Positions 1 to 64,000 of a DNA stretch of 64,000 nt are shown piece by piece. Position numbers and translations under genes: made by a program. Numbering within the stretch: position 1 is the stretch's first letter; each line of letters opens with the position of its first letter. Under the pieces are notes generated by a model. That model had not been told where the DNA came from. It searched no databases and worked only from the letters and a program-made list of their open reading frames with translations. The stretch is from positions 310,001-374,000 of the forward strand of contig CANLLF010000003.1 in assembly GCA_947491935.1 (NCBI GenBank), written 5' to 3'. Source of the DNA: an uncultured Roseicyclus sp. Its GTDB lineage: Bacteria; Pseudomonadota; Alphaproteobacteria; Rhodobacterales; Rhodobacteraceae.

Positions 1-673
1 GCACCGGTGGCATCGCGTTGAAAATATGTGTCACCGCATCAATCCCCCAGGACACATATCGCGGCACATCGTGGGGCGCGGCGTTGGTATGGCCAAGGTG
101 AACGGACACGCCCGCCGCTTTCATGTGGGCTATGAACGCCTCCGCTCCTGGCAATTCTGGGGCGATGGTGACGGCCAGCAGCGTGCCGTCGCCTGCGTCC
201 AGCATACTTTGCGCGAGGTCCACGCTTGGCAGCGCGAGGTTCTCGGGGTTGTGGGCGCCTGCTACGGCAAAACAGGGGCCTTCGCTGTGTACGCCAAGGG
301 CGCGCGCGCCACGGGCCTCCGTGCATTGGCGCCCCAGTTCCCTCAAGATCTCGGACATGCGTGGGACGGGGGTACAACCAAATGACGGCAAAAACGCCGT
401 GGCCCCACAAGACAGCAGGAATTGCGACGCCTCCGCCACGGCGCCGGGCAGGGCGTCGCCATAGAGATGCCGGAACATGCCATGCTGCAACACGTCGATA
501 ATACCGGGGAACAAGATCGCGCCATTCCCGTCGATGCGCTGCCAGTCGGCACCGGTTGCCGCGTCGGGATCTATAAAATCCGCAAACCTGTCGTCGCGGA
601 TCAACACATCGCGAGTAATAGGCCCATCGGGGGTGATCGAGGTGACGTTGACCCACCGTTGATTGACAGTCAT
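1..673 (-). CDS. NagA-like amidohydrolase (N-acetylglucosamine-6-phosphate deacetylase family), 3' part cut off by the window edge
   Basis: Only the first 224 residues are present; the frame runs off the left edge without a stop. The family removes the acetyl group from N-acetyl amino-sugar 6-phosphates in the cytoplasm. Visible signatures are PGIID at residues 56-60, the metal/substrate motif HSEGP (129-133), HNPEN (141-145), HLGHTNA (192-198) and THIFNAMPP (215-223), all in the NagA order and spacing. The first metal motif, normally HxH or the QxN of E. coli NagA, reads VLQHG here, so only one of the two ligands is a histidine. The gene is divergent from the SDR at 719 with a shared control region. 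The family call is firm; the exact substrate is not, and an N-acylated amino sugar is an inference. Confidence 0.82.
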   Translation of the reverse strand, partial: MTVNQRWVNVTSITPDGPITRDVLIRDDRFADFIDPDAATGADWQRIDGNGAILFPGIIDVLQHGMFRHLYGDALPGAVAEASQFLLSCGATAFLPSFGCTPVPRMSEILRELGRQCTEARGARALGVHSEGPCFAVAGAHNPENLALPSVDLAQSMLDAGDGTLLAVTIAPELPGAEAFIAHMKAAGVSVHLGHTNAAPHDVPRYVSWGIDAVTHIFNAMPPV

Positions 674-690
674 CCCAAATCCCCTATTAG
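663..690 (+). promoter_or_regulatory. Candidate sigma70 promoter for the SDR/regulator operon
   Basis: A perfect -35 hexamer TTGACA (663-668) is followed after 16 bases by TATTAG (685-690), four of six matches to TATAAT. It lies inside the first codons of the divergent NagA-like gene and points at the SDR start 29 bases downstream. The neighbouring operator-like palindrome would overlap the transcription start, consistent with repression. Confidence 0.45.
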
Positions 691-710
691 CATGTTATGA
701 TATTAACAGG
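691..710. promoter_or_regulatory. Operator-like palindrome, CATGTT motif copy 1
   Basis: The 20 bases catgttatgatattaacagg contain the inverted repeat TGTTA-N6-TAACA. Sixteen of the 20 bases recur, in the same orientation, in the divergent promoter at 8671. It is probably the binding site of the GntR-type regulator encoded just downstream; the regulator assignment is inference. Confidence 0.5.
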
Positions 711-718
711 TCAGGCTA

Positions 719-1522
719 GTGGAGCAAGTGAAGGCCGTGGGACAGGAACAATCGCCGTCAGCACCGCGCCGCGTTTGCGTGACCGGGGCCACCCAAGGCA
801 TCGGACTGGCGATCGCCACAGCCTTTGCCCGGGAGGGGGCGCGGGTGGTGATCAACGCCCATACGTCAACCGACAGTGGTGCGTGCGACCGCTTGGCGGA
901 GCTGTCGGAGTGCCACTATGTCCAGGCCGACCTGAGCACGTCCGCTGGCGCGAAGGCTGTCATCACCGAGGCAAGCGCTCTGCTTGGCGGGATCGACACG
1001 CTTGTGTGCAATGCCGGGAGCTTCTTTGACGTCCCATTCTCCGAGCTGACCGAAGACCAGATTGACCGGACGTTGAACCTCAACGTCAAAGGCTATCTGC
1101 TGTGCGCGCAGGCCTTTGCCAACCAAGTTACTCCCGCGCAGTCCAATCCGTCGATTGTGTGCACCGGATCGACGAACGGCCACGCCGCTGAGAAGAACAG
1201 CGTCGCCTACGACACATCCAAGGGCGCCGTGCTAATGATGGTCCGGTCGCTTGCCGTGACGTTGGCCCAACAGGGCATCCGGGTGAACGGCGTTGGCCCG
1301 GGTCTTGTCGATACGCCGCTGACCCATCCCGGCCTCAGCCGGGCAGGTAAGCGCGAAAACGCCGCCGCACAGATCCCGCTTGGCCGCATTGGCGCGCCGG
1401 ACGATGTTGCGGGGGCCGCGCTCTTTCTGGCGTCGGAGGCGGCAAGTTATATTACCGGCCAAATGCTATATGTGGATGGCGGCATCCTCGCTCAGCAACT
1501 GTTATGGGACCCCGAGATATGA
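719..1522 (+). CDS. SDR-family NAD(P)-dependent oxidoreductase
   Basis: A classical short-chain dehydrogenase of 267 residues. The Rossmann motif TGATQGIG is at 22-29, the structural CNAG at 97-100, a catalytic serine near 151 and the YxxxK pair at Y164/K168; the C-terminus ends in the usual YVDGG strand. It should oxidise or reduce a hydroxyl group of a sugar or hydroxy acid using a nicotinamide cofactor. The start is a GTG; the second in-frame GTG ten bases later is an alternative. Its stop overlaps the start of the following regulator (ATGA), so the two are translationally coupled. Substrate unknown. Confidence 0.85.
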   Translation: MEQVKAVGQEQSPSAPRRVCVTGATQGIGLAIATAFAREGARVVINAHTSTDSGACDRLAELSECHYVQADLSTSAGAKAVITEASALLGGIDTLVCNAGSFFDVPFSELTEDQIDRTLNLNVKGYLLCAQAFANQVTPAQSNPSIVCTGSTNGHAAEKNSVAYDTSKGAVLMMVRSLAVTLAQQGIRVNGVGPGLVDTPLTHPGLSRAGKRENAAAQIPLGRIGAPDDVAGAALFLASEAASYITGQMLYVDGGILAQQLLWDPEI

Positions 1523-2526
1523 AAACCGACCTTGCGCCGCGACACCTGCAACTTCGTGAATTGCTGTTCCATCGCTGGAAGGCCGCTGGATTGCGGCCGG
1601 GGGACAGGATCGAGTCGCAGAACGAGATCGCGCGGTTTTGTGCCTTTTCGTTGATCACCGTGGTCAAGACGCTCAAAGACCTCGAAGCGGAGGGCATCAT
1701 CGTCAGACAGGTTGGGCGCGGCTCGTTTCTTGAGCGCACACCATGGGCCGAAGCGCATCACCGGGTTGGGTTTTTCTACAACCGCGATGTGGTGGGCGGC
1801 GGCATCTTCAACAATGATTTCTACACAAGACTGGTCTCGGGGCTTGAGCAGGCGGTGGTCTCGGACGGCCATGAATTCATCCTTGGCAGTTTCACCAACG
1901 CCAAGATGCCGATGGATGTGTGGGACGCGCTGGATGTGATCGTGCTGACCTCGATCACCGGCGAAACGCGGCTGGACTTTCTCGACACCACCGCAAGCCA
2001 GATCAGCGTGATTGATCAGACGCTGATCCATCCGCGCGTGCATAGCTATCGGCTTGATTACCATCAAGCATTTCGGGTTATGTTCCTGCAATTCGGGGAT
2101 GCGCCCGGACGTGTTCTCTATCTCGACAGTGAGATTGCCTCCAACGAACAGCGCCTGCGACGCGATGCCATCATACAGGCGGCGGCGCAGTATGGCCCGG
2201 CATGCGAGCTTGACGTTGCCACGGTCTATCAGGAGGACATGGCGGGCGGTGCGGACCCGGTTCTGGAAGCCGTGGCGCGGTTCGATCCGGATGTCGTGGT
2301 GGGCTATGCCAACTCCGCATGGTTGCCGCAAATACGCGCAGCGGCGCGGCCGGATACCCCGATCTATTCCTACGGGCTGGATGCCGAAGGGCCGGGCTTT
2401 GTCGTGCGCGCCGCCGATTGGATGCAGGCCGTCCTGCCCAAAATCTACAACAGTCTTGCGGACCGCAAGGCGCGCGGAGCTGTGCACAGTTTCGACGTGC
2501 AGTTCGTCCCGCCGACAGACACCTGA
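1519..2526 (+). CDS. GntR-type winged-helix regulator with a LacI-like ligand-binding domain
   Basis: The N-terminal 70 residues form a GntR winged helix (ELLFHRWKAAGLRPGDRIES, then a recognition region around SLITVVKTLKDLEAEGII). The rest resembles the periplasmic-binding-protein-like effector domain of LacI/AraR-type regulators, with segments such as RVLYLDSEIASNEQRLRRDA and DVVVGYANS. I chose the ATG overlapping the SDR stop; an upstream ATG five codons earlier is less likely. It probably senses a sugar-derived ligand and controls this cluster, with the CATGTT motifs at 691, 8671 and perhaps 16530 as candidate operators. Those sites are inferred, not shown. Confidence 0.72.
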   Translation: MKTDLAPRHLQLRELLFHRWKAAGLRPGDRIESQNEIARFCAFSLITVVKTLKDLEAEGIIVRQVGRGSFLERTPWAEAHHRVGFFYNRDVVGGGIFNNDFYTRLVSGLEQAVVSDGHEFILGSFTNAKMPMDVWDALDVIVLTSITGETRLDFLDTTASQISVIDQTLIHPRVHSYRLDYHQAFRVMFLQFGDAPGRVLYLDSEIASNEQRLRRDAIIQAAAQYGPACELDVATVYQEDMAGGADPVLEAVARFDPDVVVGYANSAWLPQIRAAARPDTPIYSYGLDAEGPGFVVRAADWMQAVLPKIYNSLADRKARGAVHSFDVQFVPPTDT

Positions 2527-2544
2527 AATCGAAAGGCCTCCTCC

Positions 2545-2943
2545 GTGCTGAAAATCGTAGAACAAGGCGCAAAGTCCGATCTTCCGTTCAGCCCCGCCAT
2601 CGTCGCGGGCGATCTTGTATTCGTCTCCGGGCAGGCCTCCGTTGATCGGACGGACGGACATATCATCAACGGTTCATTCGAAGAGGAAATGCGCCGCTCG
2701 ATCGAGAACATGGAGGCGATATTGAAGGCCGAGGGGCTGAGCCTCGATCATGTGATCAACGTGAGTTGTTATCTCGCGCGGCCTGAAGACGTGGCCGAGC
2801 ACAACCGGATCTACGCCGAGTATTTCAGTGAGCCGCGCCCAACCCGTACGACCATCACCGGCGTTTTGGGCACGATGCTGAAGTATGAGTTGGACTGCGT
2901 GGCATATGCCCCCAAACGGCGCCAAGAGGCGCAGCGCGGCTAG
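2545..2943 (+). CDS. RidA/YjgF/UK114-family enamine/imine deaminase
   Basis: A 132-residue single-domain Rid protein. Rid proteins hydrolyse reactive enamine/imine intermediates released by PLP enzymes. The conserved arginine lies in PRPTRTTI (R101) and the conserved acidic residue in YELDCVAY (E115). The GTG start follows the regulator stop by 18 bases. It converges on the fold-III PLP enzyme with a 4-base overlap of the stop ends. Pairing with PLP enzymes in this cluster fits a role in clearing their by-products. The exact Rid subfamily (RidA or Rid1-7) was not assigned. Confidence 0.85.
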   Translation: MLKIVEQGAKSDLPFSPAIVAGDLVFVSGQASVDRTDGHIINGSFEEEMRRSIENMEAILKAEGLSLDHVINVSCYLARPEDVAEHNRIYAEYFSEPRPTRTTITGVLGTMLKYELDCVAYAPKRRQEAQRG

Positions 2944-4223
2944 AATTCGGTCAGCACGCCGGCGGTGACGTCATAGGCGTCGTTGACGATAGGCAGGAAG
3001 CGCCATTTGTCGAACGCGGTGCAAGGATGCGAGATACCGCTGCCGATCATGTCGCCGACCTGCCAATCGCTTGTCGCGGGCAGGCGCACGAAGGCGTGTT
3101 GATCATTCATCGCAAAAATCTCCGCCGGTCCGATTGGCGCTGATCCCTTGCCCGGAACGTGGCGCGCGAAGGGCACAGGCAGGCCAGCATCATAGGGCGC
3201 GTCGCGTTTGCCCATGGTCAGCAGTGCAAGCTCCGGCTCTGGGCGGGATTGCACATAGGCCCATATCTCAAGCGCGGGTTTCAGCGTGGAGGACCAGCCT
3301 CTGGACGGGTCTTTGCGGGCCGTTTCCTGAGCCGCGAAGTAGGTTCCTGAATCGTTAGTGATATAGCACCCGCTGCGCAGCACGATCCGAACCGGGACCG
3401 GCAGGGACAGCGTCGCAAAGGCCCTGGCCATCATGTCGAAATGAGCGGAGCCGCCTCCCGTCAGAATGAACTCGTCCAACCCGTTCAGGAGGGCTGGCGG
3501 CAAAGCGGTCGCGATATCGACGACCGTCTTGGCATAGGTGGCGACGGGATCCGCGCTGTCGGCAATGCCGGGAACGACGCCCTCGAAGGCGGCAACGCCT
3601 GCAAAGCGGATAAGCTGTGGATCGGCCTGGACTATGGCATCGGCGAGCGCGTCTGCCTGCGCACGCGTTCGCACGCCGGTGCGCCCGCCTCCAACACCCA
3701 CTTCAAGCAGAACGCGCACGGGGCGGGGCGGCGGGGCCGCCCTCAGATGTCGCTCGATCAGGGCCAATTGTGCCGGGGAGTCAACGAAGCAGTAGAACGC
3801 AAGATCCGGATCGCGGTGCAGCATCGCGGAGACACTGGCCACCACGGACTTGCCGATCAGTTGATTGCCAAGGAGGATGCACTGCACGCCATAATGGTGC
3901 ATGACCAGCGCCTGCTGCACCGTGGCCGCCGTGATCCCCCAGGCGCCATGGGCCAATTGCTCATCGAACAGCTGTGGCGTCATCGTCGTTTTGCCGTGGG
4001 GGGCAAGCGAAAGGTCGTGCGCGGTAAGGTAGGCTCCGAACACCTGCGCGTTGTGGTCAAGATGTGAGCGCCTGAGCAACATCAGCGGCAGGGGCAGGTC
4101 TTCGTCCATGACGTTCCAGCCCTGGGCCCCGATATCGCCCAGACGAAACGGCGCGACCGTTCCGGGTATACCCTTCGTCCGACCATCAAGGAGGGTGTCG
4201 TCTAGGTGCTTGAGATCCATCAC
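2940..4223 (-). CDS. Fold-type III PLP enzyme, amino acid deaminase / D-threonine aldolase-D-serine dehydratase-like
   Basis: 427 residues with an alanine-racemase-type N-terminal barrel. The PLP lysine lies in LAPHGKTTM (K78), a motif typical of the DSD1/D-threonine aldolase group. Near the C-terminus GISHPCTAFDKW supplies a His (399) and Cys (401) pair that binds a metal in that group. The expected reaction is metal- and PLP-dependent cleavage or deamination of a D-beta-hydroxy amino acid in the cytoplasm. Its start overlaps the stop of the upstream aldolase gene (4-base ATGA), so it is the last gene of a six-gene minus-strand operon beginning near 8581. Confidence 0.78.
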   Translation of the reverse strand: MMDLKHLDDTLLDGRTKGIPGTVAPFRLGDIGAQGWNVMDEDLPLPLMLLRRSHLDHNAQVFGAYLTAHDLSLAPHGKTTMTPQLFDEQLAHGAWGITAATVQQALVMHHYGVQCILLGNQLIGKSVVASVSAMLHRDPDLAFYCFVDSPAQLALIERHLRAAPPPRPVRVLLEVGVGGGRTGVRTRAQADALADAIVQADPQLIRFAGVAAFEGVVPGIADSADPVATYAKTVVDIATALPPALLNGLDEFILTGGGSAHFDMMARAFATLSLPVPVRIVLRSGCYITNDSGTYFAAQETARKDPSRGWSSTLKPALEIWAYVQSRPEPELALLTMGKRDAPYDAGLPVPFARHVPGKGSAPIGPAEIFAMNDQHAFVRLPATSDWQVGDMIGSGISHPCTAFDKWRFLPIVNDAYDVTAGVLTEF

Positions 4224-5026
4224 AGGTCTCCGAAAGCCGCCATTGCAGCGTCGGCGTAATTGACCAAGGCAATCACATCCGCGCCCACGCTCAGGAAATT
4301 ATAGCCCATATCGGCGTAGGTGCCGATATTGGGCTGCGCGCAAACCGTGGCGGCGATCTTGCCGTTCTTGCGCGCCACCTCGGCGACACGGCGGCGGACG
4401 TTTTCGATGTCGGGGTGATCCAATTGCCCGGGGATGCCGAGGGCGACGGAGTAGTCACCGGGGCCAAAGAACAGGCAATCCACTCCATCGATCTCGGCGA
4501 TGGCCTCAAGGTTTTCGACAGCCTCCGGATCCTCGATCTGGTGGCAGATGAACCGCTCCGCATTCGCTTGCTTCATATAGTCCAGAAGGCCGACGCGGGT
4601 GAACTGGGCATCGGCGTTCCCGCCATCGACTGCGCGTTGTCCCAAAGGATAAAATTTCGTGTAATTTTTTACATTTGTGGCATCTTCTTCATTCATCACA
4701 TGAGGCACGATAAGCCCCGTCGCGTCGAGCTCCAGGCCGCGGACATAGTCGCTGTAACTGCCGCGCGCGACGCGTAACACGGTGTCCACGTCGTGGATGC
4801 GCGCGGCGCGGATCTGGTGTTCGATGTCCGACCAGGTGGCCCCCACATGCTCCATGCACAGCCAGATCGCATCGGGTTGGGCGCTGGCGAAGATCTCGGC
4901 CACTTTCGGATCGGTGGTGTTCAGCTTCAGCACGCGGGCAACTTTGCCGTCGCGGATCTTGCGCAACACGCGGCTGCGACGCAGCGCGAAGGTACCGGGG
5001 GGCTGCGCAGAATAGGGGTCGGCCAT
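4220..5026 (-). CDS. HpcH/HpaI-family class II aldolase (2-keto-3-deoxy acid aldolase type)
   Basis: 268 residues. The metal ligands fit E165 in HQIEDPEA and D191 in the FFGPGDYS motif, matching the Glu and Asp of HpaI/GarL. The family carries out retro-aldol cleavage of 2-keto-3-deoxy sugar acids or 4-hydroxy-2-ketoacids to pyruvate plus an aldehyde, using a divalent metal. It lies between an SDR and a PLP enzyme, with 15 bases upstream and a 4-base overlap downstream. A 2-keto-3-deoxy acid made by the adjacent oxidoreductases is a plausible substrate, by inference. Confidence 0.85.
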   Translation of the reverse strand: MADPYSAQPPGTFALRRSRVLRKIRDGKVARVLKLNTTDPKVAEIFASAQPDAIWLCMEHVGATWSDIEHQIRAARIHDVDTVLRVARGSYSDYVRGLELDATGLIVPHVMNEEDATNVKNYTKFYPLGQRAVDGGNADAQFTRVGLLDYMKQANAERFICHQIEDPEAVENLEAIAEIDGVDCLFFGPGDYSVALGIPGQLDHPDIENVRRRVAEVARKNGKIAATVCAQPNIGTYADMGYNFLSVGADVIALVNYADAAMAAFGDL

Positions 5027-5041
5027 GGCAAAAGTCCTTGA

Positions 5042-5830
5042 TTATTTCGCGGTGTAGCCGCCGTCGATAGGGATATTGGCACCAGTGATGTAAGCCGACG
5101 CATCGGAAGCCAGAAAGACGATGATACCTTTGAGATCGGTCTCGTTTGCCATCCGCCCAAGCTGCGTCCGCTCGGAATAGGCGGCGACGAAAGGGCCGGG
5201 TTGGCCGGTGAAAAAGCCGCCGGGCGCGACGCAATTTACCCTAATGCCGTGGGCCCCGAGGATGCTGGCGGCCCAACGGCTGAAGTTCTGCATCCCGCCT
5301 TTCTCATAGAAATAGAGCGGCGATGGATTGTCGTGCATGTTGGTACCGACATAATTCGCAGGCTCCACCCCGACGGTGCCCATCATCGAGCCGATGTTGA
5401 TGATCGAGCCGCGGCCACGGGTTTTCATGCCCTCGGAGATCAGATGGGTGAGATAAAACAGCGAGGACGCGTTGACGCGCAGCGCTTCGTCATAGGCATC
5501 CATTGGCCCGCCCCAGAGGGCGGCAGGGTTCCGTGTAACCGCATTGTTGACGAGGATGTCGCAGCCGTCGGTTTCCTCGGCGATCTGAGCGACAAGCGTG
5601 TCGATGGAGGATTCATCGCCCAGATCAAGGGGCAGGGCGCGCACATGAAATCCGCGCGCACGCTCTTCCCGCGCCACCGCTTCAAGCGCCTCGATACCAC
5701 GCGAGGCGATGTAGGTCGTGGCCCCGGCCTCGGCCAAAGCGGCGACAATCTGGCGGCCGTAAAGCCCCGCACCACCAGTCACCAGCGCCACTTTCCCGGT
5801 CAGGTTCAAGGTCTCCATCACGTTACTCAT
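5042..5830 (-). CDS. SDR-family oxidoreductase (gluconate 5-dehydrogenase/PtmA-like)
   Basis: 262 residues with cofactor motif TGGAGLYG (18-25), NNAVTRN in place of the usual NNAG, and catalytic YFYEK (YxxxK) after a short insertion rich in Asn/Pro. The inserted loop before the catalytic Tyr resembles that of the second SDR at 6789, so the two look like paralogues. The start codon shares one base with the stop of the upstream Gfo/Idh gene (TGATG). Likely oxidises a sugar or sugar-acid hydroxyl; substrate not identified. Confidence 0.83.
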   Translation of the reverse strand: MSNVMETLNLTGKVALVTGGAGLYGRQIVAALAEAGATTYIASRGIEALEAVAREERARGFHVRALPLDLGDESSIDTLVAQIAEETDGCDILVNNAVTRNPAALWGGPMDAYDEALRVNASSLFYLTHLISEGMKTRGRGSIINIGSMMGTVGVEPANYVGTNMHDNPSPLYFYEKGGMQNFSRWAASILGAHGIRVNCVAPGGFFTGQPGPFVAAYSERTQLGRMANETDLKGIIVFLASDASAYITGANIPIDGGYTAK

Positions 5831-6804
5831 CAGCCTGCCTCGATGTCGGTCAACTGGATTTCTATGCCACCATTTTCGCGGCTCTCAATGCCCGCGATGA
5901 CAAGCTTCATCAGCTCTTGGGTCTCGGACCATGGCACCGGCGGGGTACCGCTGCGCAGCCAGTCGACCACGCCCATCAGTTGCGTCTTGAACGCATGGTA
6001 GGTGTCCTGAGACCGTAGTTGCACACCACCTTTCGTGCCTGCCAGCGTCAGAAACCCGGAGCCGCCGATCTGGTCCGCGATGACGGAAATCGTTACGTCG
6101 ATACCGTGGCGGTGCATCAGGTGGACAATGTTTCGCTCGAAGGTGCCGGTGTTGCGGACGCTGACGAAGCCCGGCCCGGTGATCGGCAAGATCGCTTCCA
6201 ATGCGTGAATGCCGTAGGTTTCCCACTTCTTGGCCATGGTCATGGTGACGTGCCGCAAGGCGCCGAACTCATGGGTGCTGGTATGGAAGGGCGTGAATTC
6301 CTTGACATAGCGCATCGCAGATGAGCTGAGGATCGGATGGCCCTCTGCCACCCATTTTGAGAACTGCCGCAGATCGGCGCGGTTGTCGCAAAGCGGTTTG
6401 TCGATGAACACCGGGAGGCCGGCCTCAATGAAAGGCCGCGCGCGGGCGACGTGTTGGTGCCCGATATCCGTCGCGATCACCACAGCGTCGACATGGCCGA
6501 TGACATCTTCGGCGCGGTCCACGACATTGGGGATATGGGCGACAGCGGCGACTTGCGCCGCATCGGCGGGATCGTCTGTCCAGACATGCGTGACCTGCGC
6601 GCCGGAGATCCCGAGCGTTTCGGGGGGCTGCTTGGCGATGTAGTCGCGGATCGTGGCGTAGGGGCAATCGGCCAGCGCGGCGGCGTCATAGCTGCCGTTG
6701 ATGATGATGCTCCAGGAATAGGGGTGGCCGTTGCCTTCCGTCATTCCGAGCATCGCGAGCCTCAGGGGCCTGTCACCCAAGGGAAACGCTACCATGCCGT
6801 CCAT
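5830..6804 (-). CDS. Gfo/Idh/MocA-family oxidoreductase
   Basis: 324 residues. The N-terminal NAD(P)-binding half (RLAMLGMTEGNGH, then DAVVIATDIGHQHVARARP) is followed by the signature FIDKPLCDN containing the catalytic-region EKP-like motif (here DKP). A C-terminal alpha/beta domain follows. Enzymes of this family oxidise or reduce sugars and inositols. The N-terminal glycine motif is atypical (GMTEGNGH rather than GxGxxG). It is the downstream partner of an SDR in the first of two SDR + Gfo/Idh pairs and overlaps the upstream SDR stop by 16 bases. Confidence 0.8.
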   Translation of the reverse strand: MDGMVAFPLGDRPLRLAMLGMTEGNGHPYSWSIIINGSYDAAALADCPYATIRDYIAKQPPETLGISGAQVTHVWTDDPADAAQVAAVAHIPNVVDRAEDVIGHVDAVVIATDIGHQHVARARPFIEAGLPVFIDKPLCDNRADLRQFSKWVAEGHPILSSSAMRYVKEFTPFHTSTHEFGALRHVTMTMAKKWETYGIHALEAILPITGPGFVSVRNTGTFERNIVHLMHRHGIDVTISVIADQIGGSGFLTLAGTKGGVQLRSQDTYHAFKTQLMGVVDWLRSGTPPVPWSETQELMKLVIAGIESRENGGIEIQLTDIEAG

Positions 6805-7559
6805 CCTCCATCCACGCCCAGAACCTGGCCGGTGACATAACTTGCCGCATCCGACAGCAAGAACACCACCGCGCCTGCGGTTTCATGGCGTTCCCCCATG
6901 CGGCCCATCATCGTGTCGCGGGTGAGGTTGGTGATGAATTCGGGGTGGGCGTCCTGCACCGCCTTCGGCGGAAAAGGCCCCGGCGCGATCGCGTTCACGC
7001 GTATGCCGCGCCGGCCGTAATGGCTGGCCATGTAGCGGGCCATCTGGCCGATCCCCGCCTTGCCCGCGCCGTAGTCGACCGGGTTGGGGGGCATGTCGCC
7101 GGGGTAGTTCGTAGGGTCAGGGGCGACGACACCGTACATCGAACCATAAAACACCATCGCACCGCCCCGTGGCATCGCCTTGGCCGCCGCGCGCGCCAGT
7201 AGAAACGTGCCCGTCAGGTTTATGCGGTTCGAGCGCTCGAAGTCAGCCGCCTCAAGCCAGTCGAAATGTGTGTTGCTGGACCCGGCCGTTGCCATGACAA
7301 GGCCGTGCAGGTCGCCACATTCGGCCACGCAGGCCAGGATCGCCGCCTCGTCGCCCATGTCGATGGAGTGGGTGGTGACGGTTCCTTCGCCCGGCTGCGC
7401 GTCCAGAGTCGCTTTTGCCTCGGCAAGACGTTCGGCATGTTGGTCCGCAATGCACAGGCTCGCACCATGCGCGCGCAACGCTTCGCATACCGGCAGGCCG
7501 AGATAGCCCGCGCCACCCGCGATCAGCACCGTCTTTCCAACCATCGAAAAGAGGTTCAT
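6789..7559 (-). CDS. SDR-family oxidoreductase resembling PtmA of the nonulosonate pathways
   Basis: 256 residues with cofactor motif AGGAGYLG near the N-terminus and catalytic YGAGK. The stretch SMYGVVAPDPTNYPGDMPP followed by the catalytic Tyr resembles flagellin-modification PtmA proteins, which act on amino sugars in legionaminate metabolism; that resemblance is from memory of the family. The gene overlaps both neighbours (16 bases downstream, 4 bases upstream), placing it firmly in the operon. Together with the NanA-like lyase at 14552 it hints at an amino-sugar acid substrate. Confidence 0.8.
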   Translation of the reverse strand: MNLFSMVGKTVLIAGGAGYLGLPVCEALRAHGASLCIADQHAERLAEAKATLDAQPGEGTVTTHSIDMGDEAAILACVAECGDLHGLVMATAGSSNTHFDWLEAADFERSNRINLTGTFLLARAAAKAMPRGGAMVFYGSMYGVVAPDPTNYPGDMPPNPVDYGAGKAGIGQMARYMASHYGRRGIRVNAIAPGPFPPKAVQDAHPEFITNLTRDTMMGRMGERHETAGAVVFLLSDAASYVTGQVLGVDGGWTAW

Positions 7560-8581
7560 GACGCGGTGTCCAGATCGATGAAGCGGCGCTCGACCCAGGA
7601 TTGTTTGGCCGCCAGCGCCAGCGAAAGGTTGGTGCGCGCATCAGACAGGGTCGCCAGCGGGTCGGGTTTGCCGTCCAGCGCATCCAGCATGGTATCGGCC
7701 TGCATGGTGAACCGCGCCTGATGGGCTTGCATAGGGACCATCCCCTCCATGAAGTCCCGCTGTTCCGACCAATGCCCGCTGTCGTCGTCCGCAAAACTAA
7801 GCGTTGCGTGGTCCAGCCTGAGGTTACCGCTGGTTCCGATGAATTCCGCCGCCGCCACGTTGCGCTTTTGGAACTGGTTGATCGTCAGATTTGCCATGGC
7901 ACCGCTGGCGAACCGGATCGAGATCAGACAGGTATCCTCGGTCTCGCTTCCGTCGAGGGCAAAGCGATCGTACATCGCGCCCACCGTCACCGGCCGCCCC
8001 ATGATCGAAATCAGCATGTCAAAGCTGTGGCTGGCGGCATCCAGGATCGCGCCACCGCCCATATCGGGGCGGGCGTAATAGGTTGTGCGGTAATCGGGGC
8101 GATACTTGCCGAAATCCTGCGAACTGTTGAGATAGGCGAGCTTCAGTGCCCCGATCTTGCCCGCATCGATCTGCGCGCGCAGATGGATCACCTCGGGCGC
8201 GATCCGCCGGATGTAACCGACACGGGCCAGTATACCGGCGCGGGCGACGGCGGCGATGGCCGCATCGACCCCCTCCAATGTGACGGCAAGCGGTTTTTCC
8301 ACCAGAAACGGCAGTTTCGCCGCCGCACAGGCCTCCATCATTTCGACATGAAAATTGGCCGGTGTGCAGATCACCGCAAGATCATGATCCGTCAAATTGG
8401 CCTGTCCGAGGTTCTCATAAGCCGCCACAGGGGCAAATTCCGCGACCGCCGCCTCCCGCTTGGCCGCATCCGGTTCGATCAGGGTCAGATCCGCCCGCCC
8501 GGTTTCCAGATATCCCTTGATATGGCGCCTTCCGATACCGCCGACACCGACGATCAGAACGTTGCGTTTCCCTGAATCCAC
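7556..8581 (-). CDS. Gfo/Idh/MocA-family oxidoreductase, first gene of the minus-strand operon
   Basis: 341 residues. The dinucleotide motif VGVGGIGRRH (11-20) and the catalytic-region FLVEKPLAVT are textbook for the family. A central PDMGGGAILDAASHSFDML contains the D-x3-H type active-site segment. It probably catalyses NAD(P)-dependent oxidation of a sugar or cyclitol. It is the promoter-proximal gene of the operon that runs down to 2940 and is divergent from the ABC importer, with which it shares the 8582-8889 control region. Confidence 0.87.
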   Translation of the reverse strand: MDSGKRNVLIVGVGGIGRRHIKGYLETGRADLTLIEPDAAKREAAVAEFAPVAAYENLGQANLTDHDLAVICTPANFHVEMMEACAAAKLPFLVEKPLAVTLEGVDAAIAAVARAGILARVGYIRRIAPEVIHLRAQIDAGKIGALKLAYLNSSQDFGKYRPDYRTTYYARPDMGGGAILDAASHSFDMLISIMGRPVTVGAMYDRFALDGSETEDTCLISIRFASGAMANLTINQFQKRNVAAAEFIGTSGNLRLDHATLSFADDDSGHWSEQRDFMEGMVPMQAHQARFTMQADTMLDALDGKPDPLATLSDARTNLSLALAAKQSWVERRFIDLDTAS

Positions 8582-8651
8582 TGCCGCCCCTCCCGTCGCC
8601 CGCTTGACCTACTCGTCAAATCTGGATCGGACCGGGCGGGCCAAATCGTTG

Positions 8652-8681
8652 TTGACTCAATGAAATATGCCATGTTGTTAT
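8652..8681 (+). promoter_or_regulatory. Candidate sigma70 promoter for the ABC importer operon
   Basis: TTGACT (8652-8657) and TGTTAT (8676-8681) are spaced by 18 bases. The -10 overlaps the operator-like motif copy 2, so a repressor bound there would block it. The untranslated leader to the binding-protein start would be about 195 bases; I see no other gene in the 308-base divergent gap. Confidence 0.4.
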
Positions 8682-8690
8682 GTTAATAGG
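8671..8690. promoter_or_regulatory. Operator-like CATGTT motif copy 2
   Basis: The 20 bases catgttgttatgttaatagg match copy 1 (691-710) at 16 positions, including the invariant CATGTT start and AGG end. The palindrome is less perfect (TGTTG/TAATA). It lies between the divergent Gfo/Idh operon and the importer operon and could control both. Confidence 0.5.
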
Positions 8691-8889
8691 ATATCTTTGT
8701 CTGTCAACGCCACGTTGGCTGGTCAGGGAGCGACGATGTTTCGGGCGTGCGCGTCTGGAGCGGGCCAGGTCCAAAAGGGGTAGCGCGGCCAGAAATTGGA
8801 GAAGCGCGCCTGAAGAGACGGCTTTCAATGGGCGGTCGTGCCATGACATCCGGCGCGCCGCGCAGAGCGAATGCAAATAGGGGGTTTGA

Positions 8890-10509
8890 ATGAATAAGCT
8901 ACTTACGACATCCATCATGGCGCTGGTCGCAGCGCAGGTTGCCGGTGGTGCGACGGCCCAGGCGATCAACGACAGCGAGCTGTCGGATCCGCGTGTCCGG
9001 CAGGCGATTGCCTACGCCATCGATATGGAGACGATTGCGGAAACCCTGTTCGAGGGGGCCGCTATCCCGGCTGTTGGCCTGACATCAGACCCCGCCAATT
9101 ACCCCGACGGCATGAACACCTATTCCTATGACCCGGAGCGCGCCCGTGAATTGCTGGCAGAGGCGGGATGGGACGGCAGCCGTACTCTTGATATGGTCTA
9201 CTACTACCCGGACGAGTTGACGGCGAACTTCATGGCGGTTGTGCAGGCTCAGTTGGCTGATGTGGGCATCGACATGAACTACCGCCTGCTGGAAGGGGAC
9301 GTAGGCGCGCAGATCGGCGGCGTGCCGGACGATCCGGTGAACGGGCCGGCGGTTGTGGAATGGGATATCCTCTACGGCGCGAGGGCCGCGATCGCCAACC
9401 AGGAATACTTCAATCGCTTTGCGCCCGGCCAGATGCCGACCGTGCCAACGATCGATGCCATGGTGCCGCTGGTCGAAGCCGTGAACGCAACCGCAGATCC
9501 CGAGGTTCAGCGTGCCGGGTATCAGGAGATGGAGGGCATCATCAACGACGGCGCCTATATCCTGCCGCTCTATTACCAGCAGCTCTACATTTTCGAGAGC
9601 GACCGGATTAATCGAAACGGCGCGCCCTACGGCAACGAGCAGTATAACTACAACTCAGCCATCGAAACATGGACCGTCGAGCCGAACGAGGACGGCGAAG
9701 CGGTCGCCTATACCAACGGCGCACCGATGCAGTTTTTCGAGGTGCCGTGGCAAAACCTCGGCATCTGGGTGCATAGCAAATACGTCTTCGATACCATTCT
9801 TGAGGCGGACGGAGCCCTTACGCCCATCGGTGGCGAGTTGGCCGAAACCTACGAGGTTTCGGAGGACGGCATGGTCTTCACGTTCACGCTGCAAGACGGG
9901 CTGACATGGCATGACGGCTCGCCGCTTACCGCCGAGGATGTGCAATGGAGCATCGAGGCGGCGGCGCAATTCCCGCTGACGCATCCGGTCCTCGCGTCGA
10001 CGCTTTCAAGCATCGAAGGGGCGGATGCCTTGCTGGCCGGGGATGCCGACAGCATGAGTGGCATCTCGATCGACGGCAACACCGTGACGATCACATTCGA
10101 AGTGCTTGATCCGAATGTCTTTTTGTCATTCTCTCAATTCGCACCGTTGCCGAGTTCCTACTTCGAGGGCGTCGATCCCCTGCAGCTTCAGCAACACGAG
10201 TTCTGGCAGATGCCCATCGGCTCTGGCCCGTTCATGATTGAAGAGGCCCGGATGAACGAATTCACAACTCTTGTGCCGTTCCCGGACTACCATCGTGGTG
10301 AGGCTCTGATTGAGCAGATCATCGCCCTGCCGTCGGCAGATGGGGATGCAAACCTGATCCGCAACGCGGCCGCCTTCCGCGCCGACTTCGGCTACTCCAA
10401 GAATGCGACGGACGTGCCGTCGCTGGAAGAGATGGAGCATATGACGGTGATCCCGGCAAACATCCCCTACACGCGGATGTTCTGGATCAACCAGTTCCCG
10501 CGCAACTAA
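8890..10509 (+). CDS. Family 5 ABC substrate-binding protein, circularly permuted
   Basis: 539 residues with a Sec signal peptide ending AQA (residue 25). The normal order of SBP_bac_5 proteins is swapped. Residues 27-262 hold what is normally the C-terminal half: SDPRVRQAIAYAID (32-45), YSYDPERARELLAEAGW (78-94) and the LPLYYQQLYIF end segment (225-235). Residues 270-539 hold the normal N-terminal half: GELAETYEVSEDG (315-327), LTWHDGSPLTAEDV (338-351), SGPFMI (445-450) and PDYHRGE. The last residues WINQFPRN read naturally into the first mature residues NDSELSDPRVR, so the old internal loop became the termini and the old termini are joined by a linker near 262-275. One frame, signal peptide and stop are intact. 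Periplasmic peptide, opine or glycan-derived ligand binding is expected. Confidence 0.85.
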   Translation: MNKLLTTSIMALVAAQVAGGATAQAINDSELSDPRVRQAIAYAIDMETIAETLFEGAAIPAVGLTSDPANYPDGMNTYSYDPERARELLAEAGWDGSRTLDMVYYYPDELTANFMAVVQAQLADVGIDMNYRLLEGDVGAQIGGVPDDPVNGPAVVEWDILYGARAAIANQEYFNRFAPGQMPTVPTIDAMVPLVEAVNATADPEVQRAGYQEMEGIINDGAYILPLYYQQLYIFESDRINRNGAPYGNEQYNYNSAIETWTVEPNEDGEAVAYTNGAPMQFFEVPWQNLGIWVHSKYVFDTILEADGALTPIGGELAETYEVSEDGMVFTFTLQDGLTWHDGSPLTAEDVQWSIEAAAQFPLTHPVLASTLSSIEGADALLAGDADSMSGISIDGNTVTITFEVLDPNVFLSFSQFAPLPSSYFEGVDPLQLQQHEFWQMPIGSGPFMIEEARMNEFTTLVPFPDYHRGEALIEQIIALPSADGDANLIRNAAAFRADFGYSKNATDVPSLEEMEHMTVIPANIPYTRMFWINQFPRN

Positions 10510-10534
10510 GCCGCCGGACCTGACATCATTGCCT

Positions 10535-10562
10535 GGAGGAGCGGCATCAACGCCGCTCCTCC
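10535..10562 (+). terminator. Strong hairpin between binding-protein and permease genes (mRNA stabiliser/attenuator)
   Basis: A perfect 11-bp stem (GGAGGAGCGGC with GCCGCTCCTCC) closes a 6-base loop. There is no U tract, so it is unlikely to be a complete terminator. Such elements after binding-protein genes typically protect the upstream message and raise its level over the permeases. Confidence 0.6.
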
Positions 10563-10604
10563 GATGCCCATCCAACCGCTCTCGCGGCCAAATTCCAGAG
10601 GCAT

Positions 10605-11567
10605 ATGCTCACCTATATCGCCCGCAGATTGCTGACCCTGATCCCGATGGTGATCGTCATCAGTTTTCTGATTTACCTCGGACTTGAGCTCACCCCGGGA
10701 GACGCCGTTTCCCACATGATCCCGCCCGATGCCTACGGTTCGATGGATCCTGATCGCCTGCAGGAATTGCGGGAGAGTCTCGGGCTCGGAAAACCGTTCG
10801 CAGTACGCTATTGGATCTGGATCTCTGGCGTTGTTCAGGGCGATTTCGGTTATAGCCTGGCGGGCGGTGTGCCGATTGCCGACATTTTCCTCGACCGGTT
10901 GCCAGCCACGCTTGAGCTGTCTTTCGCGGCCCTTTTGATCTCGACCATCCTGGGCTCCATTCTCGGCACCATCAGCGCGCTCACGCGGGGCAGCGCGACG
11001 GATCAGGGGCTGACGGTTGTGGGCATGCTTGGTGTGTCTATCCCGGAGTTCTTCTTTGGCCTCGTGGCGATCCTCGTCTTCGCCATCAACCTTGATTGGT
11101 TGCCGGTGGGCGGGCGGACCCTGCCGGGGTATGACAGTTTCTGGGATCGGTTGCCCAATCTGGTGATGCCGGCGCTGGTGTTGTCGATCATGATGACTGC
11201 GGGGGTGATGCGCTATGCGCGATCCTCCATGCTCGATGCGCTCAGCCGGGATTTCATCCGCACCGCCCGGTCCAAAGGGATGCCGGAGTGGCGCGTCAAT
11301 ATCCTGCATGGGTTTCGTGTGGCCCTCACGCCCGTGATCGTGCTGATCGGTTTTCGGCTGCCTGTCCTGATCGGTGGCTCCGTCATTATCGAGCAGGTGT
11401 TTCAATGGCCGGGCATCGGCAAGGAATTCGTCTCCGCCGTGCGCAGCCAGGACTACCCGCTTGTGATGATGGTGGCCTTGTTCTCGGTGCTGGCGGTGCT
11501 GATCGCCAGCCTGATCGTTGATCTGCTGACGGCGATCATCGATCCACGCGTCCGGTTGGGGGAGTAG
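10605..11567 (+). CDS. ABC transporter permease, DppB/OppB type
   Basis: 320 residues with the standard N-terminal MLTYIARRLLTLIPMVIVIS membrane segment and about six membrane spans. The cytoplasmic EAA loop (DALSRDFIRTARSKGMPEWR) docks the ATPase, and the usual GGSVIIEQVFQWPGIG segment follows. It forms half of the inner-membrane channel for the ligand delivered by the preceding binding protein. It begins 42 bases after the intergenic hairpin and is followed by the second permease after 4 bases. Confidence 0.93.
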   Translation: MLTYIARRLLTLIPMVIVISFLIYLGLELTPGDAVSHMIPPDAYGSMDPDRLQELRESLGLGKPFAVRYWIWISGVVQGDFGYSLAGGVPIADIFLDRLPATLELSFAALLISTILGSILGTISALTRGSATDQGLTVVGMLGVSIPEFFFGLVAILVFAINLDWLPVGGRTLPGYDSFWDRLPNLVMPALVLSIMMTAGVMRYARSSMLDALSRDFIRTARSKGMPEWRVNILHGFRVALTPVIVLIGFRLPVLIGGSVIIEQVFQWPGIGKEFVSAVRSQDYPLVMMVALFSVLAVLIASLIVDLLTAIIDPRVRLGE

Positions 11568-11571
11568 GGAT

Positions 11572-12507
11572 ATGGTCGACGCGCCCATCACCCGCCCGAG
11601 AACCCGACGGGACGGCCAGTTCGACCGGCTGCGCGACCGCGAAACGTCGATGCAGGGCAAAGCCAAACGCCGGGGCCGGTTCCTGGGCAAGTTCCTCAGC
11701 AACCGGTTGGCGCTTGTGGGCTTCGTCATCTTTACAATCATCTGCCTGATGAGCCTGTTTGCGCCGCTGATTGCGCAACATAATCCGATGTCGCCAAACC
11801 TGCGCGCAATCGCGCAACCGCCCTCGGTCGAACATTGGTTCGGAACCGACAAGACCGGCCGCGATATCTTTGCCCGCGTGCTCTATGGCGGCCGCGTGTC
11901 GATCCTCGTGGGCTTGGGCAGTGCCCTCCTGTCGGCTTTGATCGGCGTGATCATCGGCGTATATTCGGGATATGTCGGCGGGTGGCTCGATTGGATCGCG
12001 ATGCGCGTGTCCGAGATCTTCATGTCGTTTCCGCAGATCATCCTGGTTCTGCTGCTGGTTGCGATCCTCGGCCAGTCGCTGTTGAATCTCATCGTCATTT
12101 TCACGCTGACGGGGTGGGGGGGCATCTACCGGATGGCGCGGGCGCGGATGCTCTCGATCCGCGAGGAGGAATATGTGCAGGCCTTGCGCAGCTTCGGCCT
12201 TGGCCCCGCGCGCATCGCCTACAAACACATGCTGCCCAATGCGCTCGGCCCGATCATGGTCAACATCACCCTGTCGACGGCTGCGTTCATCTTGCAAGAA
12301 GCGGGCCTGAGCTTTCTGGGCCTTGGTGTGCCGCTTTCGATCCCGACATGGGGCAACATCCTGAACGCCGCGCAGGACTTGCGCGTGCTTGAGCAAAACT
12401 GGTGGATCTGGCTGCCCGTCGGCGCCACGATTTCGCTCTTCGTGCTGAGCGTCAATTTCATCGGCGACGGCTTGCGGGACGCAACCGACCCGTCGCAGCA
12501 GGGGTAG
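11572..12507 (+). CDS. ABC transporter permease, DppC/OppC type
   Basis: 311 residues. A hydrophilic N-terminus of about 40 residues precedes the first membrane span, then the family motif HWFGTDKTGRDIFARVLYGGRVSI and the EAA loop (ARMLSIREEEYVQALRSFGL). FLGLGVPLSIPTWGNIL lies near the end, as in DppC. Partner of the upstream DppB-like subunit. The first ATPase gene starts 4 bases after its stop. Confidence 0.93.
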   Translation: MVDAPITRPRTRRDGQFDRLRDRETSMQGKAKRRGRFLGKFLSNRLALVGFVIFTIICLMSLFAPLIAQHNPMSPNLRAIAQPPSVEHWFGTDKTGRDIFARVLYGGRVSILVGLGSALLSALIGVIIGVYSGYVGGWLDWIAMRVSEIFMSFPQIILVLLLVAILGQSLLNLIVIFTLTGWGGIYRMARARMLSIREEEYVQALRSFGLGPARIAYKHMLPNALGPIMVNITLSTAAFILQEAGLSFLGLGVPLSIPTWGNILNAAQDLRVLEQNWWIWLPVGATISLFVLSVNFIGDGLRDATDPSQQG

Positions 12508-12511
12508 GGGC

Positions 12512-13519
12512 ATGGAACATGACGTCGCCCTGACCGTGAAGGGCCTCAAGACATACTTCTACAATAACAACCGCTGCAATCGTGCCATTGACGGTGTGTC
12601 GTTCGAGATCCGGCAGGGCAAGACCCTGTGCATCGTGGGCGAAAGTGGCTGCGGCAAGAGCGTGACCGCCGCCTCCATCATGCAGCTTTTGCCGACGCTC
12701 AGCCGGATCGAGGAGGGCGAGATCACCTATCACGGCCCCGACGGCCCGGTGCGGATCGATGCGTTGGACCGCGGCGGCGCTCAGATGCGCAGCATCCGTG
12801 GCAAAGAAATAGCGATGATCTTTCAGGACCCGATGACGGCCCTGAACCCGGTCTACTCCATCGGCTTCCAGATTAAGGAAATGCTGATGTATCACACGGG
12901 CCTGGGCCGCAGGGAGCGCCACGACAAGGCCATCGATCTGCTGGCGTCGATGGGGATCCCGCTGCCGGAACGGCGTGTGAATGAGTATCCACACCTTTAT
13001 TCCGGTGGCATGCGGCAGCGCGCGATGATTGCCATCGCGATGTCGTGTAATCCGCGTATCCTCATCGCGGACGAGCCCACGACAGCGCTCGACGTCACGA
13101 TCCAGGCCCAGATTTTCGAGCTGATGGATACGCTTAAACGCGAGAACGGGACCGCGATCATGCTCATCACCCACGATATGGGGGTGGTGGCTGAATTGGC
13201 CGACGACGTGGCCGTGATGTATATGGGCAATATCGTTGAAGCGGGCCCGGTGGGCACGGTCATGCGCAACCCCGTGCATCCCTATACTCGTGCGCTTTTG
13301 GACTCGATCCCGGTTCTGGGGCGCGGCAAGGATCAGGAGATCAAGGCGATCCCCGGCCAGACACCCGATCCCTATGACCGGCCGAAAGGCTGCCAATTTG
13401 CGGATCGCTGTAGGCACCGGATCGACAAATGTGACCAGATGCCGCCCGAAACCCAGGTGTCCGACGATCACCGCGTGATGTGCTGGCGCTATGAGGAGTT
13501 TGCTTCCGATGGCCGCTGA
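12512..13519 (+). CDS. ABC transporter ATP-binding protein, DppD/OppD type
   Basis: 335 residues. Walker A GESGCGKS (43-50), Q-loop [10 protein letters not shown], signature YSGGMRQR, Walker B RILIADEP followed by TTALD, and the H-switch ITHDMG are all intact. The C-terminal oligopeptide-type extension with cysteines ([15 protein letters not shown]) is present. It powers import through the two upstream permeases. Its end overlaps the next ATPase start by 11 bases. Confidence 0.94.
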
Positions 13520-14516
13520 TCCGATCCTGAGCCTTCGTAACGTCGAGGTGCATTTTCCGGTTCGGACCGGCGTACTCAAACGCGTGACGGCCCATGTCCG
13601 CGCAGTGGATGGTGTGGATCTGGACGTTTATCGCGGCGAGGTTCTGGGGCTTGTGGGCGAAAGCGGCTGTGGCAAGACCACGCTTGGTAAGGCGATCCTG
13701 CAGCTGGTGCGCGCGACGCAGGGCACCGTGACCTATTCCGGAGAGGACGGCGAGACAGAACTGACGACGCAGGATGATGCAGGGCTGTTCGCCTTCCGCA
13801 AACGGTTGCAGATCGTGTTTCAGGATCCCCATTCCTCGTTGAACCCGGCTTTCACCATCTTCGGTTCGTTGGAGGATCCCCTGCGCCATTACGGCGTGAA
13901 AACCCGAGCGGAGCGCCGCAAGATCGTGGGCGATCTGCTGGAGGCGGTGAACATGCGCCGCGAAGCAATGGACCGCTATCCACATGAGTTTTCCGGCGGG
14001 CAGCGCCAGCGCATCGGCATCGCCCGCGCGCTCAGCATCGACCCGGAGCTGATCGTCTGCGATGAGGCGGTCAGCGCGCTGGACGTCTCGATCCAGGCGC
14101 AGGTCTTGCAACTGCTGATGGATCTCAAGCGTGAGAAGAACCTCACCTATGTGTTCATCACCCATGATCTGAGCGTCACGGAATACCTCTGCGACCGGAT
14201 CGCCGTGATGTATCTGGGCAAGGTTGTGGAGCTTTGCGACGCCGAGGAGCTTTATTCCAACACCCTCCATCCTTACACGCAGGCCCTGCTATCAGCGATC
14301 CCGGTCGCAGATCTCGACCGCAAGTCGCAGCGTATCGTCCTGCAAGGCGATGTGCCGAGCCCGATCAATCCGCCTTCGGGCTGTCCCTTCCATCCGCGCT
14401 GCCGGTTTGCGCAAGACATCTGCCGAACCGACGTGCCCCGCCTCCGGGCGTACAAGGCCGGGTCGGGCGTGCACATGGCGGCCTGTCACCTGATCGATCA
14501 ACCCCTCGCGGACTGA
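13509..14516 (+). CDS. ABC transporter ATP-binding protein, DppF/OppF type
   Basis: 335 residues from the ATG that overlaps the previous gene (MAADPILSL). Walker A GESGCGKT, signature FSGGQRQR and Walker B ELIVCDEAVSALD are present. The last of these has DEAVS instead of DEPTS, a variant common in DppF-like subunits. A Cys-containing C-terminal extension (GCPFHPRCRFAQDIC) completes it. It pairs with the preceding ATPase. The lyase gene follows after 35 bases, so transport and catabolism are probably co-transcribed. Confidence 0.93.
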   Translation: MAADPILSLRNVEVHFPVRTGVLKRVTAHVRAVDGVDLDVYRGEVLGLVGESGCGKTTLGKAILQLVRATQGTVTYSGEDGETELTTQDDAGLFAFRKRLQIVFQDPHSSLNPAFTIFGSLEDPLRHYGVKTRAERRKIVGDLLEAVNMRREAMDRYPHEFSGGQRQRIGIARALSIDPELIVCDEAVSALDVSIQAQVLQLLMDLKREKNLTYVFITHDLSVTEYLCDRIAVMYLGKVVELCDAEELYSNTLHPYTQALLSAIPVADLDRKSQRIVLQGDVPSPINPPSGCPFHPRCRFAQDICRTDVPRLRAYKAGSGVHMAACHLIDQPLAD

Positions 14517-14551
14517 CCTGTCCTGCTGCCTCAAGTGAAGGACCGCAACCC

Positions 14552-15481
14552 ATGGCCAACTACTCCATTGCTGATTTCAAGGGGGTCATTCCGGCGCTCG
14601 TGACCGCGTTCGATCTGGACGGCACGCTGAACGAAGGCCTGACGCGTGGCTTGACCGCATCGCTTCTGGCGCGCGGCGTCGATGGCCTCTACCTCACCGG
14701 CTCCACAGGGGAAGGGTTCATGATGAGCCCCGAAGAACGAATGCGGGTCGTCAAGATCGTCTGCGACGAGGTGGCGGGGCGCGTGCCGGTGATGGTCCAT
14801 GTGGGCGCGATCAGCACCTATCAGACCGTGGCGTTGGCACAGCAGGCAGAGGCGGCCGGCGCCGACGCGATCTCATCCGTGCCGCCGATCTATTGGCCAT
14901 TCACACCCGATCAGGTGGCGAATTATTACCGGGATGTCACGGCGTCCACGGGGCTGCCGATGGTGGCATACAATATAACGCTGGCCGGTGCGCTTGGCTT
15001 CGACATGCTGGCGCGTATGGGCGAAATCGACGGGCTTGAAGGCGTGAAATACACTGCGCCCACGCATTTTGAGATCGGTCGGATGAAACGCGAGATCGGG
15101 CCGCAGTTCCGCGTGTTCTCCGGGGCCGATGAGATGGCGATGTCTGGCCTCGCATTCGGTGCGGATGGGTTGATCGGGTCCTTCTACAACATCATCCCAG
15201 AGCTTTATGCCGACTTGATCAAGGCGATGGCTGACGGGCGTTTGGACGACGCCAAGGCCCTGCAAGACAAGGCCAATGACATCATCTTTTTCACGCTGAA
15301 ACAGTATCCGATGTCGGCGGTCAAACGGATCATGGCGTGGCAAGGTGCCGACGCGGGGTATTGCCGCAAGCCCTTCGACAATTACGAGACGCCGGATCAG
15401 GAAGAGGCGCTCAAGGCCAGCTACCGCGCGTTTCGTGACGCCCATGGCCTGACGGGGATTGGATTTCTGGACGGGATCTAA
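14552..15481 (+). CDS. DapA/NanA-superfamily lyase (N-acetylneuraminate-lyase-like aldolase)
   Basis: 309 residues from the ATG of MANYSIADF. The carboxylate-binding motif GSTGEG (50-55), the catalytic-region Tyr in VAYNIT (Y140) and the Schiff-base lysine in GVKYTAP (K166) are all present with family spacing. Class I aldolases of this family cleave sialic acids or condense/cleave pyruvate with aldehydes. GSTGEGFMMSPEER resembles the NanA branch, and the position directly behind a transporter supports a catabolic lyase. The exact substrate cannot be read from sequence. It converges on the amidohydrolase with a 4-base overlap. Confidence 0.85.
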   Translation: MANYSIADFKGVIPALVTAFDLDGTLNEGLTRGLTASLLARGVDGLYLTGSTGEGFMMSPEERMRVVKIVCDEVAGRVPVMVHVGAISTYQTVALAQQAEAAGADAISSVPPIYWPFTPDQVANYYRDVTASTGLPMVAYNITLAGALGFDMLARMGEIDGLEGVKYTAPTHFEIGRMKREIGPQFRVFSGADEMAMSGLAFGADGLIGSFYNIIPELYADLIKAMADGRLDDAKALQDKANDIIFFTLKQYPMSAVKRIMAWQGADAGYCRKPFDNYETPDQEEALKASYRAFRDAHGLTGIGFLDGI

Positions 15482-16509
15482 GCGGTACCGGGTTTGGGCA
15501 CGCTGTCGACTAAAGCCCGCGCAGTGTCGTGAAACAGCGCCCTGCGCTGCGCCTCCGTCAGGCCGATCTGCCGTGCGCCCCGCTTCATCGCGCGCAGCTG
15601 CTCATAGCGGATAAAGGTCATGTCCGGGTTGCAATGCCCAAGCGACAAAGTGTGATTGCCCCGATGCAGCAGGCTCCACGCCCGTCCGAACGATATATAT
15701 TTTCCCCGCATCGGCCCGATCAGATCATCGCTGCCATACATGACACGCTCCACGCCCACGCCGGTATAAAGCGCATCCAGCGCGTCGGCTTCACACACGG
15801 TGGAGGTGTCGTACCAGATGTTCGGAATGCCGCGCAGGGCCGAGGCTGCGGCCTCGATGGCCCAGGCGGAGTAGCTGCGCGCGCAATGGGCCAGGATCCA
15901 TTTGGCGTTGGGGTAGTGGGCCGTCAGGCGCAGCAGATCGTTGATGTTGTCGGGGTCGGCCACAGCGTCGCGTTTGGATAGGTGCATCATGATGATCAGG
16001 CCCAATTCGTCGGCCAGCGCGATCTGCGCCTCGGGCAGAAAATCGGTGATCGCGGCATCGGCGGGCGCGGATCCCTGAGCGTAAACCAGGTATGGCTTCA
16101 GACCGATAAGGCCCGTTTGGCGCAACGTCACGCGGATCGCGTCGGGTGTCATCTCAGGGTGCACCAGCATCAGACCGGCAGACCCCGGTCTAACCTCGGC
16201 CGCGACCAGCGCGTTGGCGGCGTCCACATCCATCGGTTTCGGGTAGGGATAGGGGAAGGAGAGCCGGTCAACGATGCGGCCGGGCATCAGGCTGGCGTCA
16301 ACGGCATCGGCAATCCCGCGGTCTGCGCGCGGGAAATGGCTGCCGATGGTCGCGGCATAGGGGCCTGCCGCCTTGGCGGGATCCGTGTAATGGGACCAGT
16401 CGTGCAGATGGGTGTGCACGTCGAAGATGCGGTTTGGCACGAAGGCGTCAAGCTCTTCGCGCCAGATCCGCGCATCGAGCGGCGTTGGTGTCCAAGGCAG
16501 GTTCGTCAT
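15478..16509 (-). CDS. Amidohydrolase 2-family TIM-barrel hydrolase
   Basis: 343 residues. The metal motif FDVHTHLHDW (H32, H34) is near the N-terminus, IIMMHLSKR and WILAHCARSY give the later histidines, and GSDDLIG provides the last-strand aspartate. Such enzymes hydrolyse or decarboxylate lactones, amides or carboxylates. It is divergent from the aminotransferase at 16575 and convergent with the NanA-like lyase. A lactonase or deacylase role in the same pathway is an inference. Confidence 0.82.
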   Translation of the reverse strand: MTNLPWTPTPLDARIWREELDAFVPNRIFDVHTHLHDWSHYTDPAKAAGPYAATIGSHFPRADRGIADAVDASLMPGRIVDRLSFPYPYPKPMDVDAANALVAAEVRPGSAGLMLVHPEMTPDAIRVTLRQTGLIGLKPYLVYAQGSAPADAAITDFLPEAQIALADELGLIIMMHLSKRDAVADPDNINDLLRLTAHYPNAKWILAHCARSYSAWAIEAAASALRGIPNIWYDTSTVCEADALDALYTGVGVERVMYGSDDLIGPMRGKYISFGRAWSLLHRGNHTLSLGHCNPDMTFIRYEQLRAMKRGARQIGLTEAQRRALFHDTARALVDSVPKPGTA

Positions 16510-16529
16510 GGCCTGGGCTCTTGATGGAT

Positions 16530-16549
16530 CATGTTAATCGTATATCAGT
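16530..16549. promoter_or_regulatory. Possible operator, weak CATGTTA copy 3
   Basis: CATGTTAAT occurs in the 65-base divergent gap between the amidohydrolase and the aminotransferase, followed 13 bases later by TATAAC. Only the CATGTT(A) half is shared with copies 1 and 2, so this is a weak candidate. Its location in the third divergent promoter of the cluster is what makes it notable. Confidence 0.3.
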
Positions 16550-16574
16550 ATAACTTGGCGAGAGGGAGAGTGTC

Positions 16575-17879
16575 ATGCGCAAGGGGCAGGATCTTTGGGA
16601 GCGCGCCAAGGCCGTGATCCCTGGTGGGAATATGTTGCTGTCGAAACGACCCGAGATGCATCTGCCCGCCGCCTGGCCTGCCTATTTTTCGCGCGCCTCC
16701 GGCGTCACGGTCTGGGATATGGACGGGCGCGCGCTAACCGACATGTCGCTGATGAGCGTTGGGACCAATACGCTCGGCTACGGCCACAAGAAGGTTGATG
16801 CGGCGGTGCGCGACGCGATCGATGCGGGCAACATGTCGACGCTGAACGCGCCCGAGGAAGTCCTGCTCGCTGAACGCCTGATCGACCTGCATCCTTGGGC
16901 CGACATGGCGCGGTTTGCCAGGACCGGGGGGGAGGCGAATGCCATCGCGGTGCGGATCGGGCGCGCGGCCTCCGGTCGCGACGGCGTGGCGTTGTGCGGC
17001 TATCACGGGTGGCATGACTGGTATTTGGCTGCAAATCTGGGCGATGCGGATCGGCTGGAGGGGCACCTGCTGCCGGGGCTGGCGCCCGCCGGGGTGCCCC
17101 GAGATCTTGCGGGAACGGTGTTCCCCTTCTCCTACAACGATCTGGAGGGCCTTGAACGGATAGTCGCGGAGCAGTCCATCGGCGTCATCAAGATGGAGGT
17201 GCAGCGCAGCGGGCCACCGGCGCCGGGCTTCCTGCAAGCGGTCCGTAAGCTTGCGGATGCCCATGGGATTGTTCTGATATTCGATGAATGCACATCGGGG
17301 TTCCGGCAGGCATTTGGTGGTTTGCACAAGGTCCATGGCGTTGACCCTGACCTTGCCGTGTTCGGTAAGGCGTTGGGCAATGGCTACGCGGTCACCGCTG
17401 TGATCGGGCGGCGCGCGGTGATGGAAGCGGCGCAAAGCACTTTCATCAGTTCCACCTTCTGGACCGAGCGGATCGGCTCCGTCGCCGCCCTCGCTACACT
17501 CGACGCGATGGAGGCCTGCGCGTCGTGGGATGTCATCACACAGACCGGTCGTGCGATTGGCGAGCGTTGGAAAGGGCTGGCGGACACGCATGGGCTGGAC
17601 ATCAATGTGGTGGGCCTGCCCGCGTTGACGGGATTTTCCATTGGTGGGCCCGATGCCCTAGTCTACAAGACACTGATCGCGCAGGAGATGCTGAAGGCGG
17701 GCTACCTTGCCGGCACCAGCGTCTATGTCTGCACCGCCCATACGCCAGGCGTGATCGACGGCTATTTCGAAGCGCTGGACCCGGTCTTTGCGCTGATCGC
17801 TGATTGCAGGAATGGGCGCGACCCGGCGGGGCTTCTGGACGGGCCGGTTTGCCACGCCGGGTTCGCGCGGCTGACCTGA
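16575..17879 (+). CDS. Class III aminotransferase, glutamate-1-semialdehyde aminomutase-like
   Basis: 434 residues of fold-type I PLP enzyme. LWERAKAVIPGG at the start and MARFARTGGEANAIAVRIGR are typical of the HemL-like branch. GYHGWHDWY, then FDECTSGFR (the PLP-ring Asp) and the Schiff-base lysine in VFGKALGNGY (K265) follow. It probably transaminates or moves an amino group on a keto/aldehyde intermediate. A housekeeping HemL role is unlikely given the catabolic context. The RBS GAGGGAGAG is eight bases upstream of the ATG. Confidence 0.86.
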   Translation: MRKGQDLWERAKAVIPGGNMLLSKRPEMHLPAAWPAYFSRASGVTVWDMDGRALTDMSLMSVGTNTLGYGHKKVDAAVRDAIDAGNMSTLNAPEEVLLAERLIDLHPWADMARFARTGGEANAIAVRIGRAASGRDGVALCGYHGWHDWYLAANLGDADRLEGHLLPGLAPAGVPRDLAGTVFPFSYNDLEGLERIVAEQSIGVIKMEVQRSGPPAPGFLQAVRKLADAHGIVLIFDECTSGFRQAFGGLHKVHGVDPDLAVFGKALGNGYAVTAVIGRRAVMEAAQSTFISSTFWTERIGSVAALATLDAMEACASWDVITQTGRAIGERWKGLADTHGLDINVVGLPALTGFSIGGPDALVYKTLIAQEMLKAGYLAGTSVYVCTAHTPGVIDGYFEALDPVFALIADCRNGRDPAGLLDGPVCHAGFARLT

Positions 17880-17883
17880 ACGA

Positions 17884-18636
17884 TCAGGCAAAGGGCTGCG
17901 CATGGCGGCGAAACGCCCCGGGGGTCATCCCGCGGGAGGCGCGGAAGGCGGCGTTCAACGTTTCAGGGTGACCGTAGCCCACCTGCTGCGCAATCTCGGT
18001 CAGCGTAAGGCCGGTGGTCGCCAATAGCGTTTCGGTCTGCGCCAGCCTAAGGGCCCGCAGATGTGCGCCCGCCGGTGCCCCATGGACGTTGCGGTGAAGC
18101 GTGCGCAGCGCGCTTTCCCGCAGGTCGATCAACGCCGCCACGTCCACAAGGCCACGGATGGTCCCGAGGTTTTGGGCCGCAAGCTCCCAAGCCCGCGCAA
18201 GCCGGATCGCATCACGATCCATGGGCGGTGGGGCGTGCTCCGGCGCGAATCCATCAAGGATGGCCTGTAGAAGCCGGATGCGACGGTCGGTTGCGGCAGG
18301 CTGATCAGCGGCCAGACGCAGGGCCATCCGAACAAGCGCCGAAAGATCCAGTCGGTCCTCCGGGGCGGCGCGGAGATATCCCGGCGGGGCCGGTTCTCCG
18401 GTTCTGAAATGGCAGACGGATGCCGTTGCTGCCGCACCGATGGCTTGGCCCGAAAAGGGCGTGTCCGGGCGGATCAGCACGCCGTCTGGCGCCGTCAGCG
18501 TGACGTGATCCGTATCCGCGAACACGATCTGCGCCTGCCCCTGATGAATCCACAGCAGATCGTGAAAGGGCCAAGTCACCGGTCCGATGGGCAGGCGCCG
18601 GTCAAACCGACCATAAGCGTGGCGCAGCAACTCCAT
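17884..18636 (-). CDS. AraC-family transcriptional regulator
   Basis: 250 residues. An N-terminal cupin-like effector domain (TWPFHDLLWIHQGQAQIVFAD region) is followed by a C-terminal AraC DNA-binding domain with two helix-turn-helices. The second is recognisable as LTEIAQQVGYGHPETLNAAFRASRGMTPGAFRR. It is divergent from the PhyH-type dioxygenase and ends 4 bases from the aminotransferase stop. It probably regulates the 18778-20476 unit; that is inferred from position. Confidence 0.87.
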   Translation of the reverse strand: MELLRHAYGRFDRRLPIGPVTWPFHDLLWIHQGQAQIVFADTDHVTLTAPDGVLIRPDTPFSGQAIGAAATASVCHFRTGEPAPPGYLRAAPEDRLDLSALVRMALRLAADQPAATDRRIRLLQAILDGFAPEHAPPPMDRDAIRLARAWELAAQNLGTIRGLVDVAALIDLRESALRTLHRNVHGAPAGAHLRALRLAQTETLLATTGLTLTEIAQQVGYGHPETLNAAFRASRGMTPGAFRRHAQPFA

Positions 18637-18777
18637 CTGATGCCATTACTCCTATCTAGTTCGTCGATGGTAGTTATATTCTGTTGGTATTCCTAGGTTG
18701 CCGTCGTTCCTCTCTGGCGCAGACGCGTCGTGAGCTGTGCTCTAATTCTTGAAGCTCAGACCCGAAAGGACGCTGCC

Positions 18778-19551
18778 ATGACACCTCCCGCCCCTGATCT
18801 GGCGCAGCTTTCCCACAGCTTCAGCGACGACGGCTATGTCGCGCTCATGCCGCTGTTCGATCGCGACAAGATGGTCGAGATCAATGCCGAGCTTGACCGC
18901 TATATCCGCGATGTCATGCCGGGCATGCCCACGGAGGAGGTTTACCTCGAGGATCGTGCTAACCGCTCCACCCTGAAGCAGATGCAGAAGCTTTCGGTCT
19001 ATGATGAGTATTTCCGCACCTTGATGGAGGACAGCGTGATCCGCGACATCGCCAGCGCGGTGATGGGTGAGGCGGCAGTGCCGCAGAACCTGCAATACTT
19101 CAACAAGCCCGCCGGGATCGGGCAACCGACGCCGCCGCATCAGGACGGGTATTACTTCCACCTTTCGCCCTGCAAGGCGGTGACGGGCTGGCTCGCGCTG
19201 GAGCCTGTGGACGCGGAAAACGGTTGCATTCATTATGTGCGCGGTTCGCACAAGGCGGATGGGTTTCGGCCCCACGGACGCTCGAATGTGCTGGGGTTTT
19301 CCCAAGGCCTGACCGATTTTGGCACTGCCGAGGACAAGGCCCGAACGGTCTCGTTTCCCGGCACGGAGGGGACGTTTCTCATGCATGACGCGCGCACCAT
19401 CCATTGGGCTGGGGCGAACCGGTCGCCCACCCGGACCCGGCGCGCGCTTGGCTTCGTCTATTTCGGCGAGAGCGCAAAGATCGATCACGCGTCAAAAGCG
19501 GCCTACAAGGCCAAGCTTGAAGCTGATCTGCGTGCGCAGGAAAAGATCTAG
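18778..19551 (+). CDS. Phytanoyl-CoA dioxygenase (PhyH)-family Fe(II)/2-oxoglutarate oxygenase
   Basis: 257 residues from the ATG with AAAGGA seven bases upstream; an in-frame GTG 48 bases earlier lacks support. The iron ligands are HQD (H121, D123) in TPPHQDGYYFHL and a distal His in RTIHWAGANRS (H209). The 2OG-binding Arg lies in SPTRTRRALGF. PhyH-like enzymes hydroxylate or oxidatively demethylate small acids and modified amino acids. Only one base separates it from the following lyase gene, so they form an operon under the divergent AraC regulator. Confidence 0.86.
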   Translation: MTPPAPDLAQLSHSFSDDGYVALMPLFDRDKMVEINAELDRYIRDVMPGMPTEEVYLEDRANRSTLKQMQKLSVYDEYFRTLMEDSVIRDIASAVMGEAAVPQNLQYFNKPAGIGQPTPPHQDGYYFHLSPCKAVTGWLALEPVDAENGCIHYVRGSHKADGFRPHGRSNVLGFSQGLTDFGTAEDKARTVSFPGTEGTFLMHDARTIHWAGANRSPTRTRRALGFVYFGESAKIDHASKAAYKAKLEADLRAQEKI

Positions 19552-19552
19552 C

Positions 19553-20476
19553 GTGTCGGATTTTCGACCTAAGGGCATTTGGGGCGCGGTTCTGCTGCCG
19601 CTTTCGGACACTGGTAATATCGACTTCGCGGCGCTGGCGGAATTGGTCGATGTGCTCTGCGAAAGTGGTGTGGCCGGCATCTATACGAACGGGACGGCGG
19701 GCGAGTTTTTCAACCAGACCGAGGCCGAGTTTGACAAGATCACCGCGATCGTTCTGGATCGGGCCGGAAAAGCCGGGGTGCCGGTCCAGATCGGCGTCAG
19801 CAATTCCAACCCGCGTGTGGCACGGCACAGGCTGGAGCGGCTTGTCGGCAGCGGCGCTGTGGCCGCGCAAGTCACCTTGCCCGATTGGTGGCCGCCATCG
19901 ACCAAAGAGCAGGCCCGGTTTCTGGCAGGCATGGCGGCGGCGGGGCAGGGATTGCCCCTGATCCTCTACAACCCGCCGACGGCGAAGGTCCGTCTAAGCG
20001 TTCCACAGATAGCTGCTTTGCGCGCGGATGCGCCGGACCTCGTGGGCGTCAAGGTGGCTGGCGGAGATGCCGATTGGTATGCGCAACGCCGCGATCTCTT
20101 GGGCGATATGTCGGTCTTTGTGGCCGGGCATACCGTGGCCTTCGGGCGACCCCTTGGGGCGGATGGCGCCTATTCCAACGTGGCGTGTCTTTCGCCCCCG
20201 GGTGCCGTCCGCCAATGGAAGCAGATCGAGACGGATCCTGAGGCTGCGCGTGACTTGGAGGATCGGTTCCGCCGCTTTCTGCATGAGACGATGATCCCGC
20301 TGGCCCGCGATCACGGCTTGTCGGATGCGGCATTGGACAAGGCGATGGCAGCCGCAGGGGGATGGTTGCCGATCAGGCCTGCGCTTCTGTGGCCCTATTC
20401 CGGGGCCAGTGGCGCGATGGTGGCGGCGATCAGGGCAAGTGCCAATAATCTCGTGCCTGAATTGCTTCGAGCTTAA
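19553..20476 (+). CDS. DapA-superfamily (dihydrodipicolinate synthase-like) aldolase/lyase
   Basis: 307 residues from a GTG one base after the dioxygenase stop. Motifs are NGTAGEF (in place of GSTGE), the Tyr in LILYNPPT and the Schiff-base lysine in GVKVAGG (K167). It is distinct from the first DapA-like lyase at 14552. Cytoplasmic class I aldolase chemistry on a 2-keto acid is expected. The stop overlaps the convergent SDR stop by four bases. Confidence 0.84.
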   Translation: MSDFRPKGIWGAVLLPLSDTGNIDFAALAELVDVLCESGVAGIYTNGTAGEFFNQTEAEFDKITAIVLDRAGKAGVPVQIGVSNSNPRVARHRLERLVGSGAVAAQVTLPDWWPPSTKEQARFLAGMAAAGQGLPLILYNPPTAKVRLSVPQIAALRADAPDLVGVKVAGGDADWYAQRRDLLGDMSVFVAGHTVAFGRPLGADGAYSNVACLSPPGAVRQWKQIETDPEAARDLEDRFRRFLHETMIPLARDHGLSDAALDKAMAAAGGWLPIRPALLWPYSGASGAMVAAIRASANNLVPELLRA

Positions 20477-21279
20477 TAGATCATGAACCCGCCGTCGGCC
20501 CGCACGACCTCACCCGTGACGAAACTGGCGGCAGGGCTCGCGAGAAAGGCAATGATGTCAGCCATTTCATCTGCGGCGCCCGCCCGGCCGAGGGGGGTGG
20601 TGCGGGTAAAGGCCGATTTTTCGGTCACGCCGCTGTCCCAGCCGGATTTCAGCGCATCGGTTGTGTCTGTCCGGATGTCGCCTGGGGCGATCGCGTTGAC
20701 CCGGATCCCGTCTTTCGCCCATTCAAGCGCCAGGCTTCGGGTCAATGCATCGACCCCGGCTTTGGACGCGCAATAGGCGGCGGCTTGGAATTGTGCCGCG
20801 CTGCCTCCGACGGATGACACGTTGACGATCGCACCACCGGTTCTGCGCAACAGCGGATAAGCCAGTTGCGCCATGGCGAACCCCGCGGTCAGGTTGACGG
20901 CAAGGATATGCTCAAAGTGGTCGAGCGGCTGCGTCGCAGCGGGCGCCATGGCGGCTTGCCCGATTATGGCGGCGTTGTTCACCAGCACGTCCAACCGGCC
21001 GAATTCCTTTGAGATTGTTTCAAACAAGGCGGCCCGTGCCGCCGCGTCCGTCACGTCCATGGTGACGGCCAACGCCGTACCACCGGAGCGGTTGATGCGG
21101 TCGGCGACCTGGTCCAGCGGATCGGCTTCGATTCCACAAAGCACGATGATGGCACCGTCCTTGGCAAATCGCGCACATGCGGCAGCCCCGATGCCGGTCC
21201 CGCCGCCGGTGATCAGAACGACCCGGGCGTCGGTTTCGGACCCAAGGGCCTCAGCAAGGGATGGCGTCGTCTCAGTCAT
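20473..21279 (-). CDS. SDR-family oxidoreductase
   Basis: 268 residues beginning MTETTPSLAEALG. Cofactor motif TGGGTGIG, NNAAI at the NNAG position, catalytic serine in VNVSSVGGS and YCASK are all present. The same reading frame stays open upstream through the PLP gene, but those residues do not resemble an SDR, so the ATG at the start of the conserved domain is right. It overlaps the upstream PLP gene by 8 bases. Likely dehydrogenase for a hydroxy intermediate. Confidence 0.86.
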   Translation of the reverse strand: MTETTPSLAEALGSETDARVVLITGGGTGIGAAACARFAKDGAIIVLCGIEADPLDQVADRINRSGGTALAVTMDVTDAAARAALFETISKEFGRLDVLVNNAAIIGQAAMAPAATQPLDHFEHILAVNLTAGFAMAQLAYPLLRRTGGAIVNVSSVGGSAAQFQAAAYCASKAGVDALTRSLALEWAKDGIRVNAIAPGDIRTDTTDALKSGWDSGVTEKSAFTRTTPLGRAGAADEMADIIAFLASPAASFVTGEVVRADGGFMIY

Positions 21280-22363
21280 GTTCAAACGTTCCGATAATGT
21301 CTTCGCGCCCAATCCGCACAGCATCCCCGCCAATGTCGTGCAGCGTGCCGGGGTCTTTGAAGCCGTGTCCAGTGAGGATGCAGACCACGGGGCCATCGCC
21401 CGAAATCTCACCGCCTTGCGCGGCGGCAAGCGCTCCGGCGACGCTGACCGCCCCTGCAGGTTCCACCAAAATACCCTCTTCGCGGGCCAGCCGGCGCTGA
21501 ACCCTCCGTATCTCGTCTTCATCGATGACAAAGCCCTGACCGCCGGTCGCGCGGGTGTGTCGGATGACATCATGACCATCGAGGATGAACCCGACTCCCA
21601 GCCCGCTAATCGAGGTCGATGTGCTGACGGGTTGAGCCTGAGTCTCGCCACGTCGCAGAGGCGTGGCGACGGTATCGTTGCCGGACGGCTGCACTGCGTG
21701 GATACGGGGCGGCGCGGCGTCGGCATCGAGAGCGGCAACATCCTCATATCCGCGCGAAATTGCGACGTGCAAACCGCCACCGCCGACGGGCACAAAGATA
21801 TCCGTAGCCGCTGGCGCATCCTCATGAAGCTCATAGGCAATGGTCTTGATGCCCTCCATCGCTTCGGGGCACACGGCATAGGCAGTGATGAATAGTTCCA
21901 GGCTTCTGCGCGCCGCTTCTTGTTCCAGCAGATCCGAGATCGCGGAGCTTTCTTCGGGATCAATGGTGAAGCGGTTGACGCGGTAGACCTGCGCGCCATA
22001 AGCCAGCATCTGGTCGAGTTTCCCCTCGGGCGCATTTTCCGAGACATAGAGCGCACAATCCAAGCCCGCCGCCGCTGCGTAAGCCGCAAGTGCCGCTCCG
22101 GTATTGCCGGAGGATGTTGCGATGCACCGGGTGGCGCCCGCCGCCCGTGCGCGCCCAACCGCGAAACTGGCAAACCGATCCTTGTAGGACCCGGTCGGGT
22201 TCAGGTGTTCCATCTTGAACATCAGGTTCGAGATGTCGGCCTTGGGGCCGATGGACCGGCTGCGCACAAGCGGCGTGGACCCCTGGCCGAGATCAACGGG
22301 CCCGGCCCCGGCGATCTTCGGCAGAAAGCCTGCATAGCGCCGGCTAAGGCCGTCACCTGACAT
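21272..22363 (-). CDS. Fold-type II PLP enzyme, threonine synthase/threonine dehydratase-like
   Basis: 363 residues. LGQGSTPLVRS and the PLP lysine motif NPTGSYKDR (K61) are followed by SSGNTGAALAAYAA (phosphate-contacting/asparagine loop) and the glycine-rich VPVGGGGLH. The family removes water or phosphate from beta/gamma-substituted amino acids, or makes threonine. In this context a catabolic lyase for a hydroxy- or substituted amino acid is more likely than a biosynthetic enzyme. Divergent from the SMP-30 gene across 198 bases. Confidence 0.82.
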   Translation of the reverse strand: MSGDGLSRRYAGFLPKIAGAGPVDLGQGSTPLVRSRSIGPKADISNLMFKMEHLNPTGSYKDRFASFAVGRARAAGATRCIATSSGNTGAALAAYAAAAGLDCALYVSENAPEGKLDQMLAYGAQVYRVNRFTIDPEESSAISDLLEQEAARRSLELFITAYAVCPEAMEGIKTIAYELHEDAPAATDIFVPVGGGGLHVAISRGYEDVAALDADAAPPRIHAVQPSGNDTVATPLRRGETQAQPVSTSTSISGLGVGFILDGHDVIRHTRATGGQGFVIDEDEIRRVQRRLAREEGILVEPAGAVSVAGALAAAQGGEISGDGPVVCILTGHGFKDPGTLHDIGGDAVRIGREDIIGTFEHD

Positions 22364-22561
22364 CTTGAATCCCGTTCTGCGTAGGCTCGAAGGCTAGGGT
22401 TGCGGCGGCGGAAAAGCAAGTTTCGCATTGGCGATGGCGGTGTGTTTGAACCCTGCCGGTTTGACAGATGAAACCGGGTGACGGACACTGACTAACAGAC
22501 ATTCGTTGCGGGACGTAGGGGTGCTACCCTACGCTCGGAAAAGGGGAAGGCGGCGGGCCCT

Positions 22562-23416
22562 ATGAACGGAGCACAGGTAGAACAGGTCGGAGAGGTGCGC
22601 GCGGGGTTGGGGGAGGGCCCGGTTTGGGACGCGCCGCGGAACCGGTTGATCTGGATAGATATACGGTTGCACCGCCTGTACACCACGGATGTGGTATCCG
22701 GCGAGACGACGCAGCGCGATCTGCCCGGTGCCCCGGGTTGCGCGGCCCTGACGGATGCAGGCGAACTGCTTTTGGCGATTGGCCAGCATCTGGTGATCAT
22801 GGCCAAGCAGGGCGATCTTCGCACCATTGCATCCCTTCCCGAACGGAGTGTCGGGCGGTTCAACGATGGCAAGCCCGATGCGGCGGGCCGGTTCTGGGTC
22901 GGCACGGCGACGGCAGAGGGCCATTGGAACGCTGGCCTTTGGCGGTATGAGACAGGCCGGGAATTTGCCGAAATGGCGCCGGGCGTGTCGATGTCCAACG
23001 GCCTCGGGTGGAGCCCGGACGGGTCACGTATGTACTACGTGGATTCGATGACTCACCGCCTCGACATATTTGATTATGATGCAGAAACGGGATCACTGGC
23101 CGGTCGTAGGCCGTGGGCATCGCTGCCGGAGGCGTACTTGCCAGACGGCCTTTGTGTGGATGCGCAGGGCTGCGTCTGGCTCGCCGTTTGGGGGCAATCG
23201 ACAGTGATTTGCTTCGCGCCGGACGGGGCAGAACTTGGCCGGATTGCGGTACCGACGCCGCTGGTCACCAGTTGCGCGTTTGGCGGGGCGGATCTCGGAA
23301 CGCTCTTTATCACAACGGCCTGTGACGATGAGAGCGATCCCCGTGCCGGTCGGTTGTTTGCCGTCGATATCGGTGCAAAGGGCCTGCCGCCCAACCGGGT
23401 CAGATTGCGACCGTGA
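22562..23416 (+). CDS. SMP-30/gluconolactonase/LRE-family protein
   Basis: 284 residues, six-bladed beta-propeller type. The metal-binding Glu is in GLGEGPVWD, with later ligands in NDGKPDAAGRFWVGT, MSNGLGWSPDG and LPDGLCVDAQG. The enzymes hydrolyse sugar-acid lactones with a divalent metal, in keeping with the sugar dehydrogenases upstream. No signal peptide is visible. Single gene between divergent and convergent neighbours. Confidence 0.88.
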   Translation: MNGAQVEQVGEVRAGLGEGPVWDAPRNRLIWIDIRLHRLYTTDVVSGETTQRDLPGAPGCAALTDAGELLLAIGQHLVIMAKQGDLRTIASLPERSVGRFNDGKPDAAGRFWVGTATAEGHWNAGLWRYETGREFAEMAPGVSMSNGLGWSPDGSRMYYVDSMTHRLDIFDYDAETGSLAGRRPWASLPEAYLPDGLCVDAQGCVWLAVWGQSTVICFAPDGAELGRIAVPTPLVTSCAFGGADLGTLFITTACDDESDPRAGRLFAVDIGAKGLPPNRVRLRP

Positions 23417-23429
23417 GGGCCGCGCATGC

Positions 23430-24377
23430 TCACGGCCCCTCATCGGCTGGCACGGCACTTGCCATCAGCAGATCGCCTTTTGAAACCCATCTGCTGCGCC
23501 GAAGAAACATGGCGATCCCGTCCGCCCGCGCGGTGACGGTGCGCAATAGTTTCCCGTCGATATCGATGATGTCAAAGCAAGCCTGTCCGGTGCTGATCTT
23601 TTCCAGAAGATGAATGCGGCTGGTGCAAAGGCCAGACACTGGCGCAAGGATCGCTGCATCCAGATCGCCGTTGCCGGTCACACGGAGTGGGGCGATTGCG
23701 TCCTGCTCGGGGGCTGTGTCAATCATCCCAAGCTGCGCCATGACACGTCGAATGCCGGAGGCGTAGGCCGCGAGAACCTGCGCAGATGGGAAGATTCCGC
23801 CGCCTGCCTCGGCATAGATCGCGGGGATGGCGTTGGCTTCCGCTTCAGACAAGGTGCGACCGTCGGCCAGTGGTGCGGGGTGTCGCCAGATAACCGGCGC
23901 CCCGAACGCGCGTGCCATGGCACGGTTTGCCTCTCGCGTTTCAGGGGCGTCGCCGTAGCCCGCAAAGACGGGGCAATCGATCGGACCGCCGCCGCTGTGA
24001 AGATCAATAAGCGCGTCAGCGGGGCGGATGACGTGTCGCGCGATAAGGTCGGCTAGAATTTCGGTAGGGGACCCAGTCGGATCACCCGGAAAACACCGCG
24101 CCAAATCGCGCCCATCTGACGGCGAGCGGCGTGTACTGGCCGCGAGCGCCTCGGAGTTTGCCGCAGGGCAGAGGATCAATTGCCCCCTGAGATCCGCCGG
24201 ATCGAGGTCAAGCATGAGCGCCGACAGGGTCAGTGGCCCCTCCAACTCGTCCCCATGCACCGCGCCGATAAGGGCCAAGGTCGGACCCGGCCGCGCGCCC
24301 GTCATCGTGAAGACACGCAAGGGATGGTCGGGCAGGGCGGTGGAATACGAGGTCTCGATCAGTCTCGGAGGGATCAT
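23430..24377 (-). CDS. Succinylglutamate desuccinylase/aspartoacylase-family (M14-like) zinc deacylase
   Basis: 315 residues. The zinc motif GAVHGDELEG gives H41 and E44, and the third ligand is in LIDLHSGGG (H127). A conserved Arg/Asn region (NSEALAASTRRSPSDGRDLARCFPGD) binds the substrate carboxylate. YAEAGGGIF carries the likely general base. The reaction is removal of an acyl group from an N-acyl amino acid. It faces the SMP-30 gene and may complete deacylation steps of the cluster. Confidence 0.83.
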   Translation of the reverse strand: MIPPRLIETSYSTALPDHPLRVFTMTGARPGPTLALIGAVHGDELEGPLTLSALMLDLDPADLRGQLILCPAANSEALAASTRRSPSDGRDLARCFPGDPTGSPTEILADLIARHVIRPADALIDLHSGGGPIDCPVFAGYGDAPETREANRAMARAFGAPVIWRHPAPLADGRTLSEAEANAIPAIYAEAGGGIFPSAQVLAAYASGIRRVMAQLGMIDTAPEQDAIAPLRVTGNGDLDAAILAPVSGLCTSRIHLLEKISTGQACFDIIDIDGKLLRTVTARADGIAMFLRRSRWVSKGDLLMASAVPADEGP

Positions 24378-24519
24378 GGCGGCTCTCTTGTGTCGGGCCA
24401 GTCGCCCGTGATGGTGCGTCGGAGGCGACCGGCATCTTACGGTGCCGCATCATTGTCTCGCAGCGGCGCCGTTGGAAAGCGCAGAGATGACAGGGCTTGG
24501 TGCGAAACCGGCGCGCCAC

Positions 24520-24642
24520 ATGCCACGCGTCGCCGTGGCGTCGCTGACGCAGGAGACCAATACGTTTTCGCCGATCTCCGCGACAGTTGATCTGTTTGAA
24601 ACCCGCTACGTCCATGGCTGCGAGGGGATGCCGACCAGCTAG
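24520..24642 (+). pseudogene. N-terminal remnant of an M81 (MlrC-like) metallopeptidase
   Basis: Forty codons starting MPRVAVASLTQETNTFSP match the start of M81 peptidases and parallel ISAEISHETNTFN of the intact gene at 35920. The frame then meets TAG and no later frame in the next 200 bases resumes the family. The metal-binding core is therefore missing. The 24643-24870 stretch shows no gene I recognise. Confidence 0.6.
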
Positions 24643-24874
24643 GGAACTGGGGGGCCGGCAGAGGCCGCGACCCGGACCGGGGCGCGGCAAACCTGACGGA
24701 CCAGCCGATCGTGAAAGAACTGCTCATCGCGATGGAACCCACGACAATCATGCTCTAACCTTTGACGCATACCCGGCCTTGGTCGTGAGACGCCATGCAA
24801 GCGCAGGGAAGAGATCGGATCAACCGCCTTGAAAAGAGATCCACGCAAAACCGAGACGTCTCAAAGGAAAGCCC

Positions 24875-25540
24875 ATGACGAACCGCCTCGATATTCTGGA
24901 AACCTGCAAGGCCGAGCTTTATTCTGCGGTGGTCTGCGATACGCTCGACGGCCTGGGCCTGCGCAACCAGGCCATGGCGCCAGGGCTAGCGCCACTGGCC
25001 GACGGCATGACGATTTTCGGATATGCTCGCGTCGGTCTTTATATGCCGATCTATCACGACGATGCGCAGGTGGATGTCTACGAGCACGAAATCGCCCTGG
25101 TGGACGATTTGGCGCCGGGGGATGTTCCCGTGATCTCGTGTAATGGCAACCTCGGCATCGCCCCCTGGGGGGAGTTGTTGTCGACCCGCGCCCAGGTGCT
25201 GCAAAGTGCGGGATGTATCACCGACGGCTGCGTCCGCGACGTCCGGATGATCTGCGATATGGGCTACCCGGTGTTCTGTGGCGGGCGCAATCCTGTGGAT
25301 ACCAAGTATCGGGGCAAGATGATGTGGTATGACGTGCCCTGCGTCATCGGCGGTGTGCTGGTCAATTCAGGCGATCTGGTCATCGCAGATCTTGATGGCA
25401 TCGTGTTCGTTCCCCGGGATCGTGTCGAGGAAGTGGTGACGGGCGCTCTCGACAAGGTTCGATCAGAGAATACCGTGCGCGACGAGCTTCGGGCCGGGCG
25501 CAGCCTTGCGGAGGTCTTTGAGAAACATGGGATTCTTTAG
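24875..25540 (+). CDS. RraA-family aldolase-like protein (4-hydroxy-4-methyl-2-oxoglutarate aldolase type)
   Basis: 221 residues. The conserved block GCITDGCVRDV followed by MGYPVFCGG and the metal/substrate region VNSGDLVIADLDGIVFVP is the RraA signature. Members are either RNase E regulators or metal-dependent pyruvate aldolases/decarboxylases. In this catabolic context the aldolase or oxaloacetate-decarboxylase activity is likelier. A SD-like AAAGGAAA lies seven bases upstream. It sits downstream of the broken M81 gene, which may once have been its partner. Confidence 0.83.
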   Translation: MTNRLDILETCKAELYSAVVCDTLDGLGLRNQAMAPGLAPLADGMTIFGYARVGLYMPIYHDDAQVDVYEHEIALVDDLAPGDVPVISCNGNLGIAPWGELLSTRAQVLQSAGCITDGCVRDVRMICDMGYPVFCGGRNPVDTKYRGKMMWYDVPCVIGGVLVNSGDLVIADLDGIVFVPRDRVEEVVTGALDKVRSENTVRDELRAGRSLAEVFEKHGIL

Positions 25541-25754
25541 GCGTTAGGCGCATGTGCTGTTAGAGGCACGTGGTTCATGGGAGCACCGTGGGCGTTGTGG
25601 AGAGTCGCGGATTGCCACGATTTGAGAGCCGCCAAATTCAGGGCGAGACGTCTCAACAGCATTATGCGACCGGCCCGGGCGTGGGGCTCAACATCGGGGG
25701 CGCGCGATGCTCGTGCATATGCCTGAGGTGCCAGGGCGCCGAGCTTACGCCGCA

Positions 25755-26360
25755 TTACCGTCCGAGGACGCACGATCCGCCGGAGAGCTGGAAGTTGCGA
25801 TCGCAGCGCCACCCGTTGCCTGTTCGATCGAGATGCGCATTTTGCGGCAAATTGATCTCCAGGCAGGCGTTGCCCTGAGCCTCATATCCGCGCTCGCAGC
25901 GCCATCCTGACCCTGTGGTGTCCACCGCCAGATAGGCGTGATCGGGCAAAACGATCACTATACATGCATCGCGCTCTCGTCGGTATCCGCGTTCGCAATG
26001 CCAGCCATTGGTGGACTCACTCAAGAAGGCGTTTTCGGGAACAGGGATCGGCTCACAAGATGTTCCTCCCGCCACTTGGTATCCACGCCGACAGGCCCAA
26101 CCGGTTCCATAGGACCGTTCTGTGGCGTAAGCGTTTTCGGGAACGTCGATTGCCAGGCATTCAACACCCTCTACTCGATATCCAACGTCACAATCCCATC
26201 CGCCGCCAAAACTGCGCGTCTCGGCATTTTGAGGCACTGGCCCGGTGCCGTCTTGCGCAAGAACCGGCAGCGCGAGGGCCATCACCAGTCCGGTGAGAAG
26301 CGCGCGCCTCGGCGCAAGGGACAGACATATCATTCGGCCAACGATCTTGATGGGTGCCAT
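25755..26360 (-). CDS. Secreted cysteine-repeat protein of unknown function
   Basis: 201 residues. A hydrophobic signal (RRALLTGLVMALALPVLAQ) precedes five tandem repeats of about 30-35 residues. Each repeat has the pattern (V/L)P-x-(N/H)-A, then GWxC, xxGY and a second Cys before a hydrophobic residue. The two cysteines per repeat suggest one disulfide per unit in the periplasm or outside the cell. I do not recognise a named family. The start could be an internal ATG at MICLSLAP or MALALP. It is not obviously in an operon. Confidence 0.62.
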   Translation of the reverse strand: MAPIKIVGRMICLSLAPRRALLTGLVMALALPVLAQDGTGPVPQNAETRSFGGGWDCDVGYRVEGVECLAIDVPENAYATERSYGTGWACRRGYQVAGGTSCEPIPVPENAFLSESTNGWHCERGYRRERDACIVIVLPDHAYLAVDTTGSGWRCERGYEAQGNACLEINLPQNAHLDRTGNGWRCDRNFQLSGGSCVLGR

Positions 26361-26551
26361 CGGTGCGTCCTTCTGGCCAACGGCCGATTGTTCATTTTTT
26401 ATTTGCTATGGAATAGGCTGATCCGACCTCGCGGAACGATATGTCGGCCCGCCCGGCCTCTCCTGTTCTGCCAAGCGGCAAGGGGCAAGACGACGCCGTT
26501 TTGAGTAAATTGGGGCAGTAAAGCCGCCAAAGATTCTGCCGTATACCTGTC

Positions 26552-26641
26552 TCAATCATCCATCACGCGACAGCACCCGCACCGCAATAGGATTGGAAAT
26601 CCGGCCAACAAGAGAAACAGCAGATTAATAGGGCTGGCCAA
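26552..26641 (-). CDS. Possible 29-residue hydrophobic peptide
   Basis: A TTG-initiated frame begins ASPINLLFLLLAGFPILL and ends with a Cys-rich tail (CGCC). It is one membrane span long and lies 19 bases downstream of the 44-residue gene on the same strand. There is no good SD, so this is a weak call based on its membrane-peptide look. Confidence 0.25.
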   Translation of the reverse strand: MASPINLLFLLLAGFPILLRCGCCRVMDD

Positions 26642-26660
26642 AAGCCTGTGATCGCTCGTT

Positions 26661-26795
26661 TTAATCCGTCGATGGGCTTTCGGACTTCGCCTTGGATGAA
26701 AGGCGTTCCTCTGCTGCAGCTTGTTCTTTTGGGTCTTTTGATTGGGAAGCCTGCTTCACGGCAGCCTCTTTCTTCGCCAAGTCGTTGAACGACAT
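26661..26795 (-). CDS. Small charged protein, 44 residues
   Basis: MSFNDLAKKEAAVKQ starts a Lys/Glu/Ala/Ser-rich frame with no hydrophobic core, probably helical or disordered. An AAAAGGA Shine-Dalgarno lies 8 bases before the ATG. Codon use resembles real genes (GCC/AAG/GAG-rich). It is divergent from the cold-shock gene across 260 bases that otherwise hold nothing I can support. Function unknown. Confidence 0.5.
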   Translation of the reverse strand: MSFNDLAKKEAAVKQASQSKDPKEQAAAEERLSSKAKSESPSTD

Positions 26796-27054
26796 TCTGG
26801 CATTCCTTTTCGGGCCGCCGGGGTATCCGGCAACGTGCGATCCCTACAGGACGGTCCCGTCAATAGCAAAGGAAAGCGTAGGCACTTCGGGGCCGATGCC
26901 CCTTGCAACTCGGCCGTTTGGTGGCCATGTAAGTCTGGCTACAGAATTCGATTTCGACCATCTGTTTTCCTTCATCGGCTCACAGCGCTCGATCTAGTTG
27001 TGACAAGCCGGGCTGCCGCACTCCGTGGGCAGCGATCAGATAAGGAATACTCAC

Positions 27055-27261
27055 ATGGCCAATGGCACAGTGAAATGGTTCAATTCTTCCAAAGGCTTCG
27101 GCTTCATCGCGCCTGAAACGGGCGGCAAGGATGTGTTCTTGCACATCTCCGCGGTAGAGCAGGCGGGTCTGACCACCCTTGCTGACGATCAGAAGGTAAC
27201 ATTCGACGTCGAGGCCGGCCGCGACGGGCGCGAAAGCGCAACCAACATCGCGCTCGCCTAA
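27055..27261 (+). CDS. CspA-family cold-shock protein
   Basis: 68 residues: MANGTVKWFNSSKGFGFI holds RNP1 (KGFGFI) and VFLHIS holds RNP2, the two single-strand RNA-binding motifs of the five-stranded barrel. It acts as an RNA chaperone in the cytoplasm. The ATG after GGAATACTCAC was preferred over an upstream in-frame ATG that would add ten atypical residues. The preceding 260 bases may contain a structured 5' leader, as usual for the family. Confidence 0.95.
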   Translation: MANGTVKWFNSSKGFGFIAPETGGKDVFLHISAVEQAGLTTLADDQKVTFDVEAGRDGRESATNIALA

Positions 27262-27273
27262 ACTCAATGCACC

Positions 27274-27294
27274 GGGCGCTCCCACGGGGCGCCC
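27274..27294 (+). terminator. Hairpin after the cold-shock gene
   Basis: GGGCGC and GCGCCC form a 6-bp perfect stem around a 9-base loop 12 bases after the stop, followed by TGT rather than a long U tract. It is either a weak terminator or an RNA-stabilising stem before the desaturase gene. Confidence 0.4.
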
Positions 27295-27301
27295 TGTCGC
27301 G

Positions 27302-28330
27302 ATGACCGAGACATACCCCATGCCCCAGCCGCCACTCAGCCCGTCCCAGTGGAGCCGCGTCCTGGCCCGATATCGCACGCCGGATCCGGCGCGAAGCCTC
27401 TTCGAGCTGGTCGTGACGCTTACGCCGTTTGTCGCAACCTGGGCGGTGGCCTGGTGGATGCTGTCGATCAGCACTCCACTGGCCTTTGTTCTGGCGTTGG
27501 GCAATGCGGCCTTTCTAGTCCGCTTGTTCATGATCCAGCATGATTGTGGCCACGGGTCCCTGTTTCGCAACCGGCGTCTGTGCGACTGGCTGGGGCGGGC
27601 GATCGGCGTCCTGACGCTGACGCCCTATGATGTCTGGCGGCAAAACCACTCCGTTCACCACGCAACATCCGGCAATCTGGACCGTCGGGGCGTCGGTGAT
27701 CTCCCGACGCTGACAGTCAAGGAATATCATGCAAAGGGTTGGGTGGGGCGGGGCCTCTATCGCCTGGTGCGCAATCCGATCTTCCTGTTCGGGGTTGTAC
27801 CGTTTTACACGTTCTTCCTTCAGAACCGGTTACCTGTCGGATTGATGCGATCGGGCTGGCGCTATTGGGTCAGTGCGCTCGCGACAAATGTCGCGATTGC
27901 AGCAATCCTTGCGACGATCGTGTGGCTGGGGGGGTGGGATGTCTTGCTGTTCGTCTTCCTGCCAACGATGCTCCTCGCGGCAACCACCGGCATGTGGTTC
28001 TTTTATGTGCAGCATCAGTTCGAGGAAACCAGCTGGCAGCGCGAAGAAGACTGGAGCGTTCAGGACGCGGCGATAGAGGGCAGCTCGCATTATGCGCTGC
28101 CCGGTATCCTGCGCTGGATCACCGGCAATATCGGCGTGCACCACGTGCATCATCTGGCCAGTCGCATCCCGTTCTATCGCCTTGATGAGGTGATCCGGGA
28201 TCATGATGTGCTGGCGCAGTCCAAGCGGATCACGCTTTGGGAAAGCTTCCGCTGTGCGCGGCTTCACCTTTGGGACGAAACCCGCGGCAAGCTCGTTACG
28301 TTTGCAGAGGCCCGCGCCGTTCCGGTTTGA
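27302..28330 (+). CDS. Membrane fatty acid desaturase
   Basis: 342 residues with the three histidine boxes of membrane di-iron desaturases: HDCGHGS near residue 80, HSVHHATSGN near 117 and VHHVHHLAS near 280. Four or so membrane spans lie between them. It inserts double bonds in acyl chains of membrane lipids. Placement directly after a cold-shock gene fits membrane-fluidity adaptation. The start may be the ATG six codons downstream (MPQPPLSP). Confidence 0.9.
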   Translation: MTETYPMPQPPLSPSQWSRVLARYRTPDPARSLFELVVTLTPFVATWAVAWWMLSISTPLAFVLALGNAAFLVRLFMIQHDCGHGSLFRNRRLCDWLGRAIGVLTLTPYDVWRQNHSVHHATSGNLDRRGVGDLPTLTVKEYHAKGWVGRGLYRLVRNPIFLFGVVPFYTFFLQNRLPVGLMRSGWRYWVSALATNVAIAAILATIVWLGGWDVLLFVFLPTMLLAATTGMWFFYVQHQFEETSWQREEDWSVQDAAIEGSSHYALPGILRWITGNIGVHHVHHLASRIPFYRLDEVIRDHDVLAQSKRITLWESFRCARLHLWDETRGKLVTFAEARAVPV

Positions 28331-28385
28331 TCGAAGCGGTGGTTCGGCGCCCTTGGGTCGCGCCTCGTGCCATATCATTTGACAC

Positions 28386-29498
28386 TTAGACACCCAGGCG
28401 CCGCGGAGAGATCGCGGCAGCGCTCACTCCGGCTTGGCCCGTATCCTCCCGCCCCAGCACAAGGCCTGCCGCCAGTTTTGCGAGCGCGGGTGCCATCATG
28501 ATCCCATAGCCGCCTTGCCCCGCAAGCCACAGGAAATCCGGTATGTTGCCATCGAACCCGACGACAGGTGCTTCATCCGGCACGAAGCTTCGCAACCCGG
28601 CCCAGGAATGCGAAATCCGGCGCACCGGGATCCGCGTTTCGGTTTCGATCCAATGGGCAAGATGGGCAATGTCGAGTTCTTCCGGGCGCACGTCTTGTGG
28701 ACTGGTCGGCGTCGCATCGCCGGGTGACGCCATGAGCTTGCCCGCATCTGGTTTGATATATGCACCCGACGCGGCGAAATCGACGGCGGGGCTTGCGGCA
28801 AGGTCGAGCCCGTCCGGCGCGTCGATGATGATGCCGGTCCGACGCATGGGCACCAGGCCGATGCGTTGAGCCCCGGCCAGTGTTCCGATCTCGTCTGCCC
28901 AGGCACCCGCGGCGTTCACAATGGTCTTCGTCCGGTAGGTCTGATTTGCGGTCGTCACGTCCCAGATACCTGTCTGGCGCACAAGGCCCGTCACGGCCTC
29001 ACCAGTAACAATTGCTCCGCCGCGCTGCCTTGTACCCTTCAGGTACCCCTGATGCAGGCCTGCGACGTCGATATCGGTGACGTTTGCCTCGAAAACCGCG
29101 CCAGCGATGCGGTCAGGCCTCAGATAAGGCGCCAGATCAAGTGCCTCCTTAGGCGTGATCTCAACCACGTGCTCCCCGGGTTCCGACAGCATCAGAAGGG
29201 GCGGCAGGCGATCAAGGCTATCTGCATCGGCCACGGTCAGCGCGCCGCGTGGCGTAAGAAGCGGAGCGTTACAAAAACCATCGGTCGGTGAGGCGAAGAA
29301 GGGCGCGCTGGCCGCGTTGATCTGACGGACGACGGGCCCGCCATAATTCCGGGTGAAGAGCGCGGCCGAGCGGCCGGTGCTGTGGTAGCCGAGTGACGTC
29401 TCCGCCTCCAGAACAAGAACGCTCCCCGCGTCGGCAAGCTCATAGGCGACTGACGCGCCTGAAATGCCGCCCCCGATCACAAGGAAATCATAGATCAT
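28386..29498 (-). CDS. FAD-dependent D-amino acid oxidase/dehydrogenase-family protein
   Basis: 370 residues. The N-terminal FAD motif FLVIGGGISGASVAYELA and the C-terminal WLAGQGGYGIMMAPALAKLAAG are diagnostic of the DAO superfamily (DadA, glycine oxidase, sarcosine oxidase-like). It should oxidise the C-N bond of a D-amino acid or N-alkyl amino acid. It is divergent from the RpiR regulator and peptide importer, suggesting that the imported peptide or amino acid is its substrate. Confidence 0.86.
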   Translation of the reverse strand: MIYDFLVIGGGISGASVAYELADAGSVLVLEAETSLGYHSTGRSAALFTRNYGGPVVRQINAASAPFFASPTDGFCNAPLLTPRGALTVADADSLDRLPPLLMLSEPGEHVVEITPKEALDLAPYLRPDRIAGAVFEANVTDIDVAGLHQGYLKGTRQRGGAIVTGEAVTGLVRQTGIWDVTTANQTYRTKTIVNAAGAWADEIGTLAGAQRIGLVPMRRTGIIIDAPDGLDLAASPAVDFAASGAYIKPDAGKLMASPGDATPTSPQDVRPEELDIAHLAHWIETETRIPVRRISHSWAGLRSFVPDEAPVVGFDGNIPDFLWLAGQGGYGIMMAPALAKLAAGLVLGREDTGQAGVSAAAISPRRLGV

Positions 29499-29577
29499 GC
29501 TGGTCGGGCCTTCTCTGGGCGCGCGACCACAAGATGGGCCGATGCGTTACAAGGCGCTCATCTTGCCCGCTTTGCAA

Positions 29578-29612
29578 GAAAAACTAATTTTGTTGACTAT
29601 TTGTAAGTTTTC
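29578..29612. promoter_or_regulatory. Divergent control region with an imperfect inverted repeat
   Basis: GAAAAACT (29578-29585) and AAGTTTTC (29605-29612) are near-complementary arms around TTGACT (29593-29598), which can act as a -35 for the regulator. The patch is unusually AT-rich for this genome. It is a candidate binding site of the RpiR regulator. Confidence 0.35.
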
Positions 29613-29646
29613 TTTCTAACTGGCGACAATTGATCGGAACCCTGCC

Positions 29647-30543
29647 ATGACAAAACCCTTGCGCGACCGCCTGACCGAGGCGTTGCAAACCGCCTCGAAG
29701 GCGGATCGCGCGTTGGCGAATTACATGTTGTCGGATATGGGCACCTTGCCTTTCGAAACGGCGGCCAGCCTTGCCGCCAAGGTCGCGGTGAGCGAGCCGA
29801 CCGTGGGCCGCTTCTGCCGCTCTATCGGCTATGATGGGTTCAAGGACCTCAAACAGAACCTGAAGAATGACATGGGCGATCAGCCGTGGTTGATCGGTGA
29901 CAGGTTGCGCGACCTGCAGCAACGCACCAAGGCCGGAGAAGACCAGTTGACGCGCGGGCTGGAGCTTGAAATGGCAGCGCTCGTGGCGGTTTACGAGGCC
30001 GCCCACAGCCCCGAATGGCATGATACGGTGACGCGGTTGGCCACGGCGAAGCACGTCTTCGCCGCCGGGTTCCAGACCGAACGCGGCATGGCCCAGATCT
30101 TCGTCAACCAATTGCAATACATTCGTGAGGGCGTGCATCTTCTGGATCTAGCCGCCGGAAACTTCGCCGAGATCCTGGCGATGGAGGGCAATGACGCCGC
30201 ACTCGTGATCTTCGAGGCACGTCGGTACTCGCGCCACGCTCGGATGCTGGCCGAAGACGCCAAGGCCGCCGGTATTCCCGTCACCTTGATCACCGACCCC
30301 TATTGCGACTGGGGCCATGCCGTTTCGAACGAAATGTTCGTCGTCCCCACGGCGGTCAACCTGTTCTGGGAATCGACGGCACAGATGGCGAGCCTCGCCA
30401 ATCTGTTGGTTAATGCCGTGTTCATGGAGCTTGGCCCCGAGGTCGAGGAGCGGATGAACAAGTTCGCCCGTCTCCACGGACGTTTCACCGGCCATGTCGG
30501 CGACGCCACCCCTAAGCGCGGGGAGGGCCGCCGCACCACGTAA
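29647..30543 (+). CDS. MurR/RpiR-family transcriptional regulator
   Basis: 298 residues. An N-terminal helix-turn-helix (AAKVAVSEPTVGRFCRSIGYDGFKDLKQNLKND) is followed by a SIS sugar-phosphate-binding domain (about 125-260). It lies 36 bases upstream of the binding-protein gene and is divergent from the DAO gene. It probably controls the second importer and the DAO gene in response to a phosphosugar or amino-sugar ligand. Confidence 0.9.
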   Translation: MTKPLRDRLTEALQTASKADRALANYMLSDMGTLPFETAASLAAKVAVSEPTVGRFCRSIGYDGFKDLKQNLKNDMGDQPWLIGDRLRDLQQRTKAGEDQLTRGLELEMAALVAVYEAAHSPEWHDTVTRLATAKHVFAAGFQTERGMAQIFVNQLQYIREGVHLLDLAAGNFAEILAMEGNDAALVIFEARRYSRHARMLAEDAKAAGIPVTLITDPYCDWGHAVSNEMFVVPTAVNLFWESTAQMASLANLLVNAVFMELGPEVEERMNKFARLHGRFTGHVGDATPKRGEGRRTT

Positions 30544-30579
30544 GTCTACCAAAAAACATATATAACAGGGAAATCTGCC

Positions 30580-32160
30580 ATGCGATATTCGACCAAGACC
30601 CAACTTCTCTCAGGATCGGCTATCGTTGCCGCCGGTTTGCTGTTTTCCACCGCCGCGATGGCGCAGAACGTCTCCATCGCCTTTTCCGCCAGCGAATTGG
30701 GGGCCACGGCCTACAATCCCGTCGCGGCCAGCACGCTCAACACCGCCACATCGCTGATCTACGACCGGCTGGTGGAGCAGGATGCGGACCAATCCTATCA
30801 CCCGCATCTGGCGACCTCGTGGGAGGAAACGCCCGATGGCATGGCCTGGACCTTCTCGCTGCTGGAGGGGGTGACGTTCCATGACGACACGCCCTTCAAC
30901 GCCGCCGCCGTCCAGTCCTGGATCGCGAGCTATGCGGGCACCGAAAACGAGTATCTGGTGGAGGCCATCGGGTCCGTCGACGTGATCGACGATCTGACCG
31001 TGCGCTTCAACATGGACCGGCCGGAGCCGAACCTGCTCTACAACCTCGCAAGCGCTTTCATGGGTATCCCAAGCCCCACCGCCTTCGCGGAACTGGGCGA
31101 CAATTTCGGCGTGACGGCCGCCGTGGGCACCGGGCCCTACGAGCTCCAGAGTTTTGAAATCGGGTTTGAGACCGTCCTTGTGCGCAACGAGGACTACACT
31201 TGGGGTTCAGATCTATCAGAGAATACCGGACCGGGCCATATCGAGACCTTCACCTTCCGCGAGATCCCCGATCAATCCACCGCGTTTCTGGAATTGCGGA
31301 CTGGCGGGATCGACCTGCTTCTGGGCGTGCCTACCGACTTCCTCGCCATCCTCGAGGCCGAGGCCAATATCCAGATCATCCAGATGCCCGGTGTCGGCAT
31401 CAGCTACATGCCGATCAACGTGACCGCGCCGCCGTTCGACAACATCCTGGTGCGTCAGGCGACGGGCATGGCCATCGACCAGGAAGGGATCGTGGCCGCG
31501 ATCTATAACGGCGTCGGCGCGCCGGCCCATAACTTCCTGATCTCGTCGTTGCCCGAGGCCGACGTGGATCCGGACCTCAACGTCACCTACAACCCCGCCC
31601 GCGCTGGGGAATTGCTGGACGAGGCCGGATGGGTGATGGGCGATGACGGTGTGCGCGTCATGGGCGACGAGCGCCTGTCGGTCAGCCTTTATACCGCCAA
31701 CACGACGGAACTGACCCGCCTGACGCAGGTGGTGCAGGCGCAACTGGGCGAGATCGGGATGGAGGCGATCATCACGGTCTTCGACAGCTCCACCATCCGC
31801 GATGAATACCGGAACAACGCGCACCAGCTTGCGGTCCGAAGCTATGACTGGAACAACTCAGACATTCTGGACTGGTTCTTCAGCGGCAATCGCTTGGGCT
31901 ACCCCAACGTATCGATGTGGGAAGACGAGGAAGGTCAGCGCCTGAACGACGTGGCGATGACCGAAAGCAGCACCTCGGCGGAGCGGATCGCAAACTTCAC
32001 GGCCTACCATGAATACGTCCTGAGCCAGCACCTCTTCGTGCCGATCTACCAGCCGACCCAGAACATCGCGTTCAATGCCACAGCGATCAGTGTGCCCGAT
32101 CCGGTGCGTGGCTCTCGGTTCCGCGGGCAGTCCTTCATGGACATCCAGGTCGTCGAATAG
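30580..32160 (+). CDS. Family 5 ABC substrate-binding protein, normal domain order
   Basis: 526 residues with a Sec signal ending AMAQ near 29. Motifs occur in the canonical order: HPHLATSWEETPDG (74-87), VTFHDDTPFNAAAV (98-111), GTGPYEL near 185, LVRQATGMAIDQEGIV near 290 and YNPARAGELLDEAGW near 337. Periplasmic binding of peptides or glycopeptides is expected. It is a useful in-window control for the permuted paralogue at 8890. The permease genes follow after 32 bases. Confidence 0.93.
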   Translation: MRYSTKTQLLSGSAIVAAGLLFSTAAMAQNVSIAFSASELGATAYNPVAASTLNTATSLIYDRLVEQDADQSYHPHLATSWEETPDGMAWTFSLLEGVTFHDDTPFNAAAVQSWIASYAGTENEYLVEAIGSVDVIDDLTVRFNMDRPEPNLLYNLASAFMGIPSPTAFAELGDNFGVTAAVGTGPYELQSFEIGFETVLVRNEDYTWGSDLSENTGPGHIETFTFREIPDQSTAFLELRTGGIDLLLGVPTDFLAILEAEANIQIIQMPGVGISYMPINVTAPPFDNILVRQATGMAIDQEGIVAAIYNGVGAPAHNFLISSLPEADVDPDLNVTYNPARAGELLDEAGWVMGDDGVRVMGDERLSVSLYTANTTELTRLTQVVQAQLGEIGMEAIITVFDSSTIRDEYRNNAHQLAVRSYDWNNSDILDWFFSGNRLGYPNVSMWEDEEGQRLNDVAMTESSTSAERIANFTAYHEYVLSQHLFVPIYQPTQNIAFNATAISVPDPVRGSRFRGQSFMDIQVVE

Positions 32161-32192
32161 ACCCCTGAACTCCGGAGAAAGGAGGCACCGGG

Positions 32193-33122
32193 ATGATCCT
32201 CAGATACACGTTCCAACGTTTGCTGATGCTGATCCCGGTGTCGTTCTCGATCTCGGTGGTGATCTTCATGATCGTCTACCTGCTGCCGGGTGATCCCATC
32301 GACAACCTGCTTCGCGTTGGGTCCTCTCCTGAGGACCGGGCCGAGTTGGTGGCGCAATATGGGCTCGACCGGAACCTGGTGGTCCAATACTTCGTCTGGA
32401 TCGGGAACATGTTCCAGGGTGAGTTCGGCCAGGCCATCGTCCTGCGCCGCCCGGTCGCCGATCTGGTGGCGCAGAACCTGCCCTACAGCCTGACGCTTGG
32501 CGGGCTGGCCTTCCTCTTCTCCTCCACCGTCGGCATGGCCCTCGGCACGATTTCCGCAATTGTCCGCCACCCGCTGCTGGATCGGTTCATGCGCGGCTTC
32601 ATCCTGCTTGGTTCTACCGTACCGGGCTTTTGGCTGGCGCTTTTGTTGATCCTGTTCTTTTCGGTCAACCTGGGTTGGTTCCCCGTCTCGGGTGCGGGCG
32701 GCTGGAAATCGTTGGTTCTGCCAGTACTGACCATCGGCTTCGGCGGCGTGGCGCTGGTTGCGCGGGTCACGCGGGTCGCCCTGTTGGATGCGCAACGGGA
32801 AGACTTCGTGACGCTGCTCCATGCCAAGGGGCTCTCCTCTCGTACTATCCTCTTTCGTCACCTGATGCCCCACGCCCTTTTGCCCGTGGTCACCATTCTG
32901 GCGCTACGGATCGGCTGGATCCTGGGCGGGGCGGTGACGGTCGAGTTTGTCTTCGGCCGCCCGGGCCTTGGCTCCCTCCTGATCCGGGCGCTTGGCCAAC
33001 GCGACTACCCGGTCGTGCAAGCCTGCCTGTTGATGCTGGCACTGGCGGTCATGCTGGGAACGCTCATCGGTGACGTGGCGCAAGCCTCCATGGACCCCCG
33101 TATTCGCGAGAAAAAATCATGA
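32193..33122 (+). CDS. ABC transporter permease, DppB type
   Basis: 309 residues, six membrane spans, opening MILRYTFQRLLMLIPVSFSI. The loop DAQREDFVTLLHAKGLSSRTI is the ATPase-contact EAA motif. GGAVTVEFVFGRPGLGSLL near the end is the usual DppB segment. AAAGGAGG gives a good RBS. Its stop overlaps the next start (ATGA). Confidence 0.93.
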   Translation: MILRYTFQRLLMLIPVSFSISVVIFMIVYLLPGDPIDNLLRVGSSPEDRAELVAQYGLDRNLVVQYFVWIGNMFQGEFGQAIVLRRPVADLVAQNLPYSLTLGGLAFLFSSTVGMALGTISAIVRHPLLDRFMRGFILLGSTVPGFWLALLLILFFSVNLGWFPVSGAGGWKSLVLPVLTIGFGGVALVARVTRVALLDAQREDFVTLLHAKGLSSRTILFRHLMPHALLPVVTILALRIGWILGGAVTVEFVFGRPGLGSLLIRALGQRDYPVVQACLLMLALAVMLGTLIGDVAQASMDPRIREKKS

Positions 33123-34000
33123 AAGTATCGACCATGGCCATCCGCTCACTCGACGCCTTCGCGCGGATGAGCATCGGGCGTGCCTTTGCCTCGGGGATCG
33201 GGATGGTGGCCGGTGGTTTCCTGATCCTACTGGTCCTTGTGGCGATTTTCGCGCCCTGGATCGCGCCGTTCGACTATGCCGCGCAGAACCTGATGAACGC
33301 CAATGCTCCTCCGGGATGGCCACATCTGCTTGGCACCGATGAGTTCGGGCGCGACGTGCTCAGTCGTGTGATCTTCGGCGCCCGCACGTCGCTGTCGGTC
33401 AGCGCCACGGCCATCGCCATTTCGATGGCGGCGGGTATGACGCTTGGCGCCGCGGCGGGCTATTTCGGCGGGTTTTTCGAGCGGGCCGTGATGACGGTGG
33501 TGGATCTCACCTGGTCCTTCCCCGACATCCTGATCGCGCTGATCTTCGTCGCCATAATCGGCCCCGGCCTGACCTCCACCACATTCGCCATCGCCATCGC
33601 ATACCTCGCGCAATTCACCCGCCTGACCCGCGCCCAGATCGTGCGCTTGAAACGCGAGACGTTTATCGAGGCCACCATCAATCTTGGCGCCAAGCCCTCT
33701 CACATCCTTCTGAAGCACCTGATGCCCAATGCCATCGCTCCGGTGATTGTGGTGGGTATGCTGGCCATCGGCGACGGGATCGTGCTCGAGGCGACGCTTG
33801 GCTTCTTCGGCCTGGGCGCACAGCCACCCACGCCAAGCTGGGGCGCGATGATGTCGTCAGGCACGGCACAGCTGTTCCTCAGCCCTTGGGTGATCATTTT
33901 CCCCGGTGTCGCCGTCGCCATCACCGTCATCGCGGTAAACCTCTTCGGCGACGAGTTGATCCGCGCGCTCGACATTCGCGACCGGTTGCGGGGGGCGTGA
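33119..34000 (+). CDS. ABC transporter permease, DppC type
   Basis: 293 residues. The HLLGTDEFGRDVLSRVIFGARTSL motif and the EAA loop (IVRLKRETFIEATINLGAKPSH) are present, and FFGLGAQPPTPSWGAMM near the end is diagnostic. The start overlaps the preceding stop; an ATG five codons in (MAIRSLD) is an alternative. Partner of the DppB-type subunit. Confidence 0.93.
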   Translation: MKVSTMAIRSLDAFARMSIGRAFASGIGMVAGGFLILLVLVAIFAPWIAPFDYAAQNLMNANAPPGWPHLLGTDEFGRDVLSRVIFGARTSLSVSATAIAISMAAGMTLGAAAGYFGGFFERAVMTVVDLTWSFPDILIALIFVAIIGPGLTSTTFAIAIAYLAQFTRLTRAQIVRLKRETFIEATINLGAKPSHILLKHLMPNAIAPVIVVGMLAIGDGIVLEATLGFFGLGAQPPTPSWGAMMSSGTAQLFLSPWVIIFPGVAVAITVIAVNLFGDELIRALDIRDRLRGA

Positions 34001-34002
34001 GC

Positions 34003-34965
34003 ATGCTCAACGTTCGCGATCTGGGTGTGGCCTTCGGCGCGGTGCAGCCCCTTTCAGGTGTCAGCTTTGCCGTCGGCAAGGGGGAGACGCTTGGCATCGT
34101 GGGCGAGAGCGGGTCGGGCAAATCCCTGACCGCGATGAGTGTCATGGGCCTTCTGCCGCTCAGCGGCGGGCGGATCACCGGCGGCACGGTCGAATTCGAT
34201 GGGCAGGACCTGACGAAGCTGCCGGAACGCGCCTATCGCAAGCTGCGTGGCGGGCGGATCGGGCTGATCACTCAGAACCCGATGACCTCTCTCGACCCGC
34301 TGCAGAAGATCGGCCCGCAGGTGGATGACGTCGCCAAGCTGCATCTGGGGCTGTCTGACAAGGCCGCCCGGGATCGGACCGAGGAGATTCTCGGCACACT
34401 TCGCATTCCAGAACCCGCGCTGATCTGCGAGCGATATCCGCACCAGATGTCGGGCGGTATGAAGCAACGGATCGTCATCGCCATGGCGCTGGCCGCCGAC
34501 CCCGACGTGTTGATCGCGGATGAGCCAACCACAGCACTTGACGTGACAGTGCAGGCGCAAATCATCCGCCTGCTCGACGATCTGGTGAAAGAACGCGACC
34601 TGGCACTCGTCCTCATCACCCATGACATGAGCGTCGTGGCCCAGACCTGCGACAAGGTGGTGGTCATGTATGCCGGACGCGCGGTGGAACACGGGCCGGT
34701 CGAGGCGATTTTCGATCGCCCGCGTCACCCCTATACCCAGGCCCTGATCGCCTGTATCCCGCGCGGGTTGGACGAAGCCACACGGCTGACGGGCATAGAA
34801 GGCACTGTGCCTACGGTTGTGAATTATCCCAGTGGTTGCCCGTTCCATCCGCGCTGTCCGCGCGCCGAAGCGATCTGTACCACCGCCCGCCCTGACTTTT
34901 CGGTGGAGGGTGACAGCGCCGCCGCCTGCCATTTCGCGGAGGTCGCCGATGCCCAACCTGCTTGA
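34003..34965 (+). CDS. ABC transporter ATP-binding protein, DppD type
   Basis: 320 residues from the ATG three bases after the permease stop; a GTG two codons earlier overlaps that stop and is possible. Walker A GESGSGKS, Q-loop TQNPMTSLDP, signature MSGGMKQR, Walker [14 protein letters not shown] and the Cys-rich C-terminus (GCPFHPRCPRAEAIC) are complete. Overlaps the next ATPase by 17 bases. Confidence 0.93.
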   Translation: MLNVRDLGVAFGAVQPLSGVSFAVGKGETLGIVGESGSGKSLTAMSVMGLLPLSGGRITGGTVEFDGQDLTKLPERAYRKLRGGRIGLITQNPMTSLDPLQKIGPQVDDVAKLHLGLSDKAARDRTEEILGTLRIPEPALICERYPHQMSGGMKQRIVIAMALAADPDVLIADEPTTALDVTVQAQIIRLLDDLVKERDLALVLITHDMSVVAQTCDKVVVMYAGRAVEHGPVEAIFDRPRHPYTQALIACIPRGLDEATRLTGIEGTVPTVVNYPSGCPFHPRCPRAEAICTTARPDFSVEGDSAAACHFAEVADAQPA

Positions 34966-35902
34966 AGTCCGCGACCTGTCCAAACAATTCACCAGCGCGG
35001 GCGGCCCGTTCCGCAAGGCGCGCTCCATGCATGCGGTCAAGGGAGTCTCTTTCGATCTGCCACAAGGCCGGGTCATCGGAGTTGTTGGTGAAAGCGGCTG
35101 CGGCAAGTCCACGCTTGCCCGCCTTATCCTGCGCCTGATCGAACCGTCCGGCGGCGCGGTGAACTTCGACGGCGATAACCTGCTGGCCAAATCACCGTCT
35201 CAGATGCGCAAGCTGCGCGCCCGGATGCAGATGGTGTTCCAGGATCCCTATTCCGCCATCGATCCGCGCTACACACTGACCCGCGCCGTGTCAGAGCCGT
35301 TCGAGGTGCAGAATGTGACGCCGGAAAAACCCATGGCCGAGGAGGTGGCGGACCTGCTGGAGATGGTCGGGCTGAACCCCGGCCTAGCCGCCAGCTATCC
35401 GCATCAGATTTCCGGCGGTCAGAAGCAGCGCGTGGGTATCGCGCGAGCCCTTGCCCTGCGCCCGTCGCTCCTGGTGCTGGATGAACCGACCGCATCCCTC
35501 GACGTGTCGGTCCAAGCACAGATCATCGGCCTGCTGGAAGACCTGCGGACCGATCTTGGCCTGACCTACCTCTTCATCTCCCATGACCTCAGCCTGGTGA
35601 AATACTTCTGCGACGAAATCCTCGTCATGTATCTGGGCCGGGTAGTGGAAGCGCTACCCGACACAGCCGCCCCCGCCCGACATCCCTATACAAGAACCCT
35701 TATGGAAAGCACGTTCGAGCCGGATCCGAAAAAGCGCCGCCTGATCGCACCGCTTGAAGGTGAAGTGCCGAGCCCCTTCGATCTTCCACCCGGTTGCGCC
35801 TTCGCGGATAGATGCCCCAATGCCAGCGCGCTCTGCCGAACCGAAACGCCCGTGCTGTCGGCTGAAACCGGGCACGCCGTCGCCTGTCATCATCCGATCT
35901 GA
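34949..35902 (+). CDS. ABC transporter ATP-binding protein, DppF type
   Basis: 317 residues from the ATG of MPNLLEVRD, inside the end of the preceding gene. Walker [10 protein letters not shown]-loop FQDPYSAIDP, signature ISGGQKQR, Walker B SLLVLDEPTASLD and C-terminal GCAFADRCPNASALC are intact. It completes the second five-gene importer. The M81 peptidase follows after 17 bases in the same operon. Confidence 0.93.
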   Translation: MPNLLEVRDLSKQFTSAGGPFRKARSMHAVKGVSFDLPQGRVIGVVGESGCGKSTLARLILRLIEPSGGAVNFDGDNLLAKSPSQMRKLRARMQMVFQDPYSAIDPRYTLTRAVSEPFEVQNVTPEKPMAEEVADLLEMVGLNPGLAASYPHQISGGQKQRVGIARALALRPSLLVLDEPTASLDVSVQAQIIGLLEDLRTDLGLTYLFISHDLSLVKYFCDEILVMYLGRVVEALPDTAAPARHPYTRTLMESTFEPDPKKRRLIAPLEGEVPSPFDLPPGCAFADRCPNASALCRTETPVLSAETGHAVACHHPI

Positions 35903-35919
35903 CCAGGAAGGACAAAGAC

Positions 35920-37416
35920 TTGGGGTTCAATATTCTCTCCGCCGAAATCTCCCACGAAACCAACACGTTCAACATCCGCCCCACCGATCTTCAGGCCTTT
36001 CGCGACCGCTACCTGCTGGACGGCCCGGCCGCCATCGGCGCCAAGGGTGACAAGAATACCGAACTGGCGGGATTGCTGGATGTGGGCCGTGCCCATGACT
36101 GGGATGTCACCCATGTGATCAGCGCCGCGGCCGGACCGGGCGGGCGCGTGACGCGGGAGGCCTTCGAGACGCTGCTGGCCCCTTTGCTGAAGGCCGCCAG
36201 CCAAGGCGGATGGGATGGTGTCTTCCTGATCCTGCATGGCGCGATGGTCACCGAGGATCATGACGACGGGGAGGGCGAGATCCTGCGCCGCCTACGCGCC
36301 GTAGTGGACGCCGACCTGCCCGTCGCCGTTACGCTTGATCCCCATGCCAATGTCACCGCCGCGATGTGTGAACTGGCGCAGATCCTCGTCTCCTTCACCA
36401 CCTATCCGCATGTCGATATTCGCGCCACGGGCCGGCGCACGGCGGAACTGCTGCACAGAACCATGACGGGTGACATCCGACCGCGCACCCATCGCGCCCA
36501 CCGGCCCATGCTGGAAGAGGCCAATGGCGGGCGCACCGATATCGGCCCGATGATCGATCGCCACGCCATGGCCCGTGCTTTTGAGGCCCGCAAAGGGGTG
36601 TACGCGATCAGCATCAATGCTGCTTTCCCTTGCGCCGATATCACTGAAGTCGGGCCGACCGTTCTGGTGACGGGATCGGGCGAGACCGGGCTTCTGACCG
36701 AAATGGCCGACGAGTTGGCCGACGACATCTGGGCGCGGCGCCGTGAGGCACTCAATCACTACCTGACTCCATCCGAAGCCGCAGCCATCGCGCGGGAGTG
36801 GCGGCCCGGCGGTAGCCCGTTGGTCATTGCCGACTACGCCGATAACCCCGGCTCCGGCGCCTATGGGGACGCCCCGGCTCTGTTGGAAGCATTGCTGGAG
36901 GCAGGTGTTGAAGATGCCTGTTTCGGGCCGTTGATCGACGCAGAGGCGGCGACGATGTTGCAAGACACGCCCCTCGGTGGCGAGGCGACTCTGACTCTCG
37001 GCGGCAAGACGGCGCCCGATTTCGGGGGGCGTCCGCTTGAGGTCACCGGCACGCTGAAATGGCGGGGCGAGGGCCGGGTTGTGGGAGACGGCCCGATCCT
37101 TGGCGGACAGGAGCGGAGTTTCGGAAAGACGGCTGTTCTGCGCGTGGCGGGCATCGACGTGCTGATCGTGTCCATCGCGCATCAGATGCTCGACCTGCAA
37201 CAATTTCGCGCGTTCGGGATCGACCCGGCGTCGAAAGCCGTCGTTGCCCTGAAATCCATGCAGCATTTCCGCGCCGCCTTCGCGCCGATTGCAGGGCGGA
37301 TCATCGTTTGCGACACTGGCGCACTATGCACGACGTGGTACGACCGATTGCCCTACGCCAAGGTGCCGCGGCCCATTTTCCCGCTCGACATCGACATGGT
37401 CAGCGCGGCGCCCTGA
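35920..37416 (+). CDS. M81-family metallopeptidase (MlrC/microcystinase C-like)
   Basis: 498 residues. Likely zinc ligands are D140 and H142 in LDPHANVT and H164 in TYPHVDIRATG; HETNTF near the N-terminus is also conserved. MlrC-type enzymes cleave linear peptides and related amides in the cytoplasm. The start is a rare TTG; it is supported by the AGGAAGGA sequence about eight bases upstream and by alignment to the family N-terminus. As the last gene of the importer operon it probably hydrolyses the imported peptide. Confidence 0.9.
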   Translation: MGFNILSAEISHETNTFNIRPTDLQAFRDRYLLDGPAAIGAKGDKNTELAGLLDVGRAHDWDVTHVISAAAGPGGRVTREAFETLLAPLLKAASQGGWDGVFLILHGAMVTEDHDDGEGEILRRLRAVVDADLPVAVTLDPHANVTAAMCELAQILVSFTTYPHVDIRATGRRTAELLHRTMTGDIRPRTHRAHRPMLEEANGGRTDIGPMIDRHAMARAFEARKGVYAISINAAFPCADITEVGPTVLVTGSGETGLLTEMADELADDIWARRREALNHYLTPSEAAAIAREWRPGGSPLVIADYADNPGSGAYGDAPALLEALLEAGVEDACFGPLIDAEAATMLQDTPLGGEATLTLGGKTAPDFGGRPLEVTGTLKWRGEGRVVGDGPILGGQERSFGKTAVLRVAGIDVLIVSIAHQMLDLQQFRAFGIDPASKAVVALKSMQHFRAAFAPIAGRIIVCDTGALCTTWYDRLPYAKVPRPIFPLDIDMVSAAP

Positions 37417-38371
37417 CATCCACACAAGGACCGCAGTTCGCGCCAAAGCGGCCGTCGTTTGACGAGAGAAGCTGATGCCAAGGAGACCGAGGCTTAAGGA
37501 CAATTTAAGCCATGGAGCGATGTATCGCGCCGCGTGATCGCCGGAGAATTGTGGTGCCGGAAATTGATGGTCAGGCAGATACGACGCTTACCACGCGCGA
37601 ATGACCGACATTGGCCCCAAACTTTCGTTTGTAATTAGTGCATTATCCGTAGCGTGAGTTCCAAGTCACCCTTCTCCATGCGCTTCAGGACGTTCCGGTG
37701 AGTGCTTATGACGTTCGGCGACCCGCCAGCAAGGATACTGGAGCAGTTTAGCGAAACGGCATATGCGTCACTACCTAGCGGATTTGTAACCATATACGTT
37801 TCATCACGAGGTACAGCGTTTCTCGAGGGCAATTTCTTGTCGATTTCAACCTGGAATTGGCGACAAGGATTTAGCTCACGAGCACCCCGGCCCCCAATCG
37901 CCGCCGTTCGCCTGCCTTCGCTCTCGGCGTGCTATGCCGCGGTGTTTCGTGTGCAATATGACGGAAAGATGGATACGGCAGCCGTATCGGCGGTTATTGC
38001 AGGCCCAAACACGCTGGAGGTAACCACTGCGGCCGCGAGACGGCCCACTGCGTTTGAAAAGAGCGGATCGAAACCGTCGTGACATGAGGCGGGAAAGGAC
38101 GCGGATGTGCCAGGAAGGTACAGCGCAATCCATGTCATTTGTTGATATTCCACAAATACTTGATCCTGATCTCCGGCCGGCTGAAAATGCGGTTTGGATC
38201 TTTCCGACTTAATCTCGGCGCTACCTTCCGTGTGATGGAGAAAGCCCCGCCCGGCTTCGATGTGTCCGGCAAGGTGGGCCAGGAGGACCGTCATTGACGG
38301 GCATCAATCCGGCGCAATGCCAATGCCATATCCTGAACATCCGGGTGGCTATTCGAACGATGGGGCGCTGG
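37417..38371. other. Gene-poor stretch without a supportable gene
   Basis: About 950 bases with lower GC than the flanks. Short frames exist on both strands but have atypical composition. A 65-codon minus-strand frame (37635-37832) ends HRNVLKRMEKGDLELTLRIMH, faintly like the tail of GntR FCD regulators, and could be a decayed regulator. A short inverted repeat cttaa/ttaag lies near 37492-37509 without a U tract. Confidence 0.4.
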
Positions 38372-39688
38372 ATGATGGCAAACAGACTTGAAACGACGCG
38401 GCGGGCGTTCCTGGCAAGTGCGGGGGCCGGAAGCCTGGCTGTTGCACTGCACACCGGACCGGTACGCGCGCAGCCCGTGCAGACATCCGCAAGGATCGTG
38501 ATTATCGGCGCCGGGGCGGCGGGCACGGCCTTGGCCAACCGACTGGTCCGTCGATTGGACGGAGCCCAGATCACACTGATCGATCCCCGGGCCGAGCACC
38601 TCTATCAGCCGGGCCTCACTCTGGTTGCCGCCGGTCTGCGACCGGCGGATTACGTGGTGTCGCAGACAAGCGACTGGTTGCCCGACGATGTGACATTGAT
38701 ACCGCAGGCAGTGGCCGCGCTTGATCCCGAAACACGGGTGGTCGAAACCGAAGACGGCCAGTCGCTGCCGTACGATTACCTCGTCCTGGCGCCTGGGCTG
38801 GTGCTTGATCACGATGCCATCGAGGGGTTTTCACTCGGCATGGTGGGCCAGAATGGCATCGGCGCGCTGTACGCGGGCCCGGACTATGCCGCGCGCACCT
38901 GGAGTACCGCATCGCAATTCATTGAAGAAGGCGGGCGGGGCCTGTTCACGCGACCGGCCACCGAGATGAAATGCGCCGGGGCGCCCTTGAAGCATACATT
39001 CCTCATCGAAGATCGCCTGCAACGGGCCGGAAACCGTGCAGCGGCGGAGATCGTCTACGCCGCCCCTCAGGGGTCCTTGTTCGGCGTACCCATCGTGGCC
39101 GAGCGGGTCCGGATGTTGTTCGGGGACCGGGGGATCGGAACGCAGATGGGCCGGACCCTGACGGCGATCGATGCCGCCGCCAAGATCGCCACATTCGAAA
39201 CCGACGACGGACCCGAGGACCAGGACTATGACTACATCCACATCATTCCGCCCCAACGGGCGCCGGACTTCATCCGGCAATCCGGCCTGTCTTGGGAGGA
39301 TCGGTGGACCGATCAGGGATGGGTGGACGTCGACCAATACACTTTGCGCCACAATCGATACGACGATATCTGGGCGGTGGGTGACGTGGCCGGCATACCC
39401 AAGGGGAAGACGGCAGCTTCCGTGAAATGGCAGGTCCCGGTTGTGGAAGACCAAATGGTCTCGGCGATTGGGGGCACGGAGGCTACGGCCCGCTACAACG
39501 GCTACACCTCTTGCCCGCTGATCACCCGGATCGGGCGCGCGATGCTGATCGAATTCGATTACGACAACAACCTGACCCCTTCCTTTCCCGGTATCATCGC
39601 CCCGCTGCAAGAATTGTGGATCAGTTGGCTGATGAAAGAAGTCGCGTTGAAGGCAACCTACAACGCCATGTTGCGCGGTCGTGCCTGA
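38372..39688 (+). CDS. Tat-exported sulfide:quinone oxidoreductase-like flavoprotein
   Basis: 438 residues. The N-terminus has the twin-arginine signal ETTRRAFLASAG and a hydrophobic core ending VRAQ. An FAD motif (IVIIGAGAAGTALANRL) follows, then VKC-type cysteine in MKCAGAPLKH (C201) and the second redox cysteine in GYTSCPLIT (C381), which match the catalytic cysteines of human-type SQR. EFDYDNN also fits. It would oxidise sulfide at the periplasmic face and pass electrons to quinone. The start is uncertain: ATGs at 38294 and 38360 are in frame. The membrane protein downstream is in the same operon. Confidence 0.8.
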   Translation: MMANRLETTRRAFLASAGAGSLAVALHTGPVRAQPVQTSARIVIIGAGAAGTALANRLVRRLDGAQITLIDPRAEHLYQPGLTLVAAGLRPADYVVSQTSDWLPDDVTLIPQAVAALDPETRVVETEDGQSLPYDYLVLAPGLVLDHDAIEGFSLGMVGQNGIGALYAGPDYAARTWSTASQFIEEGGRGLFTRPATEMKCAGAPLKHTFLIEDRLQRAGNRAAAEIVYAAPQGSLFGVPIVAERVRMLFGDRGIGTQMGRTLTAIDAAAKIATFETDDGPEDQDYDYIHIIPPQRAPDFIRQSGLSWEDRWTDQGWVDVDQYTLRHNRYDDIWAVGDVAGIPKGKTAASVKWQVPVVEDQMVSAIGGTEATARYNGYTSCPLITRIGRAMLIEFDYDNNLTPSFPGIIAPLQELWISWLMKEVALKATYNAMLRGRA

Positions 39689-39700
39689 GGAGAATGGGAC

Positions 39701-40057
39701 ATGAAGGATCTGACATTCGGAACCATGATCGCGGTGTTTGAGGAGATGTTCGCGCCATGGCTCTTCTGGGGCATGGTCGTTTTGGCGCTTCTGATCACGG
39801 TGGCGTGGCTCTACGTGCTTGTCCGGGATCGCGCGTTCGGGATGCGGCAATTCCTGATCGCGCAGTTGTTCGTGCCGATTGGTGCCATTGCTGCCGTCTG
39901 GTTCGTGATGGTGATGACGGATTCCCACCTGGCCGATATCGGCGGACCGGTTGATGTGATCGTATTGCTGGCGATCGCGGCACTTGGAGCGATTGGCATG
40001 GGTATGCTGGTCTACGTGATCGAGCGGTTGGGCTTTCGCGGACATCAGTCGTCTTGA
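39701..40057 (+). CDS. DUF5368-like small membrane protein
   Basis: 118 residues with three predicted membrane segments (about 16-40, 48-72 and 85-110) and the sequence TDSHLADIGGPVDVIVLL between them. It resembles DUF5368 proteins seen in Rhodobacteraceae next to quinone-linked oxidoreductases; the family name is recalled rather than checked. It starts 12 bases after the SQR-like gene and may anchor that protein. Confidence 0.6.
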   Translation: MKDLTFGTMIAVFEEMFAPWLFWGMVVLALLITVAWLYVLVRDRAFGMRQFLIAQLFVPIGAIAAVWFVMVMTDSHLADIGGPVDVIVLLAIAALGAIGMGMLVYVIERLGFRGHQSS

Positions 40058-40274
40058 GACGGGGCAGGCCGGACCAGCGGCCAAATGCTTTCCCGGATTG
40101 TTGGGACGTTTATTGGTGACATGATCCCCGTCCCCGATGCTTTCGCGTGTCTCAATGCGGGCGAAGGGTTCTGATCGGATCCGGTGCGAACCCTGCCGCA
40201 TTCCAATGTTGTCACGATCCGGGCGACGTGGGTCAATCGCGTGCAACGCATTTTGCAGGGCCGCCCGATCCGGG

Positions 40275-40288
40275 CTGATTTGCGTCAA
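40275..40288. promoter_or_regulatory. FNR-like box upstream of ppsA
   Basis: CTGATttgcGTCAA matches TTGAT-N4-ATCAA at eight of ten positions and lies about 60 bases before the ppsA start. The 290-base gap contains no other gene I can support. Confidence 0.45.
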
Positions 40289-40347
40289 TTGCGGTTGCGA
40301 TTGCCGCGGCATGATCGCCGGACCGATCCCCAATCTGGACAAAGCCC

Positions 40348-42723
40348 ATGACAGAGCCCTGCCACGTAATCGATTTTGCCGAGGTGACGCGGGCTGACGT
40401 GCCTTTGGTCGGCGGCAAGAATGCGTCACTGGGCGAGATGATCGGATCTCTTGCCGGGAAGGGGGTTCTGGTGCCGCCGGGATTTGCCACAACCTCCGAC
40501 GCGTTTCGCGCCTACCTCTCGCAAAATGAGCTGACGCTGGCGATCTCGAACCGTTTGGACGAATTGGCCGCGGGTCACGCCAGCCTGCAGGAGGCGGGCC
40601 GGGCCATCCGAACGCTGATCCTGCAAGCGCGCTGGCCGGATGAAACGGCAGCGGACATCGTCGCGGCCTATCGCCGGATGGGGCAAGAGGCGGGCGAGGA
40701 GGACCTGCCGGTTGCCGTCCGGTCGAGCGCCACGGCAGAGGATCTTCCGGATGCCAGCTTTGCGGGGCAGCAGGAAACCTTCCTGAACGTGATTGGAGAG
40801 GACGCGCTGTTGAAGGCGTGCAAGCGGTGCTACGCCTCGCTCTATACGGATCGCGCGATTTCGTACCGCCAGATGCAGGGGTTTGCCCACGACCAGGTGG
40901 CTCTGTCGATTGGCATCCAGCAGATGGTCCGCGCGGATACCGGTGGATCGGGGGTGATGTTCTCCATTGATACGGAGTCCGGCTTTCCCGATGCCGTCTT
41001 GATCAATGCCGCCTGGGGCTTGGGCGAGAACGTTGTTCAGGGCGCCGTCGATCCCGATGAATACCAGGTCTACGCACCCTTTCTGAAACGGGACGACCTG
41101 ACGCCGATCCTTGAAAAACGCCTGGGCGCCAAGGCGATCAAGATGATTCATGACCGCGACGGCACCCCGCGCAACGTGCCGACATCCAAGGCGGAACGGC
41201 AGGCCTTTGTGCTGAGCGACGCGGAAATCCTGACCCTCGCGCGCCAAGCGAAGATCATCGAAGGCCACTACGGCCAGCCGATGGACATGGAATGGGCTCG
41301 CGATGGTGTGACCGGCACCATTTACATCGTGCAAGCCCGGCCAGAAACGGTGCAGTCCCGCGCCGATATGGGAACGCTGAAATCCTACGAGGTGCGCGAC
41401 CCGGGGCGCCTTCTTTGCGATGGTTTGAGCGTCGGCAACGCGGCGGTCTCCGGCCGCGTGTCGATCATCGAAAGGGCCGCGGACATCGGCAAATTCGTGG
41501 ATGGATCGGTCTTGGTGACCGGCACGACCGATCCTGATTGGGTTCCAATCATGAAACGCGCGGCGGCCATCGTGACGGACCATGGCGGCCGCACGTCGCA
41601 CGCGGCAATCGTCAGCCGGGAGCTTGGCCTGCCGGCCATCGTCGGATGTGGTGATGCCACGCACGTTTTGCATGACGATCAGGACGTGACCGTATCCTGC
41701 GCCGGAGGGGAGGAGGGGGTGGTGACAGAAGGTCTGTCGGACATCGTCATCGCGGAAGAGACATTGGGCGAATTGCCGACCCCAAAGACCCATGTCATGC
41801 TGAACCTCGCCAATCCAAGTGCGGCGCTCAGATGGTGGCGGTTGCCCGTGGATGGCGTTGGCCTGGCGCGCATGGAATTCGTGGTGAACAACGCCGTGAA
41901 GGTTCACCCGATGGCGCTGGCGCATTTCGAACGGGTGAGCGACCCCGATGCGCGGGCGCGGATCGAGGCGCTGACGGCAGGCTACGACAGCAAGCCGGAT
42001 TACTTCGTGGATCATCTGGCGCGGGGCCTGTCGCGGATTGCAGCATTTTGCTACCCCAAGCCCGTCATCGTGCGGATGAGCGACTTCAAGACCAACGAAT
42101 ATGCCGACCTACTGGGCGGTCGGGATTTTGAGCCGGTCGAGGAAAACCCGATGATCGGGTTTCGCGGCGCGTCGCGGTATTATTCTGACATGTATCGTGA
42201 CGGCTTCGCGTTGGAATGCCGGGCCATTGCGCGGCTACGGGGCGAGATGGGCTTTGACAACGTCACGATGATGATCCCGTTCTGTCGCACGCCGGGTGAG
42301 GCCGACAAGGTGCTCACCGTGATGGCCGAGCACGGGCTGGAGCGCGGCAAAGACGGCCTTCAGGTCTATGTCATGTGTGAGATTCCGTCCAACGTTGTGC
42401 GTGCCGCCGAATTCGCCGAACGGTTTGATGGGTTTTCGATTGGTTCAAACGATCTGACGCAGCTCACCCTGGGCATTGATCGCGACTCGGATGCGCTTGC
42501 GCCGCTGTTCCGTGAAGATGACACGGCCGTTCTTTGGATGATCGAACGCGTCGTGCACGAGGCCCATATGGCGGGCGTGAAGGTGGGATTTTGTGGCCAG
42601 GCCCCCAGCAACGATCCCGCATATGCCAAACGGCTGGTGGCGTTGGGCATCGACTCGATCTCGGTCACACCGGACAGTTTCGTGCAGGTGCTGCGCAATG
42701 TGGCGGAGGCTGAAGGCGCGTAG
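40348..42723 (+). CDS. ppsA: Phosphoenolpyruvate synthase
   Basis: 791 residues in the three-domain order: N-terminal ATP-grasp domain (VGGKNASLGEMI, AVRSSATAEDLPDASFAGQQ), central phosphohistidine domain (TDHGGRTSHAAIVSRELG, H418) and C-terminal PEP-binding barrel (IGSNDLTQLTLGIDRD, CGQAPSND with the catalytic Cys near 749). It makes PEP from pyruvate and ATP for gluconeogenesis. Its place in the FNR-box region suggests use during low-oxygen growth. Confidence 0.96.
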   Translation: MTEPCHVIDFAEVTRADVPLVGGKNASLGEMIGSLAGKGVLVPPGFATTSDAFRAYLSQNELTLAISNRLDELAAGHASLQEAGRAIRTLILQARWPDETAADIVAAYRRMGQEAGEEDLPVAVRSSATAEDLPDASFAGQQETFLNVIGEDALLKACKRCYASLYTDRAISYRQMQGFAHDQVALSIGIQQMVRADTGGSGVMFSIDTESGFPDAVLINAAWGLGENVVQGAVDPDEYQVYAPFLKRDDLTPILEKRLGAKAIKMIHDRDGTPRNVPTSKAERQAFVLSDAEILTLARQAKIIEGHYGQPMDMEWARDGVTGTIYIVQARPETVQSRADMGTLKSYEVRDPGRLLCDGLSVGNAAVSGRVSIIERAADIGKFVDGSVLVTGTTDPDWVPIMKRAAAIVTDHGGRTSHAAIVSRELGLPAIVGCGDATHVLHDDQDVTVSCAGGEEGVVTEGLSDIVIAEETLGELPTPKTHVMLNLANPSAALRWWRLPVDGVGLARMEFVVNNAVKVHPMALAHFERVSDPDARARIEALTAGYDSKPDYFVDHLARGLSRIAAFCYPKPVIVRMSDFKTNEYADLLGGRDFEPVEENPMIGFRGASRYYSDMYRDGFALECRAIARLRGEMGFDNVTMMIPFCRTPGEADKVLTVMAEHGLERGKDGLQVYVMCEIPSNVVRAAEFAERFDGFSIGSNDLTQLTLGIDRDSDALAPLFREDDTAVLWMIERVVHEAHMAGVKVGFCGQAPSNDPAYAKRLVALGIDSISVTPDSFVQVLRNVAEAEGA

Positions 42724-42736
42724 GTTTCCTTTTCTG

Positions 42737-43120
42737 TCAGGCGCTTGGTGCCTTTTTTGACAAGGTCATCGTCAGCCGCAAAACCGCAGCAAGGATCGCC
42801 TGTGCCAGGATGGGTGAGCGCCCCGACCCGATGGCCGCGTCGCTGTCGCGCGCATCGTCCTCGCGCAAAACGCAGTGCCAATGGCCATCCTTGTCATTGG
42901 CGCGGCCGCGAATATGAATCGACCAGTTGGGATAGGCCGCATCGGCGATCAGCATGGCGCCATCCGTCGTGCCGACACGCAATGGCGTGGCGACGTTTCG
43001 GGGCGTTCGATCATCCAACAGGAAATCGAGCGCGCCGATCACGCCGTCCAGTTCGGCAATGGACAGATCCCCACGGGTTTCAAGCTGTTCGATCAGGAGG
43101 TCTATTTCGGGATCTTTCAT
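42737..43120 (-). CDS. Hypothetical protein of 127 residues
   Basis: Begins MKDPEIDLLIEQLETRGD and contains YPNWSIHIRGRANDKDGHWHCVLRED, then a C-terminal Ala/Leu helix (PILAQAILAAVLRLTMTL). No named domain is recognised; the C-terminal SPILAQAILAAVLR resembles helices in small phage-type or 'DUF2591-like' proteins only loosely. It converges on ppsA and is divergent from hsp20, with which it shares the FNR-like box at 43213. Confidence 0.65.
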   Translation of the reverse strand: MKDPEIDLLIEQLETRGDLSIAELDGVIGALDFLLDDRTPRNVATPLRVGTTDGAMLIADAAYPNWSIHIRGRANDKDGHWHCVLREDDARDSDAAIGSGRSPILAQAILAAVLRLTMTLSKKAPSA

Positions 43121-43212
43121 GGGTGTTTTCCAGTGTCGAAGGAGGAAGATTGCAAGGCGGTCGTCTGGCCGGTTTTGGATGCCCGTTTCTATCGTGGCGG
43201 ATGGGTTGGCTG

Positions 43213-43226
43213 TTGATCTGCCTCAA
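43213..43226. promoter_or_regulatory. FNR-like box between the hypothetical gene and hsp20
   Basis: TTGATctgcCTCAA matches nine of ten conserved positions. It is 61 bases upstream of hsp20 and about 90 from the divergent start. Confidence 0.5.
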
Positions 43227-43287
43227 TCGACGGCAGCAGCGTCTTGTTATCCTTACGCCTGTTCAACGCTGAGACAGGAGCGAGCCG

Positions 43288-43770
43288 ATGCCCGACAAGA
43301 CCCCCACGCCGCGGTCCGGCGACCACAACTCCCCCTTCTTTCAATCCATGCAGCGCGAGATGAACCAGTTCTTCGACCGGTTCCGCAGTCGCGAGATGTC
43401 GACACCCGCCGAGTTTTTCGACGCCTTTACCGGCCCGGCCTTTCCCGCGCTCGACGTGGTGGAAACCGATGAGGCGATGGAGATCACCGCGGAAATCCCC
43501 GGTGTGACGGAAGAGGATCTGGACGTCACCGTTTCGCATGACACGCTGATCCTGAAGGGCGAAAAATCCAACCAACATGAGGAGACGAAAGCAGACATTC
43601 ATTTCGTCGAACGCCGCTATGGCAGCTTCCGACGTCGGATCCCTCTCGGTTTTGTGCCCGCCGATGGCGGGGTGCAGGCTCAGTTTCAGAATGGCGTGCT
43701 GAAGCTCAGGGTCCTCAAGCCGGAAGAAACGCGGAAAAACGTTCAGAAGATCGAAATCTCCAAGGGCTGA
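43288..43770 (+). CDS. Hsp20/alpha-crystallin-family small heat-shock protein
   Basis: 160 residues. The alpha-crystallin domain spans about 50-145 (FPALDVVETDEAMEITAEIPGV, then LILKGEKSN and ERRYGSFRRRIPL), ending in the conserved NGVLKLRV strand. It holds unfolded proteins in the cytoplasm. The following universal stress protein starts 58 bases later on the same strand. Confidence 0.94.
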   Translation: MPDKTPTPRSGDHNSPFFQSMQREMNQFFDRFRSREMSTPAEFFDAFTGPAFPALDVVETDEAMEITAEIPGVTEEDLDVTVSHDTLILKGEKSNQHEETKADIHFVERRYGSFRRRIPLGFVPADGGVQAQFQNGVLKLRVLKPEETRKNVQKIEISKG

Positions 43771-43828
43771 TGGAAGGCTGGATGCCGGCCCGTCACGGCG
43801 TCGGCCCTATTTTGGGAAGGACACGCAA

Positions 43829-44662
43829 ATGCCTTTGAGAACGCTTCTGGTTTGCCTGATCGACACGGAGACGGCGGATGCGACCATGGCATGCGCGGTG
43901 CAATTGGCGCGCGCACACAATGCCCATTTGGTGGGTTTGCACGTCCTCGACGCGCTGGTGGTCTATCCTGGCATTGCGGTGCATCTGACGCAGGATGTGT
44001 ATGCTGCTTTCCACGAGCGGCAGCTTGAGCGGGCCCGCCGGATCGAAGCGATCTTTGCCAGGCACACCGATGGCGAGGACTTCGTTTCAGAGTGGCGGAT
44101 GCTTCAGGCACAGGCGACGTCGGCGGCAGAAGGTATGGTCGACAGTGCGCGGATGGCCGATCTTGTGATGATGCCGAACGCCACCACAGCCCATGATCAG
44201 GACAAGCAGGTTCAGGCCCGCGTCATTCGGGAGGCCGGTCGCCCGGTGATCGTGGTTCCGGGCGATTATGCGCAGGACCATGTTGGAACGCGGCTGGTTC
44301 TGGGGTGGAGCGACACGCGCGAAGCTACGCGCGCCGCCCATGATCTCCTGATCGCGGCCGCTCCGGATGCCAAGTTGAGCGTGCTTCGCATCGGCAAGCA
44401 ACAGGGTGATGTGTTCAAGGATTTCGAATTGAATGAATTCGCAGTGCTCTATGACCGGCATGGCCTCAAGGCGAAGACGGCGCACCTTGATCGCGATGGA
44501 AACGATATCGCGGAGGTGTTGTTGCGGTACGCCTTCGAGGATGGCGCCGACCTGGTGGTGACGGGCGCCTTCGGGCATTCGCGGGCCTATGATTTCGTCT
44601 TGGGCGCGGTTACCCAAGGGCTTTTGCGCGATGCCAGGGTGCCCGTACTCTTCAGCCATTGA
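43829..44662 (+). CDS. Universal stress protein with two Usp domains
   Basis: 277 residues: two tandem UspA folds, the first starting LRTLLVCLIDTETADATMACAV and the second LVLGWSDTREATRAAHDLL. The C-terminal copy keeps VVTGAFGHSRAYDFVLGAVT, the G-2x-G-9x-G nucleotide-binding pattern. Such proteins are usually produced under starvation or anaerobiosis. Single-gene spacing to the next Usp is 230 bases. Confidence 0.9.
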   Translation: MPLRTLLVCLIDTETADATMACAVQLARAHNAHLVGLHVLDALVVYPGIAVHLTQDVYAAFHERQLERARRIEAIFARHTDGEDFVSEWRMLQAQATSAAEGMVDSARMADLVMMPNATTAHDQDKQVQARVIREAGRPVIVVPGDYAQDHVGTRLVLGWSDTREATRAAHDLLIAAAPDAKLSVLRIGKQQGDVFKDFELNEFAVLYDRHGLKAKTAHLDRDGNDIAEVLLRYAFEDGADLVVTGAFGHSRAYDFVLGAVTQGLLRDARVPVLFSH

Positions 44663-44803
44663 CCGCGGGGCCCTCGCAGTTCCTGGGCGCAGCCGTTGAT
44701 TTGGGGTCATCGATACAGGAACCGCCGTGGCCCCCGGGGTAGGCCCATCCGGCACGGTGTCCGTGACATGCGTTCACCGTCGTCAGGCGAAGACGCGGGG
44801 CGG

Positions 44804-44817
44804 TTGACGACGATCAG
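44804..44817. promoter_or_regulatory. FNR-like box upstream of the second universal stress gene
   Basis: TTGACgacgATCAG matches nine of ten positions when TTGAC is allowed and lies 75 bases before the start of the second Usp gene. Confidence 0.4.
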
Positions 44818-44892
44818 CTCGCACGTGCGGCCAACGGGCATCCTTCCGCAGAGCGCATGTCGCACCCGCCAAACCCATTGGAGAGTTCAAAA

Positions 44893-45741
44893 ATGAACCG
44901 CCAGTCCCTTTTGTTCCTGATGACCGAAGAAACCCCCGATGCAGAAATACGCCAGATGGCGGCCTATGCGGCGGACCATGAGGGGCGGCTTGTGTGCTGT
45001 GTCGTGTCCCAGATGCCGGTACAGACGGTGACCGCCTACGGCGCCGTTCCCTATGGTGGCTGGGACGTCTCCGACCAATGGGTGCAAGAGGTCAGCGATG
45101 CGCGTGCGAGGCTTGCCGAGCGGGCAGGGGAGCTGGAGGCATTACTGCAGGCCGAAAATGCCTCGGGTGACGTGCAGATTGCCCTGTGCAACGCGCCCGA
45201 TCTCCGTACGCAGGTGGCGCGCCGGGCGCTAGTCTGCGACGTCGCGATCGCCGCCAGCGATCTCAGGGACGCGCCTGACGGGTTGTTCCGCGCGGCGGCC
45301 TATGGAGTGCTGTTCGACACACCAATCCCCCTGATCCTGAATGCGACGCCGATGTCCACGCCGAAACGGATTTTCGTCGGCTGGGATACGGACCTTCCGG
45401 CGGCCCGCGCCATTCATGCAGCCCTTCCCATGCTGATTGCGGCAGACGAGGTGGTGATTGCGAGCTTCGATCCCGAGGCCGTTGAAGCCGTGGATGGTGA
45501 AAACCCTGGGTCAGACCTTGCGACATGGCTGAGCCATCACGGTTGCACCATCACGGTGAACCAATATCCGAGCGGCGGTGAAGCGATCGGGGCCGCGATG
45601 CAACACCGCGCGGCCGAGCTTGGGGCCGACCTGACCGTGATGGGGGCCTACGGGCGGTCGCGGATGCGCGAATTGGTGTTCGGGGGCACCACCCGCACGA
45701 TGATCGAGCAAACCGAAATCCCGGTTCTCATGGCCCACTGA
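44893..45741 (+). CDS. Universal stress protein with two Usp domains
   Basis: 282 residues starting MNRQSLLFLMTEETPDAE; the GGAGAG sequence upstream supports this ATG over an in-frame ATG 36 bases earlier. The second domain begins RIFVGWDTDLPAARAI and ends with VMGAYGRSRMRELVFGGTTRTM, the nucleotide-binding motif. It is paralogous to the preceding Usp. Confidence 0.88.
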   Translation: MNRQSLLFLMTEETPDAEIRQMAAYAADHEGRLVCCVVSQMPVQTVTAYGAVPYGGWDVSDQWVQEVSDARARLAERAGELEALLQAENASGDVQIALCNAPDLRTQVARRALVCDVAIAASDLRDAPDGLFRAAAYGVLFDTPIPLILNATPMSTPKRIFVGWDTDLPAARAIHAALPMLIAADEVVIASFDPEAVEAVDGENPGSDLATWLSHHGCTITVNQYPSGGEAIGAAMQHRAAELGADLTVMGAYGRSRMRELVFGGTTRTMIEQTEIPVLMAH

Positions 45742-45827
45742 GCCTGCACCCGCGATGCCGCAGGGGCACGTGTTGCCCCGGCAACTTGCCGATCGGAGCC
45801 TCATATCAACCGACCGTCCCCTTAGAA

Positions 45828-45841
45828 TTGACGTGTCTCAA
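45828..45841. promoter_or_regulatory. FNR-like box upstream of the M50-CBS protease
   Basis: TTGACgtgtCTCAA is a near-palindrome of the FnrL type, 78 bases before the start of the protease gene. Confidence 0.5.
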
Positions 45842-45919
45842 CCCGCGCGGCTCCGGACGGGGCAACATGGGGGCAGAGGGATCGGGTTATCCGATCGCTG
45901 CCCAGAACGCGGAGGTTTC

Positions 45920-47053
45920 ATGTGGGGGCGAACGATCACGCTGACCCGCCTTGCGGGATTCGACATCAAGATCGACGCAAGCTGGTTCTTGATCGCGGCT
46001 CTGATCATATGGAGCCTGGCGACAGGTTACTTTCCGGCGGTGTCGCCAGCGGCTTCATTGACCAGCCATGTGGTTGCCGCAACCCTCTCGATGTTGGGGT
46101 TGTTCGCCTCTCTTGTCTTGCATGAATTGGCGCATTCGCTCGTTGCGCGGCGATATGGGCTGCCGATTGCCGGGATCACATTGTTTCTTTTTGGTGGGGT
46201 TGCCGAGCTGGAACGTGAGCCATCCCATCCTGGCGTGGAATTCCGCGTAGCTATCGTGGGTCCCATGGCCAGTTTTGGGCTGGCGGCCCTGTTTGGGTCG
46301 AGCCTGCTTGTGGCGCAACTCCTGGGGATGGGCCCGTTGGCGCTGGCGGCTCTCGGGTACCTGACGCTGATCAATCTGGTGCTGGCCCTGTTCAACCTGC
46401 TGCCCGCGCTGCCGCTTGATGGCGGTCGCGTTTATCGCGCCTGGCTTTGGCAGCGGACGGGTGATGTGTGGGAGGCCACACAGCGTGCGGCGAGCCTGTC
46501 GGTGGTGGTTGCATGGGGCATGATCGGACTTGGCGGGCTGGCTACGATCAGCGGCGGGCTTCAGGCCGGACTATGGCCGATCCTGGTTGGCCTGTTCCTG
46601 CTGGCGATGGGAAAGGCCACACTACGGCAAGCCGAGATGAAGCACCTCATGGGCGGGCGCCAGGTGCGCGATCTGATGACGCGGATGCCGGTTGTCATAC
46701 GTCCCGATCAATCCCTGGCCGAAGTCGTGGAACGGGTTTTCCTGAGCGAAGGCATAAGTTTTGCGCCGGTCGTCGAAAACGGCGTTCTTCTGGGATATGT
46801 CGACCTGCCCCTGATCCGCCGGATCGAGCGGGAGAATTGGGCAACGACGCGCGTCGACGATGTGGTCGAGGGTGTATCGGATGAGATCACGATCTCGGCA
46901 GACGCCCCCGTCGCTCAGCTGTTGGAGCAGATCGGTCGCACGGGACAACGCAAGCTCATGGTGGTTGATGGCCGCGATCTACAAGGCGTTGTCACCTTGA
47001 GTGATGTCTTGGTTTACCTGGAAATCTCGCGCCTGCTGGCTCAATCGGACTGA
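45920..47053 (+). CDS. Site-2 protease-family membrane zinc peptidase with two CBS domains
   Basis: 377 residues. HELAH (H68, H72) lies in a membrane helix and the second active-site motif LPALPLDGGR is near 165, as in M50B rhomboid-unrelated intramembrane peptidases. The C-terminal 120 residues form a CBS pair (VRDLMTRMPVVIRPD onward). It probably cleaves a membrane substrate in response to nucleotide binding by the CBS domains. The ATG was chosen by its GGAGG sequence and the domain start. Confidence 0.9.
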   Translation: MWGRTITLTRLAGFDIKIDASWFLIAALIIWSLATGYFPAVSPAASLTSHVVAATLSMLGLFASLVLHELAHSLVARRYGLPIAGITLFLFGGVAELEREPSHPGVEFRVAIVGPMASFGLAALFGSSLLVAQLLGMGPLALAALGYLTLINLVLALFNLLPALPLDGGRVYRAWLWQRTGDVWEATQRAASLSVVVAWGMIGLGGLATISGGLQAGLWPILVGLFLLAMGKATLRQAEMKHLMGGRQVRDLMTRMPVVIRPDQSLAEVVERVFLSEGISFAPVVENGVLLGYVDLPLIRRIERENWATTRVDDVVEGVSDEITISADAPVAQLLEQIGRTGQRKLMVVDGRDLQGVVTLSDVLVYLEISRLLAQSD

Positions 47054-47128
47054 CATCACTGGAAATGCGCCTTGCGATGCTGTCAGATTGTCCGCGAGAC
47101 GCAAGAACCAACAAATGGCCCGTGCCCG

Positions 47129-48661
47129 ATGCCGAACATGGATGACAGTGCGCTCCTGCGCGCGATGATGGAGGCGGCTGTCGATGCCATCGTGATCTCG
47201 GACGCGTCGGGCACGATCCTGCGCGCCAACGCCGCGGCATCGGACCTGTTTGGCCGGAATCACGATGACATGGTGGGCCAGGATGTTGGCATCCTGATGC
47301 CCGGTGCAATCGCCCGGCTGCGAGAGGCGTTCGGCGACACACGGATGGGTGGGGCCAAGAATTCGATCATTGGAACCGCGCGTGAGGTCGATGGCGAACG
47401 CGCCGACGGCAGTACGGTTCCGTTGCTGATCAGCGTCGGCCGCGCGGAGGCCGACGACGGGCCGATCTTCGTTTCGATCATGCATGACCTGACCCAACGG
47501 CGCGCGATGGAAGTGGCAGCGGAACGGTCGCAAAGGATGGATGCGATAGGCCGCATGACCGGAGGGATCGCCCATGATTTCAACAATCTCCTGACGGTCG
47601 TCATCGGAAATCTGGAACTTCTGGGCAATGCGGATCTGTCCGAACGGCACCGCACCATGTTGCGCGATGCGCTGTCCGCGGCCGAATTGGGGGCGGATGT
47701 AACATCGCGGCTCACGGCGTTTGCCCGGAACTCCGATCTCAAACCGCGCCCCACCGATCTGGGAGAAGAGGTTGAACAATCCCTCGGTCTGTTGCGCCAT
47801 ACCATTGGCAGCCATTGCGAGATCAAGGCCGAGCTGGATCCGGCGCTTTGGCCGGTGAGCCTTGATCCGTCGAAGTTCCAGACGGCGATCCTTAACCTCG
47901 CGATGAATTCGCAAGATGCCATGCCCGATGGCGGGGCACTGACCCTAGATGCCCAGAATGCCGAGATAGACGACAGCTATGTGGCGCAGGAGCTGGGGGT
48001 TGAGCCCGGGCGCTACGTGCGGGTTTCGGTCAGCGATACGGGCCATGGAATGCCGCAGCAAGACCGGGACCGCGCCTTGGAGCCGTTCTTCACCACCAAA
48101 CCGGCGGGGGAGGGCACCGGCCTTGGCCTCTCCATCGTCTATGGGTTCGTGAAGCAATCGGGAGGGCATCTGACGATCTATTCCGAACCCGGCGAGGGGA
48201 CCATCGTTTCGCTCTATTTCCCTGTGATCGAGGGGCGCGATGTCGAACACCGCGTCCCGCGCACCGAGCTGCATGGAACCGCTAATGTGGGCACGAACCG
48301 GACGGTCCTGATCGTGGAAGACGATGAGCGCCTGCGCCGCTTGACGGAACTGCGCCTGACGGAACTTGGCTTTACCTGCGTCAGCGCGGAAACGGCGGAT
48401 GCGGCTTGGACCCTGCTGGAAACCGAAGGGGATGTGTCGGTTGTGTTTGCCGATATGGTGATGCCGGGCGCGATGTCGGGTTATGACCTGGCCAGGCGGA
48501 TTGCCGCGGAGCGCCCTCAGGTTGCGGTGCTCCTGACCTCGGGCTTTTCCGAAAGCGTGCTGCAGGACCGCTATATCGGCAATGAATTCAGGATGCTGCG
48601 CAAACCCTATCGCCAGGAAGAGCTTGAAGCGGCGATCCTGGCGCTGCTGGACACGCGGTGA
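47129..48661 (+). CDS. Hybrid sensor histidine kinase (PAS-HisKA-HATPase-REC)
   Basis: 510 residues: PAS domain (about 10-125), dimerisation/phosphoacceptor [10 protein letters not shown] (H149), HATPase with [11 protein letters not shown] (N box) and [11 protein letters not shown] (G2 box), and a C-terminal receiver with phosphoacceptor D442 in FADMVMPG. No membrane span or signal is evident, so it is cytoplasmic. The PAS domain keeps no obvious haem or flavin signature. The start could be an ATG at 47138 or an in-frame one at 47072. It faces an OmpR-type regulator tail to tail. Confidence 0.86.
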
Positions 48662-49396
48662 TCAAGGGGCCGTCGGCGTCTCGGTCAACATGTAGCCCAC
48701 GCCGCGCACGGTCTTGATAAGCGCGGGTTTCATCGGGTCGCGTTCGATTTTCTTGCGCAGGCGCGCCACCTGATTGTCGATCGTGCGGTCCAGTGGCACC
48801 CATTCCGGGCCGTCGATCAGATCCATGAGACGGTCGCGCGACAAAGCGCGGACGGGATTATCCAGGAAGGCGCGCAGCAGCTTGAAATCGGCCGTCGTCA
48901 ACTCGCAATCGGCGTCATTCCGGTTTCGCACGGACATTCGGTTCAGGTCGATCTTCAGGCCATCCAGGACAAGCGCTGTTTCAGGCGCCGCATCCCCGGC
49001 CTGCACCTGAGCGGCCGCGGCCCCCTCGTGGCGATATCGCCGCAGAACGGATTTCACACGTGCCACGATCTCACGCACATGAAAGGGCTTGGTGACGTAG
49101 TCATCCGCCCCAAGCTCCAGGCCCACCACGCGGTCGATCACGTCTTCCTTGCCCGTCAGCATGATGATCGGCGTGTCGTGGGTGCGGCGGATATCGCGGG
49201 CAATATCGAACCCGTCATCCTTGCCCAGGCCGATGTCGAGGGTCACCAGATCGGGCGGGGCGGAATCGAACACATCGCGGACCTCGGAGCCGTTGAGCGC
49301 CTCGGTGACAAGCGCGCCCTCGTCCTCGAAACAGGCCCGGAGGAGGTTGCGGATTTTCGGGTCATCATCGACGACAAGGATACGTGTATCCCGCAC
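48662..49396 (-). CDS. OmpR/PhoB-family response regulator
   Basis: 244 residues. Receiver with acidic DDD near 10-12, phosphoacceptor D54 in VTLDIGLGKD and the conserved Lys in YVTKPFHVRE; then a winged-helix DNA-binding domain ending DRTIDNQVARLRKKIERDP and VRGVGYML. It ends immediately after the hybrid kinase stop on the other strand. Pairing with that kinase is likely but not proven by sequence. Confidence 0.92.
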   Translation of the reverse strand: MRDTRILVVDDDPKIRNLLRACFEDEGALVTEALNGSEVRDVFDSAPPDLVTLDIGLGKDDGFDIARDIRRTHDTPIIMLTGKEDVIDRVVGLELGADDYVTKPFHVREIVARVKSVLRRYRHEGAAAAQVQAGDAAPETALVLDGLKIDLNRMSVRNRNDADCELTTADFKLLRAFLDNPVRALSRDRLMDLIDGPEWVPLDRTIDNQVARLRKKIERDPMKPALIKTVRGVGYMLTETPTAP

Positions 49397-49543
49397 TTGA
49401 TGCTTTCCTTTGTCGCAAGGCAGATCTGCCGCATGACGTTCAAGAATCTAGGTGGACTCATAGGAGATCGGATGATTGGGCGCCAGCCTGATACCATTTG
49501 ATACACAAGTCACGAACGGTGGCGACAAAGCGCGCCGATAGTC

Positions 49544-49566
49544 CACCCCTGCGAAAAGGAGGGGTG
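49544..49566 (+). promoter_or_regulatory. Hairpin that overlaps the Crp/Fnr gene's Shine-Dalgarno
   Basis: CACCCCT and AGGGGTG form a perfect 7-bp stem around nine bases; the 3' arm includes part of the AGGAGG SD (49557-49562) that lies six bases before the ATG. Folding would hide the ribosome-binding site. Confidence 0.4.
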
Positions 49567-49568
49567 TG

Positions 49569-50246
49569 ATGTATTTGAAACCGTGCAGCGAGATCAGTGA
49601 CGCCGGGTGGCCCGCGGACCCGGCCGGTCCGTCCCATGAGACCGGATCGCGGCGGATGCTGCAACGCGTTGGCGAAGGGCGCCACCTGTTCATGGAAGGG
49701 GACGAGGCGCACCATGTCTACGAGGTGCAAAGCGGCATGCTGCGCCTGTCGCGGGTATTGGAGAATGGCCGCCGTCAGGTGGTCGCGTTCGGGTTGCCCG
49801 GCGATGTGATCGGGTTTCCGGAGGGCGATTTCCACCACACCGATTGTGACGCGATCAGCGATGCGGTGGTTTCGGTGCATCGGAAATCGGCCCTTGAGGT
49901 CTGCGCCGATCCCGCCCTCCACCAGCGTCTGACGAAGGCGGCGTTGCGGGAAATCTGCGCCATGCAGGACCATTTCATGATGCTGTCGTCGAAATCGGCG
50001 GCCGAAAAGGTCGCCGCATTCCTACTGTCGCTGGCCGAGCGTATCGGAGAGCCGTCGGCGAGAGGGCTTCGGATCAATATCGGGATGCGCCGGGTCGACA
50101 TCGCCGATTTTCTCGGGCTGACCACCGAGACGGTCTGCCGGACCTTCACACAGTTCCGCGTCGACGGACTGATTGTTCTGGAAACCGCGCATTTGGCGAT
50201 TATCACCGATCTTGCCGGGCTGCGGGCGCGGGCCGAGCCGGAGTAA
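49569..50246 (+). CDS. Crp/Fnr-family transcriptional regulator
   Basis: 225 residues. A cyclic-nucleotide-like beta-roll (GRHLFMEGDEAHHVYEVQSGMLRLSR) is followed by a C-terminal HTH with the FNR-like recognition helix TTETVCRTFTQFR (Glu and Arg retained; the Ser is Cys). It has no N-terminal cysteine cluster, so it is not a classical iron-sulfur FNR; FixK/Dnr-type sensing or indirect signalling is more likely. The start is the ATG after a strong AGGAGG. It is a candidate regulator of the six FNR-like boxes in this region. Confidence 0.88.
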   Translation: MYLKPCSEISDAGWPADPAGPSHETGSRRMLQRVGEGRHLFMEGDEAHHVYEVQSGMLRLSRVLENGRRQVVAFGLPGDVIGFPEGDFHHTDCDAISDAVVSVHRKSALEVCADPALHQRLTKAALREICAMQDHFMMLSSKSAAEKVAAFLLSLAERIGEPSARGLRINIGMRRVDIADFLGLTTETVCRTFTQFRVDGLIVLETAHLAIITDLAGLRARAEPE

Positions 50247-50269
50247 TCCGCGCGCGGTCGGCTGTCGCA

Positions 50270-50698
50270 TCAATCGGGCCAGAGGGCCCGGATATGCTTG
50301 GGAAGGTTTGCTTTCACATCGGCAATCTCCCCGTGCGAGATGCGCGAATTCAATGTCCTGAAGATTGCGACGATGTCATCGGACCCGCGCCAGTCCTGAA
50401 CGTCGCTGACCTTGTCCGCGATCACCTTCACGAAACCGTCTGCGCTACGGTCGGCGAGCGGCGTCTGTGCCGGCGTCCAACCTTCGAAGAACATGCCGCG
50501 GATCAGGAGCGGCATCTGGGCCGAAAGCTGCGCGACCTCGTCATGACCGATATGGTCGCGGATCTGTGCCAGCGTCACACGGAGCAGGCGAAGCGCATCG
50601 CGGCTGCTGGACCATCCCAGGCGTTCGCGCACTTCGTTGATCCATTCGTGGGTCAGTTGAACCGTATGGTCGATAACCTCAAGGCCTTGGGCGCTCAT
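50270..50698 (-). CDS. DUF2267-domain protein
   Basis: 142 residues. The pattern of helices LRVTLAQIRDHIGHDEVAQLSAQMPLLIRGMFFEGW is typical of DUF2267, a family found among stress and phosphate-starvation genes. No enzyme motif is visible. It starts 20 bases after the beta-solenoid membrane gene on the same strand, so both are probably co-transcribed from the promoter with a perfect FNR box. Confidence 0.82.
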   Translation of the reverse strand: MSAQGLEVIDHTVQLTHEWINEVRERLGWSSSRDALRLLRVTLAQIRDHIGHDEVAQLSAQMPLLIRGMFFEGWTPAQTPLADRSADGFVKVIADKVSDVQDWRGSDDIVAIFRTLNSRISHGEIADVKANLPKHIRALWPD

Positions 50699-50718
50699 TT
50701 AACGTTCCTCCCTCTGGA

Positions 50719-51915
50719 TCAGGTGTCGGGTGGGGCGAGCGGCGCCAGACCCTGGTCCAACTCGGGCTCCAGTCGCCCCAGGAAGGTGTCAAACAACACC
50801 GTGGTTATAGCCCCGACACCCAACAGGACCAACGCGAAATTCGCCATCCAGCCGATCACTGGAATGAAGTTGAGAAGCGCCACGATGGTCACGCCGATGG
50901 CCAAGGCCAACAGGCGCATGAAGATCGTGGGAGATTCCGCACCGCCGAAGCCGCGCATGGCGGCCATGGCAAGGATATAGGCCCCCAGAAGGTAGCCCAG
51001 AAGCCAGGTCACCAAGATGAGCAGGACCAGAAGGGGCACGACCGGAAGGCCAACCACGCTCAGCATCGCGATCGGAACCGCGCCGAACAGGATCGACAAT
51101 CCGATGGCGCCGGTCAGGATCACCATGCCGGGCCGGGCATCGGCGCTGCGTCGTAACCGACGCACCGTGCCGGGTGCCAGCGACAGGAAGATCGCCCCGA
51201 CCACGATGAACAGACCGAGATTGACGAGAAACCCGCCCACGACGCGCCAAGGCGTCAGCTGAACGGGGCTGTCCCATTCGCTCCAACCCGAGCGGATATC
51301 ATCCCACATTTCGTCGCCTTCGGCGGGTCTGAAGGTGACGCGCTCAGCGCTGATGACCTGCGCGGGCACATCCATCGCATCATCGGTTGTATAGGTGAGT
51401 GTACCCTCAATGCGGGCGTCGGGGCCAAAGCGAATGCGGGCCCCGGTCAGGGCGACGTCTCCGACCACGACGGCGTTCAACTCCACGTCCGCACCCGCGG
51501 CCACGACGGCCCCGGATACCGCGCCTTCTATCGTGACGGTTGCACCGGCCAGACGAGCGTTGCCGTCGATCTGCGCGTCGGGAGCCGTCCGGACAGTGAC
51601 ACCACTGGCCGTGACGTCTCCCGTAACCATCGCATCGACCAGAACGGAGGCACCGGCCGCTACCACGTCGCCGCCAACCGATCCATCGACTGCAACATCG
51701 AAGCCGATTGCATGCACGTCGTCGGCGACGTCACCGCCGAGATCGAGGTCGAGCCCCATGGCCAACAGGTCACGCCCAGCCGGATCGCGTTCGGTAACGC
51801 TGGGGCCGGCGATATAGCTGTCGCCGCCGACATTAACGGGCATCGGATCGGCAACGCTGCCCAGCGGCAGGCAGGCAAAGGCGAGCGAGATCAGGAATTG
51901 TCGGAAAAATCGCAT
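50719..51915 (-). CDS. Exported beta-solenoid (bactofilin-like) protein with C-terminal membrane domain
   Basis: 398 residues from the ATG with AAGGA nine bases upstream. A signal peptide (MRFFRQFLISLAFACLPLGSV) is followed by about 140 residues of short repeats rich in G-D-V/A-G (VDGSVGGDVVAAGASV, VTGDVTASGVTV). These resemble right-handed solenoid polymer-forming proteins. The C-terminal half holds four to five membrane spans with Gly/Leu-rich sequence. Function unknown; a membrane scaffold under oxygen limitation is a guess from context. Confidence 0.65.
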   Translation of the reverse strand: MRFFRQFLISLAFACLPLGSVADPMPVNVGGDSYIAGPSVTERDPAGRDLLAMGLDLDLGGDVADDVHAIGFDVAVDGSVGGDVVAAGASVLVDAMVTGDVTASGVTVRTAPDAQIDGNARLAGATVTIEGAVSGAVVAAGADVELNAVVVGDVALTGARIRFGPDARIEGTLTYTTDDAMDVPAQVISAERVTFRPAEGDEMWDDIRSGWSEWDSPVQLTPWRVVGGFLVNLGLFIVVGAIFLSLAPGTVRRLRRSADARPGMVILTGAIGLSILFGAVPIAMLSVVGLPVVPLLVLLILVTWLLGYLLGAYILAMAAMRGFGGAESPTIFMRLLALAIGVTIVALLNFIPVIGWMANFALVLLGVGAITTVLFDTFLGRLEPELDQGLAPLAPPDT

Positions 51916-51974
51916 GGCACATTGTCCTTGTCGGGGCATGTGCGCGTATTTGATCAGATCGGGCCGACCACGGG

Positions 51975-51988
51975 TTGATGGTGATCAA
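51975..51988. promoter_or_regulatory. Perfect FNR box upstream of the beta-solenoid/DUF2267 operon
   Basis: TTGATggtgATCAA matches all ten conserved positions of the FNR consensus. It lies about 60 bases upstream of the start of the minus-strand gene ending at 50719. Confidence 0.7.
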
Positions 51989-52010
51989 TCACACGCGGCA
52001 ATGCACTGGA

Positions 52011-52409
52011 TCAGCCCCAAGTATCCGCCAAGGCCCGCAAGATATCCGTGCGGCTGACTAACCCGACAAGGCGGCCATCTTCGATCACCGGAAACCGGCG
52101 AAATGGCCCGTCCAGGAAAACCTGGCAGGCCGACAGGATATCGAGGCTTGCATCCATCGTTGTCACATCCCGCGCCATGTAGGCCGACACCGCCTTGCCC
52201 CAATCGCGGTAGTAGCTGGCCTCAAGCGCCGCCCGCAGACAGTCCTTTTCGGTCAGGATGCCGACAAGCGCGCCGCTTGCATCGACCACCGGTGCGCCCG
52301 AAATGTGGTGATCCAGAAGAACACGAGCCGCGTTGTTGACCTCTTGCTCGGGCGAAAGCGTGACAAGATCGCGCTGCATATGCGCTTCTACGGTGCTGAT
52401 CTTGCTCAC
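52011..52409 (-). CDS. CBS-domain-pair protein
   Basis: 132 residues from a GTG preceded by GGAGG. Two CBS motifs: VVDASGALVGILTEKDCLRAAL and VIEDGRLVGLVSRTDILRAL. They usually bind adenine nucleotides. The GTGA overlap with nqrM places it at the end of the nqr operon, where it may sense energy state. The same frame remains open upstream, but that part has no domain and is antisense-like in composition. Confidence 0.85.
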   Translation of the reverse strand: MSKISTVEAHMQRDLVTLSPEQEVNNAARVLLDHHISGAPVVDASGALVGILTEKDCLRAALEASYYRDWGKAVSAYMARDVTTMDASLDILSACQVFLDGPFRRFPVIEDGRLVGLVSRTDILRALADTWG

Positions 52410-52576
52410 GGTGCATCCTCCGATCTTCGGCGCGGACAGACGGCGCAACCGCCTTTGGTTCGGCAGGACAGGCCACCACAGGAGCCTTTGATGGGCGTCC
52501 GTCCCGACACAACGCCGATCGCGAGGCCCAGAAGGGCAAGGGCAAAGGTGCCGAAGCTTAGAAAAACAAGGGCCAT
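52406..52576 (-). CDS. nqrM: NqrM-like Na+-NQR maturation protein
   Basis: 56 residues. A single N-terminal membrane span (ALVFLSFGTFALALLGLAIG) is followed by the characteristic IKGSCGGLSC and a CAVCP cysteine pair, the NqrM (DUF539) pattern. NqrM delivers iron to the NqrD/NqrE site. It starts 12 bases after apbE with a GGGAGG SD and overlaps the CBS gene by GTGA. The family match is from the conserved cysteines and position; the tail after CAVCP is longer in Arg than usual. Confidence 0.82.
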   Translation of the reverse strand: MALVFLSFGTFALALLGLAIGVVSGRTPIKGSCGGLSCRTKGGCAVCPRRRSEDAP

Positions 52577-52588
52577 GGGCGCCTCCCT

Positions 52589-53536
52589 TCAGGCCAACGT
52601 GACGTCTTGGAACCCGCCGGTTAGGATGCTGGCCCCGCCGGAGGCGGGGATGAACAATGCGGAAAGACTGTTTGCTTCGGCAAAGCGGGGGCCGTCTGGG
52701 CCCATGGCAAGGAGAGCCGTCGCAATGGCATCGGCTTCTATCCCCGTTTCCGCCAGTACTGAGACCGATGCCGCAAATCTCTCCGCAGGCCGGGCCCTGC
52801 GCGGATCGATGACGTGGCTGATCATCGGGCCCTGCAGCAGCCCATTGGCCGCATGGCCGGATGTGGCAAGTGCGAGGGGGCCGGGCGCGACAACGTGGTG
52901 GGCTGCAAAGGCAGGCGACAGCGGGTCTTCTATCGCCACATGCCACGGCCTGCCGGATGGGTGCGATCCGATGGCACGCACTTCACCGCCGAGTTCCAGC
53001 AGGAAATCGGTGGCACCCTGGGAGACAAGATCTTGGGTCAACCGGTCGAGCGCGAAACCCTTGGCGATGCCGCACAGATCGAGGGTCGCGCCCGGCGCGG
53101 TCTTGGCCATGGCGTCGCCGCGTATTGAGATCGTGTCCGGCCCGGTTGCCTGCCCGGTGATCGGCCCGAAGCCGAAGCGATGGACAAGCGGCCCGGTTGT
53201 GGGATCGAATGCCCAGCCCGTGTCATCGGCCATCACGATGGCCGCCCGCGCGACTTCGGCAAGGTCGGGTGGGATCTGTATCCATTGGCCCGCGTCAGAC
53301 CGGTTGAACTGCGACAGGGTCGAGTTTGGCCGGTAGGGCGACATTACGGCGTCGATCCGCGCGATACGGGCGGCGATCGTGGAGCGCACCTGCGCCGATG
53401 CAGACAGGTCTGAGACGAGCCGCCATGTGCTGCCAAACGCCATCCCGCCGAATTCCGTCACCTCCGCCGCGGCGACACGGGGCGCGTAAGCCAGAGCCAG
53501 GGCTCCAAGGATCACATCACGTCGTGAGCTTATCAT
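52589..53536 (-). CDS. apbE: ApbE-family FMN transferase
   Basis: 315 residues. A Tat-like signal (SSRRDVILGALALAYAPRVAAA) directs it to the periplasm. The conserved motifs are FLLELGGEVRAIG, LDLCGIAKGFALDRL, HVIDPRRARPA and EADAIATALLAMG. It attaches FMN covalently to Thr in SGAT motifs of NqrC (and normally NqrB). It lies three bases after nqrF. In this operon only the NqrC site is visible. Confidence 0.92.
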   Translation of the reverse strand: MISSRRDVILGALALAYAPRVAAAEVTEFGGMAFGSTWRLVSDLSASAQVRSTIAARIARIDAVMSPYRPNSTLSQFNRSDAGQWIQIPPDLAEVARAAIVMADDTGWAFDPTTGPLVHRFGFGPITGQATGPDTISIRGDAMAKTAPGATLDLCGIAKGFALDRLTQDLVSQGATDFLLELGGEVRAIGSHPSGRPWHVAIEDPLSPAFAAHHVVAPGPLALATSGHAANGLLQGPMISHVIDPRRARPAERFAASVSVLAETGIEADAIATALLAMGPDGPRFAEANSLSALFIPASGGASILTGGFQDVTLA

Positions 53537-53539
53537 GGG

Positions 53540-54760
53540 TCACACTCCGAAATCGTCGTTGAAGATCTGTTCGGGCTCGACACCGAGCTCATCGAGCATC
53601 CGAAGAACGGCGGCGATCATCATCGGTGGCCCGCAAAGGTAGAATTCGCAATTCTGCGGGTTCGGATGGTCGCGCAGGTAGCGGTCCCAAACGACCTGAT
53701 GGATGAAGCCCCGCGCGCCTGTCCAGTCGTCCTGCGGGTCGGGATCGGACAGGGCGACGGTCCATTCGAAATTGTCATGGCGCGCGGCCAAAGCGTCCAG
53801 TTCGTCGACGTAGAAGAGGTCATCCCTGCTGCGGGCACCATACCAGAAGCTGATCTTGCGGCTGCTTTTGCGGCCCTCCAGTGTTTCGAAGATCATCGCG
53901 CGGAGCGGGGCCATGCCGACACCGCCGCCGAGGAACACGATCTCGCGGTCCGTGTCCTGCACCCGGAAACTGCCGAAGGGCCCGGCCACGGAGATGGTAT
54001 CGCCGGGGGTGAGGGAAAACAGCCACGAGGATACGATGCCCGGCGGTGCGTCGGGCAGGCGGGGGGGCGGAAGGGCCAGGCGAATGTTCAGCACAACCTG
54101 TCCCGCCGCGATATCCTCCGGCCGGTTCGCGATGGAATAGGCGCGGGTGACCGGTTCGCCGGATTGAACCGATAAAGGGCGCAGGGGCGCCCAGGCGTCG
54201 GTGAACCGGTCCGGGACGGTGATCGCGGTGTAGTTGAGGTTGAAGGGCGGTGCGGTGATCTGGATGAACGCGCCTGCAAAAAGCCGGTCGGCCTGGCCGT
54301 CCGGCAGGTCCAGCACGATTTCCCGGATCAGAGGCGTGAGGACGCGGGCGGACGCCACCCGCGCTTCGAAGGCTTCGGCTGCCAGCAGGTCGTCGGGCAC
54401 ATGAACATCGACGTCGTCGCGCAATGTAACCTGGCACGCCAGATGCATACCCTGGCGCAGATCAGCGCCGGACAGCCGCGCGCGTTCGACGGGCAGCGGG
54501 GGCAGGGTGTCGCCTTCAATCTGCACTTTGCACAGGCCGCATGTGCCCGCACCGGCACAGGCCGATGGCACCATGATACCGTTGTCGTTCAAGGCCGACA
54601 GGAGCTTCTGCCCGGTCCGGGACCGGATTGCATTGGTGTGGTTCACGACCACGTTGCAGGGCCGGGACGGCAGCATGACGCGGCGTGCCGCAAGCACACC
54701 GACCGACAGCAGAAGCACAAGGCCCACAAGAAAGATGATACCCAGCCCCAGCTCGATCAT
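53540..54760 (-). CDS. nqrF: Na+-NQR subunit F (NADH-binding, 2Fe-2S/FAD)
   Basis: 406 residues, the normal NqrF length. An N-terminal membrane span ([19 protein letters not shown]) is followed by the ferredoxin domain with C68, C74, C77 and C109, the same spacing as V. cholerae NqrF. FAD-binding [12 protein letters not shown] and NADH-binding [12 protein letters not shown] and YLCGPPMM complete it. It accepts hydride from NADH in the cytoplasm and starts the electron path. Its start overlaps the nqrE stop (ATGA). Confidence 0.95.
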
Positions 54761-55356
54761 AGCGGCACCCGCGCAAAGGCCGCAAAGCCCAGGGACATCA
54801 GGCCCGTCACCAGAAAGGCGCTGGCAAGTCCATGCATCCCCCGGGGCATGTCGCTGTAGCGCAGGCGTTCGCGGATGGCGGCGAAGGCGATGATGGCCAA
54901 GGCCCATCCCAGCCCGATGCCGAACCCGTAAACCGCGGCCTCGGGGAGAGTGTATTGCCGCTCGGCCATGAACAGGCTGCCGCCAAGGATGGCGCAATTG
55001 ACGGTGATAAGGGGCAGAAAGCTGCCAAGCGCCGTGGCGAGGCGCGGGAAAAACCGCTCAAGCGTCATCTCCAGGATCTGAACGATGGCCGCGATGACGC
55101 CAATGAACGCGATCAGCCGCAGATGGCTCAGGTCCACATCCGGCAGCCCCGCCCACCGCCAGGCCCCGTCGACAAGTGCCCCGTTCAGGATAAGCGCGTT
55201 CACCGGCACGGTGATGGATTGCACCGCGATGATCGCAATCCCAAGCCCCACCGCCGTGTCGACCCGCTCGGACACCGCGAGGAACGTGCAGATCCCCAGA
55301 AAGTAGGCCAGCACCAGATTTTCCTGGAAGATGGAGGCGACGAGTAGATCGGTCAT
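54757..55356 (-). CDS. nqrE: Na+-NQR subunit E
   Basis: 199 residues, six membrane spans. The iron ligands C23 ([10 protein letters not shown]) and C121 (TVNCAILGG) are conserved. NqrE and NqrD together bind an iron or iron-sulfur centre that carries electrons across the membrane. Overlaps nqrD and nqrF by four bases each. Confidence 0.95.
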
Positions 55357-56006
55357 CCCTGCGACCTCTCGCCTTGCAGGTCATATTCTGCGATCTCCGC
55401 CTCGCTCAGATCAAGGCTACGGATGCCCCATACCATCAGTCCGATGATGAAAAACGCCGCCGGGGCCAACTGCATGAAGGACAGGGGCTGGAACCATCCG
55501 CCATCGGCAACAATGGGCAGGATCGTGATACCAAGAAGGGTGCCGTGGCCCAGAAGCTCCCGTATGGAGCCGACGATGATCAGGATCAGGCTGTAGCCAA
55601 TCCCGTTTCCGAGCGCGTCCAGAATCGATGGGGCCACCGGGTTGCGCATCGCAAAGGCCTCTGCCCGACCAAGGACAAGGCAGTTCGTGACGATGAGGCC
55701 CACATACACGCTCAGCGCACGGCTCAGCTCGAACGCGAAGGCCCGCATCAATTCGTCGATGACAATGACGAGCGATGCGATGATGGTGATCTGCACGATC
55801 AGGCGGATGGCTTGCGGGATGTGGTGACGCAGAAGGCTGATGATGGCCGACGACAGGCAAATCACCGCCGTCAGTGCGGCGGACATCATCAGGGCCGTAT
55901 CGAGAGATGTCGTGACCGCCAGGGCCGAGCAGACGCCCAGGATCTGGTGCGTGACCGGATTTTGCGCAACGAGTTGACGGGTGAATTGGGACAGCGCCTT
56001 CGTCAT
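55353..56006 (-). CDS. nqrD: Na+-NQR subunit D
   Basis: 217 residues with the ATG of [12 protein letters not shown]; the same frame extends upstream without membrane character. Six spans; iron-ligand cysteines C26 in [10 protein letters not shown] and C109 in [10 protein letters not shown]. It is the pseudosymmetric partner of NqrE. It starts one base after the nqrC stop. Confidence 0.94.
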
Positions 56007-56007
56007 G

Positions 56008-56805
56008 TCAAAGCCCCTCGCTGCGGAGGCGGGAAAGGAAGGGGCCGAACCCATCTTCCCCCAGCCAGTAATGCAGCATGTCGGTGATCCCGTTTCCGGT
56101 GCGCGTGGCGCCCGAAATCCCGTCGACCTCGTAGGGTCCACTCGCCTGACCGCGCACGACTTCGATAACAATCTGGCCAGAAGCGTCGGCAACCTGTCGG
56201 CCTGGCCAAAGGGCCTGCCATTCGGAATCCTCGATCCGCGCGCCAAGCCCCGCCGTTTCGGCTTGCGCAGTAATTGTCAGGGCCGCGATTGTGGTCAGGT
56301 CAGCCTCCAGCGCCAGGAGCGCCTCGATCCGCGATTGGTAGCCCGTGCCCGATACCGGCAGGATCACCAATGCGACGTCACCGTCGCTTTCGAGGATGTG
56401 GACGGGTGCCAGCGGCGCTCTCTGACGTAGGCCGGCGATGTCGAGGTCTGCCGGGATGGCAACGGCGGTCTCGGGGTCATTTGCGGCGGCGGTCATGTCG
56501 TAGGTGTCGGGCGGGACATCGTCGGCAAACTGCCCGGTCGACAGGTCCACCAGATAGGTGCTCAGACTGTCTGCACCGCTCTCGGCCAAAACGTCTGCCA
56601 TGCCCGGCAAGGTGTCCAGCATTGCGGCCATGCGGGCCGCGCGTTCGGCCTCCAGATGCGCCTGCTGTCGCGGTTCGAGCCAGATAGCGGCGGCGGAGAC
56701 AACAAGGGAACAGGCAAGGGCAACGAGGAATGACACTGTCATGATCTTCGCCGGGCTCTCGTTGCCTGGTTGTTGAGATGCGGTGGGGGCGTGGGGCTTA
56801 TCCAT
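56008..56805 (-). CDS. nqrC: Na+-NQR subunit C (covalent-FMN protein)
   Basis: 265 residues from the ATG that overlaps the nqrB stop. One N-terminal membrane anchor (about 22-42) precedes a periplasmic FMN_bind domain with the flavinylation motif GISGATRTG (T234). The Thr carries FMN attached by ApbE. The first 20 residues of a possible longer start are unlike the family, so the internal ATG was chosen. Confidence 0.92.
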   Translation of the reverse strand: MDKPHAPTASQQPGNESPAKIMTVSFLVALACSLVVSAAAIWLEPRQQAHLEAERAARMAAMLDTLPGMADVLAESGADSLSTYLVDLSTGQFADDVPPDTYDMTAAANDPETAVAIPADLDIAGLRQRAPLAPVHILESDGDVALVILPVSGTGYQSRIEALLALEADLTTIAALTITAQAETAGLGARIEDSEWQALWPGRQVADASGQIVIEVVRGQASGPYEVDGISGATRTGNGITDMLHYWLGEDGFGPFLSRLRSEGL

Positions 56806-57595
56806 GGCGCAACCGTCCGGCCCGTATCTGAAGAGAGATCGCCACATGGTCAAAGAGGGGGGCAAAGAGGCTGGCGGTGAGGGCGGCGAAGATAATCGGA
56901 TTGATCGTGACCGGTTCCGTAGCTATCCCGCCGAAAACCCAGACCAGCGCTCCGGCGACCGCGCCATATAGCACCCGTCCGCCGAGTGTGACGGCGGACG
57001 CGGTCGGGTCTGCGATCAGGAAGACAAAGGCAGGAAGAGCCACAAGGGCCAGTTGGGCAAGGTCAGTGGGTGTTGCCAAAGAATGGATGGCGCCCAAGGT
57101 CGTGGCGAAGGCCACAAGCACAGAGAGGCTGCACAGCCCCGTCAGCAACAGCAGGGCCAGCCCCGGCAGGCAGGCCAGCGTCGCGAGGGTCGATGGCTCC
57201 CGCAGTTCGAGGTTGGGGAGCGACAGGAGGGCAAGGGCCAATGCAACCGTCGCGGGTGACAGGAAACCGAAGCCGCGCCCGCCAAACACATGCTCTCCGA
57301 TGACAGTGGCCAAAGACAGGGTGACGGCCATATGCCAGATCGGGATATCGGTTGGGGTCAGCAAAACAAAGATCGCGGCGGCGGTCAGCCCCTGCGGGAG
57401 AAACTGTTGGCGCCGCGCCTTTGCAAAGGCGTAGTCCCAAGCCAATACGATCAGTAACGCGGCCCCGAACTGGACAAGGGCGGGCTGCCCGCGCTCCACC
57501 AGAACGATGGCCAGAGGGGGGGCCACCGCGATGATTTGGAGAGCGATCAGGCTGATCGCCCCGCGCCCCTGCATGGCGTGTGTCAGCGCTTTCAC
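56798..57595 (-). CDS. nqrB: Short NqrB-like subunit without the covalent-FMN region
   Basis: 265 residues from a GTG overlapping the nqrA stop (GTGA); typical NqrB has about 415. Recognisable segments are LPIWH-like DIPIWHMAVTLSLATVIGE, HVFGGRGFGFLSPA, FLIADPTASAVTLGGRVLYG and the C-terminal ASLFAPLFDHVAI. The roughly 150 N-terminal residues of canonical NqrB are absent. The stretch after FLSPATVALALA that normally leads to DGxSGAT is replaced by a short SLPNLELREPSTLATL. No SGAT occurs anywhere. It may still bind riboflavin or quinone. No start further upstream adds NqrB-like sequence. Confidence 0.8.
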   Translation of the reverse strand: MKALTHAMQGRGAISLIALQIIAVAPPLAIVLVERGQPALVQFGAALLIVLAWDYAFAKARRQQFLPQGLTAAAIFVLLTPTDIPIWHMAVTLSLATVIGEHVFGGRGFGFLSPATVALALALLSLPNLELREPSTLATLACLPGLALLLLTGLCSLSVLVAFATTLGAIHSLATPTDLAQLALVALPAFVFLIADPTASAVTLGGRVLYGAVAGALVWVFGGIATEPVTINPIIFAALTASLFAPLFDHVAISLQIRAGRLRHG

Positions 57596-58749
57596 GACAG
57601 ATCGCTCCGCAGTCTTTCCAACACATCGCGCAGTCGACGTGCGTAGTCTGTTCCACTTGTGCAGATCGCGGTGAGGGGCGCGATATCGTCTTCCAGCAAG
57701 TGAAGGCATCCCAACCGCGCGCTTGTCTCCGCATCGCCGACGGCCAGCGATCGCATAAGGGGGATTGCGGGCAGGCGGATCGGCAAGGCCCGCCAAAGGC
57801 TTGCGAGCGGGATGATTGGTTGTGGTTTCGTCGGGGCCGAACGGATGCGCGCCACAAGGCTCGCATCCAGATGGTGACGGCCGAGGAAGGCGCTGACGCG
57901 GCCAGACGGTGCCGCGCCCGACCACGTTTCACGTTCAGGACCCGGTTGCCCCAGCAATTGGCCCAGATCCGCGCCCAGTGGCACATTCAATGTCGGTGCG
58001 GGGCGGGTTGGGTCCGACCATAATGCGACCCGGCGAACAGGATCATATCGCCCCGTCTCCAGCAGATGCCCGATGGCAATGACATCCTGATAGCCGATGG
58101 TCCAGGTCGCGCGCCCCGGGCTGGCGGGGGCGATCCGGACAACTTGCGCGGCCGGGCTGGACCACTGGTGCCCGGACCGGCGGTGGACCTGCAGGCGTGG
58201 CAATGCGGGTGCATCAATTCCCGATTTGTCGGCTAGGCACAGGTGAACCGAGCCATCGGTCAGCTCGGAGATGGCGTCCAAGCCGCGGTCGAACGTATCG
58301 CCACGCCCGCGCAAAACGTCGCGGGGATCTGGTGCGACACGGCTGCTTGGGACGGCGGACACGACAATGGCTGCGGCCTTGGCATCGGGGTGTGGCGGGC
58401 CGCCGAACGGCCGGGACACGAAGGCGGGCCACATCCCCCGCGCCAACAGGTAGTCGCGGATGCTTTGGTCGGGGCCGATCCGGTTATCCGGGGCTGCCGC
58501 GCCGGCATCGCCCGGTGCCAATGTCACCGCAGACAGCATCCGACGGGCCGCAAGCCGGATCGAGGTGACCCGCCCGTAGATGGGCGCCGCGAAAGCAATT
58601 TCCGGGTGTTTTGCATTGCGAAACAGGATCTGCCCGGGGGCGACGCTGTCACCCTCCTGAACCTCAGGGCGGATGCGCAGATTGGGGTAATCCGCGCCCA
58701 GAAGTGCAGCTGCAATCGTATTGGATGCGGCGATGTCAGTGGCGGTCAT
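57592..58749 (-). CDS. nqrA: Na+-NQR subunit A (short form)
   Basis: 385 residues, against about 446 usually. The N-terminal RnfC/NqrA barrel is visible (RPEVQEGDSVAPGQILFRNAKHPE, APIYGRVTSIRLAARRMLSAV), then LLARGMWPAFVSRPFGGPP and SAVPSSRVAPDPRDVLRG. It is the soluble cytoplasmic subunit, the first gene of the operon. The shortening lies in the middle and C-terminal parts. It is divergent from the pentaheme cytochrome with a shared FNR-like box. Confidence 0.88.
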   Translation of the reverse strand: MTATDIAASNTIAAALLGADYPNLRIRPEVQEGDSVAPGQILFRNAKHPEIAFAAPIYGRVTSIRLAARRMLSAVTLAPGDAGAAAPDNRIGPDQSIRDYLLARGMWPAFVSRPFGGPPHPDAKAAAIVVSAVPSSRVAPDPRDVLRGRGDTFDRGLDAISELTDGSVHLCLADKSGIDAPALPRLQVHRRSGHQWSSPAAQVVRIAPASPGRATWTIGYQDVIAIGHLLETGRYDPVRRVALWSDPTRPAPTLNVPLGADLGQLLGQPGPERETWSGAAPSGRVSAFLGRHHLDASLVARIRSAPTKPQPIIPLASLWRALPIRLPAIPLMRSLAVGDAETSARLGCLHLLEDDIAPLTAICTSGTDYARRLRDVLERLRSDLS

Positions 58750-58825
58750 GTTGGCCCGATAGTGTGTCGTGTGAAGGTGCAGAAGGCGCGTGGATCAAGA
58801 TTGCGCTGCCGCGGCGGGGCCCGAA

Positions 58826-58839
58826 TTGATTTTCGTCAA
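58826..58839. promoter_or_regulatory. FNR-like box shared by nqr and the pentaheme cytochrome
   Basis: TTGATtttcGTCAA matches nine of ten positions. It lies 78 bases before the cytochrome start and 77 before the nqrA start, almost centred in the 167-base divergent gap. Confidence 0.65.
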
Positions 58840-58916
58840 TGCCTCCGCCGGGCGCTGTGGCGGAATGCGGGGATAGCTCACCCGTTTCCATGCCCATTGC
58901 CTGAGGAATGCCGATC

Positions 58917-59993
58917 ATGCTCCGCCCCTTCGCCGTCTTGGCCGTCCTTATCGCCTCTGTCGCCATAGCCCATGCGCAGGATGATCGGCCGACCTTGACC
59001 CAGATCACCGAAGCCTGGCTCGCGTCGCCCCATGCCGACCGCGCATCCGAGGCGTTCACGCATTGGAACGAGGACGGGGAGATCACCGGCCAATGCGCGG
59101 TATGCCATTCATCCATTGGATTGCTCGACTACCTCGGGTCGCCCATGGAGACCGTCGGGGCAATCGATCATCCGGTGCCCTTGGGTTCGGTCATCGGCTG
59201 CGCGTCGTGCCACGTGGCCACGGCCTCCGAGCTGTCCGAGGTGCCGTTCCCCTCGGGCGTTCACCTGTCTCTGGATCGAGGCTCTGCCATCTGCTCGGTC
59301 TGCCATCAGGGGCGGGCCTCCACAGGTGCCGTCGACGCGGCCATCGCGGGGCAAGCGGACGATGCGGTTCAGCCCGAATTAGGCTTCGTGAACTCGCATT
59401 ATGCCTTGGCCGGTGCCACCACGCAGGGCAGCGCAGCCCATGGCGGATACGAATACCAGGGCCGCGACTATGCCGGGCCGTTCACCCATGTGGCTGACTT
59501 GAATACATGTACTTCTTGCCATTCGCCGCATGGCCTGCAGGTCGAGATCACCAGTTGCACAAGCTGCCACGAAGGCGTTGTGGAATTTACGGCAATCCGC
59601 ACCTCGCCCACGGATTTCGATGGGGACGGCGATACAACCGAGGGGATCGCGGATCCGATTGCAACGCTTCACGCCGCGCTGGAACAAGCGATCTTGCTTT
59701 ACGCCGACGAGGTCGCTGGCCAGCCGGTGGTTTATGCCGCGGGATCGTATCCATACTTCTTCGCTGATACCGACGGAGACGGATCCATTTCCGAAGGAGA
59801 AGCGGCCTTTCCCAACCGCTATCAGAACTGGACGCCGCGCTTGTTGCGGGCCGCCTACAATTACCAGTACGTCCGTCAGGACGGCGGTGCCTTTACTCAC
59901 AACCCGCATTACGCGCTGCAACTCCTCTACGATTCGCTGGCCGATCTGGGCCAGGCGGTGGAGGTCGATATCACAGCCTTCACCCGCCCCTGA
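58917..59993 (+). CDS. Periplasmic pentaheme c-type cytochrome with EF-hand-like loops
   Basis: 358 residues. A signal peptide (MLRPFAVLAVLIASVAIAHA) is followed by five CxxCH haem sites: C60-H64, C95-H99, C126-H130, C198-H202 and C214-H218. Two Asp-rich loops (DFDGDGDTTEG near 235 and DTDGDGSISEGEA near 285) look like calcium-binding EF-hands. I chose the ATG nine bases after GAGGA, not the one three codons earlier. The function is unknown. It is probably an electron carrier, divergent from nqr and in operon with the antiporter. Confidence 0.82.
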   Translation: MLRPFAVLAVLIASVAIAHAQDDRPTLTQITEAWLASPHADRASEAFTHWNEDGEITGQCAVCHSSIGLLDYLGSPMETVGAIDHPVPLGSVIGCASCHVATASELSEVPFPSGVHLSLDRGSAICSVCHQGRASTGAVDAAIAGQADDAVQPELGFVNSHYALAGATTQGSAAHGGYEYQGRDYAGPFTHVADLNTCTSCHSPHGLQVEITSCTSCHEGVVEFTAIRTSPTDFDGDGDTTEGIADPIATLHAALEQAILLYADEVAGQPVVYAAGSYPYFFADTDGDGSISEGEAAFPNRYQNWTPRLLRAAYNYQYVRQDGGAFTHNPHYALQLLYDSLADLGQAVEVDITAFTRP

Positions 59994-60005
59994 TTCCGCC
60001 CGCCG

Positions 60006-61169
60006 ATGGACGCCGCGGCGATCATGATCACCTTGGGCGTGCTGTTTCTGGCCGCCCTCGCGCTGGATGCCGTCGGCCGGATCGTCCATGTGCCACGTGT
60101 GACGCTGCTGATCCTTCTGGGCGCCGTGCTCGGCCCGCCCGGTCTGGATGTCCTTCCCGAGATTTTCAGTGACGCCAAGGAGGAATATACCGCCATCGCG
60201 CTCACCATGGTTGCGTTCCTTTTGGGCGGTTCCCTGGAACGGCGGGCATTGGCGGAACATGGGCGAGAAATCGTCGCGCTGTCAGTGTGTGTCGTCATCG
60301 GCTCGGCCGCATTGGTCGGCGTCGCTCTGTTCTTGGCCGGTGTGCCCCTTCCAGTGGCACTGGCGCTGGCCGGGATATCGGCAGCCACTGCGCCCGCTGC
60401 GACGCGGGATGTTGTTCGGCAATCTGGGCGGAAAGGGCGTTTTGCCTCGAACTTACTGGGGATCGTGGCCATCGATGACGCCTGGGGGCTGATCGTGTTC
60501 AGTGTCCTTCTGACGGTGGCTGCCCTGCTGACCGGGAGCGACGGCGCGATGGTGGCCATCGGGCACGGCGCCTGGGAAGCAGGGGGTGGGATCGTGCTTG
60601 GCCTCGCCATCGGCTTGCCTGCCGCCTACCTGACGGGGCGCTTGAAACGTGGTGAGCCCTCCCTTCTTGAGGCTCTGGGTGTGGTCCTGATCTGCGCCGG
60701 GCTGTCGCTGTCTTTCGAGGTCTCCTACCTTCTGGCGGGCATGACCGCGGGGGCCTGTGTCGTGAACCTTGCGAAACATCATCACTACCCGTTTCACGAG
60801 ATCGAACGGATCGAATGGCCCTTCGTCCTGCTCTTCTTCATCCTTGCCGGTGGGCTCTTCGATCTGGCTGTCGTGGCCCAGATCGGGTGGATCGGCGTGA
60901 TCTACATCCTGGCACGTTTGCTGGCGCGCCTCGTCGGTGGGTGGTGTGGCGCGGTTTTGGCGGAACTGCCCCCGCGCGAGGGGCTTTTGATGGGCCTTGC
61001 CCTAACGCCGCAAGCGGGTGTCGCCATTGGTATGGCTCTGGTCAGCGCGGATCGGTTCCCGGAGCATGGGGCACAAATCATCGCAGTGACAGTCGCCAGC
61101 ACCATCATATTCGAGCTGGTCGGGCCGTTCTTCACGCAATACGCCCTGTCGCGCGCGCCGGAGACTTGA
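60006..61169 (+). CDS. Cation:proton antiporter (CPA-type)
   Basis: 387 residues with 11-13 membrane spans. A paired-acidic/Asn region occurs in GIVAIDDAWGLIVF, the family ion site, and PAATRDVVRQSG precedes it. It begins 12 bases after the cytochrome stop. It should exchange Na+ or K+ for H+ across the inner membrane, and may couple to the Na+ gradient set by Nqr. Confidence 0.87.
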   Translation: MDAAAIMITLGVLFLAALALDAVGRIVHVPRVTLLILLGAVLGPPGLDVLPEIFSDAKEEYTAIALTMVAFLLGGSLERRALAEHGREIVALSVCVVIGSAALVGVALFLAGVPLPVALALAGISAATAPAATRDVVRQSGRKGRFASNLLGIVAIDDAWGLIVFSVLLTVAALLTGSDGAMVAIGHGAWEAGGGIVLGLAIGLPAAYLTGRLKRGEPSLLEALGVVLICAGLSLSFEVSYLLAGMTAGACVVNLAKHHHYPFHEIERIEWPFVLLFFILAGGLFDLAVVAQIGWIGVIYILARLLARLVGGWCGAVLAELPPREGLLMGLALTPQAGVAIGMALVSADRFPEHGAQIIAVTVASTIIFELVGPFFTQYALSRAPET

Positions 61170-61191
61170 GCGCGAGCTCCGATCGGTCGGA

Positions 61192-61437
61192 TCAGGACAT
61201 CTTGCCTGCAAGGTAGGGAATAGCGGACGCGAGCGATGAGATCTGAGGGTAATCGGCCTCGGGTACGTCAACGCCGAGCGTTTCATGAAGGGCGGTGACG
61301 AGCGAGAGGATATCCATCGAGTCGAGATCGAGATCATCTTGTAGATGATCGTCGTCGGCAATCGTGGCCGGGTCGAGATCGGGGGCGATCCCGATCAACT
61401 CGTGCAGGAAGGCGGCGCGGATTTCGGCGTGGGTCAT
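61192..61437 (-). CDS. Acyl carrier protein
   Basis: 81 residues. The phosphopantetheine site is DLDSMDIL with the acidic preceding helix typical of ACPs (DDHLQDDLD). It starts inside the E2 stop (ATGA), so it is the last gene of the 2-oxoacid dehydrogenase operon. It is clearly distinct from housekeeping AcpP by context. A specific acyl chain delivered by this operon is an inference. Confidence 0.87.
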   Translation of the reverse strand: MTHAEIRAAFLHELIGIAPDLDPATIADDDHLQDDLDLDSMDILSLVTALHETLGVDVPEADYPQISSLASAIPYLAGKMS

Positions 61438-62342
61438 AACGTGTCCGGTCTGCTCAGATGGGTTTCGAATGCTGCGATGAATTGGGATGCCTTTCGCCCA
61501 TCATTCGCGCGATGATCGACCGACATCGTCATGGTGACGACCGTTCGGCGCTGCACGGTTCCATCAACGACCCATGGCCGCGTGTGCGGCGCGCCGAGGC
61601 CGACCATCGCGACCTGAGGGGCAAAAATGACCCCGGCCATGGCGTCCGCGCCGCTTTCGCCCAGGCTGGACAGGGTGATGGTGCCCGCCGTCATCTCTCG
61701 GCTGCGCAGCCTCGATGTCCGTGCGCGGGCCACCAGGTCCCGCATGGCCGCCATGGTTTTGGCAAGTGAGAGTTCGTCGGCCCCAATCACGGCAGGCGCG
61801 ACGAGCCCGCCGCCACGTAATGCGATGGCGAGGCCGACATTGACCGCGTCCGCCCTCACAAACCCCTCGCCGTTGTCATGACCGTTGAGATCGGGGCAAT
61901 CGCGGGCCGCAAGTGCAGTTGCCCGAAGAAAAACCGCGCCCAGAAGGATACGTTTAGACGGTGGCCGGTCGGCGTTCAGGCACGCCACGTGATCGATGGC
62001 GGGCTGCGCATCCATGGTATGCGACAGATAGAAATGCGGGATGGTCTGTTTCGACCGCACCATGGCAGCCGCGATCGCCTGACGCATCGCATCCTTCTGG
62101 TGCCGGAGAGGGTGTGCTGGAGTGACGTCCTCCAGCGCATGTTCAACATCTGCCCTGACGATCACTCCGCCCGGGCCGGTTCCCGATGTACCCGTCAGGT
62201 CGATGCCCAGGTCCCGCGCCCGCATTCGCGCTGCAGGCGAGGCCTTCGGGCCTTCGGACGATCCCGGTATCGTTTCTAGTAGCGGATCACTAATGCCGGT
62301 GTCGGGGATTTCGACCGGCGTGGGCTCGGGTGCCTGCGGCAC
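61434..62342 (-). CDS. 2-oxoacid dehydrogenase E2, binding and catalytic domains (downstream part of an interrupted gene)
   Basis: 302 residues from a GTG in a Pro-rich linker without an SD. The peripheral-subunit-binding domain (ASPAARMRARDLGIDL) is followed by the acyltransferase domain. Its active site is SVDHRANDGRKASQF, equivalent to DHRVxDG. The frame is continuous with the lipoyl-domain gene upstream apart from one TAA at 62439-62441. The linker continues after that stop, so this is the rest of one E2. Whether a protein is made from the GTG is unclear. Confidence 0.8.
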   Translation of the reverse strand: MPQAPEPTPVEIPDTGISDPLLETIPGSSEGPKASPAARMRARDLGIDLTGTSGTGPGGVIVRADVEHALEDVTPAHPLRHQKDAMRQAIAAAMVRSKQTIPHFYLSHTMDAQPAIDHVACLNADRPPSKRILLGAVFLRATALAARDCPDLNGHDNGEGFVRADAVNVGLAIALRGGGLVAPAVIGADELSLAKTMAAMRDLVARARTSRLRSREMTAGTITLSSLGESGADAMAGVIFAPQVAMVGLGAPHTRPWVVDGTVQRRTVVTMTMSVDHRANDGRKASQFIAAFETHLSRPDTL

Positions 62343-62438
62343 GGAGGGACCGGGTGGATCTTGTGGCCGCGACGTAACGGGTTCAGGTGTCGGATCTGCC
62401 GGAGGGGACGTGATCTCGGTCGGGTTGGGATCGGATGC

Positions 62439-62675
62439 TTAGGGTGCGCCGATCACTGCTAGCGGCGCCCCGACGGGAACGACGTCACCCTCCTGCGCAA
62501 TCAAATCGCTGACGGGACCGGCCTCGAAACATTCGATCTCGATGGCGCCTTTTTGCGTTTCGACAACAGCGATGATATCTCCGCGCGATACGCTGTCGCC
62601 CACGGCCACCATCCAGTCGGTTAGGGTGCCATCTTCCATGTCGGCCCCGAGCGATGGCATTACGAAAACCCCCAT
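62439..62675 (-). CDS. Lipoyl-domain protein (N-terminal part of E2)
   Basis: 78 residues. A complete lipoyl fold with the lipoylation lysine in VVETQKGAIEIE (near 43). It ends VIGAP then TAA, exactly where the flexible linker of E2 would start. It begins four bases after the E1 stop. It may function as a free lipoyl carrier, or the gene may be disrupted by the stop. Confidence 0.82.
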   Translation of the reverse strand: MGVFVMPSLGADMEDGTLTDWMVAVGDSVSRGDIIAVVETQKGAIEIECFEAGPVSDLIAQEGDVVPVGAPLAVIGAP

Positions 62676-62678
62676 CTT

Positions 62679-64000
62679 TCAGCGTCCGAACTGGGATTTT
62701 TCGGCGGCGACGATCCGTTCGACATTGGGAATCGAGGCCTGTTCCAGATGCGCTGGATAGGGGATGGGCACCTCTTCCGAGCAGATACGGCCGACCGGCG
62801 CATCGATGGACCAAAGGGCCTGTTCCATGATCCGGGCCGAGATTTCGGCGGCCAGGGATCCGCTGCGCCAGCCCTCATCCACGATCAGGGCGCGACGCGT
62901 TTTCCGGACCGATGCCATAATGGTTGCGTCGTCGAGGGGGCGAAGGCAGCGCAGGTCGATAACCTCGGCGTCGATGCCCTGTTCGGCCAGGGCCGCCGCC
63001 GCTTCCAGCGTTTTGAACAGTGAGCCCCCATACGTGATGAGGCTCAGATCGCGGCCTTCGCGCCGAACTGCAGCACCTGCGATGTCCACCGGTCCGGCAG
63101 CTTCGTCGATCTGACCGGCGCGATTGTAGAGCATCACGTTTTCGAAGATCAGGACCGGGTCGGGATCTTCAAGGGCCGTCCACAACATTCCGCGGGCATC
63201 TTCCAGCGTTGCCGGGGCGAGAACCTTGAGGCCGGGGATATGCGCATACCAGCCTTCGAGGCTATGGGAATGCTGAGCGGCGAGCTGCTTGCCGGCGCCC
63301 GTTGCCATCCGGATCACCAGCGGAACGCCGAATTGCCCGCCGGACATGTGGCGCAACGTGGCGGCGGTATTCATGATCTGATCCAGCGCCAGAAGCGAGA
63401 AATTGACCGTCATTAGCTCCACGATCGGTCGCATGCCGGCAATGGCGGCTCCGATACCGGCGCCGGTGAATCCGGATTCCGACAGTGGGGTATCGCGAAC
63501 ACGATCTTCGCCGAATTCGTCCATCAATCCCTTCGACACGGCGTAACACCCGCCATAGGCCCCAACGTCTTCGCCCATCAGGAACACGCGGTCATCGCGT
63601 ATCATCGCGTCGCGGATCGCCTGTTTGATGCATTCGCGGTAGGTCGTTTCCACCGTGTGGCCCGATGGTGTGATCGGCGCGGGCGGTTCGGGCTGCGGGC
63701 CAAGAACGTGGTGGGTGAGATGCTCCACCTTTTCCCACGTGCCGGTCTCGGCGAACCGGACGGCATCCGCTATTTCGGCATCGGTGTCGTGCTCGATCTT
63801 TGCGATATCGGCGTCGTGGATGAGGTTGTTCTCCAAAAGCCAGGTTTGGAAACGCACGATCGGTCCGCGCCTGCGCCAGGCCGCAATCTCGGCCTTGTCG
63901 CGGTAGAGCTGCGCATCGAACATGGAATGCGCGCGAAACCGGTAGGTTTTGCATTCCAGCAGCAGCGGCGCGCCGGTCTCGCGGATGCGCGCTATGGCGC
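62679..64000 (-). CDS. 2-oxoacid dehydrogenase E1, fused alpha-beta subunits, 5' end beyond the window
   Basis: The frame enters at the right edge with no start. It first shows E1alpha C-terminal sequence ([15 protein letters not shown], then [16 protein letters not shown]). After a Pro-rich linker ([14 protein letters not shown]) it continues as E1beta with [18 protein letters not shown] and [32 protein letters not shown] lies near the end. No stop separates the two, so this is an alpha-beta fusion. It decarboxylates a 2-oxoacid with thiamine diphosphate and reductively acylates the lipoyl domain. Confidence 0.86.

Follow-up and report, generated by a model that had tools for sequence, protein, structure and literature searches.

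The protein encoded at 8890-10509 on the forward strand of the window, as the whole 64,000-nucleotide stretch of Roseicyclus sp. DNA analysed here is termed, is identified by sequence comparison as a relative of OppA and DppA that carries a real, conserved and natural circular permutation. Its two halves stand in swapped order along the chain, this order is conserved among its homologues, and the gene is accompanied by a recurring cluster of importer and enzyme genes. The explanation that best accounts for these observations, and which is very probably correct, is that an ancestral normal-order SBP_bac_5 protein was permuted, giving a mature two-lobed protein with both inter-lobe crossovers kept and both chain ends in lobe 2, which serves the adjacent importer; the fold, the role in transport, the substrate class and the route of origin are the parts that we infer. 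The gene and its parts are as follows:

8890-10509, + strand: substrate-binding protein of 539 aa, SBP_bac_5 family (OppA/DppA class), with circularly permuted chain
8890-8964, + strand: signal-peptide-like N-terminus, aa 1-25, immediately preceding position 8965, cleavage site judged by eye
8965-9582, + strand: lobe 2, corresponding to domain III, aa 26-231, moved to first place; located by Pfam profile positions 212-326 and the alignment at OppA 486/487
9583-10464, + strand: lobe 1 (equivalent of domains I and II), aa 232-525, now second and contiguous; placed by Pfam profile positions 4-208 and alignment to OppA and DppA
9610-9744, + strand: region in which the former C- and N-termini are joined, aa 241-285
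10465-10506, + strand: C-terminal tail, aa 526-539, running from the hinge-1 crossover through the last lobe-2 strand to the free end; placed by the alignment at OppA 269/270

The open reading frame opens with ATG, closes with a clean stop and encodes 539 residues. Its N-terminus resembles a signal peptide, in agreement with the initial annotation, which had described a continuous frame with well-placed signal peptide and stop. The first 34 residues are free of cysteine. Similar N-termini, again recognised by eye, are present in 24 of the 27 rows of the homologue alignment (A1, the window protein plus 26 homologues); the exceptions are L032 and L048, whose rows begin within the ORF, and L043, which has no clear signal peptide.

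Pfam SBP_bac_5 (PF00496) is the sole Pfam family matched by the window protein at E 0.001, so that no membership of a cluster B sugar-binding family was found. The whole-protein match is strong (E 1.8e-57, 195.6 bits against a gathering cut-off of 32.4) and consists of two stretches in reversed order, aa 30-136 corresponding to profile positions 212-326 and aa 315-535 to positions 4-208. The usual N-to-C order of the profile is thus absent, and the two swapped stretches place the protein as a permuted variant rather than as an ordinary member of the family. Matches to PDB sequences are swapped likewise, with DppA 269-379, for example, aligning to residues 24-129, and the swap recurs when a 24-row profile is used as query. 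Ten NCBIfam models were also matched, every one below its cut-off. The exchange of the two halves proposed in the initial annotation is therefore borne out, and an hmmscan alignment in ordinary order, which it had named as the refuting outcome, did not occur.

Rotation of the sequence restores a single match. The mature chain was rotated at each fourth residue and scored against a profile built from normal-order relatives (47 ORFs, reduced to 41 distinct rows). In its natural order the best domain scored 126 bits and two domains were reported; rotations starting at residues 254-282 gave a single domain of approximately 248 bits. Against the Pfam profile, the rotated protein aligned as one continuous stretch (52-387 to profile positions 4-326, 206.6 bits). 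The binding protein at 30580, cited by the initial annotation as an in-window control of usual order, obtained its top score of 419 bits unrotated or nearly so, a value inflated by the presence of this protein among the 41 profile rows. Pfam served as an independent control and confirmed the usual order, with a single stretch covering residues 73-428 and profile positions 2-352. This normal-order protein belongs to a second Opp/Dpp-type importer at 28386-34965 of the window, preceded by an oxidase-like gene at 28386 and a possible RpiR-type regulator at 29647, both labels coming from reading of the sequence.

The swapped order is shared by all homologues in the A1 alignment, which are 51-98% identical to the window protein. 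All 27 rows carry two significant domains in swapped order, and chance is therefore no serious explanation. Five further cases lie outside these rows: three genes cut by contig ends (L051, L052, L054), one interrupted gene (L050) and the permuted gene of genome G563 (L055; L111), in which the order is swapped too. The search for homologues with permuted order that the initial annotation had proposed thus had a positive outcome. Both halves matched 39 permuted and 47 normal ORFs, repeats being counted since the same gene appears under several locus identifiers; 15 more were matched by one half only.

With only the best three candidates per genome scored in the whole-protein searches of family and class genomes, full-length collinear homologues were found in three of 13 genus genomes and five of 394 family genomes (the window's own genome counted in both), and the permuted protein in two of 385 genomes of the class sample, again including its own (threshold 1e-40). 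In the phylum sample of 349 genomes (threshold 1e-60) none was found beyond the window's own genome, and the plasmids searched at 1e-30 gave no match to the permuted protein. A scan of a genome contig collection recovered 27 loci with best-segment identities of 52-98%, recorded as Devosia (12), as Roseicyclus, Alexandriicola, Oceanicola, Flavimaricola, Planktomarina, Sulfitobacter or Rhodobacteraceae (7), and as others (8). MAG records labelled Caenibius (L029), Acidobacteria (L031) and Spirochaetes (L048) contain homologues that share 82, 80 and 56% identity with the window protein, respectively; misbinning is likely for the first two, a judgement not extended to L048. In Devosia algicola (NZ_CP118246; L050, 8001-9622) the tblastn match spans residues 1-537, yet the ORF is only 341 aa long, and the frame looks interrupted.

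In a quick joint tree of 27 permuted rows, rotated before alignment, and 44 normal rows, a single branch (SH-aLRT 100) separates the permuted proteins from all others, and their stem measures 1.29 changes per column; long branches leave the identity of their sister group uncertain. Separate trees of each half, from which five permuted rows were left out, again recovered the permuted rows as one group. The permuted proteins are under purifying selection, with dN/dS over aa 26-539 of 0.03, 0.055, 0.064 and 0.092 in four pairwise comparisons, in three of which dS was above 1.2. The natural circular permutation suggested initially is supported by the swapped order, the single match on rotation and conservation in separately assembled genomes; since relatives share the order, the rearrangement looks old.

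The position of the new ends can be predicted from OppA. OppA domain III is given as residues 270-486 and domain I residues 1-44, 189-269 and 487-517 (PMC6305025); the mature numbering of E. coli OppA was assumed to equal that of this structure. In the alignment with E. coli OppA, the boundary 269/270 falls at aa 525/526 of the window protein and the boundary 486/487 at aa 231/232. The chain is thus predicted to run through lobe 2 (26-231), cross to lobe 1 (232-525), which contains the junction of the former ends, and cross again to a final lobe-2 strand (526-535) with a free end. The boundary at aa 525/526 is followed by 14 more residues, and neither inter-lobe crossover is therefore expected to be lost, with both chain ends shifted from lobe 1 to lobe 2. 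Residues P526, Y527, T528 and R529, at the hinge-1 crossover, are invariant in A1. The cut would accordingly lie within lobe 2, in a loop 10-14 residues past hinge 1, and not at the hinge itself. The initial annotation had mapped the ends to an internal loop and expected consequences for the hinge: the loop stands, but it belongs to lobe 2 and closely follows hinge strand 1, and a change of crossovers is not expected from the OppA and DppA alignments. The idea that the cut removes one inter-lobe connection, leaving a single hinge, was dropped on account of the crossover at aa 525/526 and the residues that follow it.

The join itself is as well conserved as the remainder of the protein, with a mean pairwise identity of 0.68 over aa 241-285 and 0.66 over aa 26-539, although the old C-terminal tail is difficult to place in the alignment at this point. 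At the cut, six residues (536-539 and 25-26) are without counterpart in OppA or DppA, so that the new ends overshoot slightly. Duplication, fusion and trimming of the gene could have left such an overshoot, which does not, however, prove that route.

Structure predictions were of moderate confidence, so that their lobe arrangement and the docking of the C-terminal tail are only tentative. For the window protein (24 rows) AlphaFold2 gave pLDDT 69.6 and pTM 0.62; the model of a Devosia homologue (21 rows) was worse (pLDDT 65.1, pTM 0.50). In a Foldseek search of the PDB the leading matches were OppA-, DppA- and NikA-like proteins; among the best 50 of 620 matches, TMq did not exceed 0.35 over 185-286 aligned columns. 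Such partial matches fit a sequential aligner catching one half of a permuted fold at a time, which is compatible with the fold rather than proof of it; the two-lobed fold is likely preserved despite the permutation.

The OppBCDF-type transporter genes lie directly 3' of the permuted gene, and six enzyme genes lie upstream on the opposite strand. The presence of neighbours was scored at a minimum of 45% identity over the 27 loci, several of which are cut by contig ends:

2940-4223, - strand: Ala_racemase_N + D-ser_dehydrat protein, 21 of 27 loci
4220-5026, - strand: HpcH/HpaI aldolase, 23 of 27 loci
5042-5830, - strand: short-chain dehydrogenase, 23 of 27 loci
5830-6804, - strand: Gfo/Idh/MocA oxidoreductase, 23 of 27 loci
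6789-7559, - strand: short-chain dehydrogenase, 23 of 27 loci
7556-8581, - strand: Gfo/Idh/MocA oxidoreductase, 23 of 27 loci
10605-11567, + strand: OppB/DppB-type permease, 26 of 27 loci
11572-12507, + strand: OppC/DppC-type permease, 25 of 27 loci
12512-13519, + strand: OppD/DppD-type ATPase, 25 of 27 loci
13491-14516, + strand: OppF/DppF-type ATPase, 24 of 27 loci
14552-15481, + strand: DHDPS family, N-acetylneuraminate-lyase-like (NanA-like) aldolase, 23 of 27 loci
15478-16509, - strand: Amidohydro_2 family protein, 13 of 27 loci
16575-17879, + strand: class III aminotransferase (glutamate-1-semialdehyde aminomutase-like), 15 of 27 loci

The product of 2940-4223 is presumably, by its family, a PLP enzyme. 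The permuted gene is accompanied by the catabolic genes at 2940-8581 (- strand) and 14552-17879 in the majority of loci, and the neighbouring cluster can be read as a conserved catabolic route; in L048 all four transporter genes are present and the catabolic enzymes are all absent. Further along the window, relatives of a phytanoyl-CoA-dioxygenase-like gene (18730-19551, labelled by eye) and of an RraA-like gene (24875-25540) occur near the permuted gene in four and six of the 27 loci, respectively. A tRNA scan of the whole window found none.

No further binding-protein gene was seen in the importer operon, and the permuted protein therefore most likely serves the adjacent OppBCDF-type importer. 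It would deliver a small molecule to this importer and thereby to the neighbouring catabolic enzymes. Judging from the neighbouring genes, the ligand may resemble a sugar acid or an amino sugar rather than being an ordinary peptide. Peptide binders carry a W-x-x-D pair, described as W498 and D501 in AliD and as W442 and D445 in MtDppA (PMC11192437; PMC6751184). This pair, which OppA and DppA possess, is not found in the window protein: OppA W416/D419 align to W158/L161, in a region where the alignment is loose. Given this loose alignment, and since the normal-order protein at 30580 likewise has Ser in place of the Asp, the missing pair is no more than weak evidence against a peptide as ligand.

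The ancestor of this protein would have been a normal-order SBP_bac_5 protein of the OppA/DppA class (cluster C), permuted most simply once. A short linker would have joined the old C-terminus to the old N-terminus, and new ends would have opened in the lobe-2 loop just past hinge strand 1, right behind the signal peptide, so that the mature product would fold as a two-lobed flytrap that starts and ends in lobe 2. No close normal-order parent emerged from searches with the halves (relatives, class genomes, family genomes) or with the cognate permease (family genomes). Per half, the normal-order rows with the highest scores reach about 26-37% identity, with segment identities of 22-51% over partial matches. 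The cognate permease was recovered at E 1e-75 in five of 248 family genomes, namely, at 71-100% identity, the window's own and three others with the permuted protein, and one more, which at 43% holds the best permease among genomes without the permuted protein; around that permease (L110), no ORF of at least 300 aa matched the normal-order profile.

The same arrangement might have arisen by domain shuffling, if lobe 2 of one SBP gene had been fused before lobe 1 of another to give a chimera of two parents. The nearest normal-order row is indeed L076 for lobe 1 but L104 for lobe 2, and the BLAST rankings of the halves differ as well; both rows, however, adjoin the permuted group on long branches in the joint tree, so that the difference may be noise, and the halves combine into a single complete SBP. 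We regard such a fusion as unlikely, and its product would work identically. An artefact of assembly, or a rearrangement within this copy of the gene, has a negligible probability, because collinear homologues occur in many separately assembled genomes, including the chromosome record L043 (NZ_CP118247), which makes a local misassembly untenable.

Divergence from the normal-order SBPs found and the long stem branch might also suggest that the protein has moved from transport to another role, such as that of a sensor. This is highly improbable in view of the purifying selection, the signal-peptide-like N-termini and the importer genes alongside in 24-26 of the 27 loci. Permutation of a single transport protein is the reading preferred here. 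Within it, the inverted flytrap may have been retained because it serves a purpose: if both termini lie on lobe 2, where hinge strand 1 ends as a free C-terminal strand, lobe closing or permease docking could proceed unlike in OppA. The idea is speculative and rather doubtful, and if true, the family would represent a long-running natural experiment on hinge connectivity in ABC importers. The A1 family, with its range of identities, offers a ready set for relating chain connectivity to lobe closure, export and docking. Routine annotation can miss such permutations, as the Pfam score is strong and only the order of the stretches reveals the swap.

With cluster C binding proteins of the SBP_bac_5 family (OppA, DppA and NikA; PF00496), the window protein has in common the sequence homology of both halves, neighbouring OppBCDF-type genes as the cognate importer and a secretion signal, recognised by eye, and it likely shares their two-lobed flytrap. 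It differs from OppA and DppA in the swapped halves and in termini predicted to lie on lobe 2, whereas those of OppA lie on lobe 1. Natural permutation is already known in other binding-protein classes. In a limited search of the open PMC literature, which did not extend to subscription papers, none was found for the OppA/DppA class (cluster C) among the matches listed; the text of the CIRPIN preprint (PMC12667903) yielded no match to transporter, periplasmic or solute terms, and that of the OpuA paper (PMC2861598) none to permutation terms. According to the description of CPSARST, a permutation relates glycine-betaine and molybdate binders (PMC2395249); these pairs belong to another class, share less than 24% identity and were found by structure comparison, whereas the swap described here is plain from sequence. 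A further parallel is Tp0684 (MglB-2) of Treponema pallidum, described as a natural permuted ABC binding protein of a proposed 'Type Ic / Cluster Bc', whose homologues share its topology (PMC4990184). As in that protein, the old ends are joined, new ends lie elsewhere and the order is common to the homologues; Tp0684, however, is a glucose/galactose binder of Type I / cluster B in which permutation adds a fourth crossover, while the count is predicted to be unchanged here. With the window protein and its homologues, the large OppA/DppA class would join the binding proteins with naturally permuted chains.
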